Positions 1 to 64,000 of a stretch of 64,000 bases of DNA are shown here, in pieces. The notes below the pieces were generated by a model. That model saw nothing but the letters and a program-made list of their open reading frames with translations. It made no database searches and was not told the origin of the DNA. Within the stretch, counting starts at the first letter, position 1. Every line of letters begins with the position of its first letter. This DNA comes from a virus. The position numbers and the translations under genes were made by a program. The stretch covers positions 130,036 through 194,035 of IMG/VR virus record IMGVR_UViG_3300008110_010000, one strand, 5' to 3'.

Positions 1-756
1 AACCTAGACAAAGGATTAGCCTATGCTGATTATCTAGGAGAAAATCTTGATAAAACAGTTCAGTACAGCGATTATTTAGCTGAAAAGCTTTCTAAGAATA
101 TTAGCTATGCTGAATATATTGCCGAGACAGTTAATTCTTCAAACGGCACTAAGGAAATGAAAGAAGCGGTAACTAAAGCAATTTCAGAGAACACAAATAC
201 TTCTGGATATGCTGGAGATTACAGCAAAATTTCAAACAAAATCGACAACTTATTAAATACCGTTAGTAAACAAAAAACGGAACAAATAGCAGAAGCTAAG
301 AATTTTCCTTTCTTGGGTCTTATGAGCCAAGCAAATCAGACACAATTCTTATCCCTGCATGAGGGCCAAAAACAAAAGGTCGCTAAAGCGTTGAACGAAA
401 GCAACTACTCATCCGAAAAAGAGGTAGTTGAAATCATGGGTAAAGCTCTGGTTGAACAAAATCAATCTGGAGAAAAGTTCTTAGACATGATGCCAGAAAA
501 ATATAGAGGAGCTTGGGAAAGCATGAACGAGGGTCAAAAAGCCTCTATCATTGCTCAAAGCAAATTCTATAGACTGGACACACCTTACCAAATCCAGAAC
601 TTCTGGGCTACTAGGGGTATTTCAGTTCCAAAGGCAAATGTGGAAAGAATAGACGAATCCCAAAATCAAACAATCTCAGCTTCTCAGCCAAAGGCAGTCT
701 CTAGAGAATATCTACAGAACCTTTCAGAGGCTTTAGAAGCTAGATTTAAAAAATAA
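1..756 (+). CDS. Prohead core scaffold protein, gp22-like (5' end outside the window)
   Basis: The frame is open from the first base, so this is the C-terminal 251 residues of a longer gene; the ATG at 157 is probably internal. The middle of the fragment (SLHEGQKQKVAKAL followed by NYSSEKEVVEIM) resembles the C-terminal part of the T4 prohead core protein gp22 (LTESQKEKVSALVEG, then a helix). The preceding part carries three degenerate repeats of a Y-x-[DE]-Y-[LI]-x-E pattern about 17 residues apart, consistent with a helical core protein. Scaffold proteins of this type fill the prohead and are degraded by the gp21 protease. It lies directly upstream of the capsid gene, the same order as T4 genes 22 and 23. 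The assignment rests on order and remembered similarity. Confidence 0.75.
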   Translation, partial: NLDKGLAYADYLGENLDKTVQYSDYLAEKLSKNISYAEYIAETVNSSNGTKEMKEAVTKAISENTNTSGYAGDYSKISNKIDNLLNTVSKQKTEQIAEAKNFPFLGLMSQANQTQFLSLHEGQKQKVAKALNESNYSSEKEVVEIMGKALVEQNQSGEKFLDMMPEKYRGAWESMNEGQKASIIAQSKFYRLDTPYQIQNFWATRGISVPKANVERIDESQNQTISASQPKAVSREYLQNLSEALEARFKK

Positions 757-770
757 CATTTTTTTCAAAA

Positions 771-2510
771 ATGCAACTAATTAATCAACATGAAATCTAT
801 GAAACCTGGGCTCCAGTACTTGAGAGCAAAACAGGTATTCAAGAGAAAGGCAAATTAGATTGGTTAACCAAATATTGCCATTATCACTCTCTAAACGAAT
901 CTGCTGGTGCGTACAACACTCTTGGCGTACTTGGCGGTATGGGTCAAATTGCTGCTCCTTCAAACGTAGGTCTTTCTGGCGGTCCTGCTGGCTTTTATGC
1001 TGGTGGTTCTTATGCTGGTACAGGTCTTGGTTCTGGTGACAAATTCCCTTCACTTCTTCCGCTTGCTATTCAGGTAGCTGCTAAGACAGTAGGTTTTGAC
1101 ATTGTTCCAGTTATCCCAATGAGCGGTCCTACAGGAGTACTTAGCTATCTTGACTATGTATATGCTGGTGGTAAGCTTTCTGGTACTGACACAGTATCTC
1201 CTTACACAGCTTCTTCCCCTGACCTTATTAAAGTTCCTTCCTCAACAGCTTCTCCAGTATCTGGTTTAACTGTAGGATCAACTTACCTTCTAGGTGCTGC
1301 AGGTCTTTCTTCAACAAAAGATCTTGATAGTGCTGGTGTTGGTGCTCTTGTAGCTGGTAAATATGTTGGTAACTCTCGTATCGATGGTTTTCCAATTTTC
1401 CAAGTAATAGCTCAAACAACTGGTTTCTCAATTGCTCAAGCAATCGATGCAGATGCAGTTATCTACTCTGGTTCATTCAATACAGGAACAAACGTTTACA
1501 CAATCTCTGCAACAGTAGGCTATGCTAACGGTGCTGCAGTATTAGTTAAGACTCTAGAAGATCACGTACAAGGTGCTTCTGGTGCTGGTCTTGACAACAC
1601 AAACGCTTGGCAAGGTCCATACGTAGACGGTACAAAAGCCTACGATCCTATGTCAAGAGGTACAGCTGAAAGTACTTATTTCAAGTCTCTTGGTTTAACT
1701 ACTTTCACTAAGTTCGTAGAAGCTGGAACTTTCCAAGTTGCTGCTTCTGTGACAACTGAGCAAATCCAAGATCTTAACAAGCAATTCGGTATCGACGTAG
1801 TTTCTATGATCGAAAACGCACTTGTTAATGAGGTTTCTCAGGCGATCAACAAGCACATCCTTTCTAGAGCATTTGCTCTTGGATGGTCTAACCACGCTGA
1901 ATTCAAGAACACAGAAGGTACTAACCTTAACTTGAACTTGAAATTCACTGGAGGTGGATCTAACTTAACCTTCATCGGTAAAGATAACGCTCAGCTTGTA
2001 ATTGCTGGTGGTACTGCTATCGGTACAGGTGGTTATGAGAACCAGTCAACTGTACAAAGAAGACTATTCTCAAGAATCCTTGCTGCTGCTAACGTGGTTG
2101 CAAACAGAGGAAGAAGAGGCCCTGCTAACTTCATCGTTACTAACTCTCAAGTTGCCTCTGCTTTACAGGATATCTCTCAGTTCACTTTCGCTCCTTTCAC
2201 AAACACTCTTACTCAGAACAACGGTACACTTTACCCAGTTGGTTCTATCGCTGGTATGACAGTTTATGTTGACCAGAACATGTCTTTCGGAGACACAAGA
2301 GTGCTAGTAGGTAGAAAAGGTGGAGACGACGAACCAGGTCTTAAGTTCATGCCTTACATGATGGCTGAGTCAATTCAGACTATCTCTGAAGGTACTATGT
2401 CACCTAAGATTGCAGTTAAATCTAGATACGCTCTAGTTGAGGCTGGTCACCATCCTCAAACAATGTACATCTGCTTCCACGTAGAAGTACCTGCAACTGG
2501 TATTGCTTAA
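771..2510 (+). CDS. Major capsid protein, gp23-like, with cleavable N-terminal propeptide
   Basis: This 579-residue protein (T4 gp23 is 521) aligns by eye with gp23. Residues 10-20 (YETWAPVLES) match the T4 delta segment (LNKWKPLLEG). A block GFDIVPVIPMSGPTG matches AFDICGVQPMNSPTG. The later elements RRGPANFIVTNS and VDQN plus a C-terminal KSRYALVEAG also fit. A candidate prohead-protease site of the (L/I)-x-E type, LNE|S, follows residue 43, close to where T4 cuts gp23 (after E65). The region after about residue 140 is Gly/Ser/Thr-rich and longer than in T4, probably an inserted surface domain. There is no Shine-Dalgarno; the start is preceded by a T/A-rich stretch. A strong terminator follows. 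Codon use is more GC-tolerant and regular than in neighbours, as expected for a highly expressed gene. Confidence 0.95.
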   Translation: MQLINQHEIYETWAPVLESKTGIQEKGKLDWLTKYCHYHSLNESAGAYNTLGVLGGMGQIAAPSNVGLSGGPAGFYAGGSYAGTGLGSGDKFPSLLPLAIQVAAKTVGFDIVPVIPMSGPTGVLSYLDYVYAGGKLSGTDTVSPYTASSPDLIKVPSSTASPVSGLTVGSTYLLGAAGLSSTKDLDSAGVGALVAGKYVGNSRIDGFPIFQVIAQTTGFSIAQAIDADAVIYSGSFNTGTNVYTISATVGYANGAAVLVKTLEDHVQGASGAGLDNTNAWQGPYVDGTKAYDPMSRGTAESTYFKSLGLTTFTKFVEAGTFQVAASVTTEQIQDLNKQFGIDVVSMIENALVNEVSQAINKHILSRAFALGWSNHAEFKNTEGTNLNLNLKFTGGGSNLTFIGKDNAQLVIAGGTAIGTGGYENQSTVQRRLFSRILAAANVVANRGRRGPANFIVTNSQVASALQDISQFTFAPFTNTLTQNNGTLYPVGSIAGMTVYVDQNMSFGDTRVLVGRKGGDDEPGLKFMPYMMAESIQTISEGTMSPKIAVKSRYALVEAGHHPQTMYICFHVEVPATGIA

Positions 2511-2532
2511 TCTTAATTAAGTACTCAATTAT

Positions 2533-2562
2533 AAAACCCTCGATGAAAATCGGGGGTTTTTT
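2533..2562 (+). terminator. Rho-independent terminator after the major capsid gene
   Basis: A 12-base-pair stem (AAAACCCTCGAT paired with ATCGGGGGTTTT, one T-G pair) closes on a GAAA tetraloop and runs into a T tract. It sits 23 bases after the capsid stop codon and would insulate capsid expression from the downstream genes. Confidence 0.93.
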
Positions 2563-2584
2563 GTTGCCTTTTAATTTGTTTAGT

Positions 2585-2594
2585 GATATATAAA
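2585..2594 (+). promoter_or_regulatory. T4-late-promoter-like motif GATATATAAA
   Basis: The motif GATATATAAA lies between the capsid terminator and the next start codon, 15 bases before the ATG. The same word recurs in front of many genes in the window and resembles the T4 late promoter TATAAATA. No -35 element is evident. Confidence 0.6.
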
Positions 2595-2608
2595 GAAAAA
2601 GTTGTGCT

Positions 2609-3727
2609 ATGATGATTCTAGAAAATTTCAAAGTGTATTCTGAGTGTAAAGATGCACTAATCGAATCCTACGGAGATATAGAGATTGCTAAAAAGAAAAT
2701 GCTTTCTCGGAACTCTGATCTTGATGAATATATTATTGAGGAAAATTTGATTGCAATCAAAGAAGGACTCGGTGATAAAATTCTTAATTTCTTTTCTAAG
2801 ATTGTTGGAGGTGATATTAAAAAACTCAGCACAATTCTAGAAGATATGAAATCAGAAGAGACTAAGTTCATCAGAGATGAACATGAAGCTGAATCCAAAT
2901 TTTACAAACTTAGCTCTGCTTTAGCACAACTTAAGAAAGATAGAGCAGACAAGACAGAGCAGGATGCTATTTTAGTTAAACTTAACAAAGTACAAAAATT
3001 AATTAAGGATCTTGTTTCTTCACATAATTCCATAATGGACGATTTGGAAAAATCAGTAGGAATTATAATTAAAGACAATAAAAGAAAAACTGAATATTAT
3101 AATTTAAAAAGAGCTGAAGATTCTGTAGAGACCAAAAAATTAAGAGTAGATTTTAAGAAAAAATTAATCACTGACGAAGATAGCTCTGAATATCTTTCTG
3201 ACATTCAAAAGATCCTAGGAAATCCTAAAGATGCTGAGAAGGATCTAGAAAAAGCTCAGGACAATTTATCCAAGGAGAAAGACAAAATTGGTGCTTCAGA
3301 TGAAGTTACCAAAATGCCTTCTAAGAAAATAGAATCAATCCTTGATACGTACCACAAAGAAATAATGAAGTCTATCAAAGATATTAAAAGTCATTCAGAT
3401 GAAAGTATTAGCGTTTTAAAAGATCTTAGAGATAAAGATTCAGCAGATAACTCAGCATATTCTAGTATGAAGGATATGTTTAACACTAAAAAGGAAAAAG
3501 CAGTGGGATTGGTAGAAGTTGCTATTTCTAAAATTGCTCAGGTTAAAACTGAGGAAAATGATAACGTCCAAGACAAAAATAAAGCAATAGACTATCTTAT
3601 AAATATTAAGAATAAGATGTCTAGAATTAGCTACATAAAATGGCCTTCAACAGATCTTGACAAGGAAAAGGAAAGGATGGATAAAGTAATTCAAAAAATA
3701 TCAGAAGAATTCCAAAAAGCAGCTTAA
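2609..3727 (+). CDS. Predicted coiled-coil internal head protein
   Basis: I do not recognise a family for this 372-residue protein. It is charged, Lys/Glu-rich and almost wholly predicted helical, with long heptad-like stretches. The N-terminus (MMILENFKVYSE) has the form of the T4 capsid-targeting segment (MKTYQEFIAE): a short amphipathic helix with aromatic residues ending in Glu. That segment directs internal proteins into the prohead and is cut off by the gp21 protease. Two ATG codons are adjacent (2609 and 2612) and either may be used. A late-promoter-like motif precedes it, and its stop overlaps the next start (TAATG), so the two are translationally coupled. A packaged internal or core role is an inference. 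Confidence 0.85.
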   Translation: MMILENFKVYSECKDALIESYGDIEIAKKKMLSRNSDLDEYIIEENLIAIKEGLGDKILNFFSKIVGGDIKKLSTILEDMKSEETKFIRDEHEAESKFYKLSSALAQLKKDRADKTEQDAILVKLNKVQKLIKDLVSSHNSIMDDLEKSVGIIIKDNKRKTEYYNLKRAEDSVETKKLRVDFKKKLITDEDSSEYLSDIQKILGNPKDAEKDLEKAQDNLSKEKDKIGASDEVTKMPSKKIESILDTYHKEIMKSIKDIKSHSDESISVLKDLRDKDSADNSAYSSMKDMFNTKKEKAVGLVEVAISKIAQVKTEENDNVQDKNKAIDYLINIKNKMSRISYIKWPSTDLDKEKERMDKVIQKISEEFQKAA

Positions 3728-4575
3728 TGAAAAAGTATTCCGAATTTATATCTGAAAGCCACATGAACGAAGGTTTTTTTAAAAATCTAGTAAACAGAGT
3801 GGGATCTTTTCTTTCCGGGAGTAAACCTAAAATTCAGGACAAGATCAATAAGATGGTGCAGATAGAAAAAGACTTTATTGATAAATCGGACGAGCTTAAC
3901 TATGATATCTTTTATAGTGAATCTAAAAAGATGCAAGATCCTGTGATGATGAATAATGCCAGACAAAAGGCATTAATGAGTAAAAGAGCTTTAGATGCTA
4001 TGAAAATAGCAAAAAATTCCGAAATGAATTTTATAATAAAAGAAATTAAAGAAATATGTGGTGATGACACATCTTTAATAAACTTTTATCAGAAAAATAA
4101 AATTGCAGCGGATTCTCAAATAGCTCAATATGCATATGAAAAGGCAAGAAGATTCAAAGATTATGAATACGAGAATCAATTTTATAATCAATGGAAAGGG
4201 TTAGAAGCAGAATCTAAAAAGTACAAAACCGAAACCCCATACAGGGAAGAAACTTATCTAAGGGATGAAGGAAATTGGGGCATGTATGATTTGCCTCTAA
4301 GGGAATTTACTAATCAAATTAGCGGACTCCCTAAAGCAGATATTGCTGAGATGCTAGAAGATATCGCAGCTTTGAAATATGAGATGGATAGGGATTACAA
4401 AAAGAAAACAGAAGAGCTTAAAGAACTAAGAGCTATTTCTTACAGATCCGGAGATATTCAAACTTTTCAAATGGCAAAAAGCAGAAATGAAGATCTGAAA
4501 GACGAATACCGCAGAAATAGTAATTCCATAAATCAAAAAATTACCATCTTAAGGAATAGGCTAAAGAATATATAG
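3727..4575 (+). CDS. Predicted internal head protein with capsid-targeting-like N-terminus
   Basis: This 282-residue protein has no recognised domain. Its first eleven residues, MKKYSEFISES, are strikingly like the T4 internal-protein targeting sequence MKTYQEFIAEA, including an I-S-E|S site that fits the (L/I)-x-E rule of the T4 prohead protease. The rest is helical and very rich in Lys, Glu, Tyr and Asn. The start overlaps the previous stop by one base (TAATG), indicating coupling. The last codons and stop (AATATATAG) form part of a late-promoter-like AT-rich word just ahead of the next gene. The role as a protein packaged with DNA is inferred from the N-terminus and its position next to the capsid gene. 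Confidence 0.85.
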   Translation: MKKYSEFISESHMNEGFFKNLVNRVGSFLSGSKPKIQDKINKMVQIEKDFIDKSDELNYDIFYSESKKMQDPVMMNNARQKALMSKRALDAMKIAKNSEMNFIIKEIKEICGDDTSLINFYQKNKIAADSQIAQYAYEKARRFKDYEYENQFYNQWKGLEAESKKYKTETPYREETYLRDEGNWGMYDLPLREFTNQISGLPKADIAEMLEDIAALKYEMDRDYKKKTEELKELRAISYRSGDIQTFQMAKSRNEDLKDEYRRNSNSINQKITILRNRLKNI

Positions 4576-4592
4576 ATAAAATAAATAAAATC

Positions 4593-6863
4593 ATGAGAAA
4601 TCCTCTTTTTGAAAGCTTAGTTAATAGGGCTAATTCATATAAAAACCCGTTTCTTAACGAACAGGACAAACCTCAACCCGGAACGGTTTTTTCTGATTAT
4701 GTTAAATCCCTTGCAAAATTAGGTAACGATCTAGCTGCAAACTTTATTATTGCTGTTAATAGCTATCCAGAGCCATCTAAGTTTAAAGATGAGTATATTG
4801 CAAATTTACCAGCAAAAATTCAAGCAGCAGTTGATGCTATTGATACTAAAAAAACAATAGGACCACAATTAGAAGATTTTTATAATGCTTTAAGACAAGA
4901 GGTAAACAATTTTTTAAGTGCATCTAAGGGTGACACAGAATATGTTAATCTACTAGATGAATGGAGAAAAAATCTTTCCTCCGGTTTTAAAAATTACAAA
5001 GTAGCAATTGATAAAGCTATGGTTTATGTTAAACAACAGGACGAATCAGGACAAGCCAGAATGGAAGATTCTGACTGGGAGTTGTTAAAAAAACTTGTTT
5101 CTGGAGGCTTAGCAAAGCTTAAAGACGAAATGCAAACAAAGGCAACATTAGCAGGGGAAAGTAAGTCCTTTATTCCGGAAGAATTTTCAACTAGAGGCCA
5201 AGTTATGGAACAACTCATCCATAATAAAATAGCTATCGATTTTAATTCTTTTAATAGGATAGTAAACGAGGCTAAAGAAGATAGGGTTGCTAGAAGAAAT
5301 GCCAGGGCAGAATCTGCTAGAGTTGAAACCTTAGAAGGATCTGTTAAGGGGGTTCTTGAACTTATAGCAATGAGATCTGGTGATCCCTCCAAGAAGAATT
5401 TTAAATCCCTAGCAATGAACGGAGAATTTGTCTCCCTTATAAAGAGCGTTGCCGAGGTTAGAGCAGAATTATCAGTTGATGACGAGCAGAAGAAAGATAT
5501 AGATTTTAAACAGGTCGGTAAAACAATTTCGAATTTAGAATCTCTATTCAAATCTAAAAAAGATGCTTTTGATAAAGCATACGATGAGGAATCAAAGACT
5601 CTTAGAAGTTTTAAAACACTATCAATTGCAACCCCTGAAGTCGAAAAATACAAACAAGATGGTGATAACGCTTTTAGCACACTTCCTATGCTTTCTCAAA
5701 ATGCTGCCAATCAAGCTGCAATAGAAAGAAAGAAACCTAAACCAACAGGAGATTCAGGTACTGCAGGAACAGCAGGAACAGCAGGTAGCGCTGGAGCTTC
5801 AGCACCTTTTAAATTAGAAAATACTGTTAAATATGATGCTAAAAAGAGGGGGAGTGTAAATGATGACGTTAAAAAAGTTCAACAATTAATTATCGATAAA
5901 ATCGGAAAGTCAAGCAAGGGAAAAGACAGTGAACTTTATAAGAAATTTTCCAAGTATGGGGCAGACGGAAAATTTGGACAAAACACAGGAAATCTTATAT
6001 CCTCTATTAAGGCAGGATTGGGATTAAAGGATACTTCTTCTGATATTACCCAAGAATTAGTGGATAAACTTTCCTCCGAGGTATTTGAATCACTTTACTC
6101 TGTTAGAGAGAACTTCGATTGGGATGCATATACCGCAAAATCAAATTCTTTCTCTTCGTCGGGTTCTAAATCGGGATCATCGGGATCTGGATCAGGAGGA
6201 GAAAAAAAATCCAGCACTTTTAATTGCATTAGGTCTGCAGACAACACAACAAAAATCTCGGGAGGTAAGGCAACCATAGAAAGAGAAAATAAAAACAAGC
6301 ACACTTTTAATGCAGATGGGACTTATTCTTTTTTCTATGCATCAAAAAACGAAACACTTAAAGGAACATGGAAATGCACCCCAGAGGGATTTGAAGCTTA
6401 TACAGATTCCGATAAGGACACGTTCTACGGAACACCAGGAGTAATGGACTGGAAAAGTAACATGGACCAAGCTGAGAAAGCAAAAGCAGACGCAGTGGCA
6501 AAAGCAGCTGCAGATCTTCAAGTTAAGGCGGGTGAGATATGTAAAAAGATTTTAGTTAAGATGTCCGGAGCAAACGAGAGAGAAGAAGAGGCTGCTGCAG
6601 TATTTAGAGACGAGGTCACAACTCCAGAAATGTTTAAAGCGGTCGAGACCTTTTGGAATAATAAATGGTGGCCTTCACAAAGACAAATGATGAATGCTCC
6701 TTCTTATTATAATAAAATGTCAGTGGACGAAATAACGAAATTTATGGAATATAAAAAGGATAAAAGTGGATTCGGATTAAGAAACCTAGTTCAATTTTAT
6801 TTTGACAACTCTCAAAAAGCCTTACTGAATGGATACCTTCCATCAGGGGTAAAGAAGTTCTAG
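4593..6863 (+). CDS. Large head-region protein with a peptidoglycan-binding-like domain
   Basis: This 756-residue protein is modular. Residues 1-30 include two candidate prohead-protease sites (LFE|S and LNE|Q). Residues 30-380 are helical and charged. A GTA-repeat linker occupies about 388-402. Residues about 412-485 resemble a PG_binding_1 fold: DDVKKVQQLI followed by GADGKFGQNT, the usual D-G-x-F-G-x-x-T turn. A Ser/Gly linker (about 517-540) leads to a small beta-rich domain with FNADGTYSF (about 545-600) and a helical C-terminus rich in Trp and Tyr. In T4-like phages PG-binding modules usually sit in lysins or tail parts, so one joined to a head-type leader is odd. An internal or ejected wall-binding protein is possible. 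Its start follows an A-rich leader without Shine-Dalgarno. Confidence 0.85.
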   Translation: MRNPLFESLVNRANSYKNPFLNEQDKPQPGTVFSDYVKSLAKLGNDLAANFIIAVNSYPEPSKFKDEYIANLPAKIQAAVDAIDTKKTIGPQLEDFYNALRQEVNNFLSASKGDTEYVNLLDEWRKNLSSGFKNYKVAIDKAMVYVKQQDESGQARMEDSDWELLKKLVSGGLAKLKDEMQTKATLAGESKSFIPEEFSTRGQVMEQLIHNKIAIDFNSFNRIVNEAKEDRVARRNARAESARVETLEGSVKGVLELIAMRSGDPSKKNFKSLAMNGEFVSLIKSVAEVRAELSVDDEQKKDIDFKQVGKTISNLESLFKSKKDAFDKAYDEESKTLRSFKTLSIATPEVEKYKQDGDNAFSTLPMLSQNAANQAAIERKKPKPTGDSGTAGTAGTAGSAGASAPFKLENTVKYDAKKRGSVNDDVKKVQQLIIDKIGKSSKGKDSELYKKFSKYGADGKFGQNTGNLISSIKAGLGLKDTSSDITQELVDKLSSEVFESLYSVRENFDWDAYTAKSNSFSSSGSKSGSSGSGSGGEKKSSTFNCIRSADNTTKISGGKATIERENKNKHTFNADGTYSFFYASKNETLKGTWKCTPEGFEAYTDSDKDTFYGTPGVMDWKSNMDQAEKAKADAVAKAAADLQVKAGEICKKILVKMSGANEREEEAAAVFRDEVTTPEMFKAVETFWNNKWWPSQRQMMNAPSYYNKMSVDEITKFMEYKKDKSGFGLRNLVQFYFDNSQKALLNGYLPSGVKKF

Positions 6864-6908
6864 CTGTAATGACATTTTAATAAATACGGAATTTTTAGTA
6901 CTTTTAGG

Positions 6909-6918
6909 GATATAAATT
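6909..6918 (+). promoter_or_regulatory. Late-promoter-like motif GATATAAATT
   Basis: GATATAAATT contains TATAAAT, nearly the T4 late consensus TATAAATA. It lies 8 bases before the start of the P-loop kinase gene, so a transcript starting at the usual distance would have little or no leader. Confidence 0.55.
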
Positions 6919-6926
6919 TAAAATTT

Positions 6927-7466
6927 ATGTCCCTTTTTGTTGTAGAGGGAGCCAGAAAGTCAGGTAAAACTTTTTTTGTCAGCTCCCAAAATACCTTTCC
7001 AGTTTTTAAGTTCGATTTTAACGGAGCTTATACAAATTTAGAACTCCCAGAGGGTGGAGAGATAACTCATGGTATCGGATTAGGCAAGGAATTAATGGTT
7101 CATCAATTGAATAGAGATTCTTTTTTACCCGATTTAATCATGGATCGGGGGGTAATTACCAATTCCGTCTGGGGAATACTTAACAACCGGGTATCCCGCG
7201 ATACAGTTTATCAGGAATTGGCTTACATGGTAAAAAATAATCTTTTTAAAGATGTCTTTTTCTTTTATGTTTATGGAACATACCAAGGAGAAAGAAAAAA
7301 AGACGTTTGGGACCACATGGATAAAATGATCCCGAAGGAAATAGAAATCTTTGATGAGATCATAGCTTATCTTTCGTTAGCCGGTGTTAAGATTCACAAG
7401 GTTGAAAACAAGTTTGATCTTGAATCGCTATCCGGATTTCAGACTATAATTAAGAACTTAAAATAA
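6927..7466 (+). CDS. P-loop kinase, thymidylate/deoxynucleotide-kinase-like
   Basis: The 179-residue protein starts with a beta strand and a clear Walker A motif, G-A-R-K-S-G-K-T (residues 8-15). A downstream DRG motif (LIMDRGVITNS, about 68-78) sits where thymidylate and deoxynucleoside kinases have their DR-x substrate-binding motif. The length fits a small nucleoside or nucleotide kinase. Alternatives are another small P-loop phosphotransferase or GTPase; I see no clear Walker B aspartate pair or LID. Its stop overlaps the asparagine synthetase start (TAATG), so the two proteins are probably made together. The substrate is unknown. Confidence 0.75.
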   Translation: MSLFVVEGARKSGKTFFVSSQNTFPVFKFDFNGAYTNLELPEGGEITHGIGLGKELMVHQLNRDSFLPDLIMDRGVITNSVWGILNNRVSRDTVYQELAYMVKNNLFKDVFFFYVYGTYQGERKKDVWDHMDKMIPKEIEIFDEIIAYLSLAGVKIHKVENKFDLESLSGFQTIIKNLK

Positions 7467-8884
7467 TGTGCGGAATACTAATTGCTCATAATCCCTCAGA
7501 GGAAAGGATAAAATCCATTTCTCATAGAGGTATTGAATATTACACTCATTCAGATGCTTCTGGACTGACTCTATGCCACCATAGATTGCCTATTCAGACT
7601 GCAGTTGGTGACGGCTGGATTCAGCCAGTAGAGTTATCTAATAACCGTTATCTCCTATTTAACGGGGAAATTTTTAATTACCCCTTACATTATGGATCAG
7701 ATACAGAATACCTCAAAGATCTTTTTAGTACCTTTGAATTTTCCTCCTTGGAGATGTTTATCTCTCTATATGAACCACATATTAAAAGCTGGGATGGGTT
7801 TTGGGCTATTTGCTTGGTTGATATGTCCAAGAAAGATGTGATTTGCTTTACAGATCCTCTAGGTAAGAAGTGCCTTTATACCAACGAATTAGGTGAGATC
7901 TGTTCAGAGATGAAAGGTTTACTGAATGAAAATTCTATAATTAGCTCAGGATTTATGGGCGGTGTGAGGAAATGGGGGTATGTTGCTAACGAATCTACCC
8001 CCTTCGAAAACGTCCAAAAATTAAAACCTAATTTCATCTACAAATGGAATTTTAATGCTCCGGACTTTAAGCAAGAATATGGTCCTTATTTCGCATTTAA
8101 ACCCCCCAAATTTCAATTTGATTCTGAAGACATGTTACTAGATTGGGTTTGGAATAAACTCGAGCTGGCAACAAAAAACAGGCTATTAAGCTTGGATTAT
8201 CCTATCTCCATCTTACTATCCGGTGGATTGGACTCTTCTATCATAGGAGGGTTACTTCTTAAACTTGGGGCAGATGTTAGCTGGTACACTATCAATAATG
8301 GTCCAGATGACGAATATGTTAGAGAATGCGAGGATTACTGGGGAATAAAAGTAAATCGCCTAGAATACAACATGAATGAGGTAGATTTAGATCTAAACGA
8401 GATTTATTTTAGGTGGAACGAATCCCCCGTTGATATGGGAAGTGTGGTACCCCAATATCATCTCTTTGATGCTATTAAAAAAGGAACAAATACCAGAATA
8501 GTTTTATCCGGTGATGGGGCGGATGAAATGTTTGGGGGGTATCGGAGAATAAACGAATATGATTCCCAGCAATCCGATATTTTCCATGAACTCACATATT
8601 ATCACCTTCCTAGATTAGATAAAATGAGTATGGCACATACTTTGGAGTTAAGAAACCCGTTTTTAAATTTAGAACTAATTCAGCTTGCAATGTGGCTTCC
8701 ATTTGAATACCGGAAGAATAAGACAATTTTGAAAAAAACTTTCAAAGGGCTAGTTCCAGATTCTGTTATAGAAAGAAAGAAACATCCTTTAAAGAACGAC
8801 AAAATAGTAAAAGATCCCAATGATTATAGGGTTGAAGCTATTAATTACTTTGTAAAGGGATACGAAAACTATCTTTTAAAATAG
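7466..8884 (+). CDS. asnB: Asparagine synthetase (glutamine-hydrolysing) family protein
   Basis: The 472-residue protein has both AsnB domains. The class II glutamine amidotransferase domain begins MCGI, with Cys2 as the expected nucleophile, then HRGIEYY (20-26) and NGEIFN (66-71). The synthetase domain has the pyrophosphatase loop SGGLDSS (252-258) and SGDGADEMFGGY (348-359). All key motifs look intact. It is somewhat shorter than typical AsnB (about 510-550), mainly in loops and the C-terminus. The reaction would be aspartate + glutamine + ATP to asparagine. Homologues also amidate sugar carboxylates in O-antigen pathways, which is a real alternative given the nearby glycan genes. It is coupled to the kinase upstream and overlaps the tail of the convergent RimK-protease gene by 9 bases. 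Confidence 0.93.
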   Translation: MCGILIAHNPSEERIKSISHRGIEYYTHSDASGLTLCHHRLPIQTAVGDGWIQPVELSNNRYLLFNGEIFNYPLHYGSDTEYLKDLFSTFEFSSLEMFISLYEPHIKSWDGFWAICLVDMSKKDVICFTDPLGKKCLYTNELGEICSEMKGLLNENSIISSGFMGGVRKWGYVANESTPFENVQKLKPNFIYKWNFNAPDFKQEYGPYFAFKPPKFQFDSEDMLLDWVWNKLELATKNRLLSLDYPISILLSGGLDSSIIGGLLLKLGADVSWYTINNGPDDEYVRECEDYWGIKVNRLEYNMNEVDLDLNEIYFRWNESPVDMGSVVPQYHLFDAIKKGTNTRIVLSGDGADEMFGGYRRINEYDSQQSDIFHELTYYHLPRLDKMSMAHTLELRNPFLNLELIQLAMWLPFEYRKNKTILKKTFKGLVPDSVIERKKHPLKNDKIVKDPNDYRVEAINYFVKGYENYLLK

Positions 8885-10342
8885 ATCTATACCTGCTGTA
8901 GAATCTCCCTTAGCTTTAAGAGGAGAATATTTCATAGGTTCTTGTGTCAGCAAGAAAGTTTTACTTGAATCTACTATTAGGCCAGCTTCCTCCATAAATG
9001 TTCTGTTAATTAACATCGGGGTGCTTTTATAGGTTCTATCCACTAGAGAAAATTTTATCTTCTTATAGACCATTCCATTGAATTCTACATCCATGAGAAT
9101 TACTGGTCTCTTCTCTGTTTGATCACCAACCTCAGCATGAGAGTAATCTACTATTCTGTTACTAAAGGATTTACCCCCAATTGTCCAATTTATAAATTCA
9201 TCCTCTTGGATTGAATAGTCTGCATGTAAAGAACATGCCATTGCTCCGTTCCCGGTGTCAAGTTTACCTATAAATTTACCAACACCTTTTACATCAAAGA
9301 TCTCTCTAAATCCTGCTACTTTTCTTGGATAGTTCCAGTTCTTTTTATTTAAGATGAAATCTAAAACTATTGATGTGACATCTAAACCTGTTGCTTTTTC
9401 TATGCCATCAGTTCCGGGAGATGCATTTACCTCTAGAACATAAGGTAAACCTGTATCCTTTTCTATGATAATATCAACTCCACACCAGGAACATCCAGTA
9501 GCTTTTGCTGCTTCTATAGCAAGATGTTCTATTTCTGGAGATATTTCGATAGCTTCTGCTCTGCCGCCTAATGAGACATTGGTTCTAAAATCTTTTTCAA
9601 TCTTGATCCTTTTCATTGCAGCTATAACCGTATAATCAGTTCCCGTTCTCTCGTTCTTGGTCCCAAGTACATGGATTCTCAGGTCGTGGTCCGCTTCAAT
9701 TTTTTCTTGTACAATAAGCTCAGTATCCGGTGATAATTTCCAAATTGTTTGTAATGTAGAAAGTAAAGATTCCTGTGAATCTGCCTGAAATACACCTATT
9801 CCCTTTGTTCCGCTGAGGAGCTTTACAATTACCGGATATTTTCCTCCTATTCTAGAAACGGAGCTTTCGATATCTTCCTCCGATGATATAAGAGAAGTTT
9901 TTGGCGTTGATATTTTTTTCTCTTGAAGTTTTTGAACTGTATCTAATTTATCTTCACAAAGAAGCACAGATTTTAATGAGTTTACTGAAACAAAGCCCAG
10001 AGATTCTAATTTCTCAAAGAATTTAACAGCAGCGGTGGAGTTTATGCTAGATCTTCTAGCAAGAATGATGGAGCTTTTAGGTTCTATTTCATACTTGTTT
10101 TTACTTCCTTTATTTCTTATATAAAAGCTTCCAGATTCTGTTTTTTCTATTTCCCCTTGTGATGTATCAACAACAACACATTTAAAGTTCATAGCAGAGG
10201 ATTTAGCCATCATTTTTTTAACAGTTGGGGCATATGAGTTTTCTTTGGACTCTAGCTTGGTTGTTAAAATTATTAAAGATATTGGTTTCCCTTGATTTGG
10301 TTTACCCCCCTGAAATACGAATTCTTCTTGTTCTGTAATCAC
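8876..10342 (-). CDS. RimK-type ATP-grasp ligase fused to a retropepsin-like protease
   Basis: Residues 20-335 form a RimK-like ATP-grasp domain. They include the ATP loop LSGTKGIGV (176-184), a basic segment, and metal-binding residues in CGVDI (D290) and LEVNASPG (E304, N306). Residues 345-475 match the RimK-associated retropepsin-like protease family (RimB/DUF785, also called ATP-dependent zinc protease): KLDTGNGA with the catalytic DTG at 362-364, LHADY, and late MLINRTFM and IVDSSKTFLL. RimK adds glutamate residues to ribosomal protein S6 and RimB works with it; in most bacteria they are separate genes. The start is GTG, chosen because it follows an A-rich leader and a minus-strand late-promoter-like motif and because the upstream frame soon ends. 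Target and ligated amino acid are unknown. Confidence 0.92.
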   Translation of the reverse strand: MITEQEEFVFQGGKPNQGKPISLIILTTKLESKENSYAPTVKKMMAKSSAMNFKCVVVDTSQGEIEKTESGSFYIRNKGSKNKYEIEPKSSIILARRSSINSTAAVKFFEKLESLGFVSVNSLKSVLLCEDKLDTVQKLQEKKISTPKTSLISSEEDIESSVSRIGGKYPVIVKLLSGTKGIGVFQADSQESLLSTLQTIWKLSPDTELIVQEKIEADHDLRIHVLGTKNERTGTDYTVIAAMKRIKIEKDFRTNVSLGGRAEAIEISPEIEHLAIEAAKATGCSWCGVDIIIEKDTGLPYVLEVNASPGTDGIEKATGLDVTSIVLDFILNKKNWNYPRKVAGFREIFDVKGVGKFIGKLDTGNGAMACSLHADYSIQEDEFINWTIGGKSFSNRIVDYSHAEVGDQTEKRPVILMDVEFNGMVYKKIKFSLVDRTYKSTPMLINRTFMEEAGLIVDSSKTFLLTQEPMKYSPLKAKGDSTAGIDLF

Positions 10343-10353
10343 TACCTTATTTG

Positions 10354-10367
10354 TTTATCTATATATC
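10354..10367 (-). promoter_or_regulatory. Minus-strand late-promoter-like motif GATATATAGATAAA
   Basis: Read on the minus strand the word is GATATATAGATAAA, 11 bases before the GTG of the RimK-protease fusion. It is back-to-back with a plus-strand copy 21 bases away, forming a compact divergent promoter. A very similar word (AATATATAGATAAA) precedes the gene that starts at 4593. Confidence 0.5.
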
Positions 10368-10388
10368 AACGTTTCCCCTGCAAGAAGA

Positions 10389-10400
10389 GATATATAAATA
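10389..10400 (+). promoter_or_regulatory. Late-promoter-like motif GATATATAAATA
   Basis: This is the fullest form of the recurring motif and contains the exact T4 late-promoter octamer TATAAATA. It lies 11 bases before the ATG at 10412 and settles that start over earlier in-frame ATGs, which would place the motif inside the coding sequence. Confidence 0.65.
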
Positions 10401-10411
10401 AAAAAGTAAAG

Positions 10412-11065
10412 ATGAAGGTACTAAGGTATTCGGAATTTAGTTTAAACGAATCTCATGAGGAGTACTTTAAGCTCTTAGAAGGACTAGATGCTCATTATCA
10501 AAACATGGTTGAAAATGGATATAGTCAGAATCAGATCGATGAGGGTATATGGGATTTAGTAGGATCACTAGGTGCAGGATTTACTGACCGAATGAAAAAC
10601 TATGCTGCTGGATGGCTTTTGAAGCAATTGGGTCTTCCCTCAGATAACAACTTTTTAAGTGAATTTGCAAAGAACATTATCGAACAAGTAAGTTTTAGAA
10701 ATATAGGAAGATATTTCGGAGAAGGATCCTGTAAATATTGGATAGATGCCATCGGAAAAGGACTATTGGAGACACTAGAAGAAAAAGCGCTTGCCGTTAT
10801 CTTATCCAGAGGAATTGGAATAGACATTAACATGAGCGGAGGTTTTATGGGAACACTTGCCGGATCAATGAGAGAGGCTTTAACTAATTATATAAACTCA
10901 ACACAATTTGTGGAATCTTTGAGTGATAAACTTGAGGGTGTAGTTTGTGGTCAGGGAACTTCTTTTACCAACATATTCGGAGGTAAATTCTCAGAAAAAG
11001 ATATAGAAAATGCTGCTATGGGAAAAGAGAAAAGCGGCGGTATTCTGGATATATTAGGTATATAA
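10412..11065 (+). CDS. Predicted internal head protein with capsid-targeting-like N-terminus
   Basis: This 217-residue protein has no family I recognise. The frame is open 120 bases further upstream, but that segment overlaps the divergent gene and the promoter motif, so I start at MKVLRYSEFSLNES. This N-terminus again resembles the T4 internal-protein leader and carries an L-N-E|S site of the prohead-protease type. The remainder mixes helices with Gly-rich, weakly hydrophobic segments (for example a stretch with GIGIDINMSGGFMG), suggesting a membrane-interacting or bundled helical protein. It is followed 10 bases later by a small gene in the same direction. The packaged-protein role is an inference. 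Confidence 0.85.
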   Translation: MKVLRYSEFSLNESHEEYFKLLEGLDAHYQNMVENGYSQNQIDEGIWDLVGSLGAGFTDRMKNYAAGWLLKQLGLPSDNNFLSEFAKNIIEQVSFRNIGRYFGEGSCKYWIDAIGKGLLETLEEKALAVILSRGIGIDINMSGGFMGTLAGSMREALTNYINSTQFVESLSDKLEGVVCGQGTSFTNIFGGKFSEKDIENAAMGKEKSGGILDILGI

Positions 11066-11075
11066 TACTTTAAAA

Positions 11076-11336
11076 ATGCATACAAAAGACATAAAAAAGA
11101 GAGAAGTATTAGACTTTAAGCAATTTCTTAAAGTTGTAAACGATCCATGGAATTCCAAAAATTTTAACAAAGAAGTTAAAAACAGGTCTCCATTTCATAA
11201 AATAAAGCCAGAACAGCCTTATGATTATGTGGGATATAAGGATGGTGTTTTTAATCAAACTTCTAAAATAGACTATCCAGGAAAAGGATCTCAGGAGTCT
11301 GGAATGGCATCCAATATGGGTGATGCAACTGAATAA
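11076..11336 (+). CDS. Small hypothetical protein
   Basis: This 86-residue basic protein is of unknown function. Its N-terminal section contains VLDFKQFLKVVND, a loose version of the aromatic leader seen in neighbouring head-region proteins, though without a clear (L/I)-x-E site. The C-terminal half is polar and Gly/Ser-rich and probably disordered. It is 10 bases after the previous gene, with an AT-rich leader TTTAAAA before the ATG. It probably belongs to the same late transcript. Confidence 0.75.
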   Translation: MHTKDIKKREVLDFKQFLKVVNDPWNSKNFNKEVKNRSPFHKIKPEQPYDYVGYKDGVFNQTSKIDYPGKGSQESGMASNMGDATE

Positions 11337-11350
11337 TTTCCAGAAAAAAA

Positions 11351-11362
11351 GATATATAAATA
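11351..11362 (+). promoter_or_regulatory. Late-promoter-like motif GATATATAAATA
   Basis: An exact copy of the 12-base motif found at 10389, including TATAAATA. It is 13 bases before the start codon of the hyperacidic protein. Confidence 0.65.
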
Positions 11363-11375
11363 AAATACGAATACA

Positions 11376-11909
11376 ATGGAAAAAAAGATATTAAGTTTTG
11401 AAGAGTTTTCTAAGCGATATGCAGAAGGAACTCTCGACCAAGATCTTCCACAAGAAGAATCACCAGAAGATGATTCAATGGATTTTGACGGTGGATCTGA
11501 TGATGTAATGGGAGATGAGGAAACTGAAGAAGAAAACGAAGAAACTGAAGGTGGATCCGAAGATGATTTTGAAATAGGCGGGGAAGATACCGAATCTGAA
11601 GAAGATACCGAATCTGACGAAGACGAGGAAGATATGGGAATGGATGATGAAGAAGAGGAGCAAGAGGAAATGGAAGAGTCTGAAGAAGATGCATTCGAGA
11701 GAGAGGTTCAAGAATACAATGAAGAATACGACTTCGAAGAAGACGAGAATTTAGAAGAGGAAATGGACGAAGAAGAAATGGAAGGTGGAGATCAAGAGGA
11801 TATGGATTGGGATCATGAAATGGGCATGGAGGAATCCGATGAAATGGAAGAGGAAGAAGAAGAATCAGAGGAAATTTCAAATCCAGCTTTCAATAAATTT
11901 TTTAACTAA
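11376..11909 (+). CDS. Hyperacidic protein with capsid-targeting-like leader
   Basis: After a leader with the recurring aromatic pattern (ILSFEEFSKRYAEG), this 177-residue protein is almost entirely Glu and Asp with scattered Met, Gly and Ser, and only a handful of Lys or Arg. No folded domain is visible. The final residues (NPAFNKFFN) are not acidic and may be a docking tail. Its own promoter motif and terminator suggest a strongly expressed single-gene unit. By analogy it could be a prohead core component like T4 gp67/gp68, a DNA-mimic, or a counter-ion-binding internal protein. The strong purine bias of the coding strand produces long open frames on the opposite strand that are not genes. 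Confidence 0.88.
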   Translation: MEKKILSFEEFSKRYAEGTLDQDLPQEESPEDDSMDFDGGSDDVMGDEETEEENEETEGGSEDDFEIGGEDTESEEDTESDEDEEDMGMDDEEEEQEEMEESEEDAFEREVQEYNEEYDFEEDENLEEEMDEEEMEGGDQEDMDWDHEMGMEESDEMEEEEEESEEISNPAFNKFFN

Positions 11910-11930
11910 TAAGCATTAATAATACAAGCG

Positions 11931-11957
11931 AAGGGATCAATTATTTGATCCCTTTTT
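11931..11957 (+). terminator. Rho-independent terminator after the hyperacidic gene
   Basis: A perfect 10-base-pair stem (AAGGGATCAA with TTGATCCCTT) closes on a TTAT loop and is followed by a T-rich tail. It starts 22 bases after the stop codon. Confidence 0.92.
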
Positions 11958-11968
11958 CTTTTTATAGT

Positions 11969-11978
11969 GATATATAAA
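11969..11978 (+). promoter_or_regulatory. Late-promoter-like motif GATATATAAA
   Basis: The motif lies immediately after the terminator and only 4 bases before the next ATG. If transcription starts at the usual T4 late distance, the message would begin at or next to the start codon. Confidence 0.6.
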
Positions 11979-11982
11979 ACAA

Positions 11983-12537
11983 ATGAGTTTAAGGCATATA
12001 AAATCTTTCAGTTCTCTTTTCGAAAGCACTTCGGCGGGATCCCACGACCGAGGATATTCTGATGTTCCCCCTTTTAAATACGCCATAAATTTTGATCACA
12101 GGATCGGTTATTCTAAAGATGATTTTGCAAAGGATCTGAATGAGATCTACCTTAGATCTTCCTCTAAGGAAAAATCCGAAATGATGGATTTTATATTTAA
12201 GAATTCAGGGATATTAAAGATCTCACAAATACCAGAGCTTTCTCAGGAAAAAATAGATACTTTAATAAAAGACCTGGAGGGGTTTTTAGATTCTAGAGCA
12301 GAGCATAATCCTAAAATGCTTCCAGACGGTTATTTGTTATGCTACGAGAATTTGAGGAAAAAGGGAAGAAGATGCGACGTGTATTATTCCCCTTCTTTGA
12401 AATCTGTGAAGATCTGCTTTACTGACTCATATCCAGAGAAAGACGACGAAGTTATTTCCCTAGAAGATTTTATCCCAGATTCAGTGGGAATTAATCAGAA
12501 AGAATTTTCCAATTTATTGAGTAGAATGGAAGGTTAA
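11983..12537 (+). CDS. Hypothetical head-region protein
   Basis: This 184-residue protein is of unknown function. Its N-terminus, IKSFSSLFEST, follows the aromatic leader pattern and contains an L-F-E|S site of the prohead-protease type. The body looks globular (mixed charged helices and a beta-rich segment with RRCDVYYSPSLKSVKICF). It has its own promoter motif and ends 4 bases into the tail of the convergent minus-strand gene. It may be another packaged protein, but without the leader there would be nothing to suggest that. Confidence 0.82.
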   Translation: MSLRHIKSFSSLFESTSAGSHDRGYSDVPPFKYAINFDHRIGYSKDDFAKDLNEIYLRSSSKEKSEMMDFIFKNSGILKISQIPELSQEKIDTLIKDLEGFLDSRAEHNPKMLPDGYLLCYENLRKKGRRCDVYYSPSLKSVKICFTDSYPEKDDEVISLEDFIPDSVGINQKEFSNLLSRMEG

Positions 12538-13262
12538 AAAGAGGAGAGATAGTTTTTATAATTGCTAACTATAAATTCTATAGATCTTTCTTTTATTAAT
12601 TCAAAAGATATCTCATCTTCACCTTTAGATTTTTCAAGATCAACTATAATGAAGCAATCATTATATTTAGAAAAGTTTTTTACTTCTTTCTTTACGAAAT
12701 CAAATATTTTTTTATCAGATTTACTGTAAACAGGGGAGGGATCTAAAAGTTCACTTAATAGGAGACCAACCTGCTCGGTTTCATCTACTGTTATGATTGA
12801 AAAGAGCCAGGAGTATATTTTTATCTTCTTATTTTTATTATTTCTAATTATCATGTAACCCCTATCACTATTTAGTGATTTATCATTATGTATTTTGAAT
12901 TCTAGGGATTTTTCTATTTCCTCTATATAGGGATTGATTTTTGTGATAAATTTTTCCAAAACCTCCAGACTGTTATCCAAGATATAATCAACTTCTTCAT
13001 TCTCTATTAGGCTAACAGTGAGATCCTTTGTTTTTTCTATTTCCTCCTGCGTCATAGCTCTTACTGTCTTGTCACTTAGTTTTTGGAACTTTTGAAAGCT
13101 CTTAAGATCATTATAAACCCGGTTAATCTTTTGTATTTGATCTGAGTATTTTTTCTGATCTAAATCAGATTCGACAGACTGCAAAAAATCCATTAGAACA
13201 TAGTATTTGTGCTCCATATCAACAGGAGATTGTAAAAACCAGTATGGATGTAAACTCTTCAT
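12534..13262 (-). CDS. Hypothetical protein, possibly conserved among related phages
   Basis: The protein (242 residues from the ATG) begins MKSLHPYWFLQSPVDMEHKY and is mainly helical and acidic. I do not recognise a domain. The frame extends nine codons upstream to a TTG, but the ATG is preferred because the extension consists of AT-rich sequence resembling the phage promoter word (TATATTATATC on the minus strand). It lies on the opposite strand to its neighbours and overlaps the preceding convergent gene by 4 bases. The well-formed N-terminus with several aromatic residues suggests a folded protein. Confidence 0.8.
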   Translation of the reverse strand: MKSLHPYWFLQSPVDMEHKYYVLMDFLQSVESDLDQKKYSDQIQKINRVYNDLKSFQKFQKLSDKTVRAMTQEEIEKTKDLTVSLIENEEVDYILDNSLEVLEKFITKINPYIEEIEKSLEFKIHNDKSLNSDRGYMIIRNNKNKKIKIYSWLFSIITVDETEQVGLLLSELLDPSPVYSKSDKKIFDFVKKEVKNFSKYNDCFIIVDLEKSKGEDEISFELIKERSIEFIVSNYKNYLSSF

Positions 13263-13360
13263 TGGTATCTGATATAATATATAACTCAAAACAGGAATAT
13301 TTTCGGATTAAAAAATAATTTTCTCGAATCTGGAAACTTTCCTTTAAAACCCTGCTAAAA

Positions 13361-13377
13361 TTGTTATCTGATAACAA
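13361..13377. promoter_or_regulatory. Perfect dyad in the divergent region before the glycan cassette
   Basis: TTGTTATC, one central base, then GATAACAA forms an exact inverted repeat. It lies between the divergent minus-strand gene and the first glycan gene, 30 bases upstream of the latter's start. There is no T tract, so it does not look like a terminator. It could be an operator or an RNA hairpin in the leader. Confidence 0.45.
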
Positions 13378-13407
13378 CCCGGGGTATGAATATATCTATA
13401 GTATCTA

Positions 13408-13992
13408 ATGAGCCCCTTTCTTGTAATAGCTTATTTTACCAAAGGAAACCAATACGAAGCACTCTCGGAAAATCTTAGCAGATCCTGTTCAGAGTTTGGT
13501 ATACCCCTTCACTTAAGCCCCATCCAAAATCTAGGAACCTGGGAAAAGAACACGCACTTTAAAGCAAACTTTATTTTAGATTGTTTATCAGGATTCTCCC
13601 AAAATTTAGTTTATGTTGATGTCGACGCAGTCTTTAGAAGTTACCCAACTTTATTCCAAACAATAGATTGCGATATTGCATATCGAACTGAGAATTTTAG
13701 ATGGAGAAGAAACGAGGCATTAAGTGGAACTATCTTCCTTGCCAACAACGAAAGAACTAAAAGACTGGTTGAAAAATGGATAGAGATCAATAATGTCATA
13801 AAATCGAATAGAATGGACCCAGAAACATGGGAACAGAAAAATATGCAAAGAGCTCTCGAAGTGTGTGATGACGTGTCTTACCAGAACTTGCCACCCGAAT
13901 ACACATTTATCTTTGATCATTCTAAAAGATTGCATCCTGGGGTCTCTCCTGTTATTGAGCATTTTCAGGCTTCTAGAAAAGCTGATATATAA
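13408..13992 (+). CDS. Glycosyltransferase-like protein (nucleotide-diphospho-sugar transferase type)
   Basis: This 194-residue protein has the layout of a small GT-A transferase: an N-terminal beta strand (FLVIAYFT), then NLVYVDVDAVF with a DxD motif (D71, D73) for metal and nucleotide-sugar binding, followed by acceptor-side elements (SGTIFLANNERT and a C-terminal FDHS). It resembles the nucleotide-diphospho-sugar transferase group (GT8/GT77-like) and is related in pattern to the next gene product. It opens the glycan cassette. Its last two codons and stop (GAT ATA TAA) are themselves part of a late-promoter-like motif for the next gene. Donor and acceptor are unknown. Confidence 0.82.
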   Translation: MSPFLVIAYFTKGNQYEALSENLSRSCSEFGIPLHLSPIQNLGTWEKNTHFKANFILDCLSGFSQNLVYVDVDAVFRSYPTLFQTIDCDIAYRTENFRWRRNEALSGTIFLANNERTKRLVEKWIEINNVIKSNRMDPETWEQKNMQRALEVCDDVSYQNLPPEYTFIFDHSKRLHPGVSPVIEHFQASRKADI

Positions 13993-13993
13993 A
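13984..13993 (+). promoter_or_regulatory. Late-promoter-like motif overlapping a stop codon
   Basis: GATATATAAA encodes Asp-Ile-stop of the upstream glycosyltransferase and lies 17 bases before the next ATG, so the motif and the gene end are the same bases. Confidence 0.5.
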
Positions 13994-14010
13994 AAAAACA
14001 CGATTTATAG

Positions 14011-15204
14011 ATGTCTTTTGAAAAATTTAGAAGGTTAAGAAAACCTATTGAAGATCTATTTGGAAAGATTGGAAATACTCCAGCTCCTCCAGATGGGCCT
14101 TTTCGAAGGCCTCCCACTGTTTCCATGTCAACCGAGGAAAAGTTAGCTCTTATGGAAAAAGAAAGTAATGAAGCGAACATCCCTGTTGATTACCCTAAAA
14201 TGACTACTACCATTTATAGTTATTACGCAGACTTCCAACAAAATAATTATTACAAAAATTACGCCCTCAATTTAATTGATAGATGTAAAAAATTCGGTGT
14301 AGCATATAATATTTCGGAAAGAACTTCGAGGGGTAGCTACGGAGCAAATTGCTTAATGAAGCCAGAGTTTGTCCTTGAAAAATTAAAAGAAAGTAAAGCA
14401 CCTTTAATCTGGATGGACTGTGACACTGATTTTAAATCTTCATTTTCAGAGTTTAATAATATATCTGAGGATATTGGAATGGCAACACATAGCGGGGATT
14501 TATCCGGAATAAAAGCTTCGCCTCTTTTTTTCAACTATACTGCAGGATCCTTCAAGATAATAAGGGAATGGGTAGTTCATTGCAGATCTGCTTTTTTAAA
14601 AGGAATCCCTGAATTAGATCATGATGCTTTAAAACACTACGTTTTGCCGCATCTTAGGGGAAATTATTCGGTTTTTCTACTTTCTCAGAATTGGAATGAT
14701 TTTGTACATGGAAAATATATTCATAACGGCAATTCTAGGGTTGATGGGAAAATGGAGACCCATAGGCAAGTGGGGGTAGACGATGATACTAGGGCAAGAT
14801 ACAGTCGAGATGTAAAAACATTTCACGTTTATTTTGAAGAAAAGTCTGAAATAGTCTTTTCTAGTGCTTTAAAATTTCTAAATAATTTTTCAGATTATGC
14901 TCGTCTTAAATTTCATTTCGACCAGGGTTTAGAAAAAATCTCCTGTTCATCCCTAGAATTTCACAAACTCTATACAGAAAGCGGAGGCAATACAACATTT
15001 AGCGAAAACCACTTTACCGATCATAGCCCCTTGAATGGTGAAATAATTCTAGGAGTATCTGGGGTAAAAGATATAGAAAAAGACTGGGACTCTAAAATAT
15101 CAGGTGAAATACAGGGAGGGAAAAATCCTCTCTATGTTTTAAATTATAAAGATGACGGACTAGGAAAAATAACAATAAAGGAGGGATTTAGTTTATGGAA
15201 TTAA
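14011..15204 (+). CDS. Putative glycosyltransferase with DxD motif
   Basis: The first 60 residues form a low-complexity leader with a Pro-rich segment. Residues 65-250 look like a GT-A fold: TTTIYSYYAD, a NYALNLIDRCKK helix, and LIWMDCDTDFK with DCDTD (136-140) as the metal-binding DxD. HDALKHYVLP follows, where such enzymes often carry a late His/Asp. The last 140 residues are less clear. It resembles the preceding gene product in the arrangement of its DxD strand, so the two may be diverged relatives. The stop overlaps the fucosyltransferase start by 10 bases, implying one transcript. The sugar is unknown. Confidence 0.8.
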   Translation: MSFEKFRRLRKPIEDLFGKIGNTPAPPDGPFRRPPTVSMSTEEKLALMEKESNEANIPVDYPKMTTTIYSYYADFQQNNYYKNYALNLIDRCKKFGVAYNISERTSRGSYGANCLMKPEFVLEKLKESKAPLIWMDCDTDFKSSFSEFNNISEDIGMATHSGDLSGIKASPLFFNYTAGSFKIIREWVVHCRSAFLKGIPELDHDALKHYVLPHLRGNYSVFLLSQNWNDFVHGKYIHNGNSRVDGKMETHRQVGVDDDTRARYSRDVKTFHVYFEEKSEIVFSSALKFLNNFSDYARLKFHFDQGLEKISCSSLEFHKLYTESGGNTTFSENHFTDHSPLNGEIILGVSGVKDIEKDWDSKISGEIQGGKNPLYVLNYKDDGLGKITIKEGFSLWN

Positions 15205-16049
15205 TCAAAGGATTCGGTTTACCGTTCCCCGCGGAGTACTCTTCGTGTTCTAATTTACCCCCTAAATCTTTTTCATGGACAACAGGTGATGCTGATATTC
15301 ACGTTTATATAGACAATAGAATTTTTGACGGACTAGAAACCCCTAGGCATGAATTTAAATTCGGTTGGTTGTGTGAATCTCGAGAAATTGCTATAGAAAT
15401 TTATAGTGCTGTTTATCAGAATCCAGGAAGATATAAAAACAAGTACGCTGGCATTTTTACCTGCGAGGAGTTTTTAATTCAGTCGGATCCTGAATTTTTC
15501 TTTTATGCCCCACCGGGATCTAATCTTCCTTGGACTAAACCGGATGAAATGCGAATTTATCAGAAGAGCAAAAAATGCTCAATGATATGTTCACCTAAAG
15601 CAAGAACTGATGGACATAAATTCAGATTAGAGGTAGCTGACAAGTTAAAAGAATCTCTCGATCTTTTTGGGGGAGCACACAACTCGCCTAGAATTGGTGA
15701 TGGCTCTGGACCAAATGGGGATTGGTGGCGATCGAAACTTCCAGCTTTGAAAGATTACATGTTTTCCGTGGTTTTTGAGAATGCTGTCTATGAAAAATAT
15801 TACACCGAAAAAATAACCGATTGTTTTGCTACCGGGACAATCCCTGTTTACTGGGGGTCTAGAAAAGTTTGCGAGGATTTTAATCCCGATGGTATAATTT
15901 TCTATAACGATTTAAAATCATTAGATGATTTAACCCACGATCTTTACAATTCGATGTTAGATAGTGTTATTGATAATTTAGAGAGAGTTAAAAAGTTAGA
16001 ATCTGCTGACGATATCATATTTAATAAAATAAAATCTATTTGTGGATAA
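15195..16049 (+). CDS. GT10 family fucosyltransferase
   Basis: The C-terminal half carries the alpha-1,3/4-fucosyltransferase (GT10) signature: FSVVFENAVYEKYYTEK then GTIPVYWG (residues 190-221). This matches the family pattern F-x-FEN-x(n)-D/Y-Y-x-TEK-x(n)-P-V-Y-W-G, which binds GDP-fucose. The N-terminal half is a shorter acceptor domain. The length of 284 fits bacterial GT10 enzymes. Both genes for making GDP-L-fucose lie at the end of the same cassette, which strongly supports fucose as the donor sugar. The start overlaps the previous stop by 10 bases and the end overlaps the pyruvyltransferase start by 8. Confidence 0.9.
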   Translation: MELIKGFGLPFPAEYSSCSNLPPKSFSWTTGDADIHVYIDNRIFDGLETPRHEFKFGWLCESREIAIEIYSAVYQNPGRYKNKYAGIFTCEEFLIQSDPEFFFYAPPGSNLPWTKPDEMRIYQKSKKCSMICSPKARTDGHKFRLEVADKLKESLDLFGGAHNSPRIGDGSGPNGDWWRSKLPALKDYMFSVVFENAVYEKYYTEKITDCFATGTIPVYWGSRKVCEDFNPDGIIFYNDLKSLDDLTHDLYNSMLDSVIDNLERVKKLESADDIIFNKIKSICG

Positions 16050-16875
16050 GTCGTTAAAATTAAATTGGCATAAAAGTTCAAATTTTGGGGATCAGCTTAA
16101 TCCGTATTTAGTTAAAAAAATGTGGGGATTCAATTCTTTTAAAATTAATGAAGGAAGTAAGGACCCACACGTCATGATGATAGGATCGATATTAAACGAA
16201 GCAAATTCTCAGACCCTAGTTTTAGGATCAGGATTCGTAGGGGTTAATAGGTTTTTTGAGGGTGTTCCTAGGATAATTACTGTGAGAGGAAAAAAGACCC
16301 TCCAGATGGTTAATGACGTAGGGGTAAAAACTGACGAAATTAGTTTAGGTGATCCAGCAATTCTTATACCTGATTACTTTACACCATCCCCAGGAATCGA
16401 CAAATACGATATAGGTATAATTCCCCATATAATAGACATGGAGTATGCTCAAAAAATATTCGGAAGAAAAAGAGGTTCTAGGATAATAGATTTAAGACTA
16501 GTTGGAGAAACGTTTGATGAAATGGAATCAATCATAAATCAAATATGCTCATGTCGATGTATTATTTCCAGCAGCTTACATGGATTAATCATAGCGCATA
16601 CTTACGGAATACCAGGGATTTGGTGTGAATTTTCTGATATGGTTATAGGGGAGGGATTTAAATTCAAAGATTATATGTCAGCCCATGGTGTGGATGAAGA
16701 TTCTGTGCCTTATTTAAATCTAAAAGAACCTAATAGCTTTCTCACTATACCGGAAATTAAAACCCTTGCTAAAAATGTTATAGTAGATTCCAATCACGAA
16801 AGAGAAAAAATGAGAGCTATCATTAGCAACGTTTATGATATTATTTGTTCTAATAAAAAAATGTACCTTCTATAG
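16042..16875 (+). CDS. Polysaccharide pyruvyltransferase family protein
   Basis: Conserved features of the pyruvyltransferase family (PF04230, as in CsaB and WcaK) are visible: NFGDQLNPYLV near the N-terminus (14-24), GDPAIL (103-108), and SSSLHGLIIAHTYGIP (176-191), which includes the conserved His. The family transfers pyruvate from phosphoenolpyruvate to a sugar to form a ketal, giving the glycan a negative charge. The start is GTG and overlaps the previous gene by 8 bases; no ATG lies nearby in frame, and the N-F-G-D motif requires an early start. The next gene begins directly after the stop. Confidence 0.9.
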   Translation: MDKSLKLNWHKSSNFGDQLNPYLVKKMWGFNSFKINEGSKDPHVMMIGSILNEANSQTLVLGSGFVGVNRFFEGVPRIITVRGKKTLQMVNDVGVKTDEISLGDPAILIPDYFTPSPGIDKYDIGIIPHIIDMEYAQKIFGRKRGSRIIDLRLVGETFDEMESIINQICSCRCIISSSLHGLIIAHTYGIPGIWCEFSDMVIGEGFKFKDYMSAHGVDEDSVPYLNLKEPNSFLTIPEIKTLAKNVIVDSNHEREKMRAIISNVYDIICSNKKMYLL

Positions 16876-17529
16876 ATGGAAAAACTAGATCTTAAAAAAA
16901 TAACAGCCGTTGTGATAGATGGAAGGGGTTATTTAGAAGAGAGATATAACAGATTTAAAGAGATAGTTTCCTTTATGCAAAAGCATATAGAATTTGATTC
17001 TATAAAGATGTTTTTGGTTGAAGATCCTAAAATTCCCGGAATTGAATTTAATAAGATAAACAGATTTGGAATTTCGGATTATTCTAAATTTTGTTTGCAC
17101 GAATTGACAAATTATATTAGCACTGATTTCTGTTTAATATTTCAAGACGATGGTTTTGTTTTAAATCCTGGTTACTGGAGTGATGAATTTTATATGTATG
17201 ATTATATTGGATCCCCTTGGCCTCTTTATATAGGATGGCCAGAGGAGGGAAAGCAAGTAGGAAACGGAGGATTCTCATTAAGGAGTAAAAGGTTATTAGA
17301 ATATTCAAAAACATTAACACACCACACGACGGAAAATGAGGACACATTCTTACTTGATGATAGAAAGGCATTAGATGATGCTGGTATTAAAATAGCTCCT
17401 GTGGAGATAGCAAGAAAATTTTCCATAGAAAATCATATGGATAGTGATCACAGTATTCATAATTGTTTTGGATTTCATGCTAAGCATTTATTAGAGGAGT
17501 GTTTGGAAATAATTAGAAAAGAAAAATGA
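16876..17529 (+). CDS. DUF5672-like putative glycosyltransferase
   Basis: This 217-residue protein contains FCLIFQDDGFVLNPGYW, YIGSPWP and VGNGGFSLRSK, the set I associate with the DUF5672 family found in sugar-related gene clusters. The QDDG segment stands where a DxD would be. The family is thought to be glycosyltransferase-like, but the reaction is not something I can state. It starts immediately after the previous stop and shares an ATGA overlap with the next gene, so it is in the middle of the operon. Confidence 0.82.
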   Translation: MEKLDLKKITAVVIDGRGYLEERYNRFKEIVSFMQKHIEFDSIKMFLVEDPKIPGIEFNKINRFGISDYSKFCLHELTNYISTDFCLIFQDDGFVLNPGYWSDEFYMYDYIGSPWPLYIGWPEEGKQVGNGGFSLRSKRLLEYSKTLTHHTTENEDTFLLDDRKALDDAGIKIAPVEIARKFSIENHMDSDHSIHNCFGFHAKHLLEECLEIIRKEK

Positions 17530-18254
17530 AAGTAATGGCATATTATCCCATTCATTATGGGACTGAGTATTTAGAATCTTCTATAAAATCTATAGACGAT
17601 CAGGTAGATAAAATATTAATTTTATATTCTGCTACCCCCAGCTATGGACACTTAACTGATATAGAATGTCCAGAATCTGAAAATGATATAAAAGATGTTG
17701 CATTTTCAGCTTCTTCTAAAATAGTATGGAAGAAGATAGAAGCTTATAACGAGGGAAATCATAGAAATATTGGATTTCAAGAATCTAATGATTATGATAT
17801 AATGTTAACATTAGATTCTGATGAGGTATGGAATCCAACATCCCTTGATAAATGTATAAAAGAAACATATGACGGCGAAGCTTGGAGAAGAAATATTACG
17901 GGATTTGTACATTTTTGGAAATCCTTTAACTGGGTATGTAGGGATGGATTTCAGCCTGGTAGAATTTTCAATCTTAGGAGAAATAACAATATAGAGGTTC
18001 CTATTGAAGGGACAATATATCATTTTGGATATGCTCAGTCTAATAAAATCATAGATTATAAATTTGAAATTCATGGCCATAAGAATGAAATAAAACCCGG
18101 ATGGCTAGAAAACACGTATTATAAATGGGAGCCAGGAATGAGGGATTTACATCCTACTGGCGGTGCATGGGATCAAGCTATTCCTTTTGATAAGAATTCA
18201 TTACCAGATATACTTAAATCCCATCCTAATTACGATAAAGAAATAATAAAATAA
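17526..18254 (+). CDS. GT2-like glycosyltransferase
   Basis: The 242-residue protein opens with a short strand (MKVMAYYPIHYG) and a helix, then has a GN-HRNIGF segment. LTLDSDEVW (95-102) supplies the DxD that is typical of GT-A family 2 enzymes that carry a D-x-D-E. The C-terminal half contains WKSFNW and aromatic residues likely to line an acceptor site. It overlaps the previous stop by ATGA. Base composition from here to about 19.4 kb looks more AT-rich than the structural genes, which may reflect separate acquisition. Confidence 0.84.
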   Translation: MKVMAYYPIHYGTEYLESSIKSIDDQVDKILILYSATPSYGHLTDIECPESENDIKDVAFSASSKIVWKKIEAYNEGNHRNIGFQESNDYDIMLTLDSDEVWNPTSLDKCIKETYDGEAWRRNITGFVHFWKSFNWVCRDGFQPGRIFNLRRNNNIEVPIEGTIYHFGYAQSNKIIDYKFEIHGHKNEIKPGWLENTYYKWEPGMRDLHPTGGAWDQAIPFDKNSLPDILKSHPNYDKEIIK

Positions 18255-18259
18255 AAAAT

Positions 18260-18838
18260 ATGGACATGGAAAAAATTTTATCAGAGATACTCAAAGTTGG
18301 TAAAGATCAATTAGATTCTATTGATTTAAATGATTACAGAAAGATTACGGATTCTATTAACACCCCTAAAGAGTGGTTTTATATGCAATCCGGGGTAGAG
18401 CATTACAGATTGCTCGCATTTATAAGTGGACTTTTTGAAAACGAAAGCTTATTAGATATAGGAACATACCAGGGGAGTTCTTCCATAGCAATGTCATATA
18501 ATTCTAAAAATTCAATAACTTCTTTTGATGTTAATCATCAACCTGAAATTTCTAAAATTAAAATACCAAATATTAATTATAAAATAGGTAACGTTTTGGA
18601 ATTTACTGATTTAATTATCAAATCTCCTTTTATATTATTAGATACCTATCACGATGGTTCTTTTGAGGCTGAGTTCATGGAAGAAATGATAAAAATTAAT
18701 TACAGAGGAATTGTTTTATTCGATGACATACACCTTAGCGGACCTATGGAAACATTTTGGAATTCTATTGATTCTGAAAAGTATGATTTAACTAGTAAGG
18801 GTCATTATACAGGTACAGGTTTAGTTTATTTTAAATAA
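18260..18838 (+). CDS. Class I SAM-dependent methyltransferase
   Basis: The SAM-binding motif I appears as LLDIGTYQGSSSIAM (64-78) and a second acidic strand as SFDVN (88-92). ILLDTYHDGSF and IVLFDDIH (151-158) follow the order of the Methyltransf_24 group, which modifies small molecules and sugars. At 192 residues it is a minimal single-domain enzyme. It is set between glycosyltransferase and acyltransferase genes, so an O-methylated sugar is the probable product, though that is inferred from context only. There is an ATG six bases downstream that could also serve as the start. Confidence 0.85.
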   Translation: MDMEKILSEILKVGKDQLDSIDLNDYRKITDSINTPKEWFYMQSGVEHYRLLAFISGLFENESLLDIGTYQGSSSIAMSYNSKNSITSFDVNHQPEISKIKIPNINYKIGNVLEFTDLIIKSPFILLDTYHDGSFEAEFMEEMIKINYRGIVLFDDIHLSGPMETFWNSIDSEKYDLTSKGHYTGTGLVYFK

Positions 18839-18849
18839 AATTCATTTAT

Positions 18850-19362
18850 ATGGGAGAATTAACAATGGGGCATAGATCATACGGGAATGTTACAAGAAGG
18901 GGAGTTCATAATTCGGTTATTATTGGAAAATACTGCTCGATAGCTTCAGGATTGATAGTCGATGGAGGATTTGGACATAATACCGAGTTTATATCAACTT
19001 ATCCATTTAGTGTAATGTTTGATAAATGTGGACATTTAACGGGTCATCCTGTTTGGAAAGGAGATGTCATAATAGGAAACGATGTTTGGATAGGGGAGGA
19101 CTGCTTAATAATGAGCGGGGTAACAATCGGTGATGGTGCAGTTATAGGAGCAAGATCTATCGTAACAAAAGATATTGACCCATATTCTATAAATGTAGGA
19201 TCACCTTCTCGCAGGGTAAAAAAAAGATTTACGGAAGAACAAATATCGGATCTTTTAAAAATAAAATGGTGGGATTGGGATGAGGATAAAATTTTAGAAA
19301 ATTCACATCTTTTAATGGGCAAAGAAATAAACCATTTTATAGATAAACATAAAATATATTAA
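18850..19362 (+). CDS. Left-handed beta-helix (hexapeptide) acyltransferase
   Basis: The sequence has hexapeptide-repeat coils (VIIGKYCSIASG, DVIIGNDVWIGEDCLIMSGVTIG, GAVIGARSIVTK) and the catalytic His context FGHNTEF (H43) of CatB/Vat-type O-acetyltransferases. An extended loop follows that His, and the C-terminal WWDWDEDKI helix is typical of this group. The length of 170 is near the usual 170-210. In glycan clusters these enzymes acetylate a sugar hydroxyl using acetyl-CoA. It lies 11 bases after the methyltransferase gene. Confidence 0.9.
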   Translation: MGELTMGHRSYGNVTRRGVHNSVIIGKYCSIASGLIVDGGFGHNTEFISTYPFSVMFDKCGHLTGHPVWKGDVIIGNDVWIGEDCLIMSGVTIGDGAVIGARSIVTKDIDPYSINVGSPSRRVKKRFTEEQISDLLKIKWWDWDEDKILENSHLLMGKEINHFIDKHKIY

Positions 19363-19375
19363 TAAAAAAAAGTAT

Positions 19376-20074
19376 ATGCAAGAATCACAAAACAAAGATG
19401 TTCAATTGATAAAATATCTTGATATCGAAATAATCATTACTGAACAAAGTGCTAAATACCACGGAAGCTTTACCGGGGGAAAAGTCTACGAAAGCGATGT
19501 TGTGGAAAGATTTTTAAATGATATACCAGAAAATGGCACCGTATTAGATATTGGAGCCTGCACAGGTTCGTATGCCATGTTGGATTTAATAAAATCTGGT
19601 ATAAAAATACATTCATTTGAACCTTCTAGGGTATATCACGAGCTGGTTAAAAACATATCTATAAACGGAAGTAAAACTATGTGTTATAACTATGCGGTGT
19701 CTGATAAAGAGGGTATATTTGACTTTAATGAAATAGTAGAAGACTTACCCATTGCACTATCTATGCTAGGTGGTAAACCTGCTTCCCATAAAAATTATAG
19801 AACGTTTGAGGTTAAAACTGTTACGATTGATAGTTTAAATTTAAACCCTGATATCATTAAAATAGATACAGAGGGTCATGAGCTTATGGTTTTAAAGGGA
19901 GGAGAAAAAACAATTAACACTTTACATCCTATTATTTATTGCGAATATAGTCAGGAAAATACATCTCAATATGGATACAATGCTGACGATTCTTTAAATC
20001 TATTAAAAGAATGGGGTTATGAGATTGAATTAATTAATGGTAACATTATAGCCAAATACCCAGTACATAATTAA
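19376..20074 (+). CDS. FkbM family methyltransferase
   Basis: SAM-binding residues are in TVLDIGACTGSYA (55-67) and IHSFEPS (78-84). The FkbM hallmark IIKIDTEGHELMVLKGGE follows (160-177), with a C-terminal strand IIYCEYS. FkbM enzymes O-methylate hydroxyls in polyketides and glycans, so this is the second methyltransferase in the cassette. The length of 232 is typical. The leader before the ATG is A-rich (AATAAAAAAAAGTAT) with no Shine-Dalgarno. Confidence 0.9.
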   Translation: MQESQNKDVQLIKYLDIEIIITEQSAKYHGSFTGGKVYESDVVERFLNDIPENGTVLDIGACTGSYAMLDLIKSGIKIHSFEPSRVYHELVKNISINGSKTMCYNYAVSDKEGIFDFNEIVEDLPIALSMLGGKPASHKNYRTFEVKTVTIDSLNLNPDIIKIDTEGHELMVLKGGEKTINTLHPIIYCEYSQENTSQYGYNADDSLNLLKEWGYEIELINGNIIAKYPVHN

Positions 20075-20088
20075 ATCGTTAATATTTT

Positions 20089-21024
20089 ATGAAGTATAAA
20101 TTAGCATTATTTGGATCCTCTGGTTTAGTTGGTTCAAATATTTTAAAAAAAATAGACACGGATAAGTATGAAGTGCTATCACCAATAAGAAAGGATTTAG
20201 ATCTCTTGGATGAGAAAAAGGTACTAGATTGGTTTTTAAAAAATCGTGTAGATTATGTTATTCTAGCTGCTGCCAGAGTTGGAGGTATAGTTGCAAATGC
20301 AACATATCCCACAGAATATCTTTACGAGAATCTAACTATCCAGAATAATGTGATTATGTCTGCTTTTAAAAGTGGTGTTGATAATCTTGTTTTTCTTGGA
20401 TCATCTTGCATTTATCCTAGAGAATGTCAACAACCAATAAAGGAAGAGTATTTGTTAACTGGGCCATTAGAAAAGACCAATAAATCATATGCTCTAGCAA
20501 AGATAGCTGGCATTCAATTGTGCGATTCAATTAGAGAGCAGTATGGTAAAAAATATTATTCTTTAATGCCTTGTAATTTATATGGACCTGGTGATAATTT
20601 TAATCATGAAGCTTCCCACGTAATCCCTGGGATGATGATTAAAATTGATAGAGCTAAAGAAGCTGGATCTGAAGAATTAAATCTGCTGGGTACAGGTAGA
20701 CCATTTAGGGAATTCTTATTCATAGAGGATTTAGCAGATGGTGTAATTTTTGTGATGGAAAATCATAAAGGAGAGGATGGAATCATTAACTTAGGTTCAG
20801 GTGAGGAAGTTACCATCAAACAACTTGCGGAAATACTAGTTAAAGAAATGGATTACGAGGGAAAAATAATTTTTAATACAAACGGACCAGACGGAACCCC
20901 TAGAAAGGTTTTGGATAATTCTAAGATAAACTCAATTGGATGGAAATCTAAAATAAAACTAGAAGATGGTATAAAAAGAACTGTTAAGTGGTTCTATGAA
21001 AATAAGGAATCAATAAGAATATGA
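20089..21024 (+). CDS. fcl: GDP-L-fucose synthase
   Basis: This 311-residue short-chain dehydrogenase-like enzyme has the NADP-binding GSSGLVGS (9-16), [11 protein letters not shown] (60-70), LGSSCIYP (103-110) with the conserved catalytic Ser and Cys, and YALAK (134-138) as the Y-x3-K pair. [10 protein letters not shown] and the [10 protein letters not shown] element are also typical. It performs epimerisation and reduction of GDP-4-keto-6-deoxy-mannose to GDP-L-fucose. The length is close to E. coli Fcl (321). It shares an ATGA overlap with the dehydratase gene that follows, so both steps are made together for the GT10 enzyme in the same cassette. Confidence 0.95.
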
Positions 21025-22028
21025 AAGTAGCATTAATAACGGGGGTAAATGGACAGGATGGATCTTACCTAGCAGAACTCCTCCTAGAGAAAGGATATTT
21101 TGTTCACGGAACTATTAGAAGATCTTCTTCTTTTAATTCTTCCAGAATTGAACATTTTAGAGATCATCCTAATTTTAAAAGACATTATATAGATTTAACA
21201 GATTACGGGAGTGTTTCCAGTGTTATTTCGAAAATACAACCGGAAGAGGTTTATAATTTAGGTGCACAAAGTCATGTTAAAATTTCTTTCGAGATTCCTA
21301 ATTACACTGGACAGGTTGATGCAATAGGAACATTGAATGTGTTAGAAGCGATTCGCACTCATTCCCCGAGTTCCAAACTTTATCAAGCTTCGACCTCTGA
21401 GCTTTATGGTAAGGTTCAGGAAACTCCTCAAAAAGAAACTACCCCCTTTTATCCAAGATCTCCCTATGGAGTAGCAAAGCTCTATGGTTTTTGGATTATT
21501 AAAAACTATAGAGAATCCTATGATATGTTTGCATGCAATGGAATTCTGTTCAACCACACATCTCCTAGAAGAGGAGAAAACTTCGTAGAGAAAAAAATAA
21601 TTCAAACTCTTTGTGATATCAAAAGAGGAAGAACTGAAATATTAACTTTAGGCAATTTATCTGCCAAAAGAGATATAGGGCATGCTAAAGAATATGTTGA
21701 GGGAATGTGGAGAATGCTACAGCAAGAGAAGCCTGATGATTTTGTTTTAGCCACTGGAGTAACATACTCTATTAAGGAAATGGTGGAAATGGTTTGTAAA
21801 AAAATAGGGATAGAAATTTACTGGGAGCCGCAAGAAGTAGGGGAGATAGGCATTGACAGAAAAACTAACAAGATAATTGTTGGAGTAGATCCTAAATATT
21901 ATAGACCAGCTGAAGTTGAACTACTCTTAGGCGATGCTACAAAGGCAAAGGATATTTTAGGATGGGAACCTAAACTGGATCTTTCACAGATATTTGATGA
22001 GATGATAGAAGAAACTATGAAAAGCTAA
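21021..22028 (+). CDS. gmd: GDP-mannose 4,6-dehydratase
   Basis: The protein has the N-terminal [13 protein letters not shown] nucleotide-binding motif, [13 protein letters not shown] (78-90), the catalytic TSELYG (125-130) and YGVAK (149-153), and the [12 protein letters not shown] segment characteristic of Gmd. It converts GDP-D-mannose to GDP-4-keto-6-deoxy-D-mannose, the first step to GDP-L-fucose. At 335 residues it is slightly shorter than E. coli Gmd (373). It is the last gene of the cassette and ends directly against the convergent minus-strand gene, with no room for a terminator. Confidence 0.95.
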
Positions 22029-22253
22029 TTATTTAGATACTATTTCATTAGCTTTAAGAAGCTGATCCAGATCCTTCATTTTATAGCTAGTTTGTCCTGG
22101 TGAGCCCCATTTATTTTGATCTCCCCAATTAATGAATCCCTGATTATTTAAATGCTTTCCTGAATTATAAGAAAAATCGTATTTTCCCTCTGCTTTGGCA
22201 GCCTCTGAAAATTCGTCCATGTTAGATATATTTTTGTAACCGTATTTTTCCAT
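22029..22253 (-). CDS. Small hypothetical protein
   Basis: This 74-residue polar protein (rich in Lys, Asn, Gly, Ser and aromatics) has no recognised domain. It is the second gene of a two-gene minus-strand unit, two bases after the upstream gene, so the pair is probably co-transcribed. Its stop abuts the stop of gmd. Confidence 0.7.
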   Translation of the reverse strand: MEKYGYKNISNMDEFSEAAKAEGKYDFSYNSGKHLNNQGFINWGDQNKWGSPGQTSYKMKDLDQLLKANEIVSK

Positions 22254-22255
22254 TA

Positions 22256-22831
22256 TTATTTCTTTTTCTTTCTATTTGCCTTAGCTCTTTGGTAAAGCTT
22301 TTTGTCATGCATTTTAGTTGTTTTACCCCCCGTTACAAAAGAATTAACTCTAGCCATTGCCCATTGTTGAGGCGTAGTTCCAGGCACGTGTCCGGTTTTC
22401 CATGCTGCATAACCCTTTCTCCAGACCTGCTTTAATATTCCTAACGGAAATCCTGTTTTGTCGGACTTGTTCTTTAGTGCCTTGTGAACCGGACTTGTAA
22501 TCTTATCAACGGATTCATTGATAAAATCCTCGTTTTCGTTGATTAATTCCATGAATGCCTCGAGAAATAATTCCTCCCCCTCGTTCATAGCTTCATCAAA
22601 CTGGTTGAAATTTTTTAGTAGCTTACTTTCTCCAAACATTTTCTTGTATTTACTTGTATATTTACTAGGCTTTGTGTCAACCTTTTTACCAACTCCAGCT
22701 TTTCTTGACTTATAATCAGCGTCCCATTCCTGATATGCGCTAGAGTCGTCGTCAGCTTTTTTCCCATGTTTTTTGATTTCCTTCTTCATCACATTGGGAT
22801 TCTTTGTCAAATATTTTTTAGGAAGCTTCAT
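22256..22831 (-). CDS. Conserved phage protein with a DUF5824-like domain
   Basis: Residues about 110-175 contain SPVHKALKNKS, GFPLGILKQVWRKGYAAW and PGTTPQQWAMARVNSF, which I recognise as a conserved module of T4-like phages, probably DUF5824, of unknown function. The N-terminal half is very basic and low-complexity. An internal segment LLKNFNQFDEAMNE resembles the aromatic leader seen on the head-region proteins, suggesting cleavage and packaging, though here it is not at the N-terminus. A minus-strand GATATATAAATA ends only 2 bases before the ATG, so the message is likely leaderless. Confidence 0.82.
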   Translation of the reverse strand: MKLPKKYLTKNPNVMKKEIKKHGKKADDDSSAYQEWDADYKSRKAGVGKKVDTKPSKYTSKYKKMFGESKLLKNFNQFDEAMNEGEELFLEAFMELINENEDFINESVDKITSPVHKALKNKSDKTGFPLGILKQVWRKGYAAWKTGHVPGTTPQQWAMARVNSFVTGGKTTKMHDKKLYQRAKANRKKKK

Positions 22832-22833
22832 AA

Positions 22834-22845
22834 TATTTATATATC
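22834..22845 (-). promoter_or_regulatory. Minus-strand late-promoter-like motif GATATATAAATA
   Basis: The full 12-base motif, read on the minus strand, ends 2 bases before the start codon of the DUF5824-like gene. It matches the plus-strand copies at 10389 and 11351 exactly. Confidence 0.6.
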
Positions 22846-22916
22846 CACAGGGTCGGAATCAAATCGGGTGATTGGTCTATAATTAATTGCAGAGAAATGT
22901 AAAGAATCATGCCTCC

Positions 22917-23537
22917 ATGTTCAATAAGCTCAAAAAAATAATAAACATCATGACGGAAAAGGAAACCCCCGAACTAAAGGAAGATTATAGCCAATTTTCC
23001 TATCAATGGATTAAAGGAGATCTACTTTCTAAAGTCCAGCACTATCAAGATATAGTTGAAGAAGGGGATAGAAAATATATAGTTTTTACCGATAAAAGCA
23101 GAATTCTATTGGATCTACTTGATGAATATATGATCAGAGTGGATAAGGGATTTGAAGAGATCAGTGCTCCTTCCCAGGATTTACCAATTTTCCAAGAAGA
23201 CCCATTAACTCACAAGGGGGTAAAAACGAGGGATACGAAATATGAACCTAAGATTCAGCAAGATGAAAGTCCTATTTTTTCTCTTTTATCTAAACAGAAA
23301 GAAAACTGGGTTGATGTAGATCTCCAATTAAGTATAAATCTGCCTCCAAAAAGTTTATGGGATGTCTTAGTTTCTTCTTTTGATGATGCTGAAAAAGACA
23401 TCTTAGAATACGTAACAAAGGATTTAGACATCGAGGTAGTGAGACAATCCCTCAGAAATTCCATAAAAGATATATATAAAAAGCAAAAGAATATCCCAAC
23501 TAAAAATGTCAGAACCCAAGATTCTTCTCCAGAATGA
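22917..23537 (+). CDS. Hypothetical protein
   Basis: I do not recognise this protein (about 206 residues from the ATG). It is acidic with alternating helices and a central Pro-rich, probably flexible region. The start is uncertain. A TTG further upstream (22887) is in frame. The ATG used here gives MFNKLKKIINIM. A third candidate at 22950 (MTEKETP) has the best A-rich leader (CAAAAAAATAATAAACATC). The 3' end overlaps the Nudix gene by 32 bases and contains a promoter-like motif for it. Confidence 0.75.
   Translation: MFNKLKKIINIMTEKETPELKEDYSQFSYQWIKGDLLSKVQHYQDIVEEGDRKYIVFTDKSRILLDLLDEYMIRVDKGFEEISAPSQDLPIFQEDPLTHKGVKTRDTKYEPKIQQDESPIFSLLSKQKENWVDVDLQLSINLPPKSLWDVLVSSFDDAEKDILEYVTKDLDIEVVRQSLRNSIKDIYKKQKNIPTKNVRTQDSSPE
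23469..23480 (+). promoter_or_regulatory. Late-promoter-like motif inside a coding sequence
   Basis: GATATATATAAA is embedded in the codons for Asp-Ile-Tyr-Lys near the end of the preceding gene, 25 bases before the Nudix start. It has two extra bases (TA) relative to the common form, so it may be coincidental in AT-rich DNA. Confidence 0.35.
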
Positions 23538-24024
23538 TCATATAGAGGTTATCGAGATAGGTAATAGGGTTGGGATCCAGCAAAAAAATCCTTCCGTTAT
23601 TATTTTACCATATACAACTGATGAATCCGGTAACCCAAAATCACTAGGACTTATTTCAGAGCCTAACTCCCTAAAGGAAGGAGGAATGTCTCTAACTGTG
23701 ATAACAGGATCCCCCGAAGACTCTGACGAGGATATTTTAGAAACAGCTAAGAGGGAATTGAAGGAAGAAGCTGGATACGAGATTAATGATATAGAAAAAT
23801 GGGAATATCTTGGGAACATTAAGACCTCAAAAATTGTAATCAATGGTAATCCTGCATTTGGTGTAGATGTAACTGGGATGGAAAGAGGACAAAAATCTGG
23901 GGACGGATCTAAAAATGAAGAGAATTCCAAGTTTTCATTAGTTAATCTTAGTGATGCTATTAATCTGGATGATGCTCTAGTTTCCTGTTTATTTTTAAAA
24001 ATATTTCAAAACAAACTAATTTAA
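23506..24024 (+). CDS. Nudix hydrolase family protein
   Basis: The Nudix box is present as E75-x7-R83-E-L-K-E-E-A-G90-Y, matching E-x7-R-E-U-x-E-E-x-G-U. The leading Gly expected six residues before E75 is displaced by one (G68, S69). The surrounding fold is plausible: a preceding strand MSLTVITG and a following WEYLGNI. Nudix enzymes hydrolyse nucleoside diphosphates linked to another group, for example ADP-ribose, NAD derivatives, nucleotide sugars or RNA caps. Given the nearby glycan cassette a nucleotide-sugar substrate is possible, but the sequence does not decide it. The length of 172 is typical. Confidence 0.85.
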   Translation: MSEPKILLQNDHIEVIEIGNRVGIQQKNPSVIILPYTTDESGNPKSLGLISEPNSLKEGGMSLTVITGSPEDSDEDILETAKRELKEEAGYEINDIEKWEYLGNIKTSKIVINGNPAFGVDVTGMERGQKSGDGSKNEENSKFSLVNLSDAINLDDALVSCLFLKIFQNKLI

Positions 24025-24025
24025 T

Positions 24026-24307
24026 ATGTATTTACCTTCTAGAAAAGAAAGAAAAGCGCTAGCAAAAAAATTAGGATTAAAAAAGAAAAAAGAATCATTT
24101 AAAGAAATGGTAGAGAGATTCGGAAGATCTCAAGAATATGGAAAAATGATTCATCTTCAACACCTACAAAATCAAGAAAATTCTAGGATCAATTTAGAAG
24201 AAAACATTGAAACCAATTTAGAAGTAAACCCTCCTATCCAACAAACCCAAGAATGGGAAAAGGACGAACTGAAAAAAATTATAAGTGGAGAAACTCCTCA
24301 AGCCTAA
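24026..24307 (+). CDS. Small basic hypothetical protein
   Basis: The 93-residue protein has a strongly basic N-terminus (RKERKALAKKLGLKKKK) and a Gln/Asn/Glu-rich C-terminal half, suggesting a nucleic-acid- or protein-binding tail without a recognisable fold. It begins 1 base after the Nudix stop and overlaps the next gene by 23 bases, so translation of the three is probably linked. Confidence 0.72.
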   Translation: MYLPSRKERKALAKKLGLKKKKESFKEMVERFGRSQEYGKMIHLQHLQNQENSRINLEENIETNLEVNPPIQQTQEWEKDELKKIISGETPQA

Positions 24308-24626
24308 AAAGGATCCCCTCAAGATATATTTAACCTCCCTCTCCTACCGAGAAATCAAAAAGAATCTGTCAGACGTAGAGAAGGTACCCTATATTGATGT
24401 GACTAAAATAATCACGGAAAATTTTGGAGGTGATAAGGACCTGAATGACATCCAAAATTGGATTCTAAATCAAATGGTGGTAAAAAAAATTGAATCCTTA
24501 AAGGGGGCTAATACCTCTAAAATTTTTGTAATTATAAAGGATCCTAGTAAATCTTCAGCTAAATCGTTTAAAGAAGTACTTAGAGAATCGGAAATTGGCC
24601 CGGTTTCTATAGAGCTGTATCCATAG
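24285..24626 (+). CDS. Hypothetical protein
   Basis: The 113-residue protein has alternating strands and helices (IYLTSLSYREIKK, a helix DLNDIQNWIL, and KIFVIIKDPSKSS) that look like a small folded alpha/beta domain; no family is recognised. The start is GTG within the end of the previous gene. No better ATG lies downstream before conserved-looking sequence. It is the last gene before the tail region. Confidence 0.7.
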   Translation: MEKLLKPKKDPLKIYLTSLSYREIKKNLSDVEKVPYIDVTKIITENFGGDKDLNDIQNWILNQMVVKKIESLKGANTSKIFVIIKDPSKSSAKSFKEVLRESEIGPVSIELYP

Positions 24627-24652
24627 CAAATTGTTCACGTCTCTTTTATTGG

Positions 24653-24662
24653 AATATATAAT
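24653..24662 (+). promoter_or_regulatory. Possible late-promoter-like motif AATATATAAT
   Basis: AATATATAAT differs from the common motif at its first and last bases and is 20 bases before the likely ATG at 24683. It is the only candidate in the gap leading into the tail operon. Confidence 0.35.
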
Positions 24663-24682
24663 GTTAAGATAATGTATTGTAT

Positions 24683-26521
24683 ATGTCCAATCACACAAAG
24701 GATAATGTATCTAATTTAAGAAATACCTCCTCACAGCTTGCTGACAATCCCCCGATTGTTGGAAGTAACAAGAAATTCCAGGATTCGATGATTGATAGAT
24801 CCTCGTATCTTGAAAAATCAATATACTCTTTTAATTCGGATCAAGAGTATGGAGTTTTTGAGAATGTTAATGATGCTGTCTCTACACTTCCTAGTTCTCT
24901 GTTTTACGAGGCGCAATCTTCAGAGGATGGTAGAAGTGGACTTTTTAATTACCATGTGATAGGAGACAGTAGAATGTCTAAGGGTGGGGCAAAGATTACA
25001 TATATTAAATCTGAAACCTACGAGATGAATCAATCCATCACCCCGGAGATTTCTAGAAATCCTACTGCCCATGCGATCATTAAGGAAACCACAGCAAGCG
25101 GAAATTACCTTAATCCAAGTAGTAAGTATGTTTCTCAGCCTTTCAACGTGAAAGATTTTATATTCTGTAAGCATTATGGGGTAATCCCTAATAATAGAAT
25201 GATAACTCTGAGAAGATTTCCAACTCCAGTAATGGACAACTTAAGGGTACCTACTCCTGGTAAAAGAGCCCAGTTAACCGACGAGGGAGGAAGGGTAAAA
25301 GGAAGTTTTGTAGATGGGGAAGGAATCACACCAAGTCAAATGATAAGAGAAGGAGCAGCACTTCCTATGGCACAGGCTGTTACTTTTTTTGGAACAGATA
25401 CCGGAAATAATCTTGAAACAATATTAGGAATAGACACGGGTTTAAAATGGGATCAACCGCAACAGAAATCAAGAGTAGATCTTCAGGGAAATGATAGAGG
25501 ATTATTAAATAGCACTTTAGGAAAATATATTGAAGGGATTCTTTCCACTGAAGCAAATGATAATCTCAGAGGAATTAGTAATTTGCTTGGAACTTTTACA
25601 GATCCAGATAACCAAGAACTCCAATTAAGAAGACAATTATTCGATAAATTAACATCTGGTGATGGTCCACTAAGTAGAAAGATTTTTGTCGACGTTAACA
25701 CAGTTAATAAAATGTGGGTAAGAGATGTTGGACTTTCAGGAGGAGAGCAATCTTTCACACTTAAGTTTACTTACAGTTTAACTAGTGTAGGTGAAGTAAA
25801 CAGCAGAATGTTATTTTTAGATTTATTTGCTAATTTATTAGCACTTGGAACGGATTATGGAAAATTTTTAACACCGCAGCTTTTAGTTAATTCTAATAGA
25901 CAGGGGCTAGGATTTCCTATGGGTAACAAAGGTTATATTCAGCACCTAACACATCCTGTTGAATTTATAAATTCGATGCTGAAACTCAATTTTAGTGCAG
26001 AGGTTAAATCCAAAATAGAAAGTTTAAAAGGTGACGTTGAAAAAGCAAAGGAAGAGTTGGAAGGAATAAAAAAAGGAACACCATTAAGTAAGGATGGGAA
26101 AATTTATAAGACCCTAACAGCTATGCTTACTAGTGACCTGATAAATCAATTGTATTATGAACCCATTATGCTTTCTGGATATCCCACCGGTGAATGGCAC
26201 GTAACAGTAGGAAATCCACTCAATCCTATTGCTATGATGGGTAACATGATCTGCGATACCGTAAAGATACGCCTTAATAATGTTTTAGGACCTGATGATT
26301 TTCCTACAGAGTTAACTGCTGAATATTCTATGAAATCTGCTAGACAAAAACATAGGGGTGATTTTGAAAGTATGTTTAACAGAGGAAACGGAAGACTTTA
26401 TCTTGGTAAATTTGAAATTTCTGACGCTTCTAAAGGAGCACAGATAGGTGCAAAAAGCGGACTGGATATTAACACACCAACGGGAGATTCTAGAGATTCA
26501 TCTGCAGCATTTGCGTCTTGA
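24683..26521 (+). CDS. Virion structural protein, probably tail or baseplate
   Basis: This 613-residue protein begins MSNHTKDN; an in-frame TTG lies two codons upstream, but the ATG is preferred. The first 100 residues are Ser/Asn-rich. A central region (DFIFCKHYGVIPNNRMITLRRF) and a later one (GYPTGEWHVTVGNPLNP) look like compact beta-rich structural domains. A short coiled coil lies near residues 445-475 (Lys/Glu-rich). The position, directly before the gp53-like, hub and spike genes, suggests a tail component. I do not recognise the T4 counterpart. Confidence 0.85.
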   Translation: MSNHTKDNVSNLRNTSSQLADNPPIVGSNKKFQDSMIDRSSYLEKSIYSFNSDQEYGVFENVNDAVSTLPSSLFYEAQSSEDGRSGLFNYHVIGDSRMSKGGAKITYIKSETYEMNQSITPEISRNPTAHAIIKETTASGNYLNPSSKYVSQPFNVKDFIFCKHYGVIPNNRMITLRRFPTPVMDNLRVPTPGKRAQLTDEGGRVKGSFVDGEGITPSQMIREGAALPMAQAVTFFGTDTGNNLETILGIDTGLKWDQPQQKSRVDLQGNDRGLLNSTLGKYIEGILSTEANDNLRGISNLLGTFTDPDNQELQLRRQLFDKLTSGDGPLSRKIFVDVNTVNKMWVRDVGLSGGEQSFTLKFTYSLTSVGEVNSRMLFLDLFANLLALGTDYGKFLTPQLLVNSNRQGLGFPMGNKGYIQHLTHPVEFINSMLKLNFSAEVKSKIESLKGDVEKAKEELEGIKKGTPLSKDGKIYKTLTAMLTSDLINQLYYEPIMLSGYPTGEWHVTVGNPLNPIAMMGNMICDTVKIRLNNVLGPDDFPTELTAEYSMKSARQKHRGDFESMFNRGNGRLYLGKFEISDASKGAQIGAKSGLDINTPTGDSRDSSAAFAS

Positions 26522-26535
26522 TATAATGGAATGAT

Positions 26536-27123
26536 ATGATAACAATAGACACCTTAGAAAATAAACCAGTTAAACTAGTTAGAGGTGAAGAAATAGTAGA
26601 TTTTACTTATAAGTCAATTAACAGTGACACTATCCCTGGATATTCTAGAGTTATTCTAGTTACCAGGGAAATGACTATGAGGCCAGATCTAATTGCTCAT
26701 ATGTATTGTGGATCACAGAACAAGGTAGGAAGTCTTTTAAAGATAAATTCTATTTCCAATCCTTTTTCCCTAGATGAGGGAGACATACTTTATATTCCAG
26801 ATTCTGAAACGATGAGCAATATTATTGCTAAACCAATAGAGGCTGATGCTTCGGAAGCTAGAAAATCCTTTAGAAAACAATTACAAGAAAGAATATCCAA
26901 GGTTTCTGATCAAAGAAAAGAGTATTTAAATTCAGTAGATATCAGTGCTTCTACCATACTACCTCCCAACGTAGTAAAAGATGGAGACGAACAATTTAAA
27001 GTACTAGACGGAAAATTAATATTCGGATCTGATATTGGAGTATGTAGAACAAAAATTCAGCAGAATAAATCTGTTGCAACAATAAAATCAAGATTTGCTC
27101 AAAGACAAATTTTTGAAACATGA
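26536..27123 (+). CDS. Baseplate wedge protein, gp53-like (LysM-like fold)
   Basis: At 195 residues it matches T4 gp53 (196). The central part, MRPDLIAHMYCGSQNKVGSLLKINSI then EGDILYIPD, follows the LysM-like pattern D-L-I-A-x-x-Y-x(n)-I-N-x-I-x-x-P-F-x-L-x-x-G-x-x-L-x-I-P present in gp53-type wedge proteins. gp53 joins wedges into the baseplate ring. The C-terminal third contains LPPNVVKDGDEQFKVL and an RFAQRQIF ending, which may contact the hub. The next start overlaps its stop by 4 bases, consistent with coordinated tail assembly. Confidence 0.82.
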   Translation: MITIDTLENKPVKLVRGEEIVDFTYKSINSDTIPGYSRVILVTREMTMRPDLIAHMYCGSQNKVGSLLKINSISNPFSLDEGDILYIPDSETMSNIIAKPIEADASEARKSFRKQLQERISKVSDQRKEYLNSVDISASTILPPNVVKDGDEQFKVLDGKLIFGSDIGVCRTKIQQNKSVATIKSRFAQRQIFET

Positions 27124-28646
27124 TAGATCCTAAAAAAACAATTCTCCAGCTTGAAAAGGAAACAATAGTATTAGACGAACTTTCTGTTGTTGATGAGATG
27201 AATGCTGGGGACAGTTCAAGTGTAAATGCATCACAAAGTAGGGAAGAAATTGATATAGGATACGGATTACCCCTGATTAAAATAAACTCTTATGTTGTAA
27301 AGAATTTAAAATTTTTCAGACTGGATTTATCAAATAAAATTCCAGATCTAATATTCAGATTTACAACAGAGGATGAAACATTTCTTTATACTTCATTTCC
27401 TAAGGATGGAGATATTGTTTGTCTTTATATAAGATCAACATCTGAACTCTATAAACCGATAAGAATGGATTTATTAGTTACTGAAGTAATAAACTCTTTT
27501 CCCATGCTAGAGGACGAAATAGGCGGTGAAGATAATAGAGCTAATGCTACTAGCACAACTTTTACTATAAAGGCTCAGATGAGAATTCCTGGAATTTATC
27601 AGCACCAATCCAAATCTTACAAAGATCTGACATCTTTTGAGGTTCTAAGATCTGTTGCCAAAGATCTAGGTTTAGGATTTGCATCTAACGAGAGTGGAAC
27701 CGATGATAAGATGAGTTGGATCTGTCCTAACAAAACCTTTTATAAATTCATAGATGATGTTGCTAATAGCTCATGGAAGGGTGAAGAAGATTTTTTTGAT
27801 TGGTGGATAGATCAATATTATGTTTTAAATTTTATCAATCTAAGAAAACAACTTCTAGAAAAAAGTAAAGACGAAACAAAGATATTAACTGCAATTGGAC
27901 CGGAGAGGGGAATAGCGGGAGGATTAACTAGTGATGTAAAACCCTCTGAAATCGATTTACCGCTTTTCTTTACCAATGATTTCTATTATAAAAAATATCC
28001 ATTTTTTATTAACGCTTATTCTGTTAAGAATGAATCTGGTTATATTGTGAGTAGATTCGGATATTCCAGGGATCTTCAATTTTACGACACAAAATTAGTT
28101 AGTGATAGACCAATTAATAAGTATGTTAGCTATAAAGTTGAATATGTAACCGAGAAAGATTTAGGTCCTAGTAGCATATTGTTTAAAGGGAGGGTAAACG
28201 AAGAGGTTTATAAAAAGGAGAACAAGAAAACATGGATAGGAACTCAATATGGAGAAAATCAGCATAAAAATATTCAACAGGCTCAGATACAAAACAAGAT
28301 AAACAAATATGAGAATTTTAAAGTTTATCTGGAAACCCAAATGCATTCTTATGTTCCGTGGGTCTATAGAGGACAGAATGTACCAACTAAGATCGTACAT
28401 GCTAGTGCTAGACAAGCAGCAGTAAATTCTCAGGAGTATAAAGGAGGTGGACAGAAAGATCCAGACCAGTTCCGAGCAGGTGCAAAGGTTGACAATAAAT
28501 TTCTAAGTGGTGTTTATATGGTCATGGGATCGTATATTGAGTATATAGAGGGTAGGATCAAGCAGTCGTTTATCCTAGGAAAGAGAGAATGGGTATTAAA
28601 CGACGGAAGAGGATCAGACCCAGAACCTAAAGTATCTAAAACGTAA
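27120..28646 (+). CDS. Baseplate central hub protein, gp27/gpD-like
   Basis: This 508-residue protein has the organisation of tail hub proteins. There is an early beta-rich part (LIFRFTTEDETFLYTSFP and LLVTEVINSFP), then TSFEVLRSVAKDLGLGF, then a WICPNKTFYKFIDDV element and FFDWWIDQYYVLNFINL. These correspond to the tube-like and wing domains of hubs that bind the spike. T4 gp27 is 391 residues; this one is longer, mainly at both ends. It is flanked by the gp53-like gene (4-base overlap) and followed, after one gene, by the spike. The match is by pattern rather than strong identity. Confidence 0.75.
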   Translation: MIDPKKTILQLEKETIVLDELSVVDEMNAGDSSSVNASQSREEIDIGYGLPLIKINSYVVKNLKFFRLDLSNKIPDLIFRFTTEDETFLYTSFPKDGDIVCLYIRSTSELYKPIRMDLLVTEVINSFPMLEDEIGGEDNRANATSTTFTIKAQMRIPGIYQHQSKSYKDLTSFEVLRSVAKDLGLGFASNESGTDDKMSWICPNKTFYKFIDDVANSSWKGEEDFFDWWIDQYYVLNFINLRKQLLEKSKDETKILTAIGPERGIAGGLTSDVKPSEIDLPLFFTNDFYYKKYPFFINAYSVKNESGYIVSRFGYSRDLQFYDTKLVSDRPINKYVSYKVEYVTEKDLGPSSILFKGRVNEEVYKKENKKTWIGTQYGENQHKNIQQAQIQNKINKYENFKVYLETQMHSYVPWVYRGQNVPTKIVHASARQAAVNSQEYKGGGQKDPDQFRAGAKVDNKFLSGVYMVMGSYIEYIEGRIKQSFILGKREWVLNDGRGSDPEPKVSKT

Positions 28647-30775
28647 TGGCCTTTTTAAGCGATATAAAAGATAATGCTACATCGATAGGTAATTCTTCGG
28701 ATATCCTAAATAGAGGCGTAGACAAAATGAGAACCCAGTTTTTAAGTGGGTTAAAAACAACTACGTCAGGGCAAAAGGAGGATCCAACTTATACTGGATT
28801 TAGACTTATGTTTGATATGGGATATGGAGGATTAGTTGATCCAGAAACATTTTTACCCGTGAGTCCTTTATTGTCTAAAGGAAGTCTCCAGGTTAGCCCC
28901 GGAGGACCTAGAGGTATGAAGCTAGATTCCCCTGTAGATTTTTTCCATCTTTCTAGAAATAAAATGATGCCTTTTCCAAACTACACTGAAAGACTTCATT
29001 ATATGACCGCGGAAGCTTTTTTAAGAGAAAGAAGAAGTGCAGCAGAAAATGGTTTAAATGGTCCTTTTACTGACAACACTGGAAAAGAGATTCCTTTTGA
29101 TTCATCCCAACTTTCATCAGGAACAGTTTCCCACAGAGCTGACTCGTTATCAGGATTTAGAAATATTCTAACCTCGATCAATGAAAAAAGTCCTTGGTTT
29201 ATTCAATCAATAGACGGATTGGATCAAATTCTTAAAGTTCCCCTAGCTAGACAAATAGGGGGTGGTACAGGAAGGGATCAAAGATCTGGTGTTTTAACTT
29301 TTGATTGTTTGGATTCAATAGATCTTAGAGTTAATGCTATGGCTGAACTCTATAGAAAAGCGACATATGATTTTCAGTATCACAGGGAAATGCTACCTGC
29401 GAATCTTAGAAAATTTAGAATGTGGATAATAGTAACAGAGATTAGACAAATGGATTTGCAGAGAAATCTTGCAGATGTTCTAAATCCTTTTAATCTATCT
29501 GGTGTTAGAAGCGCAGCTCAAACTATATCTCAAATTGCTCAATCTGCAGGAATTTTAAAAAATAGTGCGACAGAATCAGAAAATCCTAGGAGAGATTTAG
29601 AATCTTTGGTTAAATCCTTTGAAAGATTACAACCCTATGTTTTAATTTATCAATTAGATTTATGCGAATTTAATTTTGACGAAACCTATGCTTTTAGTAG
29701 GCTCACAAACAGTAGAAATGAATCTGCTGTGAATGCTAAATTTAAAATTCATGTTGGAGCTGCTAAGGAGTATAAATTACAGTATAATATTTTATCAGAT
29801 TTAATTAAAAACCAGTCAAGTCTTTCTCCTATTTTAATTCAGGATAGCTGGAATTTATTAGGATCTAAAATTCTAATGGAAGGAGTAACATTGGACAATA
29901 ATCCAAACCTTTTTTCTAGACTTGCTAATAACTTCATAAACAATTCTATTGCTTCGGTTATTCAACAAAAAGTAAGTCCTTTGGTGACCGGAGCTCAGTT
30001 AGGAAATGCCTACGGATTTAGATTAAGTGATGCAGTTAGATCCTTAAATTCACTTCCTGATATGATAAACGGGATCAAGACCATAAAAAGTCCTTTTCAA
30101 GATTATCGTCCGCAATCTAAAGGTTTAGGTGGTCCGGAGGAACGACAGTATCCAACTATAAAAGAGGATCTTTATCCTAACACAAGGGTCGCTCCTGGAC
30201 AGGTTATAGATAACGTGTTTGGAGAAACCCCAGGGAGAGGTGAGATTCTAAGGGGTGATGTGTATCCGGATAATCCGGGAAAAGATCTCGGTTTGCCTAC
30301 TAGGATGTATCCTACGATAAAGGATGACGAATACAGAAACACCGGTGGAGATTTAAGTAATCAAGATTTAGGGGTTCCTGATAGGGTTTATCAAAAAGTA
30401 AACGATGACATATACAAAGAATCTCCAGGTTTAGATCTTGGATTACCCAAAAGAGTTTATCAAAAAGTAGATGACGACGTCTATACCGGGGTACCAGGGA
30501 ATGATTTAGGAGTACCTGAAAGAGTTTATAGAACTAATGATGGAGAGAAAGATGTTTATAACGATGTTCCCGGAAGAGACTTAGGTTTACCCCAAAGAAC
30601 TTATGCTAGAAACAATGATGATGTCTATCCGAATGTATCTGGTTCTGATTTAGGTGCACCTGAGAGGGTTTATCCGAATCTAGACGGTGTTGACACATAC
30701 AATAATGTTCCTGGATCAGATTTAGGACTTCCAAAAAGAAACTATCCAAGTATAGACGAAAACGTTTACAAATAG
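28646..30775 (+). CDS. Tail protein with tube-like domain and a C-terminal DLG-x-P repeat array
   Basis: Residues about 200-390 contain LTFDCLDSIDLRVNAMAELYR, LPANLRKFRMWIIVTEIRQ and YQLDLCEFNFDE. These beta-strand patterns remind me of tail-tube or tube-initiator proteins such as T4 gp19, gp48 and gp54; this is a tentative reading. The C-terminal 217 residues are a repeat array (annotated separately) built on Y-x(2-4)-P-G-x-DLG-[LV]-P-x-R-x-Y. The gene starts at the last base of the hub gene (overlap TAATGG). The order hub, this protein, spike fits a component that joins tube and baseplate. Confidence 0.78.
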   Translation: MAFLSDIKDNATSIGNSSDILNRGVDKMRTQFLSGLKTTTSGQKEDPTYTGFRLMFDMGYGGLVDPETFLPVSPLLSKGSLQVSPGGPRGMKLDSPVDFFHLSRNKMMPFPNYTERLHYMTAEAFLRERRSAAENGLNGPFTDNTGKEIPFDSSQLSSGTVSHRADSLSGFRNILTSINEKSPWFIQSIDGLDQILKVPLARQIGGGTGRDQRSGVLTFDCLDSIDLRVNAMAELYRKATYDFQYHREMLPANLRKFRMWIIVTEIRQMDLQRNLADVLNPFNLSGVRSAAQTISQIAQSAGILKNSATESENPRRDLESLVKSFERLQPYVLIYQLDLCEFNFDETYAFSRLTNSRNESAVNAKFKIHVGAAKEYKLQYNILSDLIKNQSSLSPILIQDSWNLLGSKILMEGVTLDNNPNLFSRLANNFINNSIASVIQQKVSPLVTGAQLGNAYGFRLSDAVRSLNSLPDMINGIKTIKSPFQDYRPQSKGLGGPEERQYPTIKEDLYPNTRVAPGQVIDNVFGETPGRGEILRGDVYPDNPGKDLGLPTRMYPTIKDDEYRNTGGDLSNQDLGVPDRVYQKVNDDIYKESPGLDLGLPKRVYQKVDDDVYTGVPGNDLGVPERVYRTNDGEKDVYNDVPGRDLGLPQRTYARNNDDVYPNVSGSDLGAPERVYPNLDGVDTYNNVPGSDLGLPKRNYPSIDENVYK
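30122..30772 (+). repeat. About eight degenerate 23-27-residue protein repeats (DLG-x-P)
   Basis: The C-terminus of the tail protein repeats a unit with consensus DLG[LV]P-x-R-x-Y followed by an acidic stretch ending DD-V-Y and then a P-G turn. I count seven clear units plus one earlier degenerate unit (GLGGPEERQYP). The units vary in every spacer at DNA level, so the array is old and under selection rather than a recent duplication. Confidence 0.85.
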
Positions 30776-30814
30776 GGTTTTTATATACTCAGATAAATAG
30801 AAAAAACCCTTTTT
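30774..30814 (+). terminator. Hairpin between tail gene and spike gene
   Basis: AGGGTTTTT and AAAAACCCT form a 9-base-pair stem with a 19-base loop, followed by TTTT directly before the spike ATG. It starts at the upstream stop codon. It may act as a weak terminator or as a leader structure that limits spike translation. The long loop and the position against the start codon leave its role open. Confidence 0.5.
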
Positions 30815-31600
30815 ATGTCTGTACAGAATATTCAAGAATCAAATATTGAAAGAGCCCAGCATTTCTTGGGTGTTGTTGTGGATAACAAAGATCCGGAATT
30901 TAGGGCAAGATGTAAAGTTAAGGTTTTTGGAGTATTTGACGATGTTGCAGATACGGATCTACCATGGGCGTTCCAAAGATTTGATATTTCATTTGGTGAC
31001 AATGGTGGATCTGGAAGGGTTAGTATACCTAAATTAGGTGCAGTTGTCCATGTCCAATTCAATAACGGGAACTACTATGCCCCCGAATACAAAGCAGTAC
31101 AAGAATTATCTTCCGATTTAATAGAAGAAATAAAAGCATCTTATGAAGGTGCTCATTCTCTAATCTATGACGGAATAGAACAGCTAAAAATATATTACAC
31201 TGTTGCTAAAGGACTCGTAATAGATTTAAAAGAGTCAACTGTGGTAATTTCTAATGATAATTCAATAACAATAACACATGCTGGCCAAACATCTACCCTT
31301 GAATTTAGAGGTGGTAAAATTACAGAGTATGCAAATTCTGAAATAGAAAGCACTGCAGTAACTAGAATTAAACAAAGCAGCAACGAAGTTTGGGCAGACG
31401 GTAAAACAACAAAGCTTGGTCATTCCCCTGTTTATTCTGCAGTTTTAGCGGAACCTTTATGGATGTTTTTAAAACAACTCGCAGCAGCGGTAGATGCTAA
31501 AGTTCCTTCCTGTCCTGGGTGTATGGCTACCCTTGCAGAAAGCTACGAACAGCTCTCTACGTCCGATGTGGTTAAGTTAACTAAGAGTAATGAGCAATAA
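30815..31600 (+). CDS. Baseplate central spike protein, gp5-like, without lysozyme domain
   Basis: Residues about 15-90 match the gp5 OB-fold: FLGVVVDNKDPEFRARCKVKVFGVFDD, then DLPWAFQ and LGAVVHVQFNNG. After a linker, residues 110-200 form short beta repeats (LIYDGIEQLKIYYTVAKG, GLVIDLKESTVVISN), suggesting the triple-stranded beta-helix of the spike. T4 gp5 is 575 residues with a lysozyme domain in the middle. Here the lysozyme is absent, as in many other T4-like phages and type VI secretion spikes. The C-terminus has a small CPGC motif. It overlaps the following gene by 11 bases. Confidence 0.88.
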   Translation: MSVQNIQESNIERAQHFLGVVVDNKDPEFRARCKVKVFGVFDDVADTDLPWAFQRFDISFGDNGGSGRVSIPKLGAVVHVQFNNGNYYAPEYKAVQELSSDLIEEIKASYEGAHSLIYDGIEQLKIYYTVAKGLVIDLKESTVVISNDNSITITHAGQTSTLEFRGGKITEYANSEIESTAVTRIKQSSNEVWADGKTTKLGHSPVYSAVLAEPLWMFLKQLAAAVDAKVPSCPGCMATLAESYEQLSTSDVVKLTKSNEQ

Positions 31601-34600
31601 TTTAGAAAACCTTGATAAGTGGGTAAAAGATCTCGAAAACGGTACTATAACTGTTGAAGAGTTAGCTGCAAGATTGTCTTCCATTCCTGATCCTCTCGGG
31701 AAGGAGGAAGATATAATTAACGCTGGGGAAGAAATTAATAATTCATTAAATCCTGAAGATTTAATACTTACTGATAATGAGATAAATGATATTATATGTA
31801 AATACGAGGGCGAGGAATTAGGAAATAGATTAATCTGGAAAATTTTAGAAAAACTTAATTTAACTTCAGATCTTAAAGAAATTCCGGATTTTTCTAATAA
31901 TGACTCATTTGAGAAATATTTTGAAAGAATTTCTTTGCAAGATAGATTACAAAGAGCCAAGGAAATGCTTTTTGATAATCTTGATTTAGATCTTATAGGC
32001 ATCAAAGTTAAAAGCCCTAATTTAAAAAAAAGAAATTTTAAAATTCTAGGCTTTAATTTTCCTCTCAATATCATAACATATAAGGGTAAGCCCTTGTTTT
32101 TTCATATAGCTCCTCCTAAGGTCAACCTCTCCAAAATACTTCAAAGACTAAGAGACAGAATAAAATCTAAAAAGGTAAAGAGCTGCGAAAAGAAAGGAAC
32201 TTATATAGATGAGGATGATCTTTTAAAAAAGTTAGAGAATCTTCTAAACGACGAAAAGGAAGAATATAACAATGTATTTGAAATCGCTGATGAGGTTTTT
32301 TGTGAGCCTGATATTCCAATTAATCCTGAAACGGGGGAATCGCTTTTCACAAAAAACGACTTAACTCAGTTTTTGAAAGAAATATGTGAGCCCGAAATTC
32401 CTTCTCCAGAAACACCTATCGATCCTGAACCTGATATAGAAGATATTTCAGACACTATTAATTCGTGCTTAAAGCAAACTAAATCCATATTTAATGAAGT
32501 TAGGGAAAAGAATGAAGAAAAAGCTAGACTTCAAAAAGCAGAAAAAGAGCTGGAGGAGGTTTTGTTTTATTATAAAATAATTCATAATTATTATGACGAA
32601 TTATATTCCCAATTTGAAAAGAAAAGCAAAGCGGGTAAAAAAGGAGATCCATTAAAATTAGCAATCAATTTAGTACTTGGAACCGGAGCTGACGATTATA
32701 TAAAGAAATTAAATCAATTTTCTTCAAGATTTCAGTCTACTAAAAAAATAATACTTCCTGGTAGTAAATACATTGGAATATCATTTGGAATAGATTTTCC
32801 ACACGGCTTAGGGAAAAAAATTCCGTATGAGAGAGTAAAAATGGAGGTTAATAACGATCTGATGAGTCAAGATTATCAAAAGGTCGACACATCTAAACTC
32901 CAGGTAGGAATGGAGTACAGCAAGGGTGGATTATTAGGAGGGCAGGATACCTCATTTTTCAAAGATTTTGAATCTTTTTTAAAAATCAAGGATGAAAATC
33001 CTAAGAATAAAACAGACTACTATAGTTTCGTTAGCGATATAGAAAACTCTAACAAAAGCAAGGGTCAAATTATTAAATCAATAGAATCTGATCATGGATT
33101 TTTATTTTCCAATCTAATAGAGACATCTGCAAGTCCTTGGATATTTTTTACTGCTCAGGAAAGAGGAGATAATGATGCTAGAAAATCTGCCGATATAAAA
33201 CCAGCAAAAACCGACAAGGAAGGAAATCCAAACAAGGAATTTGAAGAATTCTGGCAAGACTTTAAAACAAAATGGGACCAAAAGTATAACGATAGAAAGA
33301 AAACAATAGAGGATAAAATACTGGATTTAAAAAAATCTTCGGATGCCTTAGCAGAAAAAATAGCGGATTATTATTTTACGATCAGCGTGTCTTCTGTAAA
33401 GAAAAATAGTGAACTTCTTAAAGAAGCTTCAGATGGAATAAAATCAAGGGTTACTGCAATTGAAAATTCTTTAATGTCAATAGCTGAGAAGATAACTAAG
33501 TTAGATCAGGAGAATTCTCCAGAGGGACTTTCCACCAAAGCTAATTCCATAAGTTGTGCCACTAAAAAAGAAGAGAAATGCCCAACAGAATGTTGCGGTC
33601 CTGCTGGGCAGAGTTTAAAATTAAAAGATACATGTGCTTCACATCGATCTCCGGATTGTCCAAATCTTTTTACCAAATGCTATTGGAAAGAGTTTTGTAA
33701 AAATTTAAATAAAGTGGGATTACTCCCCCTCCCTGCTGGTCTTCCCCCTATAGAAAATCCCGCAAATTTTTTACCGAATCTGGGTTTAAAATATTGGCCG
33801 GTAGGTTATCTTCCGCCATCTTTTATACCTTTACCTCCACCGATAGTGAATCCATTAGACGGGTTACCTTTTATTAGAATTCCTATGCCAATGGTATGGA
33901 CGAAGGTAGATCCTGTTGTTATTCCGATAGGAATTGGGGTCATAGTTATATTCGTTCCTTTCATCGGGGGATTCATGCCTAGCCCCCTAGTTTTTTTCCA
34001 TGATTTTTTAACTGGGAATAGTATGTTTCTTCTTGGACTCAGAGGGTTTAGGTTCATTCCTAGAAAATCTGATCCTGTTGCTAACGATCCTCTCGAAAAT
34101 TACAAAAAGATGCTTTCTAAAGGAATACCAAACTTTCTTTTTCCTTTTTCCAACCTTGGAAAAGATGACGTTGATGATCCTAAAAGACTTTTCGGAGAAG
34201 TTGTTTCGAATCTTGAAAAGAGACTTGCAAATTATAGCAAGCCTGTAAACATGGAGAAAATCCAAAAATTACAAGACAAGATAACAAAAAAGAAAGAGGA
34301 GTCTCAATCTAAGATACTAGAAAAGAAAAGAAAAATGGCTTTAGAGGGTGGAGATATTAAAAAAGAGAAGGAGGAAATAGACAACTTTCTAAAATCTATA
34401 GACGGTGAAAAAATATCAGCCTTAAAAGATATTATGAAAGAATATTTGACGGGAGCGGTAGACATTCCAGATATTCAGTTCCCTAAAAAATCAAAAAATC
34501 TTTTAGTTGATCTGCCCCAGCCTATAAAATCTTTAAGGGATTTAGATGCTAAAAGAAAACTTGGTGTTATCCCGGATAAAATTCCCAAGATAAATCTTTT

Positions 34601-35894
34601 ATCTAGGATCCTTAGAGGAGTAGATTCTATAAAAATTCCTACCCCAAAAGAATTAGACGATTTAAACAAAAATCTTCCTAATAATTCTAAGATAGTTGCT
34701 AAATTTAATAATAAACTGAAGGATCTTTCTAGTTCTCCCGAGGACGTAAAAAAATTAGAAGATTTAGTTAAGAAAAGTGCAACTGAGGTTTTTGAAGGTG
34801 AGGATTCTCCTTTAAGTAGTAAAAAACTTCTTTCGTTTAAAGCTAAAATAACACCCGCCCCTAGAATTTTAGGTGCAGGTGTACCTTTGCCTTCTGGAAT
34901 AGAAGAAATACCAAATCCTGTTATTTCTCAATTAAAAAACTTTGCCACAAGTAGTATAAAATTAAATACAGATCAACTAACATCTATAGTAAGTAATTTA
35001 GCAATTTCTGAGAATAAGATTATAAGACAGCGGGATCTTAAAATGATCACAAAGAACGTAATTAATAGTTCGCTATCAAAATTTCCTGTTGATTTAAAAA
35101 ACTTTTCCATTCCTGATACTGCAAGCATGAAAAACATGCAGAAATCATTTACTAATTTGTCTTCTTCGTTAAACCTCCCTTCCATTCCTCCTAAGAAAAG
35201 CGCTTCACCTGTTTCTCCGATTGGCCCTGGAGGTATTCCCCCTATAATCATTCCAGGAAAAGTGATTAGTAAATTCTTGGTTGATGGAGCAATGTCTTCT
35301 GTAAATCCTGAAATGATCACTAAATTATTGCCAGGGGTTCTTGAAAACTTCGAAACGTTATCAGATAGTGACATTAAAACAATGTCAGATAATATTGTTA
35401 AGAATTTTACTAAAACAGCTAAGATACCTGCTTTGGATTCTATTCCAAAGATACCCATCCCTGCAAGGAATCAGGATTATATAGAATTCACTATGAATTT
35501 CTTACCAACTCATCCAGCCTCTGATATAGCATTTACCCAACTTTGGGATAAATTTAAAACCCCTCCAAGAATTCCTATCCCTGGTGAATTTCTTCAAAAG
35601 TATCTGGATATACAGGATGCAATATTCTCTAAGGTCCCTTGGCCTGTGGTAGTTGTACTGGGTAGAAATATTATTAATATCTTAAATCCTTTATGGAACA
35701 ACGAAGATATCCCACGCTGGGACAGAATGAGTTTAAAGAATCCTTTTTATGTTGTTTTCATGGACGAGTTCTTAAGATCTGCTGTTGATATCTCAGGAGG
35801 CTTTAAATTCTTTGCCGGTGCGGGAAAATTATTTTATCCTCTGCCAGATTCTGAAATCTATCTAGGGTTTGGGACTAAAATATCAATAAATTAA
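31590..35894 (+). CDS. Very large tail-associated protein with Cys-rich and hydrophobic segments
   Basis: This 1,434-residue protein is largely helical and Lys/Glu-rich in its first 640 residues, with probable coiled coils near 305-345 and 560-660. A Cys-rich patch follows at about 654-706 (eight Cys, including CPTECCG and SPDCPN), then a Pro-rich hydrophobic stretch at about 730-817 (PPPIVNPLDG, IPIGIGVIVIFVPFIGG). A second coiled coil (about 885-930) and Pro/Ile/Ser-rich repeats fill the C-terminal part. It may be a tape-measure or a hub-associated channel protein, but I see no diagnostic signature. The gene is coupled to the spike gene by an overlap. Confidence 0.85.
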   Translation: MSNNLENLDKWVKDLENGTITVEELAARLSSIPDPLGKEEDIINAGEEINNSLNPEDLILTDNEINDIICKYEGEELGNRLIWKILEKLNLTSDLKEIPDFSNNDSFEKYFERISLQDRLQRAKEMLFDNLDLDLIGIKVKSPNLKKRNFKILGFNFPLNIITYKGKPLFFHIAPPKVNLSKILQRLRDRIKSKKVKSCEKKGTYIDEDDLLKKLENLLNDEKEEYNNVFEIADEVFCEPDIPINPETGESLFTKNDLTQFLKEICEPEIPSPETPIDPEPDIEDISDTINSCLKQTKSIFNEVREKNEEKARLQKAEKELEEVLFYYKIIHNYYDELYSQFEKKSKAGKKGDPLKLAINLVLGTGADDYIKKLNQFSSRFQSTKKIILPGSKYIGISFGIDFPHGLGKKIPYERVKMEVNNDLMSQDYQKVDTSKLQVGMEYSKGGLLGGQDTSFFKDFESFLKIKDENPKNKTDYYSFVSDIENSNKSKGQIIKSIESDHGFLFSNLIETSASPWIFFTAQERGDNDARKSADIKPAKTDKEGNPNKEFEEFWQDFKTKWDQKYNDRKKTIEDKILDLKKSSDALAEKIADYYFTISVSSVKKNSELLKEASDGIKSRVTAIENSLMSIAEKITKLDQENSPEGLSTKANSISCATKKEEKCPTECCGPAGQSLKLKDTCASHRSPDCPNLFTKCYWKEFCKNLNKVGLLPLPAGLPPIENPANFLPNLGLKYWPVGYLPPSFIPLPPPIVNPLDGLPFIRIPMPMVWTKVDPVVIPIGIGVIVIFVPFIGGFMPSPLVFFHDFLTGNSMFLLGLRGFRFIPRKSDPVANDPLENYKKMLSKGIPNFLFPFSNLGKDDVDDPKRLFGEVVSNLEKRLANYSKPVNMEKIQKLQDKITKKKEESQSKILEKKRKMALEGGDIKKEKEEIDNFLKSIDGEKISALKDIMKEYLTGAVDIPDIQFPKKSKNLLVDLPQPIKSLRDLDAKRKLGVIPDKIPKINLLSRILRGVDSIKIPTPKELDDLNKNLPNNSKIVAKFNNKLKDLSSSPEDVKKLEDLVKKSATEVFEGEDSPLSSKKLLSFKAKITPAPRILGAGVPLPSGIEEIPNPVISQLKNFATSSIKLNTDQLTSIVSNLAISENKIIRQRDLKMITKNVINSSLSKFPVDLKNFSIPDTASMKNMQKSFTNLSSSLNLPSIPPKKSASPVSPIGPGGIPPIIIPGKVISKFLVDGAMSSVNPEMITKLLPGVLENFETLSDSDIKTMSDNIVKNFTKTAKIPALDSIPKIPIPARNQDYIEFTMNFLPTHPASDIAFTQLWDKFKTPPRIPIPGEFLQKYLDIQDAIFSKVPWPVVVVLGRNIINILNPLWNNEDIPRWDRMSLKNPFYVVFMDEFLRSAVDISGGFKFFAGAGKLFYPLPDSEIYLGFGTKISIN

Positions 35895-35916
35895 TTCATC
35901 TTTTAAAAAACAACTA

Positions 35917-37041
35917 ATGGCTAAAAAAAGAACCTATACTAGAGAAGAATACTCTCCAGAGGAAAGAGCAATAATGGATGCTTTGTATGAAGGTCATTTC
36001 AATTCAAATTTCACACAAAAATCAATTCCATTCACATCAAAAGAACTTGAAGAAAATCAAGTTTTAAGAGTAAAGATAACAAGAATCAGAGACAACAGTG
36101 CAATTGGTGAATCCGTAAATGGACAATCAGTTTCTATCGATATTCTTAAGGAAGAAAAAGCAATTAGGAGATTAGGTTATCCCCCTATGGATATCATGGA
36201 AGGAACCGAAATTGACGTTGTTGTATTCAAAGACCGCAGCGGCATTTATAATGGATCTCTTGCTGCAGGATATGAAAACTCCCTTAAGAATGAACTTTCT
36301 AAATCTATCAAAGATGAGAAGAGCGCATACACTGTAAGAATCGAATCAACTTGTCCTGGAGGATTTATGGTTAATCTCTCAGGAATTAAGTGTTTCTTAC
36401 CTGGATCACTTGCAGCTGCAAATAGAATTATTGACTTCCAATCTTTTGTAGGGAAAACCATCAATGTGATGATTGAGACTTATGATGAAAGAAGAGATAT
36501 TTTTGTAGTATCTTTCAAAAAATATCTAAAACACATCATAGATCAAAAAGTAGAGGAACTTTCGATAACACAGCAATACAGTGGAACCGTTACTGGAACA
36601 TCACCTGCAGGAGTTTTTGTTGAATGGGACGAATATTACACAGGGTTAATTCCGGCGGAAGAATTTGAATCTGCGGGTTTAAAAATGCATATGGAACCAG
36701 GAAGCTCAGTTTCCTTCTATGTTTCAGATTTTAGAAATCCAAACAGAATAGTTTTAAAATTAAACCCACCAGAGGGGAAAGAAAGGGAACTTCAGGAATT
36801 AAGGGACATATCTTTATCGGAAGACAAAGAAAATAAAATATATAGAGGAACCGTCTCTAAGATCAAGAATTTTGGAGTTTTTGTAAAACTCGAAAATGGG
36901 ATCCCGGGACTGGTGGAAAAGGACAATTTAGCTAAGCCACCTAAAGAGTACGAAGTCGGTTCCGAAATTCTCTGTACTGTTTTAGATGTTGAGCTACAAA
37001 GTTCTAAATTATATCTAAAACAGAAAATTGAGAATACTTGA
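35917..37041 (+). CDS. S1-like RNA-binding protein with four OB-fold repeats
   Basis: The 374-residue protein contains four S1-like units. Unit 1 is about 48-118 (VLRVKITRIRDN, a divergent copy). Unit 2 is about 137-201 (YTVRIESTCPGGFMVNLSGIKCFLPGS). Unit 3 is about 219-283 (QYSGTVTGTSPAGVFVEWDEYYTGLIP). Unit 4 is about 307-371 (IYRGTVSKIKNFGVFVKL, then GLVEKDNL). Units 3 and 4 have the G-x-V-x(5-7)-G-V-F-V-x-x motif of ribosomal protein S1. In bacteria S1 binds mRNA leaders and helps start translation. The gene lies among tail genes and overlaps the next gene, so a virion role is also possible. It is shorter than S1 (about 550 residues). Confidence 0.88.
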   Translation: MAKKRTYTREEYSPEERAIMDALYEGHFNSNFTQKSIPFTSKELEENQVLRVKITRIRDNSAIGESVNGQSVSIDILKEEKAIRRLGYPPMDIMEGTEIDVVVFKDRSGIYNGSLAAGYENSLKNELSKSIKDEKSAYTVRIESTCPGGFMVNLSGIKCFLPGSLAAANRIIDFQSFVGKTINVMIETYDERRDIFVVSFKKYLKHIIDQKVEELSITQQYSGTVTGTSPAGVFVEWDEYYTGLIPAEEFESAGLKMHMEPGSSVSFYVSDFRNPNRIVLKLNPPEGKERELQELRDISLSEDKENKIYRGTVSKIKNFGVFVKLENGIPGLVEKDNLAKPPKEYEVGSEILCTVLDVELQSSKLYLKQKIENT

Positions 37042-38488
37042 TCAAAATTTCTTCTACGCAGCAAAAATTGGATTTGAATTTGAGTTCATGTCCAATTTTT
37101 CGCGTTCGGAGATGGTGCAAAGAATAGGCGACGAGATTGGGAAGGAAATTAAGCTTTTCAAGAGATACCACTCCAGATTTAAGCCAACAAGGGACGTTTT
37201 TAAATTAGAACCAGATTTTTCTGGCGGTACCAAGATGGTAGAGCTAATTACTGGTCCGATGGATTACTTCGAGGCAATCCCCGTTTTAATTAGAATTCTA
37301 AAATGGATAGAAGAAAACGGATACACGAATGAAAAATGCGCACTGCAATTTGGATTAAGCTTCGATCGTCTTAAATACCCAGATCTAATAGACCTTAAAA
37401 ATTTAAATGCTTTAAAATTTGTTTTAGGGTATGATGAAGAGTATGTGTGGAGCAGATTTCCTGAAAGAAGAGGATCTCTCTATGCTAAATCTATAAAAAG
37501 AATAATTCCGGCTAACAAGTTCATTAGAAAATATGACGGAACTATTGCTGATAGAAATTCTTATGTTGTATACACTGAAAAAAACATGGGAATCAACCTT
37601 ACTAAATTAGAAGAGGGTTATATCGAGGTGAGATACATGGGAGGGACTGATTACCAGAAAAAATACACTGAGATAAAAGAAATTATAGATCACACCATAA
37701 CTCATACTTTTAAAACCCTTTTACAGAACGACACCTTAAATCAAAAAGAAACATCGGATCTAAGCGCTCTAATTTCCAAATTATATAAAGAAACTGAGAG
37801 CTTTATTGACCCTGAAACGTTTGTTAGAAACTATCCAGATCTTCATGTAACTGTTGATTTAAGAGAAGATTTACAGATTATTAAAACATATTTTCACGAC
37901 ATTAGAGACATTCTTTACAATTTAATAGTAGAGAATGAAATTACCTCTGGATTCCTAAATTATGACACACAAATTTCAAGATATCAGCTAAAAGACGGAA
38001 AAACTACAAGAGCTAATATTATAAAAAATTTAGATCTTGTTGAGTGTGAAATTGAAGGAAACGTAGCTAAGTGTAGAGCTTTTGGATGTAAATTCAAAAA
38101 TTGTCAAATAGAGGACACTGATTTGGTAATGAATAATGAAATTGAAGATTCTAAAATTCTAGATTGTGATCTGGGTCTGGGAAACACTGTTAATAACTCT
38201 TATATAGATGCCAAAGATAAAGAAATAAGTTGTGAAATTACTGGGGGTATAATTAGATCAGGGTACATCACATCTCTTGCTCAGGTTTCTTCCACTACAG
38301 AAATTATAACAAATGATGCGGATGGAAAAAGCAAAGGCAAAGGCAAGGGGGAAAAATTCTTAAAGAATGTAGTATTTCCTGATCGTAATATTGAAGGACA
38401 AGTTGGCCCAAGCGACGATTTCAATAACCTTAATAATACAATTCCTTCTATTTCGATAAATAGATTGTATAAAAATAATGATCAATAA
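37028..38488 (+). CDS. Amidoligase-like enzyme with a C-terminal beta-helix-like region
   Basis: Residues 14-20 (IGFEFEF), 71-77 (VELITGP), 104-113 (CALQFGLSFD) and 197-209 (GYIEVRYMGGTDY) match the order of motifs in the COOH-NH2 amidoligase family (PF12224), relatives of glutamate-cysteine ligase that join a carboxylate to an amine using ATP. Residues about 335-415 have short periodic Cys/Ile turns (AFGCKFKNCQIEDTDL) that look like a pentapeptide or right-handed beta-helix. The start is TTG, required because the FEFEF motif lies only 16 residues in; it overlaps the S1-like gene by 14 bases. A stop-start overlap joins it to the next gene. The substrate is unknown. Confidence 0.8.
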   Translation: MRILDQNFFYAAKIGFEFEFMSNFSRSEMVQRIGDEIGKEIKLFKRYHSRFKPTRDVFKLEPDFSGGTKMVELITGPMDYFEAIPVLIRILKWIEENGYTNEKCALQFGLSFDRLKYPDLIDLKNLNALKFVLGYDEEYVWSRFPERRGSLYAKSIKRIIPANKFIRKYDGTIADRNSYVVYTEKNMGINLTKLEEGYIEVRYMGGTDYQKKYTEIKEIIDHTITHTFKTLLQNDTLNQKETSDLSALISKLYKETESFIDPETFVRNYPDLHVTVDLREDLQIIKTYFHDIRDILYNLIVENEITSGFLNYDTQISRYQLKDGKTTRANIIKNLDLVECEIEGNVAKCRAFGCKFKNCQIEDTDLVMNNEIEDSKILDCDLGLGNTVNNSYIDAKDKEISCEITGGIIRSGYITSLAQVSSTTEIITNDADGKSKGKGKGEKFLKNVVFPDRNIEGQVGPSDDFNNLNNTIPSISINRLYKNNDQ

Positions 38489-39261
38489 TGGCTAATACTA
38501 CGGAAGACCAATTAGTTCAAGAAATAAAGGATGATATCTCACATTCTTGCGCTTTACCATACGCTCTGAATGACGGGGAAATTAAAAGAATCATCAAAAG
38601 GGCCAAAGCATATTTTTATGACAACTATCAATATGCTGTAGAGGATAGAATTTTTATTTTAGGTAAAGAACTTTTTTCACATCAATCATTTAGAGCAACT
38701 AGACAGGTTCAGCTACCTGAATGCGTGATAAGTGTTTATGATGTAAGGGAGGTTGGTGGATCTGGTATAGTTGGAACACCCGATAAAGATTTTGGAGATT
38801 CCAAGCTATTAGGATCTGAACTTATGTTAAGTCCCTTCGTGGGAGACAACCTTGTGTATAGAACCGTTTTATACTCATTTTTTGACCTCGCAAAAGCATA
38901 CCTATTAGAAACATATGCTTTCAATTATAACAAGAATACGAAGAAGCTAACCATCCTAGGACGCGATCCTAGCCGAACATCCAGCACAGGTTTAGCCCTT
39001 GGAGGTAAGGATGTGGGAATTAAGGCATGTATTGCCATTCCCGAGGAAAATCTATATTCTGATGAGCTTTTCGTTAGATATTGCCTTGCAGAAGCAAAAA
39101 TTAATATCGGGAGACTTTTAGGAACTTTTGGTTACCAATTACCTGGTGGGGTTACCATAAACGCTAGTGCTATTTCAGCACAGGGAACCACAGAAAAGAC
39201 TGAGGTAATGGATATGATTAAATCGGAAAACACCCCAAGCTATTTCTTACAGTGGAATTAA
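38488..39261 (+). CDS. Predicted virion structural protein (neck or connector-like)
   Basis: The 257-residue protein has helices near the N-terminus (EIKRIIKRAKAYFYDNY), a central beta-rich part, and a C-terminal helix-plus-tail YCLAEAKINIGRLLGTFGYQLPGG. The last part recalls an A-K-x-x-L-G-x-x(n)-P-G-G pattern seen in structural proteins of T4-like phages, sometimes labelled neck or tail-completion proteins. The assignment is weak. It starts on the last base of the amidoligase gene and is followed by the gp25-like wedge gene. Confidence 0.72.
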   Translation: MANTTEDQLVQEIKDDISHSCALPYALNDGEIKRIIKRAKAYFYDNYQYAVEDRIFILGKELFSHQSFRATRQVQLPECVISVYDVREVGGSGIVGTPDKDFGDSKLLGSELMLSPFVGDNLVYRTVLYSFFDLAKAYLLETYAFNYNKNTKKLTILGRDPSRTSSTGLALGGKDVGIKACIAIPEENLYSDELFVRYCLAEAKINIGRLLGTFGYQLPGGVTINASAISAQGTTEKTEVMDMIKSENTPSYFLQWN

Positions 39262-39292
39262 TCCTTAAATTATCTTCTGCTTATATTTTATA

Positions 39293-39302
39293 AATATATA
39301 AG
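39293..39302 (+). promoter_or_regulatory. Late-promoter-like motif AATATATAAG
   Basis: AATATATAAG lies 7 bases before the gp25-like start in an AT-rich gap. It differs from the common form at the first and last bases. Confidence 0.45.
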
Positions 39303-39309
39303 GGAGATA

Positions 39310-39681
39310 ATGATAAAGATCACTGACATATACCCTAGAAATCCTGACGATCCCTTATACGTCCCGGACAAATTAGAAACCGACGATGTTGTGGAATCCT
39401 CTATAGGAATGATAAAGCAGATCATGTTAACTAAACCTGGTTCTGTTTTAGGAGACCCATTCTTTGGTATAGATCTAGAATCTTTAATTTTCGATTTTGA
39501 GGTCAATCAGCAAGAATTAGAAGAGGCAATCAGCTTACAGCTTTATACCTACTGTCCTTTTGCTAGAGGAATACTCAAAATTGATTTTCAGGTGGGTTTT
39601 TTCAGAGGAGAAACCAGAGATAGCTGTGTTATTGAATTCGCTATCAAAGGTAATCCTGTATTGGGAATAAAGGTAATTTAA
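39310..39681 (+). CDS. Baseplate wedge protein, gp25-like
   Basis: The 123-residue protein (T4 gp25 is 132) has the gp25/GPW pattern: IKQIMLTKPGSVLGDPFFGIDLE followed by LEEAISLQLYTYCPFARGI. The segment T-x-x-G-x-x(3)-[DR]-P-x-F-G is diagnostic. gp25 is the conserved wedge protein around which sheath polymerisation begins. It is followed by a gp6-like gene with 1 base between, the same wedge pairing seen in other contractile tails. Confidence 0.9.
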   Translation: MIKITDIYPRNPDDPLYVPDKLETDDVVESSIGMIKQIMLTKPGSVLGDPFFGIDLESLIFDFEVNQQELEEAISLQLYTYCPFARGILKIDFQVGFFRGETRDSCVIEFAIKGNPVLGIKVI

Positions 39682-39682
39682 A

Positions 39683-41407
39683 ATGGATTTATTCAAAAAA
39701 AATCGGGCTAAAATTCAGGATCTTCTTCAGGATACTCTTGAGATCATCCAGAAAAGATATAATCAAGCCAATCAATTATTTACAGTAGCTTCTGCTTGGG
39801 GACAAATATTATTTGTTCTGCAGAACCTTTCTCAGCTAATCCTTTACTTTATTGAGGATTCTATTACTGAGCTTGATATTAGAAAAGCAAGTAGGGAAAG
39901 TTCAATTTATGGACTTGCTGCTCTTGCTGGACATAACGCTTCCAGAAGTACTGCTGCAAGGGGCCAGGTGGAAATTATATGGAACGGAACAGATGCAACA
40001 ACTGTAGGCGGTGGAGCAATTCTAATTCCTAGATATGCTCAAATTAAATTTTCTAACGGTGGCGTTTCTTATGTTTTAAACTTTCCCCAGGAATATACTA
40101 GGATTAATCTAAATTCTTCTTCCAAGGTTTCTTGTGAAATATTAGAGGGAAGCATTAAAACTTCGACATTCACAGGAAACGGAAGATCACTACAAAGTTA
40201 CAACGTGTCTGACAGGATTACTTCCGCCATTGACAACTTTCAAGTTAAAGTTTTTGTAGACAGTGACGAATGGAAGGTTTATGATTCTTTATATGATATT
40301 CCATTTAATGCAGAGGGTGTTTTGGTTAGAACCGGTATCAGTAGTGGTATAGACGTAATTTTTGGAAATTTAAATTTTGGAAAAATCCCTCCTACTGGAT
40401 CCACAATACAGGTACAATATCTGGAAACCCTAGGGTCTGGAGGAAATATCAGTTCTCTTGAACCTGGAAAAATAGCATTTGAATTTAGCGACGACGGAAC
40501 GGATTCTTTCGGTAATTCAGTTTCCCTTCAGGAGTATTTAAAAATAAACTGCACCGTTGCACCTCAGTTAGGAACCGATAAAGAATCCATAGAACTTACA
40601 AGAATTCTTGCTCCTAAAACCTCAAGATCTTTTGTTTTAGCAAATCCCGATAATTATATTACATACTTTGAAAAATTTGGTATATTCTCAATTATTGAGG
40701 CTTTTTCAACCTTTGATGATCAATATCTGGATGATGATAATATTATTTATGTTCTTTTAGTACCTGATATAACTCAGAAATTAAAAACTAATGAAACGTA
40801 TTTTGATATTGCAGAGACAGAATTCAAGCTGACAGAATTCCAAAAAAATAGACTTCTTCAAGCAATCGAAGATAGCGGACAGAAAATTGTTACTACTGAA
40901 GTAAGAATATTAGATCCTAAAATTTCTAGGTATGTTTTAAATATACTCATAACTGTTTTTGAAGGTTATGATCCTGATACTATAAAAGGACAAATCATTG
41001 ATTCTATTAGCAATTACTTTATAGGTATTAGAAGAAGAGACAAAATCCCTAGATCTGATTTAATTTCAATTGTAGAATCTGTTCCGGGGGTAGATTCAGT
41101 TACTTTATTTTTTATATCTGAAAAAAATGAACTGTATGCTAAAAGTGTAGAATCTCTTCCTGATACAGATCCTAAAAAGAAAACGGTTTTAGGTTTAGAT
41201 GATTTTGGAGATATTCTTTTTGATAAGGATGAAATAGTAATACTTACTGGCGGATGGTCAGACAGAGCTGGTTTATTTTATGATAAAGGAGCGGATTTAA
41301 ACAAGTTATCTTCAATCAATATAGATATTAGAAAAACAGTTCCTGTTACCTACAACACAGAGGTAAATATGAAGAACAAGCAATTCATAAGAAATAGTAA
41401 TTCATAA
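39683..41407 (+). CDS. Baseplate wedge protein, gp6/gpJ-like
   Basis: The 574-residue protein has a helical N-terminus (residues 1-80), including an IRKASRESSIYGLAALAGH segment that matches the conserved T-R-R-S-x-x-x-x-L-A-x-x-x-G motif of gp6 and gpJ. Beta-rich repeats follow, then a late segment with GVDSVTLFF, typical of the wedge dimerisation region. gp6 forms the inner ring of the baseplate. The gene order gp25-like then gp6-like supports the call. T4 gp6 is 660 residues. Confidence 0.85.
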   Translation: MDLFKKNRAKIQDLLQDTLEIIQKRYNQANQLFTVASAWGQILFVLQNLSQLILYFIEDSITELDIRKASRESSIYGLAALAGHNASRSTAARGQVEIIWNGTDATTVGGGAILIPRYAQIKFSNGGVSYVLNFPQEYTRINLNSSSKVSCEILEGSIKTSTFTGNGRSLQSYNVSDRITSAIDNFQVKVFVDSDEWKVYDSLYDIPFNAEGVLVRTGISSGIDVIFGNLNFGKIPPTGSTIQVQYLETLGSGGNISSLEPGKIAFEFSDDGTDSFGNSVSLQEYLKINCTVAPQLGTDKESIELTRILAPKTSRSFVLANPDNYITYFEKFGIFSIIEAFSTFDDQYLDDDNIIYVLLVPDITQKLKTNETYFDIAETEFKLTEFQKNRLLQAIEDSGQKIVTTEVRILDPKISRYVLNILITVFEGYDPDTIKGQIIDSISNYFIGIRRRDKIPRSDLISIVESVPGVDSVTLFFISEKNELYAKSVESLPDTDPKKKTVLGLDDFGDILFDKDEIVILTGGWSDRAGLFYDKGADLNKLSSINIDIRKTVPVTYNTEVNMKNKQFIRNSNS

Positions 41408-41408
41408 A

Positions 41409-41663
41409 ATGTTTAATACTGAAAGAAAAAGTTATTATGACTACATAAATTCAACAAGAGATAATAGATCAAATGTTGGATTCAACTACGAGGGGCAGAT
41501 ATTTGAAAAAACCCTGTCCTCTATAACACTTGAAGGCGACAAAAACAGGAAAAGTATAATGTCGTATATCGAGAGGGTAGTTTATAGATTAATCGAGGCA
41601 ACTAAGGGAATTAGAAATTTTGTTAACTACAGAGTTCCTAAAAATAATAAGTACGTTAGGTAA
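41409..41663 (+). CDS. Small hypothetical protein of the baseplate operon
   Basis: The 84-residue protein is polar and basic, with Arg, Asn and Tyr throughout and no recognised domain. It begins 1 base after the gp6-like gene and its last base overlaps the next start (TAATG). The tight spacing implies translational coupling in the wedge operon. It may be a small wedge adaptor, which is an inference from position only. Confidence 0.75.
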   Translation: MFNTERKSYYDYINSTRDNRSNVGFNYEGQIFEKTLSSITLEGDKNRKSIMSYIERVVYRLIEATKGIRNFVNYRVPKNNKYVR

Positions 41664-44600
41664 TGAATTATAAAAATCTTCTATTTTTTAATAAAACTGG
41701 GCACCAATCAAATTTTGTTTGGAACGGAGAATTCTGGGAAACTAGATTAATGCTTCCTCAGGTATCTGTGGATCTTTTTGAAATAGAACACCTGTTTATA
41801 ATTGAAAAATTTGAAGATCTAAACGGAAACACTGTTTATGGATATCCTCATATAACCCCAGAAATAAGTTCAACCTCTGCATCTGGAATATATGGATCTT
41901 TTAATTCTGGATCTAGAAAGGTTACATTAAACTCTGAACCTGTTGTGGATTTTATAGGATCTAAGGTTTTTTGTCAGCAGTTCCCTAACGGAAATCTTGT
42001 AACTGGTGTTAGTGTGGTGGATAAGACAATTGAGCTTGAAAATGCTGCAACGTTTTCAGAAAATTCCGTCCCTTTGTTTTTTAATTTATGGAGAGTTAGT
42101 TTCGAGACAACTAGAAACGTTTTAGATTTTGATGCTTTTGATCCTATTAGAGCGAGTATAACTAAGGGATTAGATTATATCACGACTTCCTCTGATGTAA
42201 GTGCTATTTCGGAGAATGACGAATTTTTAATGATTTTAGGAGACGGAATTCCTAAAGATGCTAGAATTACAAAAGTTTCTGGAAATAAAATATACTTAAA
42301 CAAGAAGTGCGAAGTTACTCTTAATAACATCACGGTTTTTGTATATCCTGTCGAGGAAAGAAATAACATTTCTTCTTACATATATCAATACATCCTCACC
42401 GAAGATGGAACTCTGGATGCTCCTGTTTTAGAATCAATCAATACTAATTATTTAAAAATCGATTATGATCCAAATGAAACTGTAAATGATTACTTAAGAA
42501 GCTCGGGTGAAATATATTCGGGAAGTGCCTCTGTTAACATAGCTCTTAATTCTAAAGAGGAGGGAATATTCGGTAGAACATTAGTAATAGAGGATCTTTC
42601 ATTAGGGTACCCAAAAACTGTAGCAAGGATAGAGATACACGGGGAAACAATAGGTGAAGATGAAAGATATAAAACAATTTTAAATAATTTTGGGAGAAGG
42701 TTAAATGCGGAAGACGCTTATATATTAAGAGATTCTGATCCCAAAGAGCCATTCACAGATTATGAGATTTTAAATGATAAGAGAAAAGAGCTTTTATTAG
42801 AAGGACATGAAATATACTCTTATTTAGGATCTTATAAGGGTCTTGTTAATGCTATTAAATTTTTTGGGTACCAAGATCTAAGAATTAAAGAATATTGGTT
42901 AAATATTAAAAAATCTGAATCTGAAACATCCGCTCTCAAACAAAATACGGATTTTTTAGAGAGGTGGAATGCTTTACCCGGAGGTCAACAAAATTTAATA
43001 TCCAGTATAATTGACGATGAAAATTCTGGTAAGTATAAACAGGTAGAAATTTACGGAAAAAGAAACGACGGAACTTTTGGTTTAAAATCCTCGATGGAAA
43101 AATTATTTCCATCCTCAAGTTTTAAGAAAACTGCACTCTTTGGTTTATTCTATGATATCAACAGGGTAGTTGAGAACCAAGAGGACATTTATGAATATCC
43201 CGTTGTGGAAAATGCTTTTGTTTTTTCTCCGGAGGAGGTACTTATAAAACTGTTTGGCTTAAAAGAAAAATTAAAAAAAGATTATCTTCCTTTAAATGCG
43301 AGGATTATTGATATAACAGGAGAAGGTGTCTATTTTGGAATCTACAAAACCAGAGCATGGACAGATAATTTAAAGATAGATGAGTTAAATCAGGGAATTG
43401 ACCTAGAGCTAGGATTTACCCCAGAATATGGTTACATAGAGGATTTAAGGCCCTTTTCAGTAAGACCCAATTCTGATATTCCGTATGTTCCTTATGTTGG
43501 GGTGGAACCTAACACCTACGATTTTTCAACTTATGGAAATCTAGTAGATTTACCCCAGAACAATTTAAAACTCCCAGGTAAACAGTCCAAAGCTTTAGCT
43601 GATGCAATAAAGCTATTTTATGATGAAAGAAACACGAAGGGAATAAAACCTTACAGACTAGGTGACGGAGATAATAAAAACGGGGGATACCGAAAACTAT
43701 ATGACGGGAAAGTTTATGATGTCCCCGCAGGATTTCCGGTTACGATGGAAATAACATCTTTTGTTTTAACATGGGACGAAGTAAATAATCAGTGGGATTC
43801 TTTAGATAGAAATATTTCAACATATTCTTCAACACTAGCATCTATTTCAGATGTTTCCGGATATAACGATCAGACCCTAATAGACTCTAGCTTAAATTTT
43901 GAATTTAATCTTTCTACCATATTTGGAACCTTGTTCAATATTAATCTCCAAACTGGTATATCAATTTTAAACCCAGCATCTGGTAAGGTTCAACTTAAAT
44001 TTACTTCTAACACAGATTCCGATTGTCAGTTTCTATGTGAGGTTCAAAGCTATAGTACTCTCACTGGAATAGCTAATGTTAAACTTTTATGGGTTAAAAA
44101 TGAAGGAATATTCGATGACTGGAAAGTAGAAATCGTTAACATTTTTAAAGACAATCTCGATTTATCCTATTATGATTATTCTTTCAATCCCGACGGATTT
44201 TATTCTTGGGATAATCTTAGATTCGCGGGATTTTATGAGGTTGAATGGAAGATCACAAAGAAAGATGATAGACCTTATTATTATGATCTAAGAGGTAAAA
44301 TAACTGATTATTATAAACTTCCCCTTGTTCTTCCATATGATGGAATATATTCGGTTCAATGCAGGGTTTGGGATGGATTTAACGACATCTGTTCTACACA
44401 CTATGAGAATTGCTTGGAAGTTAAGAAGAGGGAAGTTGAAATTGTTAGTGTTTCTAGATTCAGAGAAGCTGAAGTTTATACCTGGGATCAGACAAAACAG
44501 CCTTGGGATAATTTTGAATCGATGTGGGTTTTTCCCGTTGAAAGAAGACCAGAAGAACCTAAACCATCTAATTTAATCCTAAATCCTGCTGAATATGGAA

Positions 44601-47600
44601 ATCAATTTAACGAGGGTCAAAAATGCAAGATTTTAAAAGATTTTCCAGAAACTATAGGATCTTCTTTAGTTAGATTCGGTCTACAAAAAATACCTATGTC
44701 TAGCTTTACCAGTTCTTATAGTGGAACAGGTTCTGGTCCAGTGATTGCAACTTTAAATTCATCATATCTTCCACATTCTTTTATAAACGGGGAGAGAGTA
44801 ACATTAATAGATGGATACAACACTGGGGCAGGAAATCTTTCCGGGACTTATCTAATAAGTAACGTTACAGCTACAGGTTTCACCCTTCCGATTATACTCT
44901 CAGGTTCAGTAACACCTTCCCTTATAAGTGTGGTTAAATCCGGGAGCATTACTGTAAAGTACGAGGGATCTAATTATCATACTGTTGATTTTAATGGAAG
45001 ATTGGATACTACACTGGGCAATTTGATGAGTAAATTCAATGGGTTCACGAAAGATCCTGCTTTCGGGATTGATACTATAACTACTTCTCTTATTTCCACA
45101 GCTAACGTTCAAGAATGGATGGATGTTGTTTTTAAAACACCGATAGGGAGGGGAGCATTATACAATGGTAAATCCCTCGAGTTTACTACGACCGGTGGCC
45201 TTTATCTATACGATGGAAGTTCTGCAGTTAAATCATATTCTTCACAATTCTCTGGAGGAATTAATGCTTACTCTGATTATGTTGATTATAATTTTGAAGG
45301 AGATCTTCCAACGGAAAATACCAGATACTATGGAACCAAGGGATTAAACTGGGACTCTTTTGATTCTCTTTCTTGGAATAATTTATATTCTCAAACCTGG
45401 GGAATGTATGATTTTCATAATGACTGGTTAGGTGGATTTTCCCTTTATAATCTACAAAGTGGAGATAAAATAAGGGTTAGTCAAAAGTCTAAAGGAATAA
45501 TTCTAGGGAATGTTTCTTCCCCTGATGCAAGTCCAAATTATCTAGATTTAAGGGAAGCTGCTGATCAATTAAATGCGTCAACAGATCCGAATATTTCTAG
45601 ATTCTATTATGAAGTTAGGGGATTTTCAAAATTGCCGGAATATTTTAAGAACACTGGGGATGTTATTTCCCCGGGTCTTACGTGTATAGCTAGGCCTTAC
45701 AAAGAGGAAACCTTATCATATGATTTACAAGTTGGATCGCCTGCAATGGGTGCTCCTTTATCTATAAAGCAAGATAGAGACGGTGATATAATCATGGGAG
45801 GAGTTACCTCTGTCAAGGTAATGAAATCCCCAACAGATATAGATTATTATTATATAGGTACTGAATATCCCGGGTCTGTTCCAAGAAAAGTTTTACCTGA
45901 TGAATATGGAAATTGGTGGTGTTATGGAGAAAGATGTGCTGTACCTCTAGTTATTTATAATAGACAAAAACCAGAGGAGACAATACTAGTTAGTTCTGTT
46001 CTCGTATCCGGATTCTCCAGACCAGATCTCAATTATTTAGCTCCTGTCCCTGATTCTCAATTTCAAACAATATGCTTAGCCGTAGATGATAGGACTGAAA
46101 ACTTTGTGATGTATGTTAAGTACATACAATCATATTCTGTTGGATCTCCAGAAGATTCCTATAGATTAATAGAGTTTAATGCTTCTTCTAAAGAATTCGT
46201 TGTTATTTCAACTCTAGGTCCTTCATGGAATGCTAGTAGAACATATAATGTTGGAAGTATTGTTAGTAAGAATGGATTATCATATAGATCCCTAGTTGGT
46301 AGTAATCTTTCTCAAAATCCGGAATCATCCACAGGATATTGGGAATTAATTCCTCAAGAAAATATTGGAATTATTGATACTACTCTGTATAGTATCAGAC
46401 AGTTAAAGTATGAATATATTGGAAAGAAATCTAAACTTTGGATTGTTACTAATGGTGGATTAAAAACATACAACGGGATTAAAATTGATACACTGGATAT
46501 CAGTAACAGTGGTCTCCATACTAACGATCTTTATTCATTGGAAATAGATGAATCTGGAAGTAAGTGGATAGGAAGTTCTAATGGAATATGTTATTATGAT
46601 AATATAAGATGGGGATGTTGGACGCCAACTACCAATCCAGAATTACCAGTCGGTAAAAGTAGAAACATAGTAAATCTTGGAAGTGGAAGGATATTCTTTA
46701 TAGTACAAACAGGAACAGAAATCTATGAATTAGTTTATTTTAACGGAATAACTTTTGTAGTTTATTCAGATGATCCTGGAACCATAAACACATTTGGACC
46801 TATCTACAGTTTAGATTATGATTATGAAGATATTTATTTCTTTAAAAATAATGTAAAGTATATTGACGGGAATTTTACTAGGAACGTAGGTGATTTATTT
46901 TATTTGGGGGATGAACCAAGAATAGGATCTCCTTATGTTAATGCTAATTATTGGGATCAATCCAGCGTTGGGTCTTATCCAACACCGCAAAACATCCACG
47001 CGAGAAAAATTTCTTTTGTTATTCCCTATATTCATGCATCGGCAAAAACCCCTGGAATTTCTGGATGGGATTTTATTTATCATTTATCATATAGACCAGT
47101 TCCAGATCCTATTTATGTAAGAGAAAAAGGTATCGGAGAAACAGAAGTAAATTTCAACTTTATTGTTGGTCCTTTATACACTTCTTCAATAAATATCGGT
47201 AAAGATCCCCAACTTCCTTACGTTGATAGCAAATCGTGGAAAATCCCTAGCTGGATTAATTATGATTTTAGAGATGTAACAGATTCACATCCTGGAATTG
47301 ATATTGACAATCTTTTCCTCGATGCACCGCTTAGAGATATTGCTTCTGGTGTTGCATTAAAGGAGTCATATTGGAGAAACAGCAATGTTATTAGAAGCTC
47401 CGATAGGGAGATTGGAAATCTTCTTGATAGATTTGAATGGGTTATTAAAATAGGAGATACCCAGGATGATAGAGGGATAAAAACATTTGTGGATGAAGAA
47501 GGGTATGTTTATGTTACTGGATTTTTCTCAGGAACTATAAGTTTTGGATCTAAGAATAACCTACCAATAGGTGCAAATACAACTCTTGCTTCTAATAGCT

Positions 47601-49192
47601 GTAGATCAATATTTGTTGCTAAGTATAACCAATTTGGTGTTGTACAATGGGCGAGAAAATATGGAGATGCAAGCTTTAGTGGATTTGCGGATTATGATTT
47701 TACCCCAACCGGAATCAAGGTTGATAGGGTAGGTAACGTAGTTGTTGTCGGGTATAAGGAAAAAAATAGAAATAACACAACATCAGAACTTCCTACCAAT
47801 ATCTACTTAAAATGGAATTGGAATGCTGTTTTTGTTAGTGGTACTAATTTATTTTCGCCTTCCAGTGATACTGCTAGAGATTTGATAAAAGATCTTGCTA
47901 TAGACCAGGTTGGTAACGTTTATGTTGCTGGAATATTTAGTGGAACACTTTCTGCTGGAAACTTCTCAATATCCAGTTCTGGATCAGACCCTGAAGTCTT
48001 TGTAGCTAGGATCGAGGGTGACGGGAACGTAAAATGGCTTTATAAAGCAAATAGCGGAGGAATTGAAGAAAATCCTTCTATTCAAATAGGAAAGGATTAT
48101 GAAGATCTTTATTTGGCATACAGTTCCAGAGTAGGATCTGTTCAGAATTTAATTCTCTCAAAATTCATTAGCTATGATTTTCATATAGAGTGGACAAGAT
48201 CCTATAGAAATAGTGATCATTCGAATTATCACATAAGTCCAAGAATTAAAGTCTCAGGGAACGGAGAAATTGCTCTTGGTGCTACTTTTTCTGGATTTAT
48301 CGAAGTAGAGGGTAACGTTATATCTTCTAACGGGGACAAAGATATAGCAATCATGAAATTTAACGGATACAGAAATCTTTGGGCAAAATCTGTAGGATCT
48401 AAGGATGCAGATTATTGCCAGGACGTAGAAATAGATTCTGAAGGTAACCTTTATATTTTGGGATCATACGACGGACCTTTAATAGCTTCACCGGAATTTT
48501 CTTCCCCTAGCTATTATCCATCCCCCGAAGGAAATAGCGACATTGTTTTATTTAAATATGATCATCACGGAATACTTCTTGATATAGTTGATGCTGGGGG
48601 TATTAATAGAGATGAGGGTATATCTCTTTCACTAGATAAAGAAGATAATATTTATTTAACCGGATATATTTCAGGAGAATCGGAATTTTCAAACTGGATT
48701 GCTTCACCAAGTGGAGGAGAGGATGCATTTATTGGAAAAATTACAAATCTAAAATATAGAACCGGTAAAAATATAGGAGGAGTATATTCTTGGTTTGGTA
48801 CTGGATCTTGGACATCTGGCGAAAGAAAAATCTCAAATAAAGAATTTGAAGTTCCTATGGGAACTACCGTTATTTTTAACCCGATAGATTCTTTAATACC
48901 TGGTCAGAAGAATATAGTTTACACCCTAATTAACGATGATGATGACGAAAATCTGATTGAAATAAAAGATGCTCATGCTTTCATCTGGACATTTAATCAG
49001 CCAGGATTTTATACCCTACGAGCTAAGATCGAAGATACTAATGGAAATATTTATATCCACGATAAAAAAGGATACATTAGAGTTATAGATCACAAGAACC
49101 CACCCCCAGGAGAAATAGTTGAATACGTAAACAGCGAAACCTTTAGGAAAAGAGCGATCTACGAGAAAAAGACTATGCCTCAGATAATTTAA
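41663..49192 (+). CDS. Giant baseplate/fibre protein, gp7-like N-terminus with propeller modules
   Basis: At 2,509 residues this is the largest protein here. Residues 1-640 have beta-rich wedge-like sequence (EILNDKRKELLLEGHEIYSY) and sit where T4 has gene 7. A PKD-like domain is near 833-930. A CBM5/12-like module is at about 1520-1563 (Y-x-x-G-S-I-V-x(3)-G-L-S-Y). A propeller segment of Bacteroidetes two-component-regulator type is at 1590-1655 (GLHTNDLYSLEIDESG). A seven-bladed propeller of SBBP type is at 1925-2366 (blades ending D-x-x-G-N-x-Y-V-x-G). A PKD-like domain is at 2393-2486. It probably forms a wedge arm or receptor-binding appendage. The gene ends against the inverted phoH. 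Confidence 0.85.
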   Translation: MNYKNLLFFNKTGHQSNFVWNGEFWETRLMLPQVSVDLFEIEHLFIIEKFEDLNGNTVYGYPHITPEISSTSASGIYGSFNSGSRKVTLNSEPVVDFIGSKVFCQQFPNGNLVTGVSVVDKTIELENAATFSENSVPLFFNLWRVSFETTRNVLDFDAFDPIRASITKGLDYITTSSDVSAISENDEFLMILGDGIPKDARITKVSGNKIYLNKKCEVTLNNITVFVYPVEERNNISSYIYQYILTEDGTLDAPVLESINTNYLKIDYDPNETVNDYLRSSGEIYSGSASVNIALNSKEEGIFGRTLVIEDLSLGYPKTVARIEIHGETIGEDERYKTILNNFGRRLNAEDAYILRDSDPKEPFTDYEILNDKRKELLLEGHEIYSYLGSYKGLVNAIKFFGYQDLRIKEYWLNIKKSESETSALKQNTDFLERWNALPGGQQNLISSIIDDENSGKYKQVEIYGKRNDGTFGLKSSMEKLFPSSSFKKTALFGLFYDINRVVENQEDIYEYPVVENAFVFSPEEVLIKLFGLKEKLKKDYLPLNARIIDITGEGVYFGIYKTRAWTDNLKIDELNQGIDLELGFTPEYGYIEDLRPFSVRPNSDIPYVPYVGVEPNTYDFSTYGNLVDLPQNNLKLPGKQSKALADAIKLFYDERNTKGIKPYRLGDGDNKNGGYRKLYDGKVYDVPAGFPVTMEITSFVLTWDEVNNQWDSLDRNISTYSSTLASISDVSGYNDQTLIDSSLNFEFNLSTIFGTLFNINLQTGISILNPASGKVQLKFTSNTDSDCQFLCEVQSYSTLTGIANVKLLWVKNEGIFDDWKVEIVNIFKDNLDLSYYDYSFNPDGFYSWDNLRFAGFYEVEWKITKKDDRPYYYDLRGKITDYYKLPLVLPYDGIYSVQCRVWDGFNDICSTHYENCLEVKKREVEIVSVSRFREAEVYTWDQTKQPWDNFESMWVFPVERRPEEPKPSNLILNPAEYGNQFNEGQKCKILKDFPETIGSSLVRFGLQKIPMSSFTSSYSGTGSGPVIATLNSSYLPHSFINGERVTLIDGYNTGAGNLSGTYLISNVTATGFTLPIILSGSVTPSLISVVKSGSITVKYEGSNYHTVDFNGRLDTTLGNLMSKFNGFTKDPAFGIDTITTSLISTANVQEWMDVVFKTPIGRGALYNGKSLEFTTTGGLYLYDGSSAVKSYSSQFSGGINAYSDYVDYNFEGDLPTENTRYYGTKGLNWDSFDSLSWNNLYSQTWGMYDFHNDWLGGFSLYNLQSGDKIRVSQKSKGIILGNVSSPDASPNYLDLREAADQLNASTDPNISRFYYEVRGFSKLPEYFKNTGDVISPGLTCIARPYKEETLSYDLQVGSPAMGAPLSIKQDRDGDIIMGGVTSVKVMKSPTDIDYYYIGTEYPGSVPRKVLPDEYGNWWCYGERCAVPLVIYNRQKPEETILVSSVLVSGFSRPDLNYLAPVPDSQFQTICLAVDDRTENFVMYVKYIQSYSVGSPEDSYRLIEFNASSKEFVVISTLGPSWNASRTYNVGSIVSKNGLSYRSLVGSNLSQNPESSTGYWELIPQENIGIIDTTLYSIRQLKYEYIGKKSKLWIVTNGGLKTYNGIKIDTLDISNSGLHTNDLYSLEIDESGSKWIGSSNGICYYDNIRWGCWTPTTNPELPVGKSRNIVNLGSGRIFFIVQTGTEIYELVYFNGITFVVYSDDPGTINTFGPIYSLDYDYEDIYFFKNNVKYIDGNFTRNVGDLFYLGDEPRIGSPYVNANYWDQSSVGSYPTPQNIHARKISFVIPYIHASAKTPGISGWDFIYHLSYRPVPDPIYVREKGIGETEVNFNFIVGPLYTSSINIGKDPQLPYVDSKSWKIPSWINYDFRDVTDSHPGIDIDNLFLDAPLRDIASGVALKESYWRNSNVIRSSDREIGNLLDRFEWVIKIGDTQDDRGIKTFVDEEGYVYVTGFFSGTISFGSKNNLPIGANTTLASNSCRSIFVAKYNQFGVVQWARKYGDASFSGFADYDFTPTGIKVDRVGNVVVVGYKEKNRNNTTSELPTNIYLKWNWNAVFVSGTNLFSPSSDTARDLIKDLAIDQVGNVYVAGIFSGTLSAGNFSISSSGSDPEVFVARIEGDGNVKWLYKANSGGIEENPSIQIGKDYEDLYLAYSSRVGSVQNLILSKFISYDFHIEWTRSYRNSDHSNYHISPRIKVSGNGEIALGATFSGFIEVEGNVISSNGDKDIAIMKFNGYRNLWAKSVGSKDADYCQDVEIDSEGNLYILGSYDGPLIASPEFSSPSYYPSPEGNSDIVLFKYDHHGILLDIVDAGGINRDEGISLSLDKEDNIYLTGYISGESEFSNWIASPSGGEDAFIGKITNLKYRTGKNIGGVYSWFGTGSWTSGERKISNKEFEVPMGTTVIFNPIDSLIPGQKNIVYTLINDDDDENLIEIKDAHAFIWTFNQPGFYTLRAKIEDTNGNIYIHDKKGYIRVIDHKNPPPGEIVEYVNSETFRKRAIYEKKTMPQII

Positions 49193-49873
49193 TTATCTGT
49201 CTCTGTATTCAGTATAAACCCCAAGAATTTCTGGAACAATAGGATGCCTGTGATTTTTCTTGAGAGAAATGACTTTAACCCCATCTACCCTAGAAGACAC
49301 TGTATTTAAAAAATCCAATCCAGAGTCTTTTTTGATTTTTAAGTCTATTTGGGAAATATCACCACAGATCATAATTTTAGAAGCTATACCAAGTCTTCCC
49401 AAAACCATTTCCATTTGTGAGTTAGTAACGTTTTGAGCTTCGTCAACAATGACACAGGCATGAAGAAATGTTCTACCTCTCATAAAAGGGAAGGGAAGAA
49501 TTTCAATTATCTCGTCAGCAACCATTTTATCTATTTTTTCTTTATCGTATAAAAGATAAAGATTGGAATAAATTGGAGCTAGCCAAGGGTCCATTTTTTC
49601 TTTAAGATCTCCGGGAAGAAATCCTATATCTTCCTTAGCTACCGTTGGTCTTGTTATTATAACCTTTTCAACTTCCCGGTTAAAAAGAAGATCTAGAGCT
49701 ATCTGACAAGCTAGAAGTGTTTTTCCCGATCCTGCCATACCCCTGATAACTGTTACTGGGTTTTCTAAAATTATAGATTTAGCTTCCTTTTGTTCCTCGT
49801 TAAGCTGAAGTTTAAACTTAATAGGGCCCTTCACTTTCCCCTTGATAGGAGATTCCTTTGTTGTTTTTTCCAT
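49193..49873 (-). CDS. phoH: PhoH-like P-loop ATPase
   Basis: Walker A GMAGSGKT (45-52), the ITRP element (73-76), and Walker B VIVDEAQN (141-148) followed by MICGDISQ identify the PhoH family, with a C-terminal NHRHP. At 226 residues it is the compact phage form. PhoH-like proteins are common in phages of many hosts and are RNA-associated helicase-like ATPases; in the host they are linked to phosphate starvation. It is the only minus-strand gene inside the tail region, with no GATATATAAA motif upstream, so it may be expressed at a different time from the structural genes. Confidence 0.95.
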   Translation of the reverse strand: MEKTTKESPIKGKVKGPIKFKLQLNEEQKEAKSIILENPVTVIRGMAGSGKTLLACQIALDLLFNREVEKVIITRPTVAKEDIGFLPGDLKEKMDPWLAPIYSNLYLLYDKEKIDKMVADEIIEILPFPFMRGRTFLHACVIVDEAQNVTNSQMEMVLGRLGIASKIMICGDISQIDLKIKKDSGLDFLNTVSSRVDGVKVISLKKNHRHPIVPEILGVYTEYRDR

Positions 49874-49962
49874 AAAATTTGGGATTAATTTGTGAGAAAC
49901 TTAAGAATTTTTTACCGTATGATCTAAGCATGCAAGAATTATTTCTTCGTTCGGTCTTGTAT

Positions 49963-49970
49963 GATATATA
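49963..49970 (+). promoter_or_regulatory. Late-promoter-like motif GATATATA
   Basis: GATATATA, extended by TATTC, lies in the divergent gap between phoH and the first fibre gene, 22 bases before the latter's ATG. It departs from the common form after the eighth base. Confidence 0.4.
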
Positions 49971-49992
49971 TATTCAGAATAAAAAATAACAA

Positions 49993-50937
49993 ATGATTAC
50001 TATTCAGGAGATATTAGGCACTGACTCGATCGCAGCCTCGAGACTTACCATTAATTCAAATTTCCTACTGGTTGAGAATGAAATAAATGATCTAGAGAAC
50101 ACATTCAATATTAATGTGGTAACGGGATCTATGGACATTTCTCAGGCCACCAGTGGACAATTAAAAGCCAAAACGTTTTTTGCTAACCAGGCAACTTTTC
50201 CAGCTTCTGGAACTGCTACTGTTAGTATTTACGGAACTGGTGCTAGCGCAGGAAATGCTTCATTTTCTGGAATCGTTTCATCCGGGCAAATTTCAGTTTC
50301 TGGAACAGGAACATTTAATCAGATCAATGCATCAGGAGCAGCAGTTTTTGGTTCCACTGCCAGATTTGATGGAGATGTTACTTTCAATGGATCTGTAATA
50401 ATCGGAGCTACTGGATCTTATATTGATAGAAATGCAACAGGTGCATCAGGGGCAACAAATGCTTTTCTTTCTCCTGGTAACGGAGGCGGCGGCATAACAG
50501 GTACATTTAGTAATCCCTATGTTCTAACTTTTGATGAAAGCGTGGTCTTTGCAAATTGTAGCTATGTTAGTGGAGCAACAGGAGATTCCAGTAATCAAAC
50601 AGGATTCTATTTTAGAGTTGCTACTGGGGACGGAGGATCTCTTAATCTACCAGCAGTTCCACAAGGTTTTAGACTTACTGTAGTAAATACCGGTCTTTAT
50701 GCTGGATTAATAGGAACGGGGGTAAAAACACCTTTCACCGGTAATTATTATACTGGATTCAATACTGATAATAACGCAGGAAGATTCCCTTCTGAAATTA
50801 CTGTACCGGCTAGTTTACCTTATAAAGCTTCAGTAACCCTACAGTGGGAAAATAGATTGGGAAAGGGATCAGCAACACAGAACGGATCTTGGGTAGTAAT
50901 ATCAACTGCTGGACTTAGCGCTAGTGATCTAAGTTAA
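49993..50937 (+). CDS. Predicted tail fibre or short appendage protein
   Basis: After an N-terminal helical segment (residues 1-45, with ASRLTINSNFLLVENEI) the 314-residue protein is Gly/Ser/Thr/Ala-rich with repeated short strands (SGTATVSIYGTGAS, FSGIVSSGQISVSG). This is characteristic of trimeric beta-structured fibre shafts. The C-terminal 100 residues include aromatic turns (FRVATGDGG, LQWENRLG) and look like a folded tip. No intramolecular chaperone domain is obvious. It begins the cluster of fibre and peripheral baseplate genes. Confidence 0.82.
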   Translation: MITIQEILGTDSIAASRLTINSNFLLVENEINDLENTFNINVVTGSMDISQATSGQLKAKTFFANQATFPASGTATVSIYGTGASAGNASFSGIVSSGQISVSGTGTFNQINASGAAVFGSTARFDGDVTFNGSVIIGATGSYIDRNATGASGATNAFLSPGNGGGGITGTFSNPYVLTFDESVVFANCSYVSGATGDSSNQTGFYFRVATGDGGSLNLPAVPQGFRLTVVNTGLYAGLIGTGVKTPFTGNYYTGFNTDNNAGRFPSEITVPASLPYKASVTLQWENRLGKGSATQNGSWVVISTAGLSASDLS

Positions 50938-50956
50938 AAATAAATTATAAAGCTGG

Positions 50957-53140
50957 ATGGCAAAAACTCCATTTATTAGACCTCTTCAGACACAGGGCGG
51001 AACATTTTACACATTTAGCTCTGCGGCGGAAGATCTTGCCCTTACTTTTAACAACACTGTTAATAAGTTTAGATTTTCTAAGTATGTACTGTTAAACATC
51101 CCTGAATTTAGAGATCCTTTATATGGAGAGAATTCTATCCAATTTGATACTGTAGATTCTTCTTTTCTAGATGTTGCGGAGGGAAGTTTTGATTTGGTCG
51201 ATCCAAATAATTTAAGTCCTAATTTGGAGGTGTCTTTTCAAAACTATTGTCTTAACCTAGAGTCAAGATTATTGTCTGATGAGAATTATAATCCAACACT
51301 GAAAAGAAACGTTTCTGAAAGAGTATTTTGGAAATGGATGAAAGAGCTTGGAGCTGTTAGATTTAGACCAGCTAACTCTAATGAAGTAGCTCCTGGATTA
51401 AATCAGAACGCAACTGGATTATCAGGGGGATTTCCTTTTTCTGACAAAAGATGGGTAGAGGAAGATGACTATTCCATAGGAAACGGATCAGTTAAACCTA
51501 GATATTCTAGAATAGTTAAGTATATTGGAGAATGTGATATTGTAAACTCTGTACAGCATAAAAATAATTCATACTCTGAAGTTTACATTCATGTTCCAAC
51601 TGAGGATGGTCACACACCTCTTGTAATGTTTAAAACAACTGCGGATCAGAATTATTATCCTGGACAAATATTAACACACAAACCAACCGATCCTTTAGAT
51701 ACAGAATATCTTCAAGGAAGAAGTCATAATGACGGAAATTACGGTCCTAATACTCTTCCAACTTTTGCCATTTATGATCAGGATGTTTTAGGTCAACCTG
51801 GAATAACTGGAACGTCTGCTACTGGAGCAACCTTTACTAATCAATGGTACTATCCAAGAAATACTGCAAACTCTTATTACACCGAATCATCATTCTTTGA
51901 TTCAGATACTAATAGAATTACGAAGTATTTAAAAAATGGGACATACCAGACAAATTATAGAAGATCTAATCTTGATGGTATTCAATTAGACTTTAATCCT
52001 GATAACTATAAACCTATTATCGACAATCCTTCTATATCAACTATAGAAGAATTCAATTCTGTTTCAGATTCAGGTTCTTTTGATTTTAATGCTGTTTTAA
52101 TTTATTATGATGTATACGATCCTAATAATCCTGTCGATGCTGAAACTAATTTATATGGAATTTTATTTTTAGAAGATGTAGAACCTATTTCCAACTCTGC
52201 TGGTAAAATTCCAACGTTCAAAAAGTACAAGCCGGATCCTATTACCAAACTAAATGGTAATTCGTATGGCCTTAAAATTAACATTAAGTTTGATACTGAT
52301 GTTGATAATACAGGAGTAGAATTAGCAGTAAATGACTATTCTTCTTTCTCCCTTTCCATGTTTATGGATGCTGTAAATGTTTTACAGGATGCATCTAAAG
52401 CTTTAAATGATCAAACAACAGAGATCATTTCAATGAATACCAGAGTTACAACGCTTGAAGATTTAGTTGTCACTATGGATGACAATACATCTCTTTCTGC
52501 AAGGATTAAAGCTCTAGAAGATGCAATGGTAGCTAATCAATCATTATTTAAAAATACACAGGATATCCTAGGATTAATTGAAAGAAATTACTTAATGGTT
52601 CAAAATATTCTAAACGGGACTACCAACATCAAGCTTTCTTATGATCTGGATCTAATTAAAAGCGGAACGGGAATAAATGTAGATAGATCTACACCCAATA
52701 GATTGGTTTTAAACAATTCAGTTCAGGGATATTCTTTACCTGAGGAAAATGGGTATAATTTTACCATAAACCCAACTAACGGTAACACATTAGTTCTTAA
52801 TCCTTTTAATAACTATTATAAGCATAAGAATTTTGGACTAACTATAAATTTAAATAACGATCTGGTATTTAAAATTGATGACACTAACAGTCACTGGAAA
52901 AAGGGACAATCATTTAGAATTGTCTTTGATGACAAATTGGTTTTAAATGGAAATAATCTTCTAATATACACTGATGCAAAAGGCTCTTATCCTCTTAGTG
53001 CACCAGGGGGAATTCCTTATGGAATATTAATTGGAGGATTCACCCAAACAAGTTTTAATTCATCAGACAATAAACCTATATTCGATATAGTTTGTGTTGA
53101 CGAGAAAAACTTAGTTTTTGAAATAGATCAAATAAGATAA
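50957..53140 (+). CDS. Virion structural protein, peripheral baseplate
   Basis: The 727-residue protein opens MAKTPFIRPLQTQGGTFYTF and has a strand-rich body with many Asn/Asp/Tyr residues. It includes coiled-coil segments near residues 470-550 (LNDQTTEIISMNTRVTTLEDL and ARIKALEDAMVANQ) and a beta-rich C-terminus (NGNTLVLNPFNN). The coiled coil suggests a trimeric or dimeric attachment protein. By position it could correspond to T4 gp8-gp10 peripheral wedge components, but I cannot match it to a specific one. Confidence 0.8.
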   Translation: MAKTPFIRPLQTQGGTFYTFSSAAEDLALTFNNTVNKFRFSKYVLLNIPEFRDPLYGENSIQFDTVDSSFLDVAEGSFDLVDPNNLSPNLEVSFQNYCLNLESRLLSDENYNPTLKRNVSERVFWKWMKELGAVRFRPANSNEVAPGLNQNATGLSGGFPFSDKRWVEEDDYSIGNGSVKPRYSRIVKYIGECDIVNSVQHKNNSYSEVYIHVPTEDGHTPLVMFKTTADQNYYPGQILTHKPTDPLDTEYLQGRSHNDGNYGPNTLPTFAIYDQDVLGQPGITGTSATGATFTNQWYYPRNTANSYYTESSFFDSDTNRITKYLKNGTYQTNYRRSNLDGIQLDFNPDNYKPIIDNPSISTIEEFNSVSDSGSFDFNAVLIYYDVYDPNNPVDAETNLYGILFLEDVEPISNSAGKIPTFKKYKPDPITKLNGNSYGLKINIKFDTDVDNTGVELAVNDYSSFSLSMFMDAVNVLQDASKALNDQTTEIISMNTRVTTLEDLVVTMDDNTSLSARIKALEDAMVANQSLFKNTQDILGLIERNYLMVQNILNGTTNIKLSYDLDLIKSGTGINVDRSTPNRLVLNNSVQGYSLPEENGYNFTINPTNGNTLVLNPFNNYYKHKNFGLTINLNNDLVFKIDDTNSHWKKGQSFRIVFDDKLVLNGNNLLIYTDAKGSYPLSAPGGIPYGILIGGFTQTSFNSSDNKPIFDIVCVDEKNLVFEIDQIR

Positions 53141-53141
53141 A

Positions 53142-56100
53142 ATGGCAGGTACTAAAAATTCAATAAGTTCACTACTAGCTCAATTTCTAAGACTTCAAAA
53201 AAACTCTTTAGAAATTATCAATAAGTTGAGTAACGCTACAACTTCGAAAGAAGATATTGTCAGCGTTGAATTTATTGATGAAAATAATAATGCTAGTACG
53301 ATCTCGATTCCTTCTTGGGGTTATATTATAAACGAAATTAAGAGATTAGATTCTAATATTAAAAGATTAAGTGGATTAGAAGACGGTGATGCAAATGTTA
53401 GAAATGCAGACGGGACTGTTTCTAGAATTTACGAAGCTAAACCTCTATTAGATCCTATAGCCCCTGCTAATTTGCAGGTTCCCTCTAATTTTAAATTTAG
53501 AAGCAATCATTTTTTTGAAAGCTTTTTAAATCCCCTTCTATTTGTATCTTTCAATCTGGATGGACAGGTTGATTCTGAAACGAAAAGAGTTTTTGTAAAA
53601 AGAATTATAGCAAATACTTTTACTGACGCCCAAAAAAATTGGTTCGATACCAATTTAAAGGGTAGAAATGATATCAGTGACTCTGATTTAATGAGTGCTC
53701 TTACCGGGGAGGGAATAACTTACACTATAGACGAATCCCCAGAAGACTTACCTCTTAGGGTAATTAGATACAAGGGAAACTTTGCTGTTTTAAGAGTATT
53801 TGATACGATAGTTCCTGTGACAATTGGTGGACAAGTTGTTAATCAAACTGTAAGGAAATATAAATTAGATACTATCACATACAAGGATCTAATTTCATCT
53901 GGATTAAATTCTGACCGACAAATTAAAGTAGGGGATCAATTAATGACTAAAGGAGGAAGTAAGCTAGAGGTTACTTCCATAGATCTTTCTGAATTAACCG
54001 TTGTATTAAAAAGAATTAGCGGATATGATCCAGTTCCAATTGGTGAGGGTGCACTAACCCTATCTTCTGATATACTTTCACCCCTTCAAGTTAATGTTAA
54101 CATTGGACACGATGAAAGACAGGGGGTTTTTATTAAAGCCATTAACGATAATCACCATGTTACCGGTTCTACGTATAGTAACGGCGTTATTTTTTATTCC
54201 AATGAAATGATTATCGGAACTTCAAACGGAAACATGACACTTGATGAGTTTTATAAAACTCAAGTTGCAGATTTCGGGTCTCAATTTTTATCTAACACCA
54301 AAGAAAAGGTAATACCTTCGGTATATGGTTTAGTCCCAAATGTTCCAGTACTTAATTCTTCTAATTTTAAAGTTGTACAAATTAACAAGCAGATCACTCA
54401 GTCTACAACATCTGAAAAATTTGCTGCAGCGGTTCAAAATAAGGTTAAGCTTCAAAACGAAATTGATGCAATTAATAAATCTATAGATCAAACAAGAAGT
54501 GAGCTTGCAGATTTAACTATAACATCAGTCACAAAATCTACTGCATCATCTAGAGAAAGTTTAATAGCAAAAATTGACAGTTTAACTAGAGAAAAATCTA
54601 CTAAGACCTCTTTGTTACAAACTGTGATACAGGATCTAAATAATCTTTCTAGTGCTGCACCAGAAGTTACAGAAGCTCCTAAATATAGAGTAAGAGGATT
54701 TTGGCCAATTCCTTCCCCAATAGAGGATGGAAAATCAGGATCTCAAAGTGTTATACAATTCAGAGTAAGATACAGATATTTAACTAAGCAGGGTAACGCT
54801 ACTAATGCGGAAGAGATTAAATTTTCGGATAACGACGGAACTGAAAGAAGAGCAACGTACAGTAACTGGATAGAGTATAAAACAGATATTAGAAAAAAGT
54901 CCTATGACTCTGTAACTAAAAAATATTTCTGGAAAGACGAAGATGTTCAAGATGCTGATCTTCCTAACATTAATCAAATAGATATTCCTGTAACATCTGG
55001 AGAAAAAGTTGAAATTAAGGTATCATCTATTTCTGAAGCTGGCTGGCCTATGAATCCTTTAGAATCTGATTTTTCTGGATCTGTTATAATAGATTTTCCA
55101 GAAGAGCTTTCTGTCGGAAACACTAACGAACAGTATGTTACACAAAACTCGAATGACCAGGTTTTAGTTTCCCTTCAGCAGGATTTAACTTCTAGAGGAT
55201 TAGATTCGCATCTATCAACAGCATTTAATAGTGGAGATAAATATTTTGCCCACGTAGCTGATACCATATCTTCAGGATTTTTTGATAGTACAGGAAGATC
55301 TCTGGATTTATATCAAAAAATATTAGCTATGGATAAAGAGATAGCTTCATTAAAAGCATTAATATCTGTAGCTAAAGGAGTACTTACTGTTTATATTAAG
55401 AGCGGAAGCGATCTAATAAAAGTTAATAGAGGATCAGTTGTTGAACTATTTGCTGGATATTATGACGAGCTAATAGATTTAACTAACTTTTCAAATTATG
55501 GAAAAATAGTTTCTGTTCTGTATTCTATAGAACTTAGAAATGAAACTGCTTCACCATTAGAGCTTGCATCTATTATTCCAGGAGGTCAAAATGTTATGTC
55601 TCTTGATAACACTAGTACTACTGCAACTCCGGATTATGCTACTAACAGAAAATATGATTTATCTCCTATTTCTTTAACAAGCATAAAACCCCTTGATGTA
55701 AGACCAAACCTAACAGGAAGAAATTCTTATATTCACGCATCTCCTTTCCAATCTGCGAATGCAAATTCTCAATTCATTTATCCTAGATTTAAATCGGTAG
55801 GATTTGATGATGATTTATATTTCACTCCAAAAACAGGATTAACTTGGAATTCTGAAAGCGGGGTTAGTGGTGTTCCGGTAGATGGAGGAAGTTTAATTCC
55901 GTTTAAGCCCGGAGGTACTTCCACTCCTGGAACAGCTAATGCTAATATTTGGAACGGATCTTATGCATCCGGATCTCCTGTTGGAAACGGAAAGTTAAAT
56001 GAGTTTTGCGTTCATATTTCGCATCCTACAATCGTGAATGAAGCTACAACAACATCTAAAAGTTTTGAGAATTTAATTCGTCCAATACAAGGAACCAGTG

Positions 56101-56675
56101 GATTTAATTACCCATCTTTTAGACATTCACTAGGATTTGAAGCTTCTTCTACCGATACATTGTTTGTTAATACAGTAACAAACCAGACCAAAAATTATCA
56201 GCAGCTTTCTTATAACCAGATTGCTACAAACTCTTATGGAGCTACTGGTGCAAATACCTCATATCCAGAAAAGCTAGGATTTAGTTCAGATGATGAATAT
56301 TTGGTCGGAAAATATTCTTGCGGATCATATCTATTTATGTCTCCTTCAAGTCACTCTACGATCCAAGTTGAGGGTTCAACAACTCTAGCAACAAAAACGC
56401 TTTCTTCTGGTGAAGAAAATTCTATAGTTATACCCGTCTTATTCCAAATGAGATGTCAGGATAAACTTGGCTATATAGGAGGATTTAGAAATAGCGGAGC
56501 GATAAGAAATATTACCTACACTAAAAAGATAGGGATAGATATAAAAGTAAATAATGAAGAGTTATTTTCTTTTGACTTGTCAGTCTCAGGAAGCTATACT
56601 AAATCAGCATTAGCTTCTCCAACATATTCAAGTTTTAGAGACAGACTAGGAATAAGAAGACTCATCGAGGCATAA
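53142..56675 (+). CDS. Large peripheral baseplate/tail protein with coiled coil and FN3-like part
   Basis: This 1,177-residue protein starts MAGTKNSISSLLAQFLRLQKN, a helical anchor. A long coiled coil sits at about 425-500 (KLQNEIDAINKSIDQTRSEL and KIDSLTREKST). The following region (KYRVRGFWPIPSP, WIEYKTDIR, VKVSSISEAGW-like strands) has a fibronectin-III-like pattern. The C-terminal 350 residues are Ser/Gly/Asn-rich with strands. Its start is 1 base after the previous stop. It may be a baseplate arm joining the wedge to fibres. Confidence 0.8.
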   Translation: MAGTKNSISSLLAQFLRLQKNSLEIINKLSNATTSKEDIVSVEFIDENNNASTISIPSWGYIINEIKRLDSNIKRLSGLEDGDANVRNADGTVSRIYEAKPLLDPIAPANLQVPSNFKFRSNHFFESFLNPLLFVSFNLDGQVDSETKRVFVKRIIANTFTDAQKNWFDTNLKGRNDISDSDLMSALTGEGITYTIDESPEDLPLRVIRYKGNFAVLRVFDTIVPVTIGGQVVNQTVRKYKLDTITYKDLISSGLNSDRQIKVGDQLMTKGGSKLEVTSIDLSELTVVLKRISGYDPVPIGEGALTLSSDILSPLQVNVNIGHDERQGVFIKAINDNHHVTGSTYSNGVIFYSNEMIIGTSNGNMTLDEFYKTQVADFGSQFLSNTKEKVIPSVYGLVPNVPVLNSSNFKVVQINKQITQSTTSEKFAAAVQNKVKLQNEIDAINKSIDQTRSELADLTITSVTKSTASSRESLIAKIDSLTREKSTKTSLLQTVIQDLNNLSSAAPEVTEAPKYRVRGFWPIPSPIEDGKSGSQSVIQFRVRYRYLTKQGNATNAEEIKFSDNDGTERRATYSNWIEYKTDIRKKSYDSVTKKYFWKDEDVQDADLPNINQIDIPVTSGEKVEIKVSSISEAGWPMNPLESDFSGSVIIDFPEELSVGNTNEQYVTQNSNDQVLVSLQQDLTSRGLDSHLSTAFNSGDKYFAHVADTISSGFFDSTGRSLDLYQKILAMDKEIASLKALISVAKGVLTVYIKSGSDLIKVNRGSVVELFAGYYDELIDLTNFSNYGKIVSVLYSIELRNETASPLELASIIPGGQNVMSLDNTSTTATPDYATNRKYDLSPISLTSIKPLDVRPNLTGRNSYIHASPFQSANANSQFIYPRFKSVGFDDDLYFTPKTGLTWNSESGVSGVPVDGGSLIPFKPGGTSTPGTANANIWNGSYASGSPVGNGKLNEFCVHISHPTIVNEATTTSKSFENLIRPIQGTSGFNYPSFRHSLGFEASSTDTLFVNTVTNQTKNYQQLSYNQIATNSYGATGANTSYPEKLGFSSDDEYLVGKYSCGSYLFMSPSSHSTIQVEGSTTLATKTLSSGEENSIVIPVLFQMRCQDKLGYIGGFRNSGAIRNITYTKKIGIDIKVNNEELFSFDLSVSGSYTKSALASPTYSSFRDRLGIRRLIEA

Positions 56676-56681
56676 CTATAA

Positions 56682-59600
56682 ATGGCTACAAAAAAAGGAA
56701 AATATAAGTCATCGTTCGGGGTACTTAGATCTAATCCTAGGATTTCTGGTAACCTGAAGATCAGCGTTGATTCATCAGGAAATCTATGGTTTAATTCTAT
56801 AGATTCAAATGATGAAATGTCTAAAAACCAATACAAAGGATATAGAATATCCCCCGATGGAGATTTTGCTCAGGATGTTTATAATTTCTTTGATGAAGGA
56901 AAAACCCCCGGGGATTTTGTTTTTGGTCTAAAAAACGAAAAAAGCCCAAAAGATACTTATACCTCCACATTAAGCGATCAATTTGATGGATTTTATCACG
57001 CAGGAGCGAACCCCTTAATATCTAATCTATACGAGGAAGAATTTTCATTCCTTGCTCCAATCAGAGTACAGAGGGATTTGCCTAAGTATTTTGTAATATT
57101 TAGAATAACCGATCCGATAGATTTTTCATATCTAATACCGGTTACATCTTTAACAGTTGGAAAAACCTATAAGGTAGTTGAAAAATATGGACTTGATAAA
57201 AACTCTAATTCTTATCTTCCATATAAAATAAAATCTAGCGGTACGGAATATTCCTCCGGGGAGATTTTTGTTGCTAGTTCTACTGGGTTTGATTTAGTTC
57301 AGGGTCAAGGCGATGTCATCCTTTTGGATTCAAATTATAACATACAATTCATAGGTGATGAGCAGGACCATTTTATAGAAAACATCTTACCAAAGTCCAG
57401 AATAGTTGCAACATATTCATTGCAGGAAGATTCTAAATTGGGAAAATATCTTTCTAAAATAAGGTCTAATATAAACTATACCCAGTCATTAATCGATGTT
57501 AAATTTGAGAAAGATTCCCTAACTACATACAATGGGGTCTCTATAAAGGACGGGGTTTTCTGTAAAAAGGGAGAGTATCTAAATTCTGTTTTTTCTGCTG
57601 ATGCACCCATTATTGAAACTGATGAACTAATAACTGATGGATTTAAAAGAAATGGGGTTATTTCCCATAGTATATTAAATCTAGAGTTTCTTTTTAATGA
57701 TCCTGATGCAGACCTATACAGTATCAATAGATATTATGGATTTTACGTCGATGATATAAAAACGGGTACGTTTAGATTATCAGCGGATTTATTTTTTAAT
57801 AATTCCGCATCTGTTAATAATTTTCCGGAGCCAAAGTCACCTTATCAGATATCTGATAAAATGACATCTTCTTATTATCAGCAGAATGATAATGGATTAA
57901 GACTTTTCGTTGATCCTGATTCTATATGGGGTTACGTTCCTACATCAGACGATGTTCACACAAACGAAAGATTGAAATCTTTTTATATCAAAGATAAGAA
58001 TAGAAATTTTTATTCATATAAGCAGATAAAAAATTATTCAACGGATGCAACCAATTCTGATAAATGGGGAACAGGAACCACTCAAAACGATTTATTAATA
58101 ATTAGTAATAAACTTGTTGACCTCTCTGTTTTTTCTGGGCCAAATTCATTGAAAACAAAAGAATATAAGGGAGAAATTTCAGAAGAAACTGGTAGGTCAT
58201 ATTCCGTTATTAAAATTGATGGTCAATTGCTACCAAATGACGCTATAGTTTTGTACCATCCTTTTGGAGTTAACCAAATCGGGAACAGAAGATTTGATTA
58301 TTTTGTAGCATCAGAATTAACATATGTCAGAGGAGGATGGGGACCTGGAAGTTTTACTGATGAAGGGGGAGTTTATTATTTTCATCCATTTGGAACCAAA
58401 TCACAAATTGCTGAAGCAATAGCAGGGGTTTTAAATAGTGTAAATTATAAATCATATAGAGCATTTGCAATAGGAAATGAAGTTATTATAAGAACTTCAG
58501 GTTCGGATGAAACTAACAACAATCTTTTTTCTTTATTCTCGTATAGGGATTACTATAATAAACTTTCCTTCGACAGAAGGGGAAAGATTTTCTTTAATGA
58601 TATAGATGTAAACGATCTAACCACGGATTTAAAATTTATCGGGGGTTCTAAGTATTCCAATACAAGGATTAAAATTAAAAACGAGGACGCCTATAAACTT
58701 TCAGTTGATAGAAGTTACATTAAGACGAACTTCGGCCTTTCAAAAGTTAAGTTTATAGGGAAGTGTGTTGACTATAGTGATTCAGAGCTTCAATACAATA
58801 CCATAAAAGATTATTTAACACACTCGATAGTTGAAATCCAGGATAACACCCATACAGTTTTAAGGGGATCCCTTGGAACTATTATAACTGAAGAATTAGT
58901 AGATATTGAGACTGGGGTATTTTCTTTCTATCCAACGAAAGATCTTGATGTGGACTTCTGGAGTAGCACATACGGAAAAACCCCGACAGAAGAATACTAT
59001 AGATATATTGATGTTCAACCTGACGGAATAACCCCGATTTACGAAGGAATTGATTATGCGGTTGCTAATGGATCAACTGTTTCTTATATGGGAAGCACAT
59101 ACGGTCCAACTGGCAGTTACATATTTAGAGGAGGAACTGCTTCTAATTACAGCTTAATTTCCGGTAATAATTCAGGGAAAGCAAATGTTGTTCCTTTGAT
59201 GTATGTTAAAGATCTTAATCAGGCTAGGTTTTTTGGTTTCAATGATCCTCTTCCAGATTTAGATAGATTTCCCGGTTTTGCAGGATTGCAAGAAATTAAA
59301 TATCTTGACGAAGCATCTCAGATCTCTTCAAAAAGGGATCAAATGAATTTTGGTAAGGTTGATAATGAGTATGACGTTTTAAAAGAAAATTATCTTAGAT
59401 CACTGGTTACAAGATCGAGGGTAACACCATACATTACCAAATGGGTTTACGAGGGTGGAACTGATGTAAGAGGGAATGATTATAGATTAAATTCCAGTTC
59501 CGCTTTTACACCATTAAATTTTTCCCCTGGATTTTTCAGTCCAGGTAGAGATCCTTTATATTTTACAAATGAATGGTATGTATTGGAAACCCCTCCAATA

Positions 59601-62480
59601 TCAGCTACTTCAAACCTGATAAAGTCTTCTTCCAATTATTGTGCAGGTTCATTTTCTTTATCCTCTGTTCAAAACGCAGATCCTGCTAGCGAGGATTATT
59701 TCTTAAATTATTTTACTGTAGACGGGAAAGATTTCTACGATCTTGATAATGTTAGATTTAGTTCTGTTGAATCAAAACCAATAGAGCAAAGATATACATG
59801 GTTTACATATGATAATTCTTCAGGATTTTCCGAAACCCTCTACAGAGGGGTAAAAGTAAGAATCAAGGAAAGAACTGAAGCTTCTATCCAAACCAGAGAA
59901 ACTAATTTGTTTAAAACTGGTGATCAGAAATTTAATGATTACAAATTCTCATGTATTTTAAGAGCTGTAGAGGATCCGGATCCTTATGGAGTAACCTCTC
60001 CAGTGACATTTCAAGTACATCAGAACGAAGAATTTAAAACTGTCACATTCATAATTACCTTGATAGTATCTGATGTTAGATTTGTAGATCCTGAAAAGTT
60101 AAAAGATATTCTATATTTGGCATCAGGTCCAGCAGATGTATCTCAATCAAATTCAACTGGATCCTGGTATTTTAATCCTACTGGAATACACGGAGGTGCG
60201 GATTATTTTGGTCTATATTCTCTTTCTAATAAATTAAGACATAAGGTAACGGGAGGATCAGGAACTGATGAGTATTCTAGAATAACATCAAGTCCAGCTG
60301 GTCTGCTTAATTCAGATCTTTCCTATGTTAAGTTGAGTTCGGGATTGAATTTTTCCAGTCTTGCAACAATTGGAATTCAGTCAATAGTAAGTTCAACTAC
60401 AGTGGACGGAACGGGTATAGCTGCAATAGCAACAAATCCAAATTATGATACAGATTTAAGGAATGAAGTTCAATTCTATTCCCCTACTACCCCAGTAAAT
60501 TCTTTTTCACCAGGAAGCAGGCCTGCTAATTATCTTGACACGTTTACTCTTTTTTCTCCGAAATCCGGGGATCCTGGAGCTTATTGGTACAGAACCCCAT
60601 GGATTACTGGTGCTGGAAAAAATTACGTAAACTTTAGCGAGATTAGCTATGTTGGGGGTTATTATTTTGATTTTTCTAATCTGGGATATACTCCCCCTAG
60701 TTTTACTTCTGTACCAGTTCCTGTCTCTTATAATATTTTTTCTGCGAGAGCAGTATATCAAGCAGGAGCAGGTCAAAGCTACTGGGATTCTGTTTTTGAT
60801 AAGATAACGTTCCCTGAAATCTATAAACTATTTTTGAATAATAGTCCATACATAAAATATACAAAATCTTATTGGAATACCACAACTCAAAGCACAGTGG
60901 TAACTTCAGATACCTTTGTTTTAGAATTCATAAAACCATCATCCTTCTTACAGACAAACAAATTAATTCCTGTGGAGGAAAATTATAAACCTGAATCTTT
61001 TTCCAATGTTAATGTTGGATATGATTTAGTTTCCGAAGATGATGTGACTGAATTTTTTAGATATGGCGGTGGATATACTCCGAAGTTTTTAGAAATAATA
61101 CATTTTAAAAATACCAAGAATGATTTCTTAGTTTCTGATAGAGATACACCAACTTCTCCTAGTTTACAAATAGATGTTTCTATTTCGGAAAAAATACCAG
61201 GATCCCCCTATTATGGTGTAGGATCTAGCTATGAAATATCAATCGATGGAAAAACCCGAAAAAAAATAAGATTAGTCAGGGGAAACACATATAACTTTGT
61301 TTTTACCAATTTTGTTAAAGATAGTGTTCCCTCGTATTCAGGTTCTTCAACATATTCAGAAAATTCTGTGGTGGATTATCTGGGAAATCTTTATATCTCA
61401 TTAGCAAATTCAAACACAGGAAACACCCCAACTTCTTCCCCACTTTGGTGGACATCTTATTCGGTTGTTGCAAGAAAGGATTTCGTTCTTTCCATTCTTA
61501 AAAATAGTGGGGAAAGCGCTGATGTATATTCGAAAGGATTTACATACTCGGGTGTAACTGGAGCAACTTTTATCGTTCCTCAAAATGCTCCCGATGAAAT
61601 ATATTATGAGTTAAAAGATGAAAGTTACTCTGGGGGATCCTCCTTAATTGCAGAAAGCTTAGAATATAAAAACGTAACATTTGGCTCCAATAAGGATAAT
61701 TTTGGAAAAGTTAAAAATGTTAATTTCTATAAGTATGCAAAATCTAATCCCTTCCAAGTAGATCCGCAATCCGGATATAAAGCGGAATACCCGCTCATAG
61801 GAGAATCCCCTATAGGTATAAGAGACACGTTTATTTTTGAGAGCACGTGGGATCCTGGAAGATATAGAGAATACAGTACAGGAAATAGTTTTAGTTATAT
61901 CCCAGGAACTAAAAATATGATAGAACAGAAAAATTTCTTCGGTAGTAAGGTGATGAAAACACCAAACACCATAAGGGAAGATTTTCAACTAAAATATTCC
62001 TCTTCGATTTCTGATGTGTTTAGTGTTAACAAGGACCTTTATCCTAAGTATGAAATCCTTTGGGAAGAAACTGAAACCGAGATAAAGGCTCTTTTAATAG
62101 TTGAAAGAACCGCTATAAAGCATTTTCAAGAGGGGGGAATTGATAAAAAATTTAGTGAAATCTTGGTTCCTGAATTTGGTATCGGGGACGGAACTATCCT
62201 ATCTGATGACATTGACGAATATTTAAAAAACAACGTTCTTCCCCAGTATGAAACTAAAGAGATAGTGGTTTATATTAAAAAGATTAGAAGAACTGAAGGA
62301 GTAGATTTGGATCCTATAATTACAAATTTAAGCAATTATGAAAAGATATCTTCCGGATTTGTGAAGACAAATAACAATGATATTAAAAAACGTAGCCAGT
62401 TAGAATTTGAGTATAGGTTGCAGAAGGATCCAACATATGATTATTCTGTCGCCTTCTCTTTACTGGTCGGAAAGATATAA
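56682..62480 (+). CDS. Very large peripheral baseplate protein
   Basis: The 1,932-residue protein begins MATKKGKYKSSFGVLRSNPR and is almost entirely beta-rich, Ser/Tyr/Asn/Asp-heavy sequence without coiled coils. A CBM5/12-like module is near residues 1545-1590 (SSTYSENSVVDYLGNLY, then a Trp pair). Repeated Y-x-F-V-x-D/G strands suggest stacked beta domains. T4 has no counterpart of this size, so the protein is probably a lineage-specific arm or fibre network. Its last codons and stop lie beside the promoter motif of the collagen-like gene. Confidence 0.82.
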   Translation: MATKKGKYKSSFGVLRSNPRISGNLKISVDSSGNLWFNSIDSNDEMSKNQYKGYRISPDGDFAQDVYNFFDEGKTPGDFVFGLKNEKSPKDTYTSTLSDQFDGFYHAGANPLISNLYEEEFSFLAPIRVQRDLPKYFVIFRITDPIDFSYLIPVTSLTVGKTYKVVEKYGLDKNSNSYLPYKIKSSGTEYSSGEIFVASSTGFDLVQGQGDVILLDSNYNIQFIGDEQDHFIENILPKSRIVATYSLQEDSKLGKYLSKIRSNINYTQSLIDVKFEKDSLTTYNGVSIKDGVFCKKGEYLNSVFSADAPIIETDELITDGFKRNGVISHSILNLEFLFNDPDADLYSINRYYGFYVDDIKTGTFRLSADLFFNNSASVNNFPEPKSPYQISDKMTSSYYQQNDNGLRLFVDPDSIWGYVPTSDDVHTNERLKSFYIKDKNRNFYSYKQIKNYSTDATNSDKWGTGTTQNDLLIISNKLVDLSVFSGPNSLKTKEYKGEISEETGRSYSVIKIDGQLLPNDAIVLYHPFGVNQIGNRRFDYFVASELTYVRGGWGPGSFTDEGGVYYFHPFGTKSQIAEAIAGVLNSVNYKSYRAFAIGNEVIIRTSGSDETNNNLFSLFSYRDYYNKLSFDRRGKIFFNDIDVNDLTTDLKFIGGSKYSNTRIKIKNEDAYKLSVDRSYIKTNFGLSKVKFIGKCVDYSDSELQYNTIKDYLTHSIVEIQDNTHTVLRGSLGTIITEELVDIETGVFSFYPTKDLDVDFWSSTYGKTPTEEYYRYIDVQPDGITPIYEGIDYAVANGSTVSYMGSTYGPTGSYIFRGGTASNYSLISGNNSGKANVVPLMYVKDLNQARFFGFNDPLPDLDRFPGFAGLQEIKYLDEASQISSKRDQMNFGKVDNEYDVLKENYLRSLVTRSRVTPYITKWVYEGGTDVRGNDYRLNSSSAFTPLNFSPGFFSPGRDPLYFTNEWYVLETPPISATSNLIKSSSNYCAGSFSLSSVQNADPASEDYFLNYFTVDGKDFYDLDNVRFSSVESKPIEQRYTWFTYDNSSGFSETLYRGVKVRIKERTEASIQTRETNLFKTGDQKFNDYKFSCILRAVEDPDPYGVTSPVTFQVHQNEEFKTVTFIITLIVSDVRFVDPEKLKDILYLASGPADVSQSNSTGSWYFNPTGIHGGADYFGLYSLSNKLRHKVTGGSGTDEYSRITSSPAGLLNSDLSYVKLSSGLNFSSLATIGIQSIVSSTTVDGTGIAAIATNPNYDTDLRNEVQFYSPTTPVNSFSPGSRPANYLDTFTLFSPKSGDPGAYWYRTPWITGAGKNYVNFSEISYVGGYYFDFSNLGYTPPSFTSVPVPVSYNIFSARAVYQAGAGQSYWDSVFDKITFPEIYKLFLNNSPYIKYTKSYWNTTTQSTVVTSDTFVLEFIKPSSFLQTNKLIPVEENYKPESFSNVNVGYDLVSEDDVTEFFRYGGGYTPKFLEIIHFKNTKNDFLVSDRDTPTSPSLQIDVSISEKIPGSPYYGVGSSYEISIDGKTRKKIRLVRGNTYNFVFTNFVKDSVPSYSGSSTYSENSVVDYLGNLYISLANSNTGNTPTSSPLWWTSYSVVARKDFVLSILKNSGESADVYSKGFTYSGVTGATFIVPQNAPDEIYYELKDESYSGGSSLIAESLEYKNVTFGSNKDNFGKVKNVNFYKYAKSNPFQVDPQSGYKAEYPLIGESPIGIRDTFIFESTWDPGRYREYSTGNSFSYIPGTKNMIEQKNFFGSKVMKTPNTIREDFQLKYSSSISDVFSVNKDLYPKYEILWEETETEIKALLIVERTAIKHFQEGGIDKKFSEILVPEFGIGDGTILSDDIDEYLKNNVLPQYETKEIVVYIKKIRRTEGVDLDPIITNLSNYEKISSGFVKTNNNDIKKRSQLEFEYRLQKDPTYDYSVAFSLLVGKI

Positions 62481-62481
62481 G

Positions 62482-62491
62482 GATATATAAA
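62482..62491 (+). promoter_or_regulatory. Late-promoter-like motif GATATATAAA
   Basis: An exact GATATATAAA starts one base after the stop codon region of the large baseplate gene and ends 16 bases before the collagen-like gene's ATG. Confidence 0.6.
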
Positions 62492-62507
62492 ATTAATTTA
62501 GATAGAA

Positions 62508-64000
62508 ATGCCACTTATTAATATTTTAAATGTTCTTCCGGGAGACTCCCAAACAATCTTGATAGACAAGATTAATTACAATTTTGATCAAATCTTGACG
62601 GCTGGTGGAGGACCCCAGGGACCTCAGGGAATAAGAGGCGCTACTGGAGCTATCGGACCTCAAGGTATACAAGGACCAACCGGACCCCAGGGACTAAGAG
62701 GAGCTAGATGGTATGTCCAACAAACAGCACCAGCAATCGGGAATCTTTATAATACTCCTTGGGGAGAGCCTGAACTTGGAGACTATTGGCTTTCAGATAG
62801 TACAGATACAAATCCTTATGGGATCTATGTCTATGATGAAACTTCCCCGGGAAGTGGATCGTTAACTTGGCAATATTCTGGCGTATTTTTTTCTAACACG
62901 TCCGCATTTGTTCCTGTTGATAATACGAATTTAACTGACGATAGAGTATTAATTCATGATACTAATTTTAGCCACAAATATGGATTATTATTAAGCGATA
63001 GAGGGGGGACAGGTGCAGATCCTAGTTATCAATATACTGAACTTAATAAGTTTGGATTAAATGGCGAAAGAGCTAAACTTAAAATTGCAACGGATCCTAG
63101 TTCTAATATAGCTTCATTGATATCTTTCGGAAGAGCTAATCAAGACGAAGCTAATAGAACAAGTGCAGGTTTTAGCCAGAGCAGAAATCCAAGATTTAGA
63201 TGGAAAAATCCAGGAGCTGTTACAACTGATTATGATATTGAATTTTTTAGCCCCGGAGGCAGTGTGTCTTTTCTAGCTGCTTCAAATAGTTTTGACGTTC
63301 AAGCATCAAGAGTTAATATTACAGGTGCTAACTGGATCAATGCTACAGGAGGATCTATAAGACTTAGAAGATCCTCAGGAAGCTTTGTTAACAGTGGAGT
63401 CGGTACATACTTTGCCGATGGGACGGAAATGAGGTATTCTCCAGATTATACCAACAGTGTCGGTAATTTTATAGTTGGTGATGCTATTACAACTCAAGGA
63501 AACAAAGGAATAATTCTTTCCAATTCAGGAGCTACTAACGGAAGAAATGTTATCTTCAAAAGTGGGAACACTGCAGTTGGTAGTGTTTTTGGTGGACTAA
63601 TGGCGGAGAAGGCAGCGGATAGCGTTGCTATTGCAGGAGTTTCATTTGCTCTTGACGGCTCTGCCTCAACCGAAACAAGAATCGATTTATCAGTAAGTAA
63701 TACTTCAGGTAATAATGTTACGAGACTCAGATTAGACAAAGATGGTAATTTACAATTTAGATTTGGGATTTTTACCGGATCTACGAGAGATGGATTAGTT
63801 TACATGCAGGATTCTGCATCAGGGGAATCTGGTGCTAATCTAACCATCAAATCTGGAGCTGGTACTGCAGCTCCTGGCGGAAATCTTTATCTATATGGTG
63901 GATTAGGAGCAGCAGGAAGCACAGGGGGTAATGTAGTAATCCATCCCGGTCCAGTCCTATCTGGCGGTGGATCTAAAGGAGGAAATATTTATTTACATCC
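62508..64000 (+). CDS. Collagen-like tail fibre protein (3' end outside the window)
   Basis: The frame starts MPLINILNVLPGDS and stays open to the last base, giving at least 497 residues. Residues 1-33 form an attachment segment (LIDKINYNFDQIL) of a type I associate with phage fibre N-termini. Eleven Gly-x-y triplets follow (residues 35-67), then a beta-rich body with WYVQ, DYWLSDS and Gly/Ser/Ala/Asn-rich strands typical of fibre shafts, including repeated GGN-[IV]-x-[IVL]-H/Y turns near the end. Collagen-like triplets form a trimeric stalk. There is no stop codon, so the C-terminal tip or receptor domain is not visible. Confidence 0.88.
   Translation, partial: MPLINILNVLPGDSQTILIDKINYNFDQILTAGGGPQGPQGIRGATGAIGPQGIQGPTGPQGLRGARWYVQQTAPAIGNLYNTPWGEPELGDYWLSDSTDTNPYGIYVYDETSPGSGSLTWQYSGVFFSNTSAFVPVDNTNLTDDRVLIHDTNFSHKYGLLLSDRGGTGADPSYQYTELNKFGLNGERAKLKIATDPSSNIASLISFGRANQDEANRTSAGFSQSRNPRFRWKNPGAVTTDYDIEFFSPGGSVSFLAASNSFDVQASRVNITGANWINATGGSIRLRRSSGSFVNSGVGTYFADGTEMRYSPDYTNSVGNFIVGDAITTQGNKGIILSNSGATNGRNVIFKSGNTAVGSVFGGLMAEKAADSVAIAGVSFALDGSASTETRIDLSVSNTSGNNVTRLRLDKDGNLQFRFGIFTGSTRDGLVYMQDSASGESGANLTIKSGAGTAAPGGNLYLYGGLGAAGSTGGNVVIHPGPVLSGGGSKGGNIYLH
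62610..62708 (+). repeat. Eleven collagen-like Gly-x-y triplets
   Basis: Eleven consecutive codon triplets begin with Gly, several as GPQ, GPT or GIQ, ending just before RW-Y. Pro and Gln are common at x and y positions, as in phage collagen-like stalks. Confidence 0.9.

Follow-up and report, generated by a model that had tools for sequence, protein, structure and literature searches.

The window analysed here is a stretch of 64,000 nucleotides from a T4-like jumbo phage whose virus record (G000) is 219,355 bp long; it covers positions 130036-194035. Judged by their capsid proteins, its kin are Prevotella Lak phages, Tenacibaculum phage PTm1, Sphingomonas phage PAU and uncultured huge phages of 462-735 kb; we infer a Bacteroidota host because most named hosts of these relatives belong to that group. 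A search of known phages for near-identical DNA gave no match. About 80 close relatives were taken from viral contigs, and seven clade members and several other genomes were read whole or in part, with gene starts as set by our own gene caller. The gene order is a protease-scaffold fusion, the capsid gene and then, downstream, the tail genes (Table 1). An island of glycosyltransferase-, methyltransferase- and GDP-sugar-type genes lies between head and tail genes (window 13408-22028), and two portal-like paralogues stand in tandem upstream of the protease gene (G000 110719-112278, VVKNSQAVGTTEA; 112369-113994, VVKNSQAIGVSEA). The protease part of the fusion matches annotated prohead proteases of the gp21 type. 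An 18-N assembly gap (G000 130018-130035), just before window position 1, falls inside the scaffold repeat array and splits this gene, which is continuous in relatives.

Table 1. Features at the start of the window (window coordinates; ↓, candidate cleavage site)
Feature	Position	Strand	Remarks
Protease-scaffold fusion, C-terminal part	1..756	+	Last 14-residue repeats in CTS register (NISYAEYIAE etc.); start upstream, L008:16801
Major capsid protein, gp23 family, with propeptide	771..2510	+	Pfam Gp23 2.2e-40; candidate site YHSLNE43↓SAGAY
GATATATA octamer	2585..2592	+	Precedes 2609-4593 operon
Leader-bearing core protein A	2609..3727	+	N-terminus MMILENFKVYSE; best conserved residue E52 (AIKE↓GLG)
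Leader-bearing core protein B	3727..4575	+	MKKYSEFISES; E15 (MNE↓G), most conserved column of the family
Large leader-bearing protein C	4593..6863	+	MRNPLFES...NPFLNEQ; candidate sites NPLFE7↓S and FLNE23↓Q
RimK-like ATP-grasp homologue	8876..10342	-	Starts EEFVFQG, without cleavable leader; preceded by octamer
GATATATA octamer	10360..10367	-	Precedes RimK-like gene 8876-10342(-)
GATATATA octamer	10389..10396	+	23 nt ahead of the 10412 start codon
Leader-bearing protein D	10412..11065	+	N-terminus MKVLRYSEFSLNES; candidate site MKVLRYSEFSLNE↓S (YSEFSLNES); second candidate site QIDE44↓G
GATATATA octamer	11351..11358	+	Precedes 11376
Hyperacidic protein	11376..11909	+	N-terminus MEKKILSFEEFSKRYAEG; leader KILSFEEFSKRYAE17↓G; 51% Asp+Glu; few homologues
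GATATATA octamer	11969..11976	+	Precedes 11983
Leader-bearing protein F	11983..12537	+	N-terminus MSLRHIKSFSSLFEST; IKSFSSLFE14↓S
GATATATA octamer, other window copies	13984, 22838(-), 23469, 49963, 62482		Mostly before structural/leader genes

The capsid protein indicates where the protease would cut. Its segment HSLNESAGAY is invariant in 73 of 73 relatives, and we take its SLNE↓S site to define the motif of the clade's protease; the position corresponds to the cut in T4 gp23. A first-pass annotation of this DNA had proposed testing whether (L/I)-x-E is enriched near N-termini. In the proteins of this genome, [LIVF]NE[SAGDN] occurs at 2.90 per 1000 residues at positions 10-24 compared with 0.34 per 1000 beyond residue 100, an approximately 8-fold, genome-wide enrichment to which control motifs offered nothing comparable.

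The same annotation had described seven proteins with a short aromatic leader between 2.6 and 12.5 kb. Six of them, 2609, 3727, 4593, 10412, 11376 and 11983, were found where it had placed them and have an N-terminal leader that is present or plausible; the seventh, 11076 (MHTKDIKKREVLDFKQFL...), is an exception, with no [LIVFYM].E in its first 75 residues and its conserved residues elsewhere. Genes 2609 and 3727 are tandem paralogues. Only 3727 is in the exact T4 register, [FYW]..[FYW][ILVM].E, the other head-region genes being gapped or degenerate; its MKKYSEFISE shares Y4, F7, I8 and E10 with MKTYQEFIAE of T4 IPIII. The members of the 2609 and 3727 families are mostly 15-25% identical to the window protein. 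Among ~290 columns, the candidate P1 glutamate (E52 and E15, respectively) ranks at the top, being present in 95% of 76-78 nonredundant sequences, and in alignment A3 it is the sole invariant column. In 2609 the conserved glutamate is thus E52 and not that of the first leader. E23 of 4593 is kept in 89% of nonredundant homologues, in 10412 the conservation of E44 (QIDE↓GIW) exceeds that of LNE13, and 11983 has a remote homologue in G004 with the canonical FNQFVNES. Leader conservation in homologues, whose absence the annotation had named as a refuting result, holds for the tested families except 11076.

The bodies behind these leaders gave no convincing match to Pfam or PHROG, and a Foldseek search with the 10412 family (model pLDDT 67) gave no significant match. 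The one protein that had been described as hyperacidic is indeed so (11376), while the PG-binding-like domain attributed to 4593 was not recovered: Pfam PG_binding_1 was absent up to E=1, and a PDB profile search returned chance matches only. In relatives, families 2609, 3727, 4593 and 126212 keep their position beside the genes for protease and capsid protein, and they contain several [LIVFYM].E sites; they look like conserved core/head proteins and not like variable effectors. The RimK-like protein has a leader in G002 and G005 (FFSYINES, FKGFLYES) and no recognisable one in G000, G001 and G004, a distribution that suggests modular addition. Compared with the E-ending leaders of its homologues, the EEFVFQG start of the window protein is possibly a leader that targets yet is not cleaved.

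We counted leaders at all N-termini and compared them with internal windows and with shuffled N-termini. In this genome, the exact register was observed 7 times (1.0 expected from internal windows; 0.4-0.6 from shuffled N-termini) and the gapped register 17 times (5.3 and 4.4). Over the seven clade genomes the corresponding counts were 36 (8.2 internal; 3.3 shuffled) and 98 (32 and 26). The false-positive rate of the pattern is 10-30%, so that single leader assignments can be wrong. Applied to the T4 genome, the same pattern picks out IPII, IPIII and gp61.1. In LR756500 (400 of 462 kb read) we found 19 exact-register leaders against 2.0 expected, many of them near-identical (MKYIKEYEEFILEA...), and in LR756501 (735 kb) 21 against 2.2 in the first 250 kb. 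PTm1 and PAU, which have related capsid proteins, displayed no genome-wide excess, and the 50 kb read of each of Lak-A1 and LR756504 contained zero leaders. The leader set is not confined to the neighbourhood of the capsid gene: leaders are spread across the genome, with clusters in the 219-kb record at about 0.9, 58-75, 125-142 and 204-212 kb.

Pooled over genomes and loci, the leader proteins number 289 and fall into 73 sequence clusters; some of these proteins are false positives. When 58 representatives were aligned, the consensus was MxxIxxFxxFxxNE, beyond which there is no common sequence; as the set was chosen by the pattern, F, F and E of this consensus are given, whereas I4 and N13 are independent of the choice. 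When the N-termini were searched for motifs by unbiased EM, the result drifted into a diffuse pattern, which was left unused. As to gp61.1 of T4 (54 aa, hypothetical; NC_000866 18966-19130), the protein starts with MKTFKEFIKED in the exact targeting register and is possibly an overlooked internal protein.

Many leader genes also share an upstream element. This genome has 43 copies of the octamer GATATATA. Only ~8% of the DNA is intergenic, yet 34 copies fall outside genes, and the octamer lies ~13-30 nt before many starts, including those of the protease-scaffold gene, tail/fibre genes, many leader genes and the 2609 operon. By number alone the 10 copies in the window are unremarkable (5.5 expected); it is the placement that stands out, mostly 13-40 nt ahead of structural and leader genes. 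In the seven genomes the octamer precedes 49 of 106 leader genes and 146 of 1218 others (odds ratio 6.3, p=2.6e-16, a pooled value that overstates independence because the clade genomes are related); for this genome alone the association has p=8e-4, or 2e-7 with a looser leader definition. The octamer of T4 itself, TATAAATA, was not clearly enriched before leader genes. GATATATA is probably the late promoter of the clade.

Beyond the head region, the leader bodies are mostly of unknown family, with dozens of unrelated bodies over the seven clade genomes. The recognisable leader bearers of this genome are a putative nucleotidyltransferase-fold protein (125457), a CHAP protein (62492), a DUF2201/VWA protein (68645) and a MoxR-type AAA ATPase (209888); those of relatives are adenylate kinase, a CCA/poly(A)-type tRNA nucleotidyltransferase, RimK, PPK2 and possibly GltX. 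Adenylate kinase was found in two genomes, each time with the leader, and its domain begins behind the leader at residue 26. The reading frame of GltX (LR756501 L213:33267-34892) opens with a leader-like extension, FEQFRLLMKES; we keep it only as possible because translation might in fact begin at an internal Met. An SmpB-like match in LR756501, which we took to be native SmpB sequence, was set aside. Leaders on a dCMP deaminase (G006 46316) and on a UvsW-like helicase (G000 203129) were rejected, as homologues lack a leader there.

The putative nucleotidyltransferase family (38 sequences) was characterised further. Its members keep the leader pattern while the residues drift (FKDWSLNE, FSSYFLNE, YNEFISE, FKDFSINE), the predicted cut of the nucleotidyltransferase is at LNE14, and GSLANYN..SDLDVH is conserved in nearly all 38. 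The G000 protein matches Pfam NTP_transf_2 with E=4e-4 and 21.1 bits, barely over the cut-off of 21, and its best Foldseek matches are antibiotic nucleotidyltransferases at marginal E values of 0.004-0.05 and low TM. The AlphaFold model (pLDDT 84.7) is confident except for residues 1-15, which are the leader (pLDDT <50). MoxR-type AAA ATPase and DUF2201/VWA leader bearers recur in distant phages (G000 68645-72022(-) and 209888; LR756500 L201:321-1793) and are candidates for recurrent cargo. Better candidates for ejected effectors than the 2.6-12.5 kb set lie elsewhere: the nucleotidyltransferase, the MoxR/DUF2201-VWA proteins (G000 68.6-71.2 and 209.9 kb) and the enzymes of relatives. The three T4 internal proteins Ip1-3 all inhibit GmrSD enzymes (PMC12373910). 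The leader bodies had no convincing match to known anti-defence proteins, the PADLOC scan covering the huge-phage set, and an anti-defence role of leader proteins is possible.

Taken together, the register, the match to the capsid site, the conservation of the P1 glutamate, the gp21-type protease next door, the shared octamer and the conservation of leaders in homologues lend good support to a capsid-targeting role as first proposed. We consider it likely that what these N-termini have in common is a T4-type capsid-targeting propeptide, carried by some 10-20 packaged and cut proteins encoded across the genome. The leader, M-x-x-[IL]-x-x-[FY]-x-x-[FYW]-(0-5)-[LIV]-N-E, would dock a newly made protein onto the prohead scaffold core, and the gp21-type protease, itself fused to the scaffold, would cut after the glutamate as in the capsid SLNE↓S. 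The mature cargo would stay in the head with the DNA, and at least some of it would probably be ejected. Made alongside the late structural genes, this cargo would comprise conserved core proteins together with assorted enzymes and unknowns.

A narrower explanation would restrict the role to the capsid-adjacent proteins, as prohead core or scaffold components cut during core turnover in the manner of T4 gp67, gp68 and gp22, with the remaining leaders mostly due to chance or to another signal. The core-like look of 2609, 3727, 4593 and 126212, their conserved place beside protease and capsid and their several candidate sites fit this explanation, as does the false-positive rate of the pattern. 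However, the exact-register excess is genome-wide (7 against 1 here, and 19 and 21 against 2 in the two huge phages), orthologues far from the head region retain the leader while drifting, and leader genes have GATATATA too, which together make the restriction unlikely. Tagging for a different structure, such as a membrane assembly site or a replication compartment, would account for leaders on metabolic and translation enzymes (adenylate kinase, CCA tRNA nucleotidyltransferase, GltX, PPK2), which are unexpected as head cargo; we rate this as improbable, since the same type of leader is found on core proteins beside the protease, matches the proven packaging signal of T4 and ends in the capsid cleavage motif. 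Finally, amino-acid or codon bias at the gene starts of an AT-rich phage could produce leaders rich in K, I, F, N and E, residues common in these genomes, but it is refuted as the whole explanation and hardly credible, given that residue-shuffled N-termini yield 3.3 exact-register matches against 36 observed, that control motifs are not comparably enriched and that PTm1 and PAU have no excess.

How propeptides of this kind might be recognised is suggested by the scaffold itself. Downstream of the protease domain, the fusion contains 10-16 tandem repeats of ~14 residues with the consensus NLDKNISYSEYLAE (e.g. YSEYLAEN), the spacing being exactly 14 in 753 of ~790. Every repeat has the form Y-x-x-Y-[LIV]-x-E, which is the register of the leader and of the T4 CTS. 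When a matrix built from the scaffold repeats only was applied, IPII and IPIII (YQEFIAEA, 12.0 each) were the only T4 N-termini to score above 4, and the top score in this genome was that of 3727 (13.7). In each clade genome, no more than 2-3 leaders stand clear of the background by this matrix; too strict beyond these, it was dropped as a tool for listing leaders. Because the residue-level likeness reaches so few leaders, that they mimic the repeat is a proposal. The likeness is suggestive of the leader being a one-unit copy of the tandem repeat, and docking would then proceed by imitation of one 14-residue unit through the same contacts, the protease cutting leader and repeat alike. That the leader is such a mimic, a plug-in label by which huge T4-like phages preload their heads with dozens of unrelated proteins, we advance as a tentative and rather doubtful idea.

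Virion proteomics is usually the only way to learn which proteins a large phage injects, and the phages in question have not been cultivated. If the leader reading is true, sequence would suffice to list what a whole group of jumbo and huge phages packages, and dozens of new candidates for ejected effectors and enzymes would come with it. If the mimic reading is true as well, adenylate kinase, PPK2, CCA tRNA nucleotidyltransferase, glutamyl-tRNA synthetase and RimK would be delivered before phage gene expression. The scaffold-repeat likeness would moreover give a concrete account of the recognition between the T4 targeting sequence and the prohead core.

Packaging leaders of the T4 type are already known; what is new here is the scale, the enzyme cargo and the resemblance to the scaffold. 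In T4 IPIII, residues 4 and 7 carry targeting and residues 8 and 10 processing, and for T4 the targeting of a foreign protein to the head by the leader has been examined in fusions (PMC9026906). Like T4 IPI-IPIII (MKTYQEFIAEA), the proteins described here have a leader of 10-20 residues with aromatic-x-x-aromatic-[LIV]-x-E in front of unrelated bodies, and a gp21-type protease and a gp23-type capsid protein are encoded in the same genome. They differ in number (~10-20 per clade genome, and 25-38 in the read parts of two huge phages), in having N-E instead of A-E before the cut and in a leader usually three residues longer, with aromatics at 7 and 10. Their loci are scattered over the genome and the candidate cargo includes enzymes. 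T4 Alt, a host-modifying ADP-ribosyltransferase, travels in the head after gp21 processing (PMC9026906); the candidate here is a putative nucleotidyltransferase-fold protein (G000 125457), and no ADP-ribosyltransferase was seen. The ejection proteins of the giant phages SPN3US and phiKZ are comparable in that many head proteins of a jumbo phage lose propeptides to a prohead protease cutting after x-x-E (PMC5694885), but those of SPN3US are mostly >100 residues long, whereas the leaders described here are short, T4-like and share a recognisable motif. Tenacibaculum phage PTm1 likewise has a fused protease-scaffold gene ('prohead core scaffolding protein and protease') directly before its capsid gene; the genome-wide excess of leaders, which PTm1 lacks, distinguishes this clade from it.
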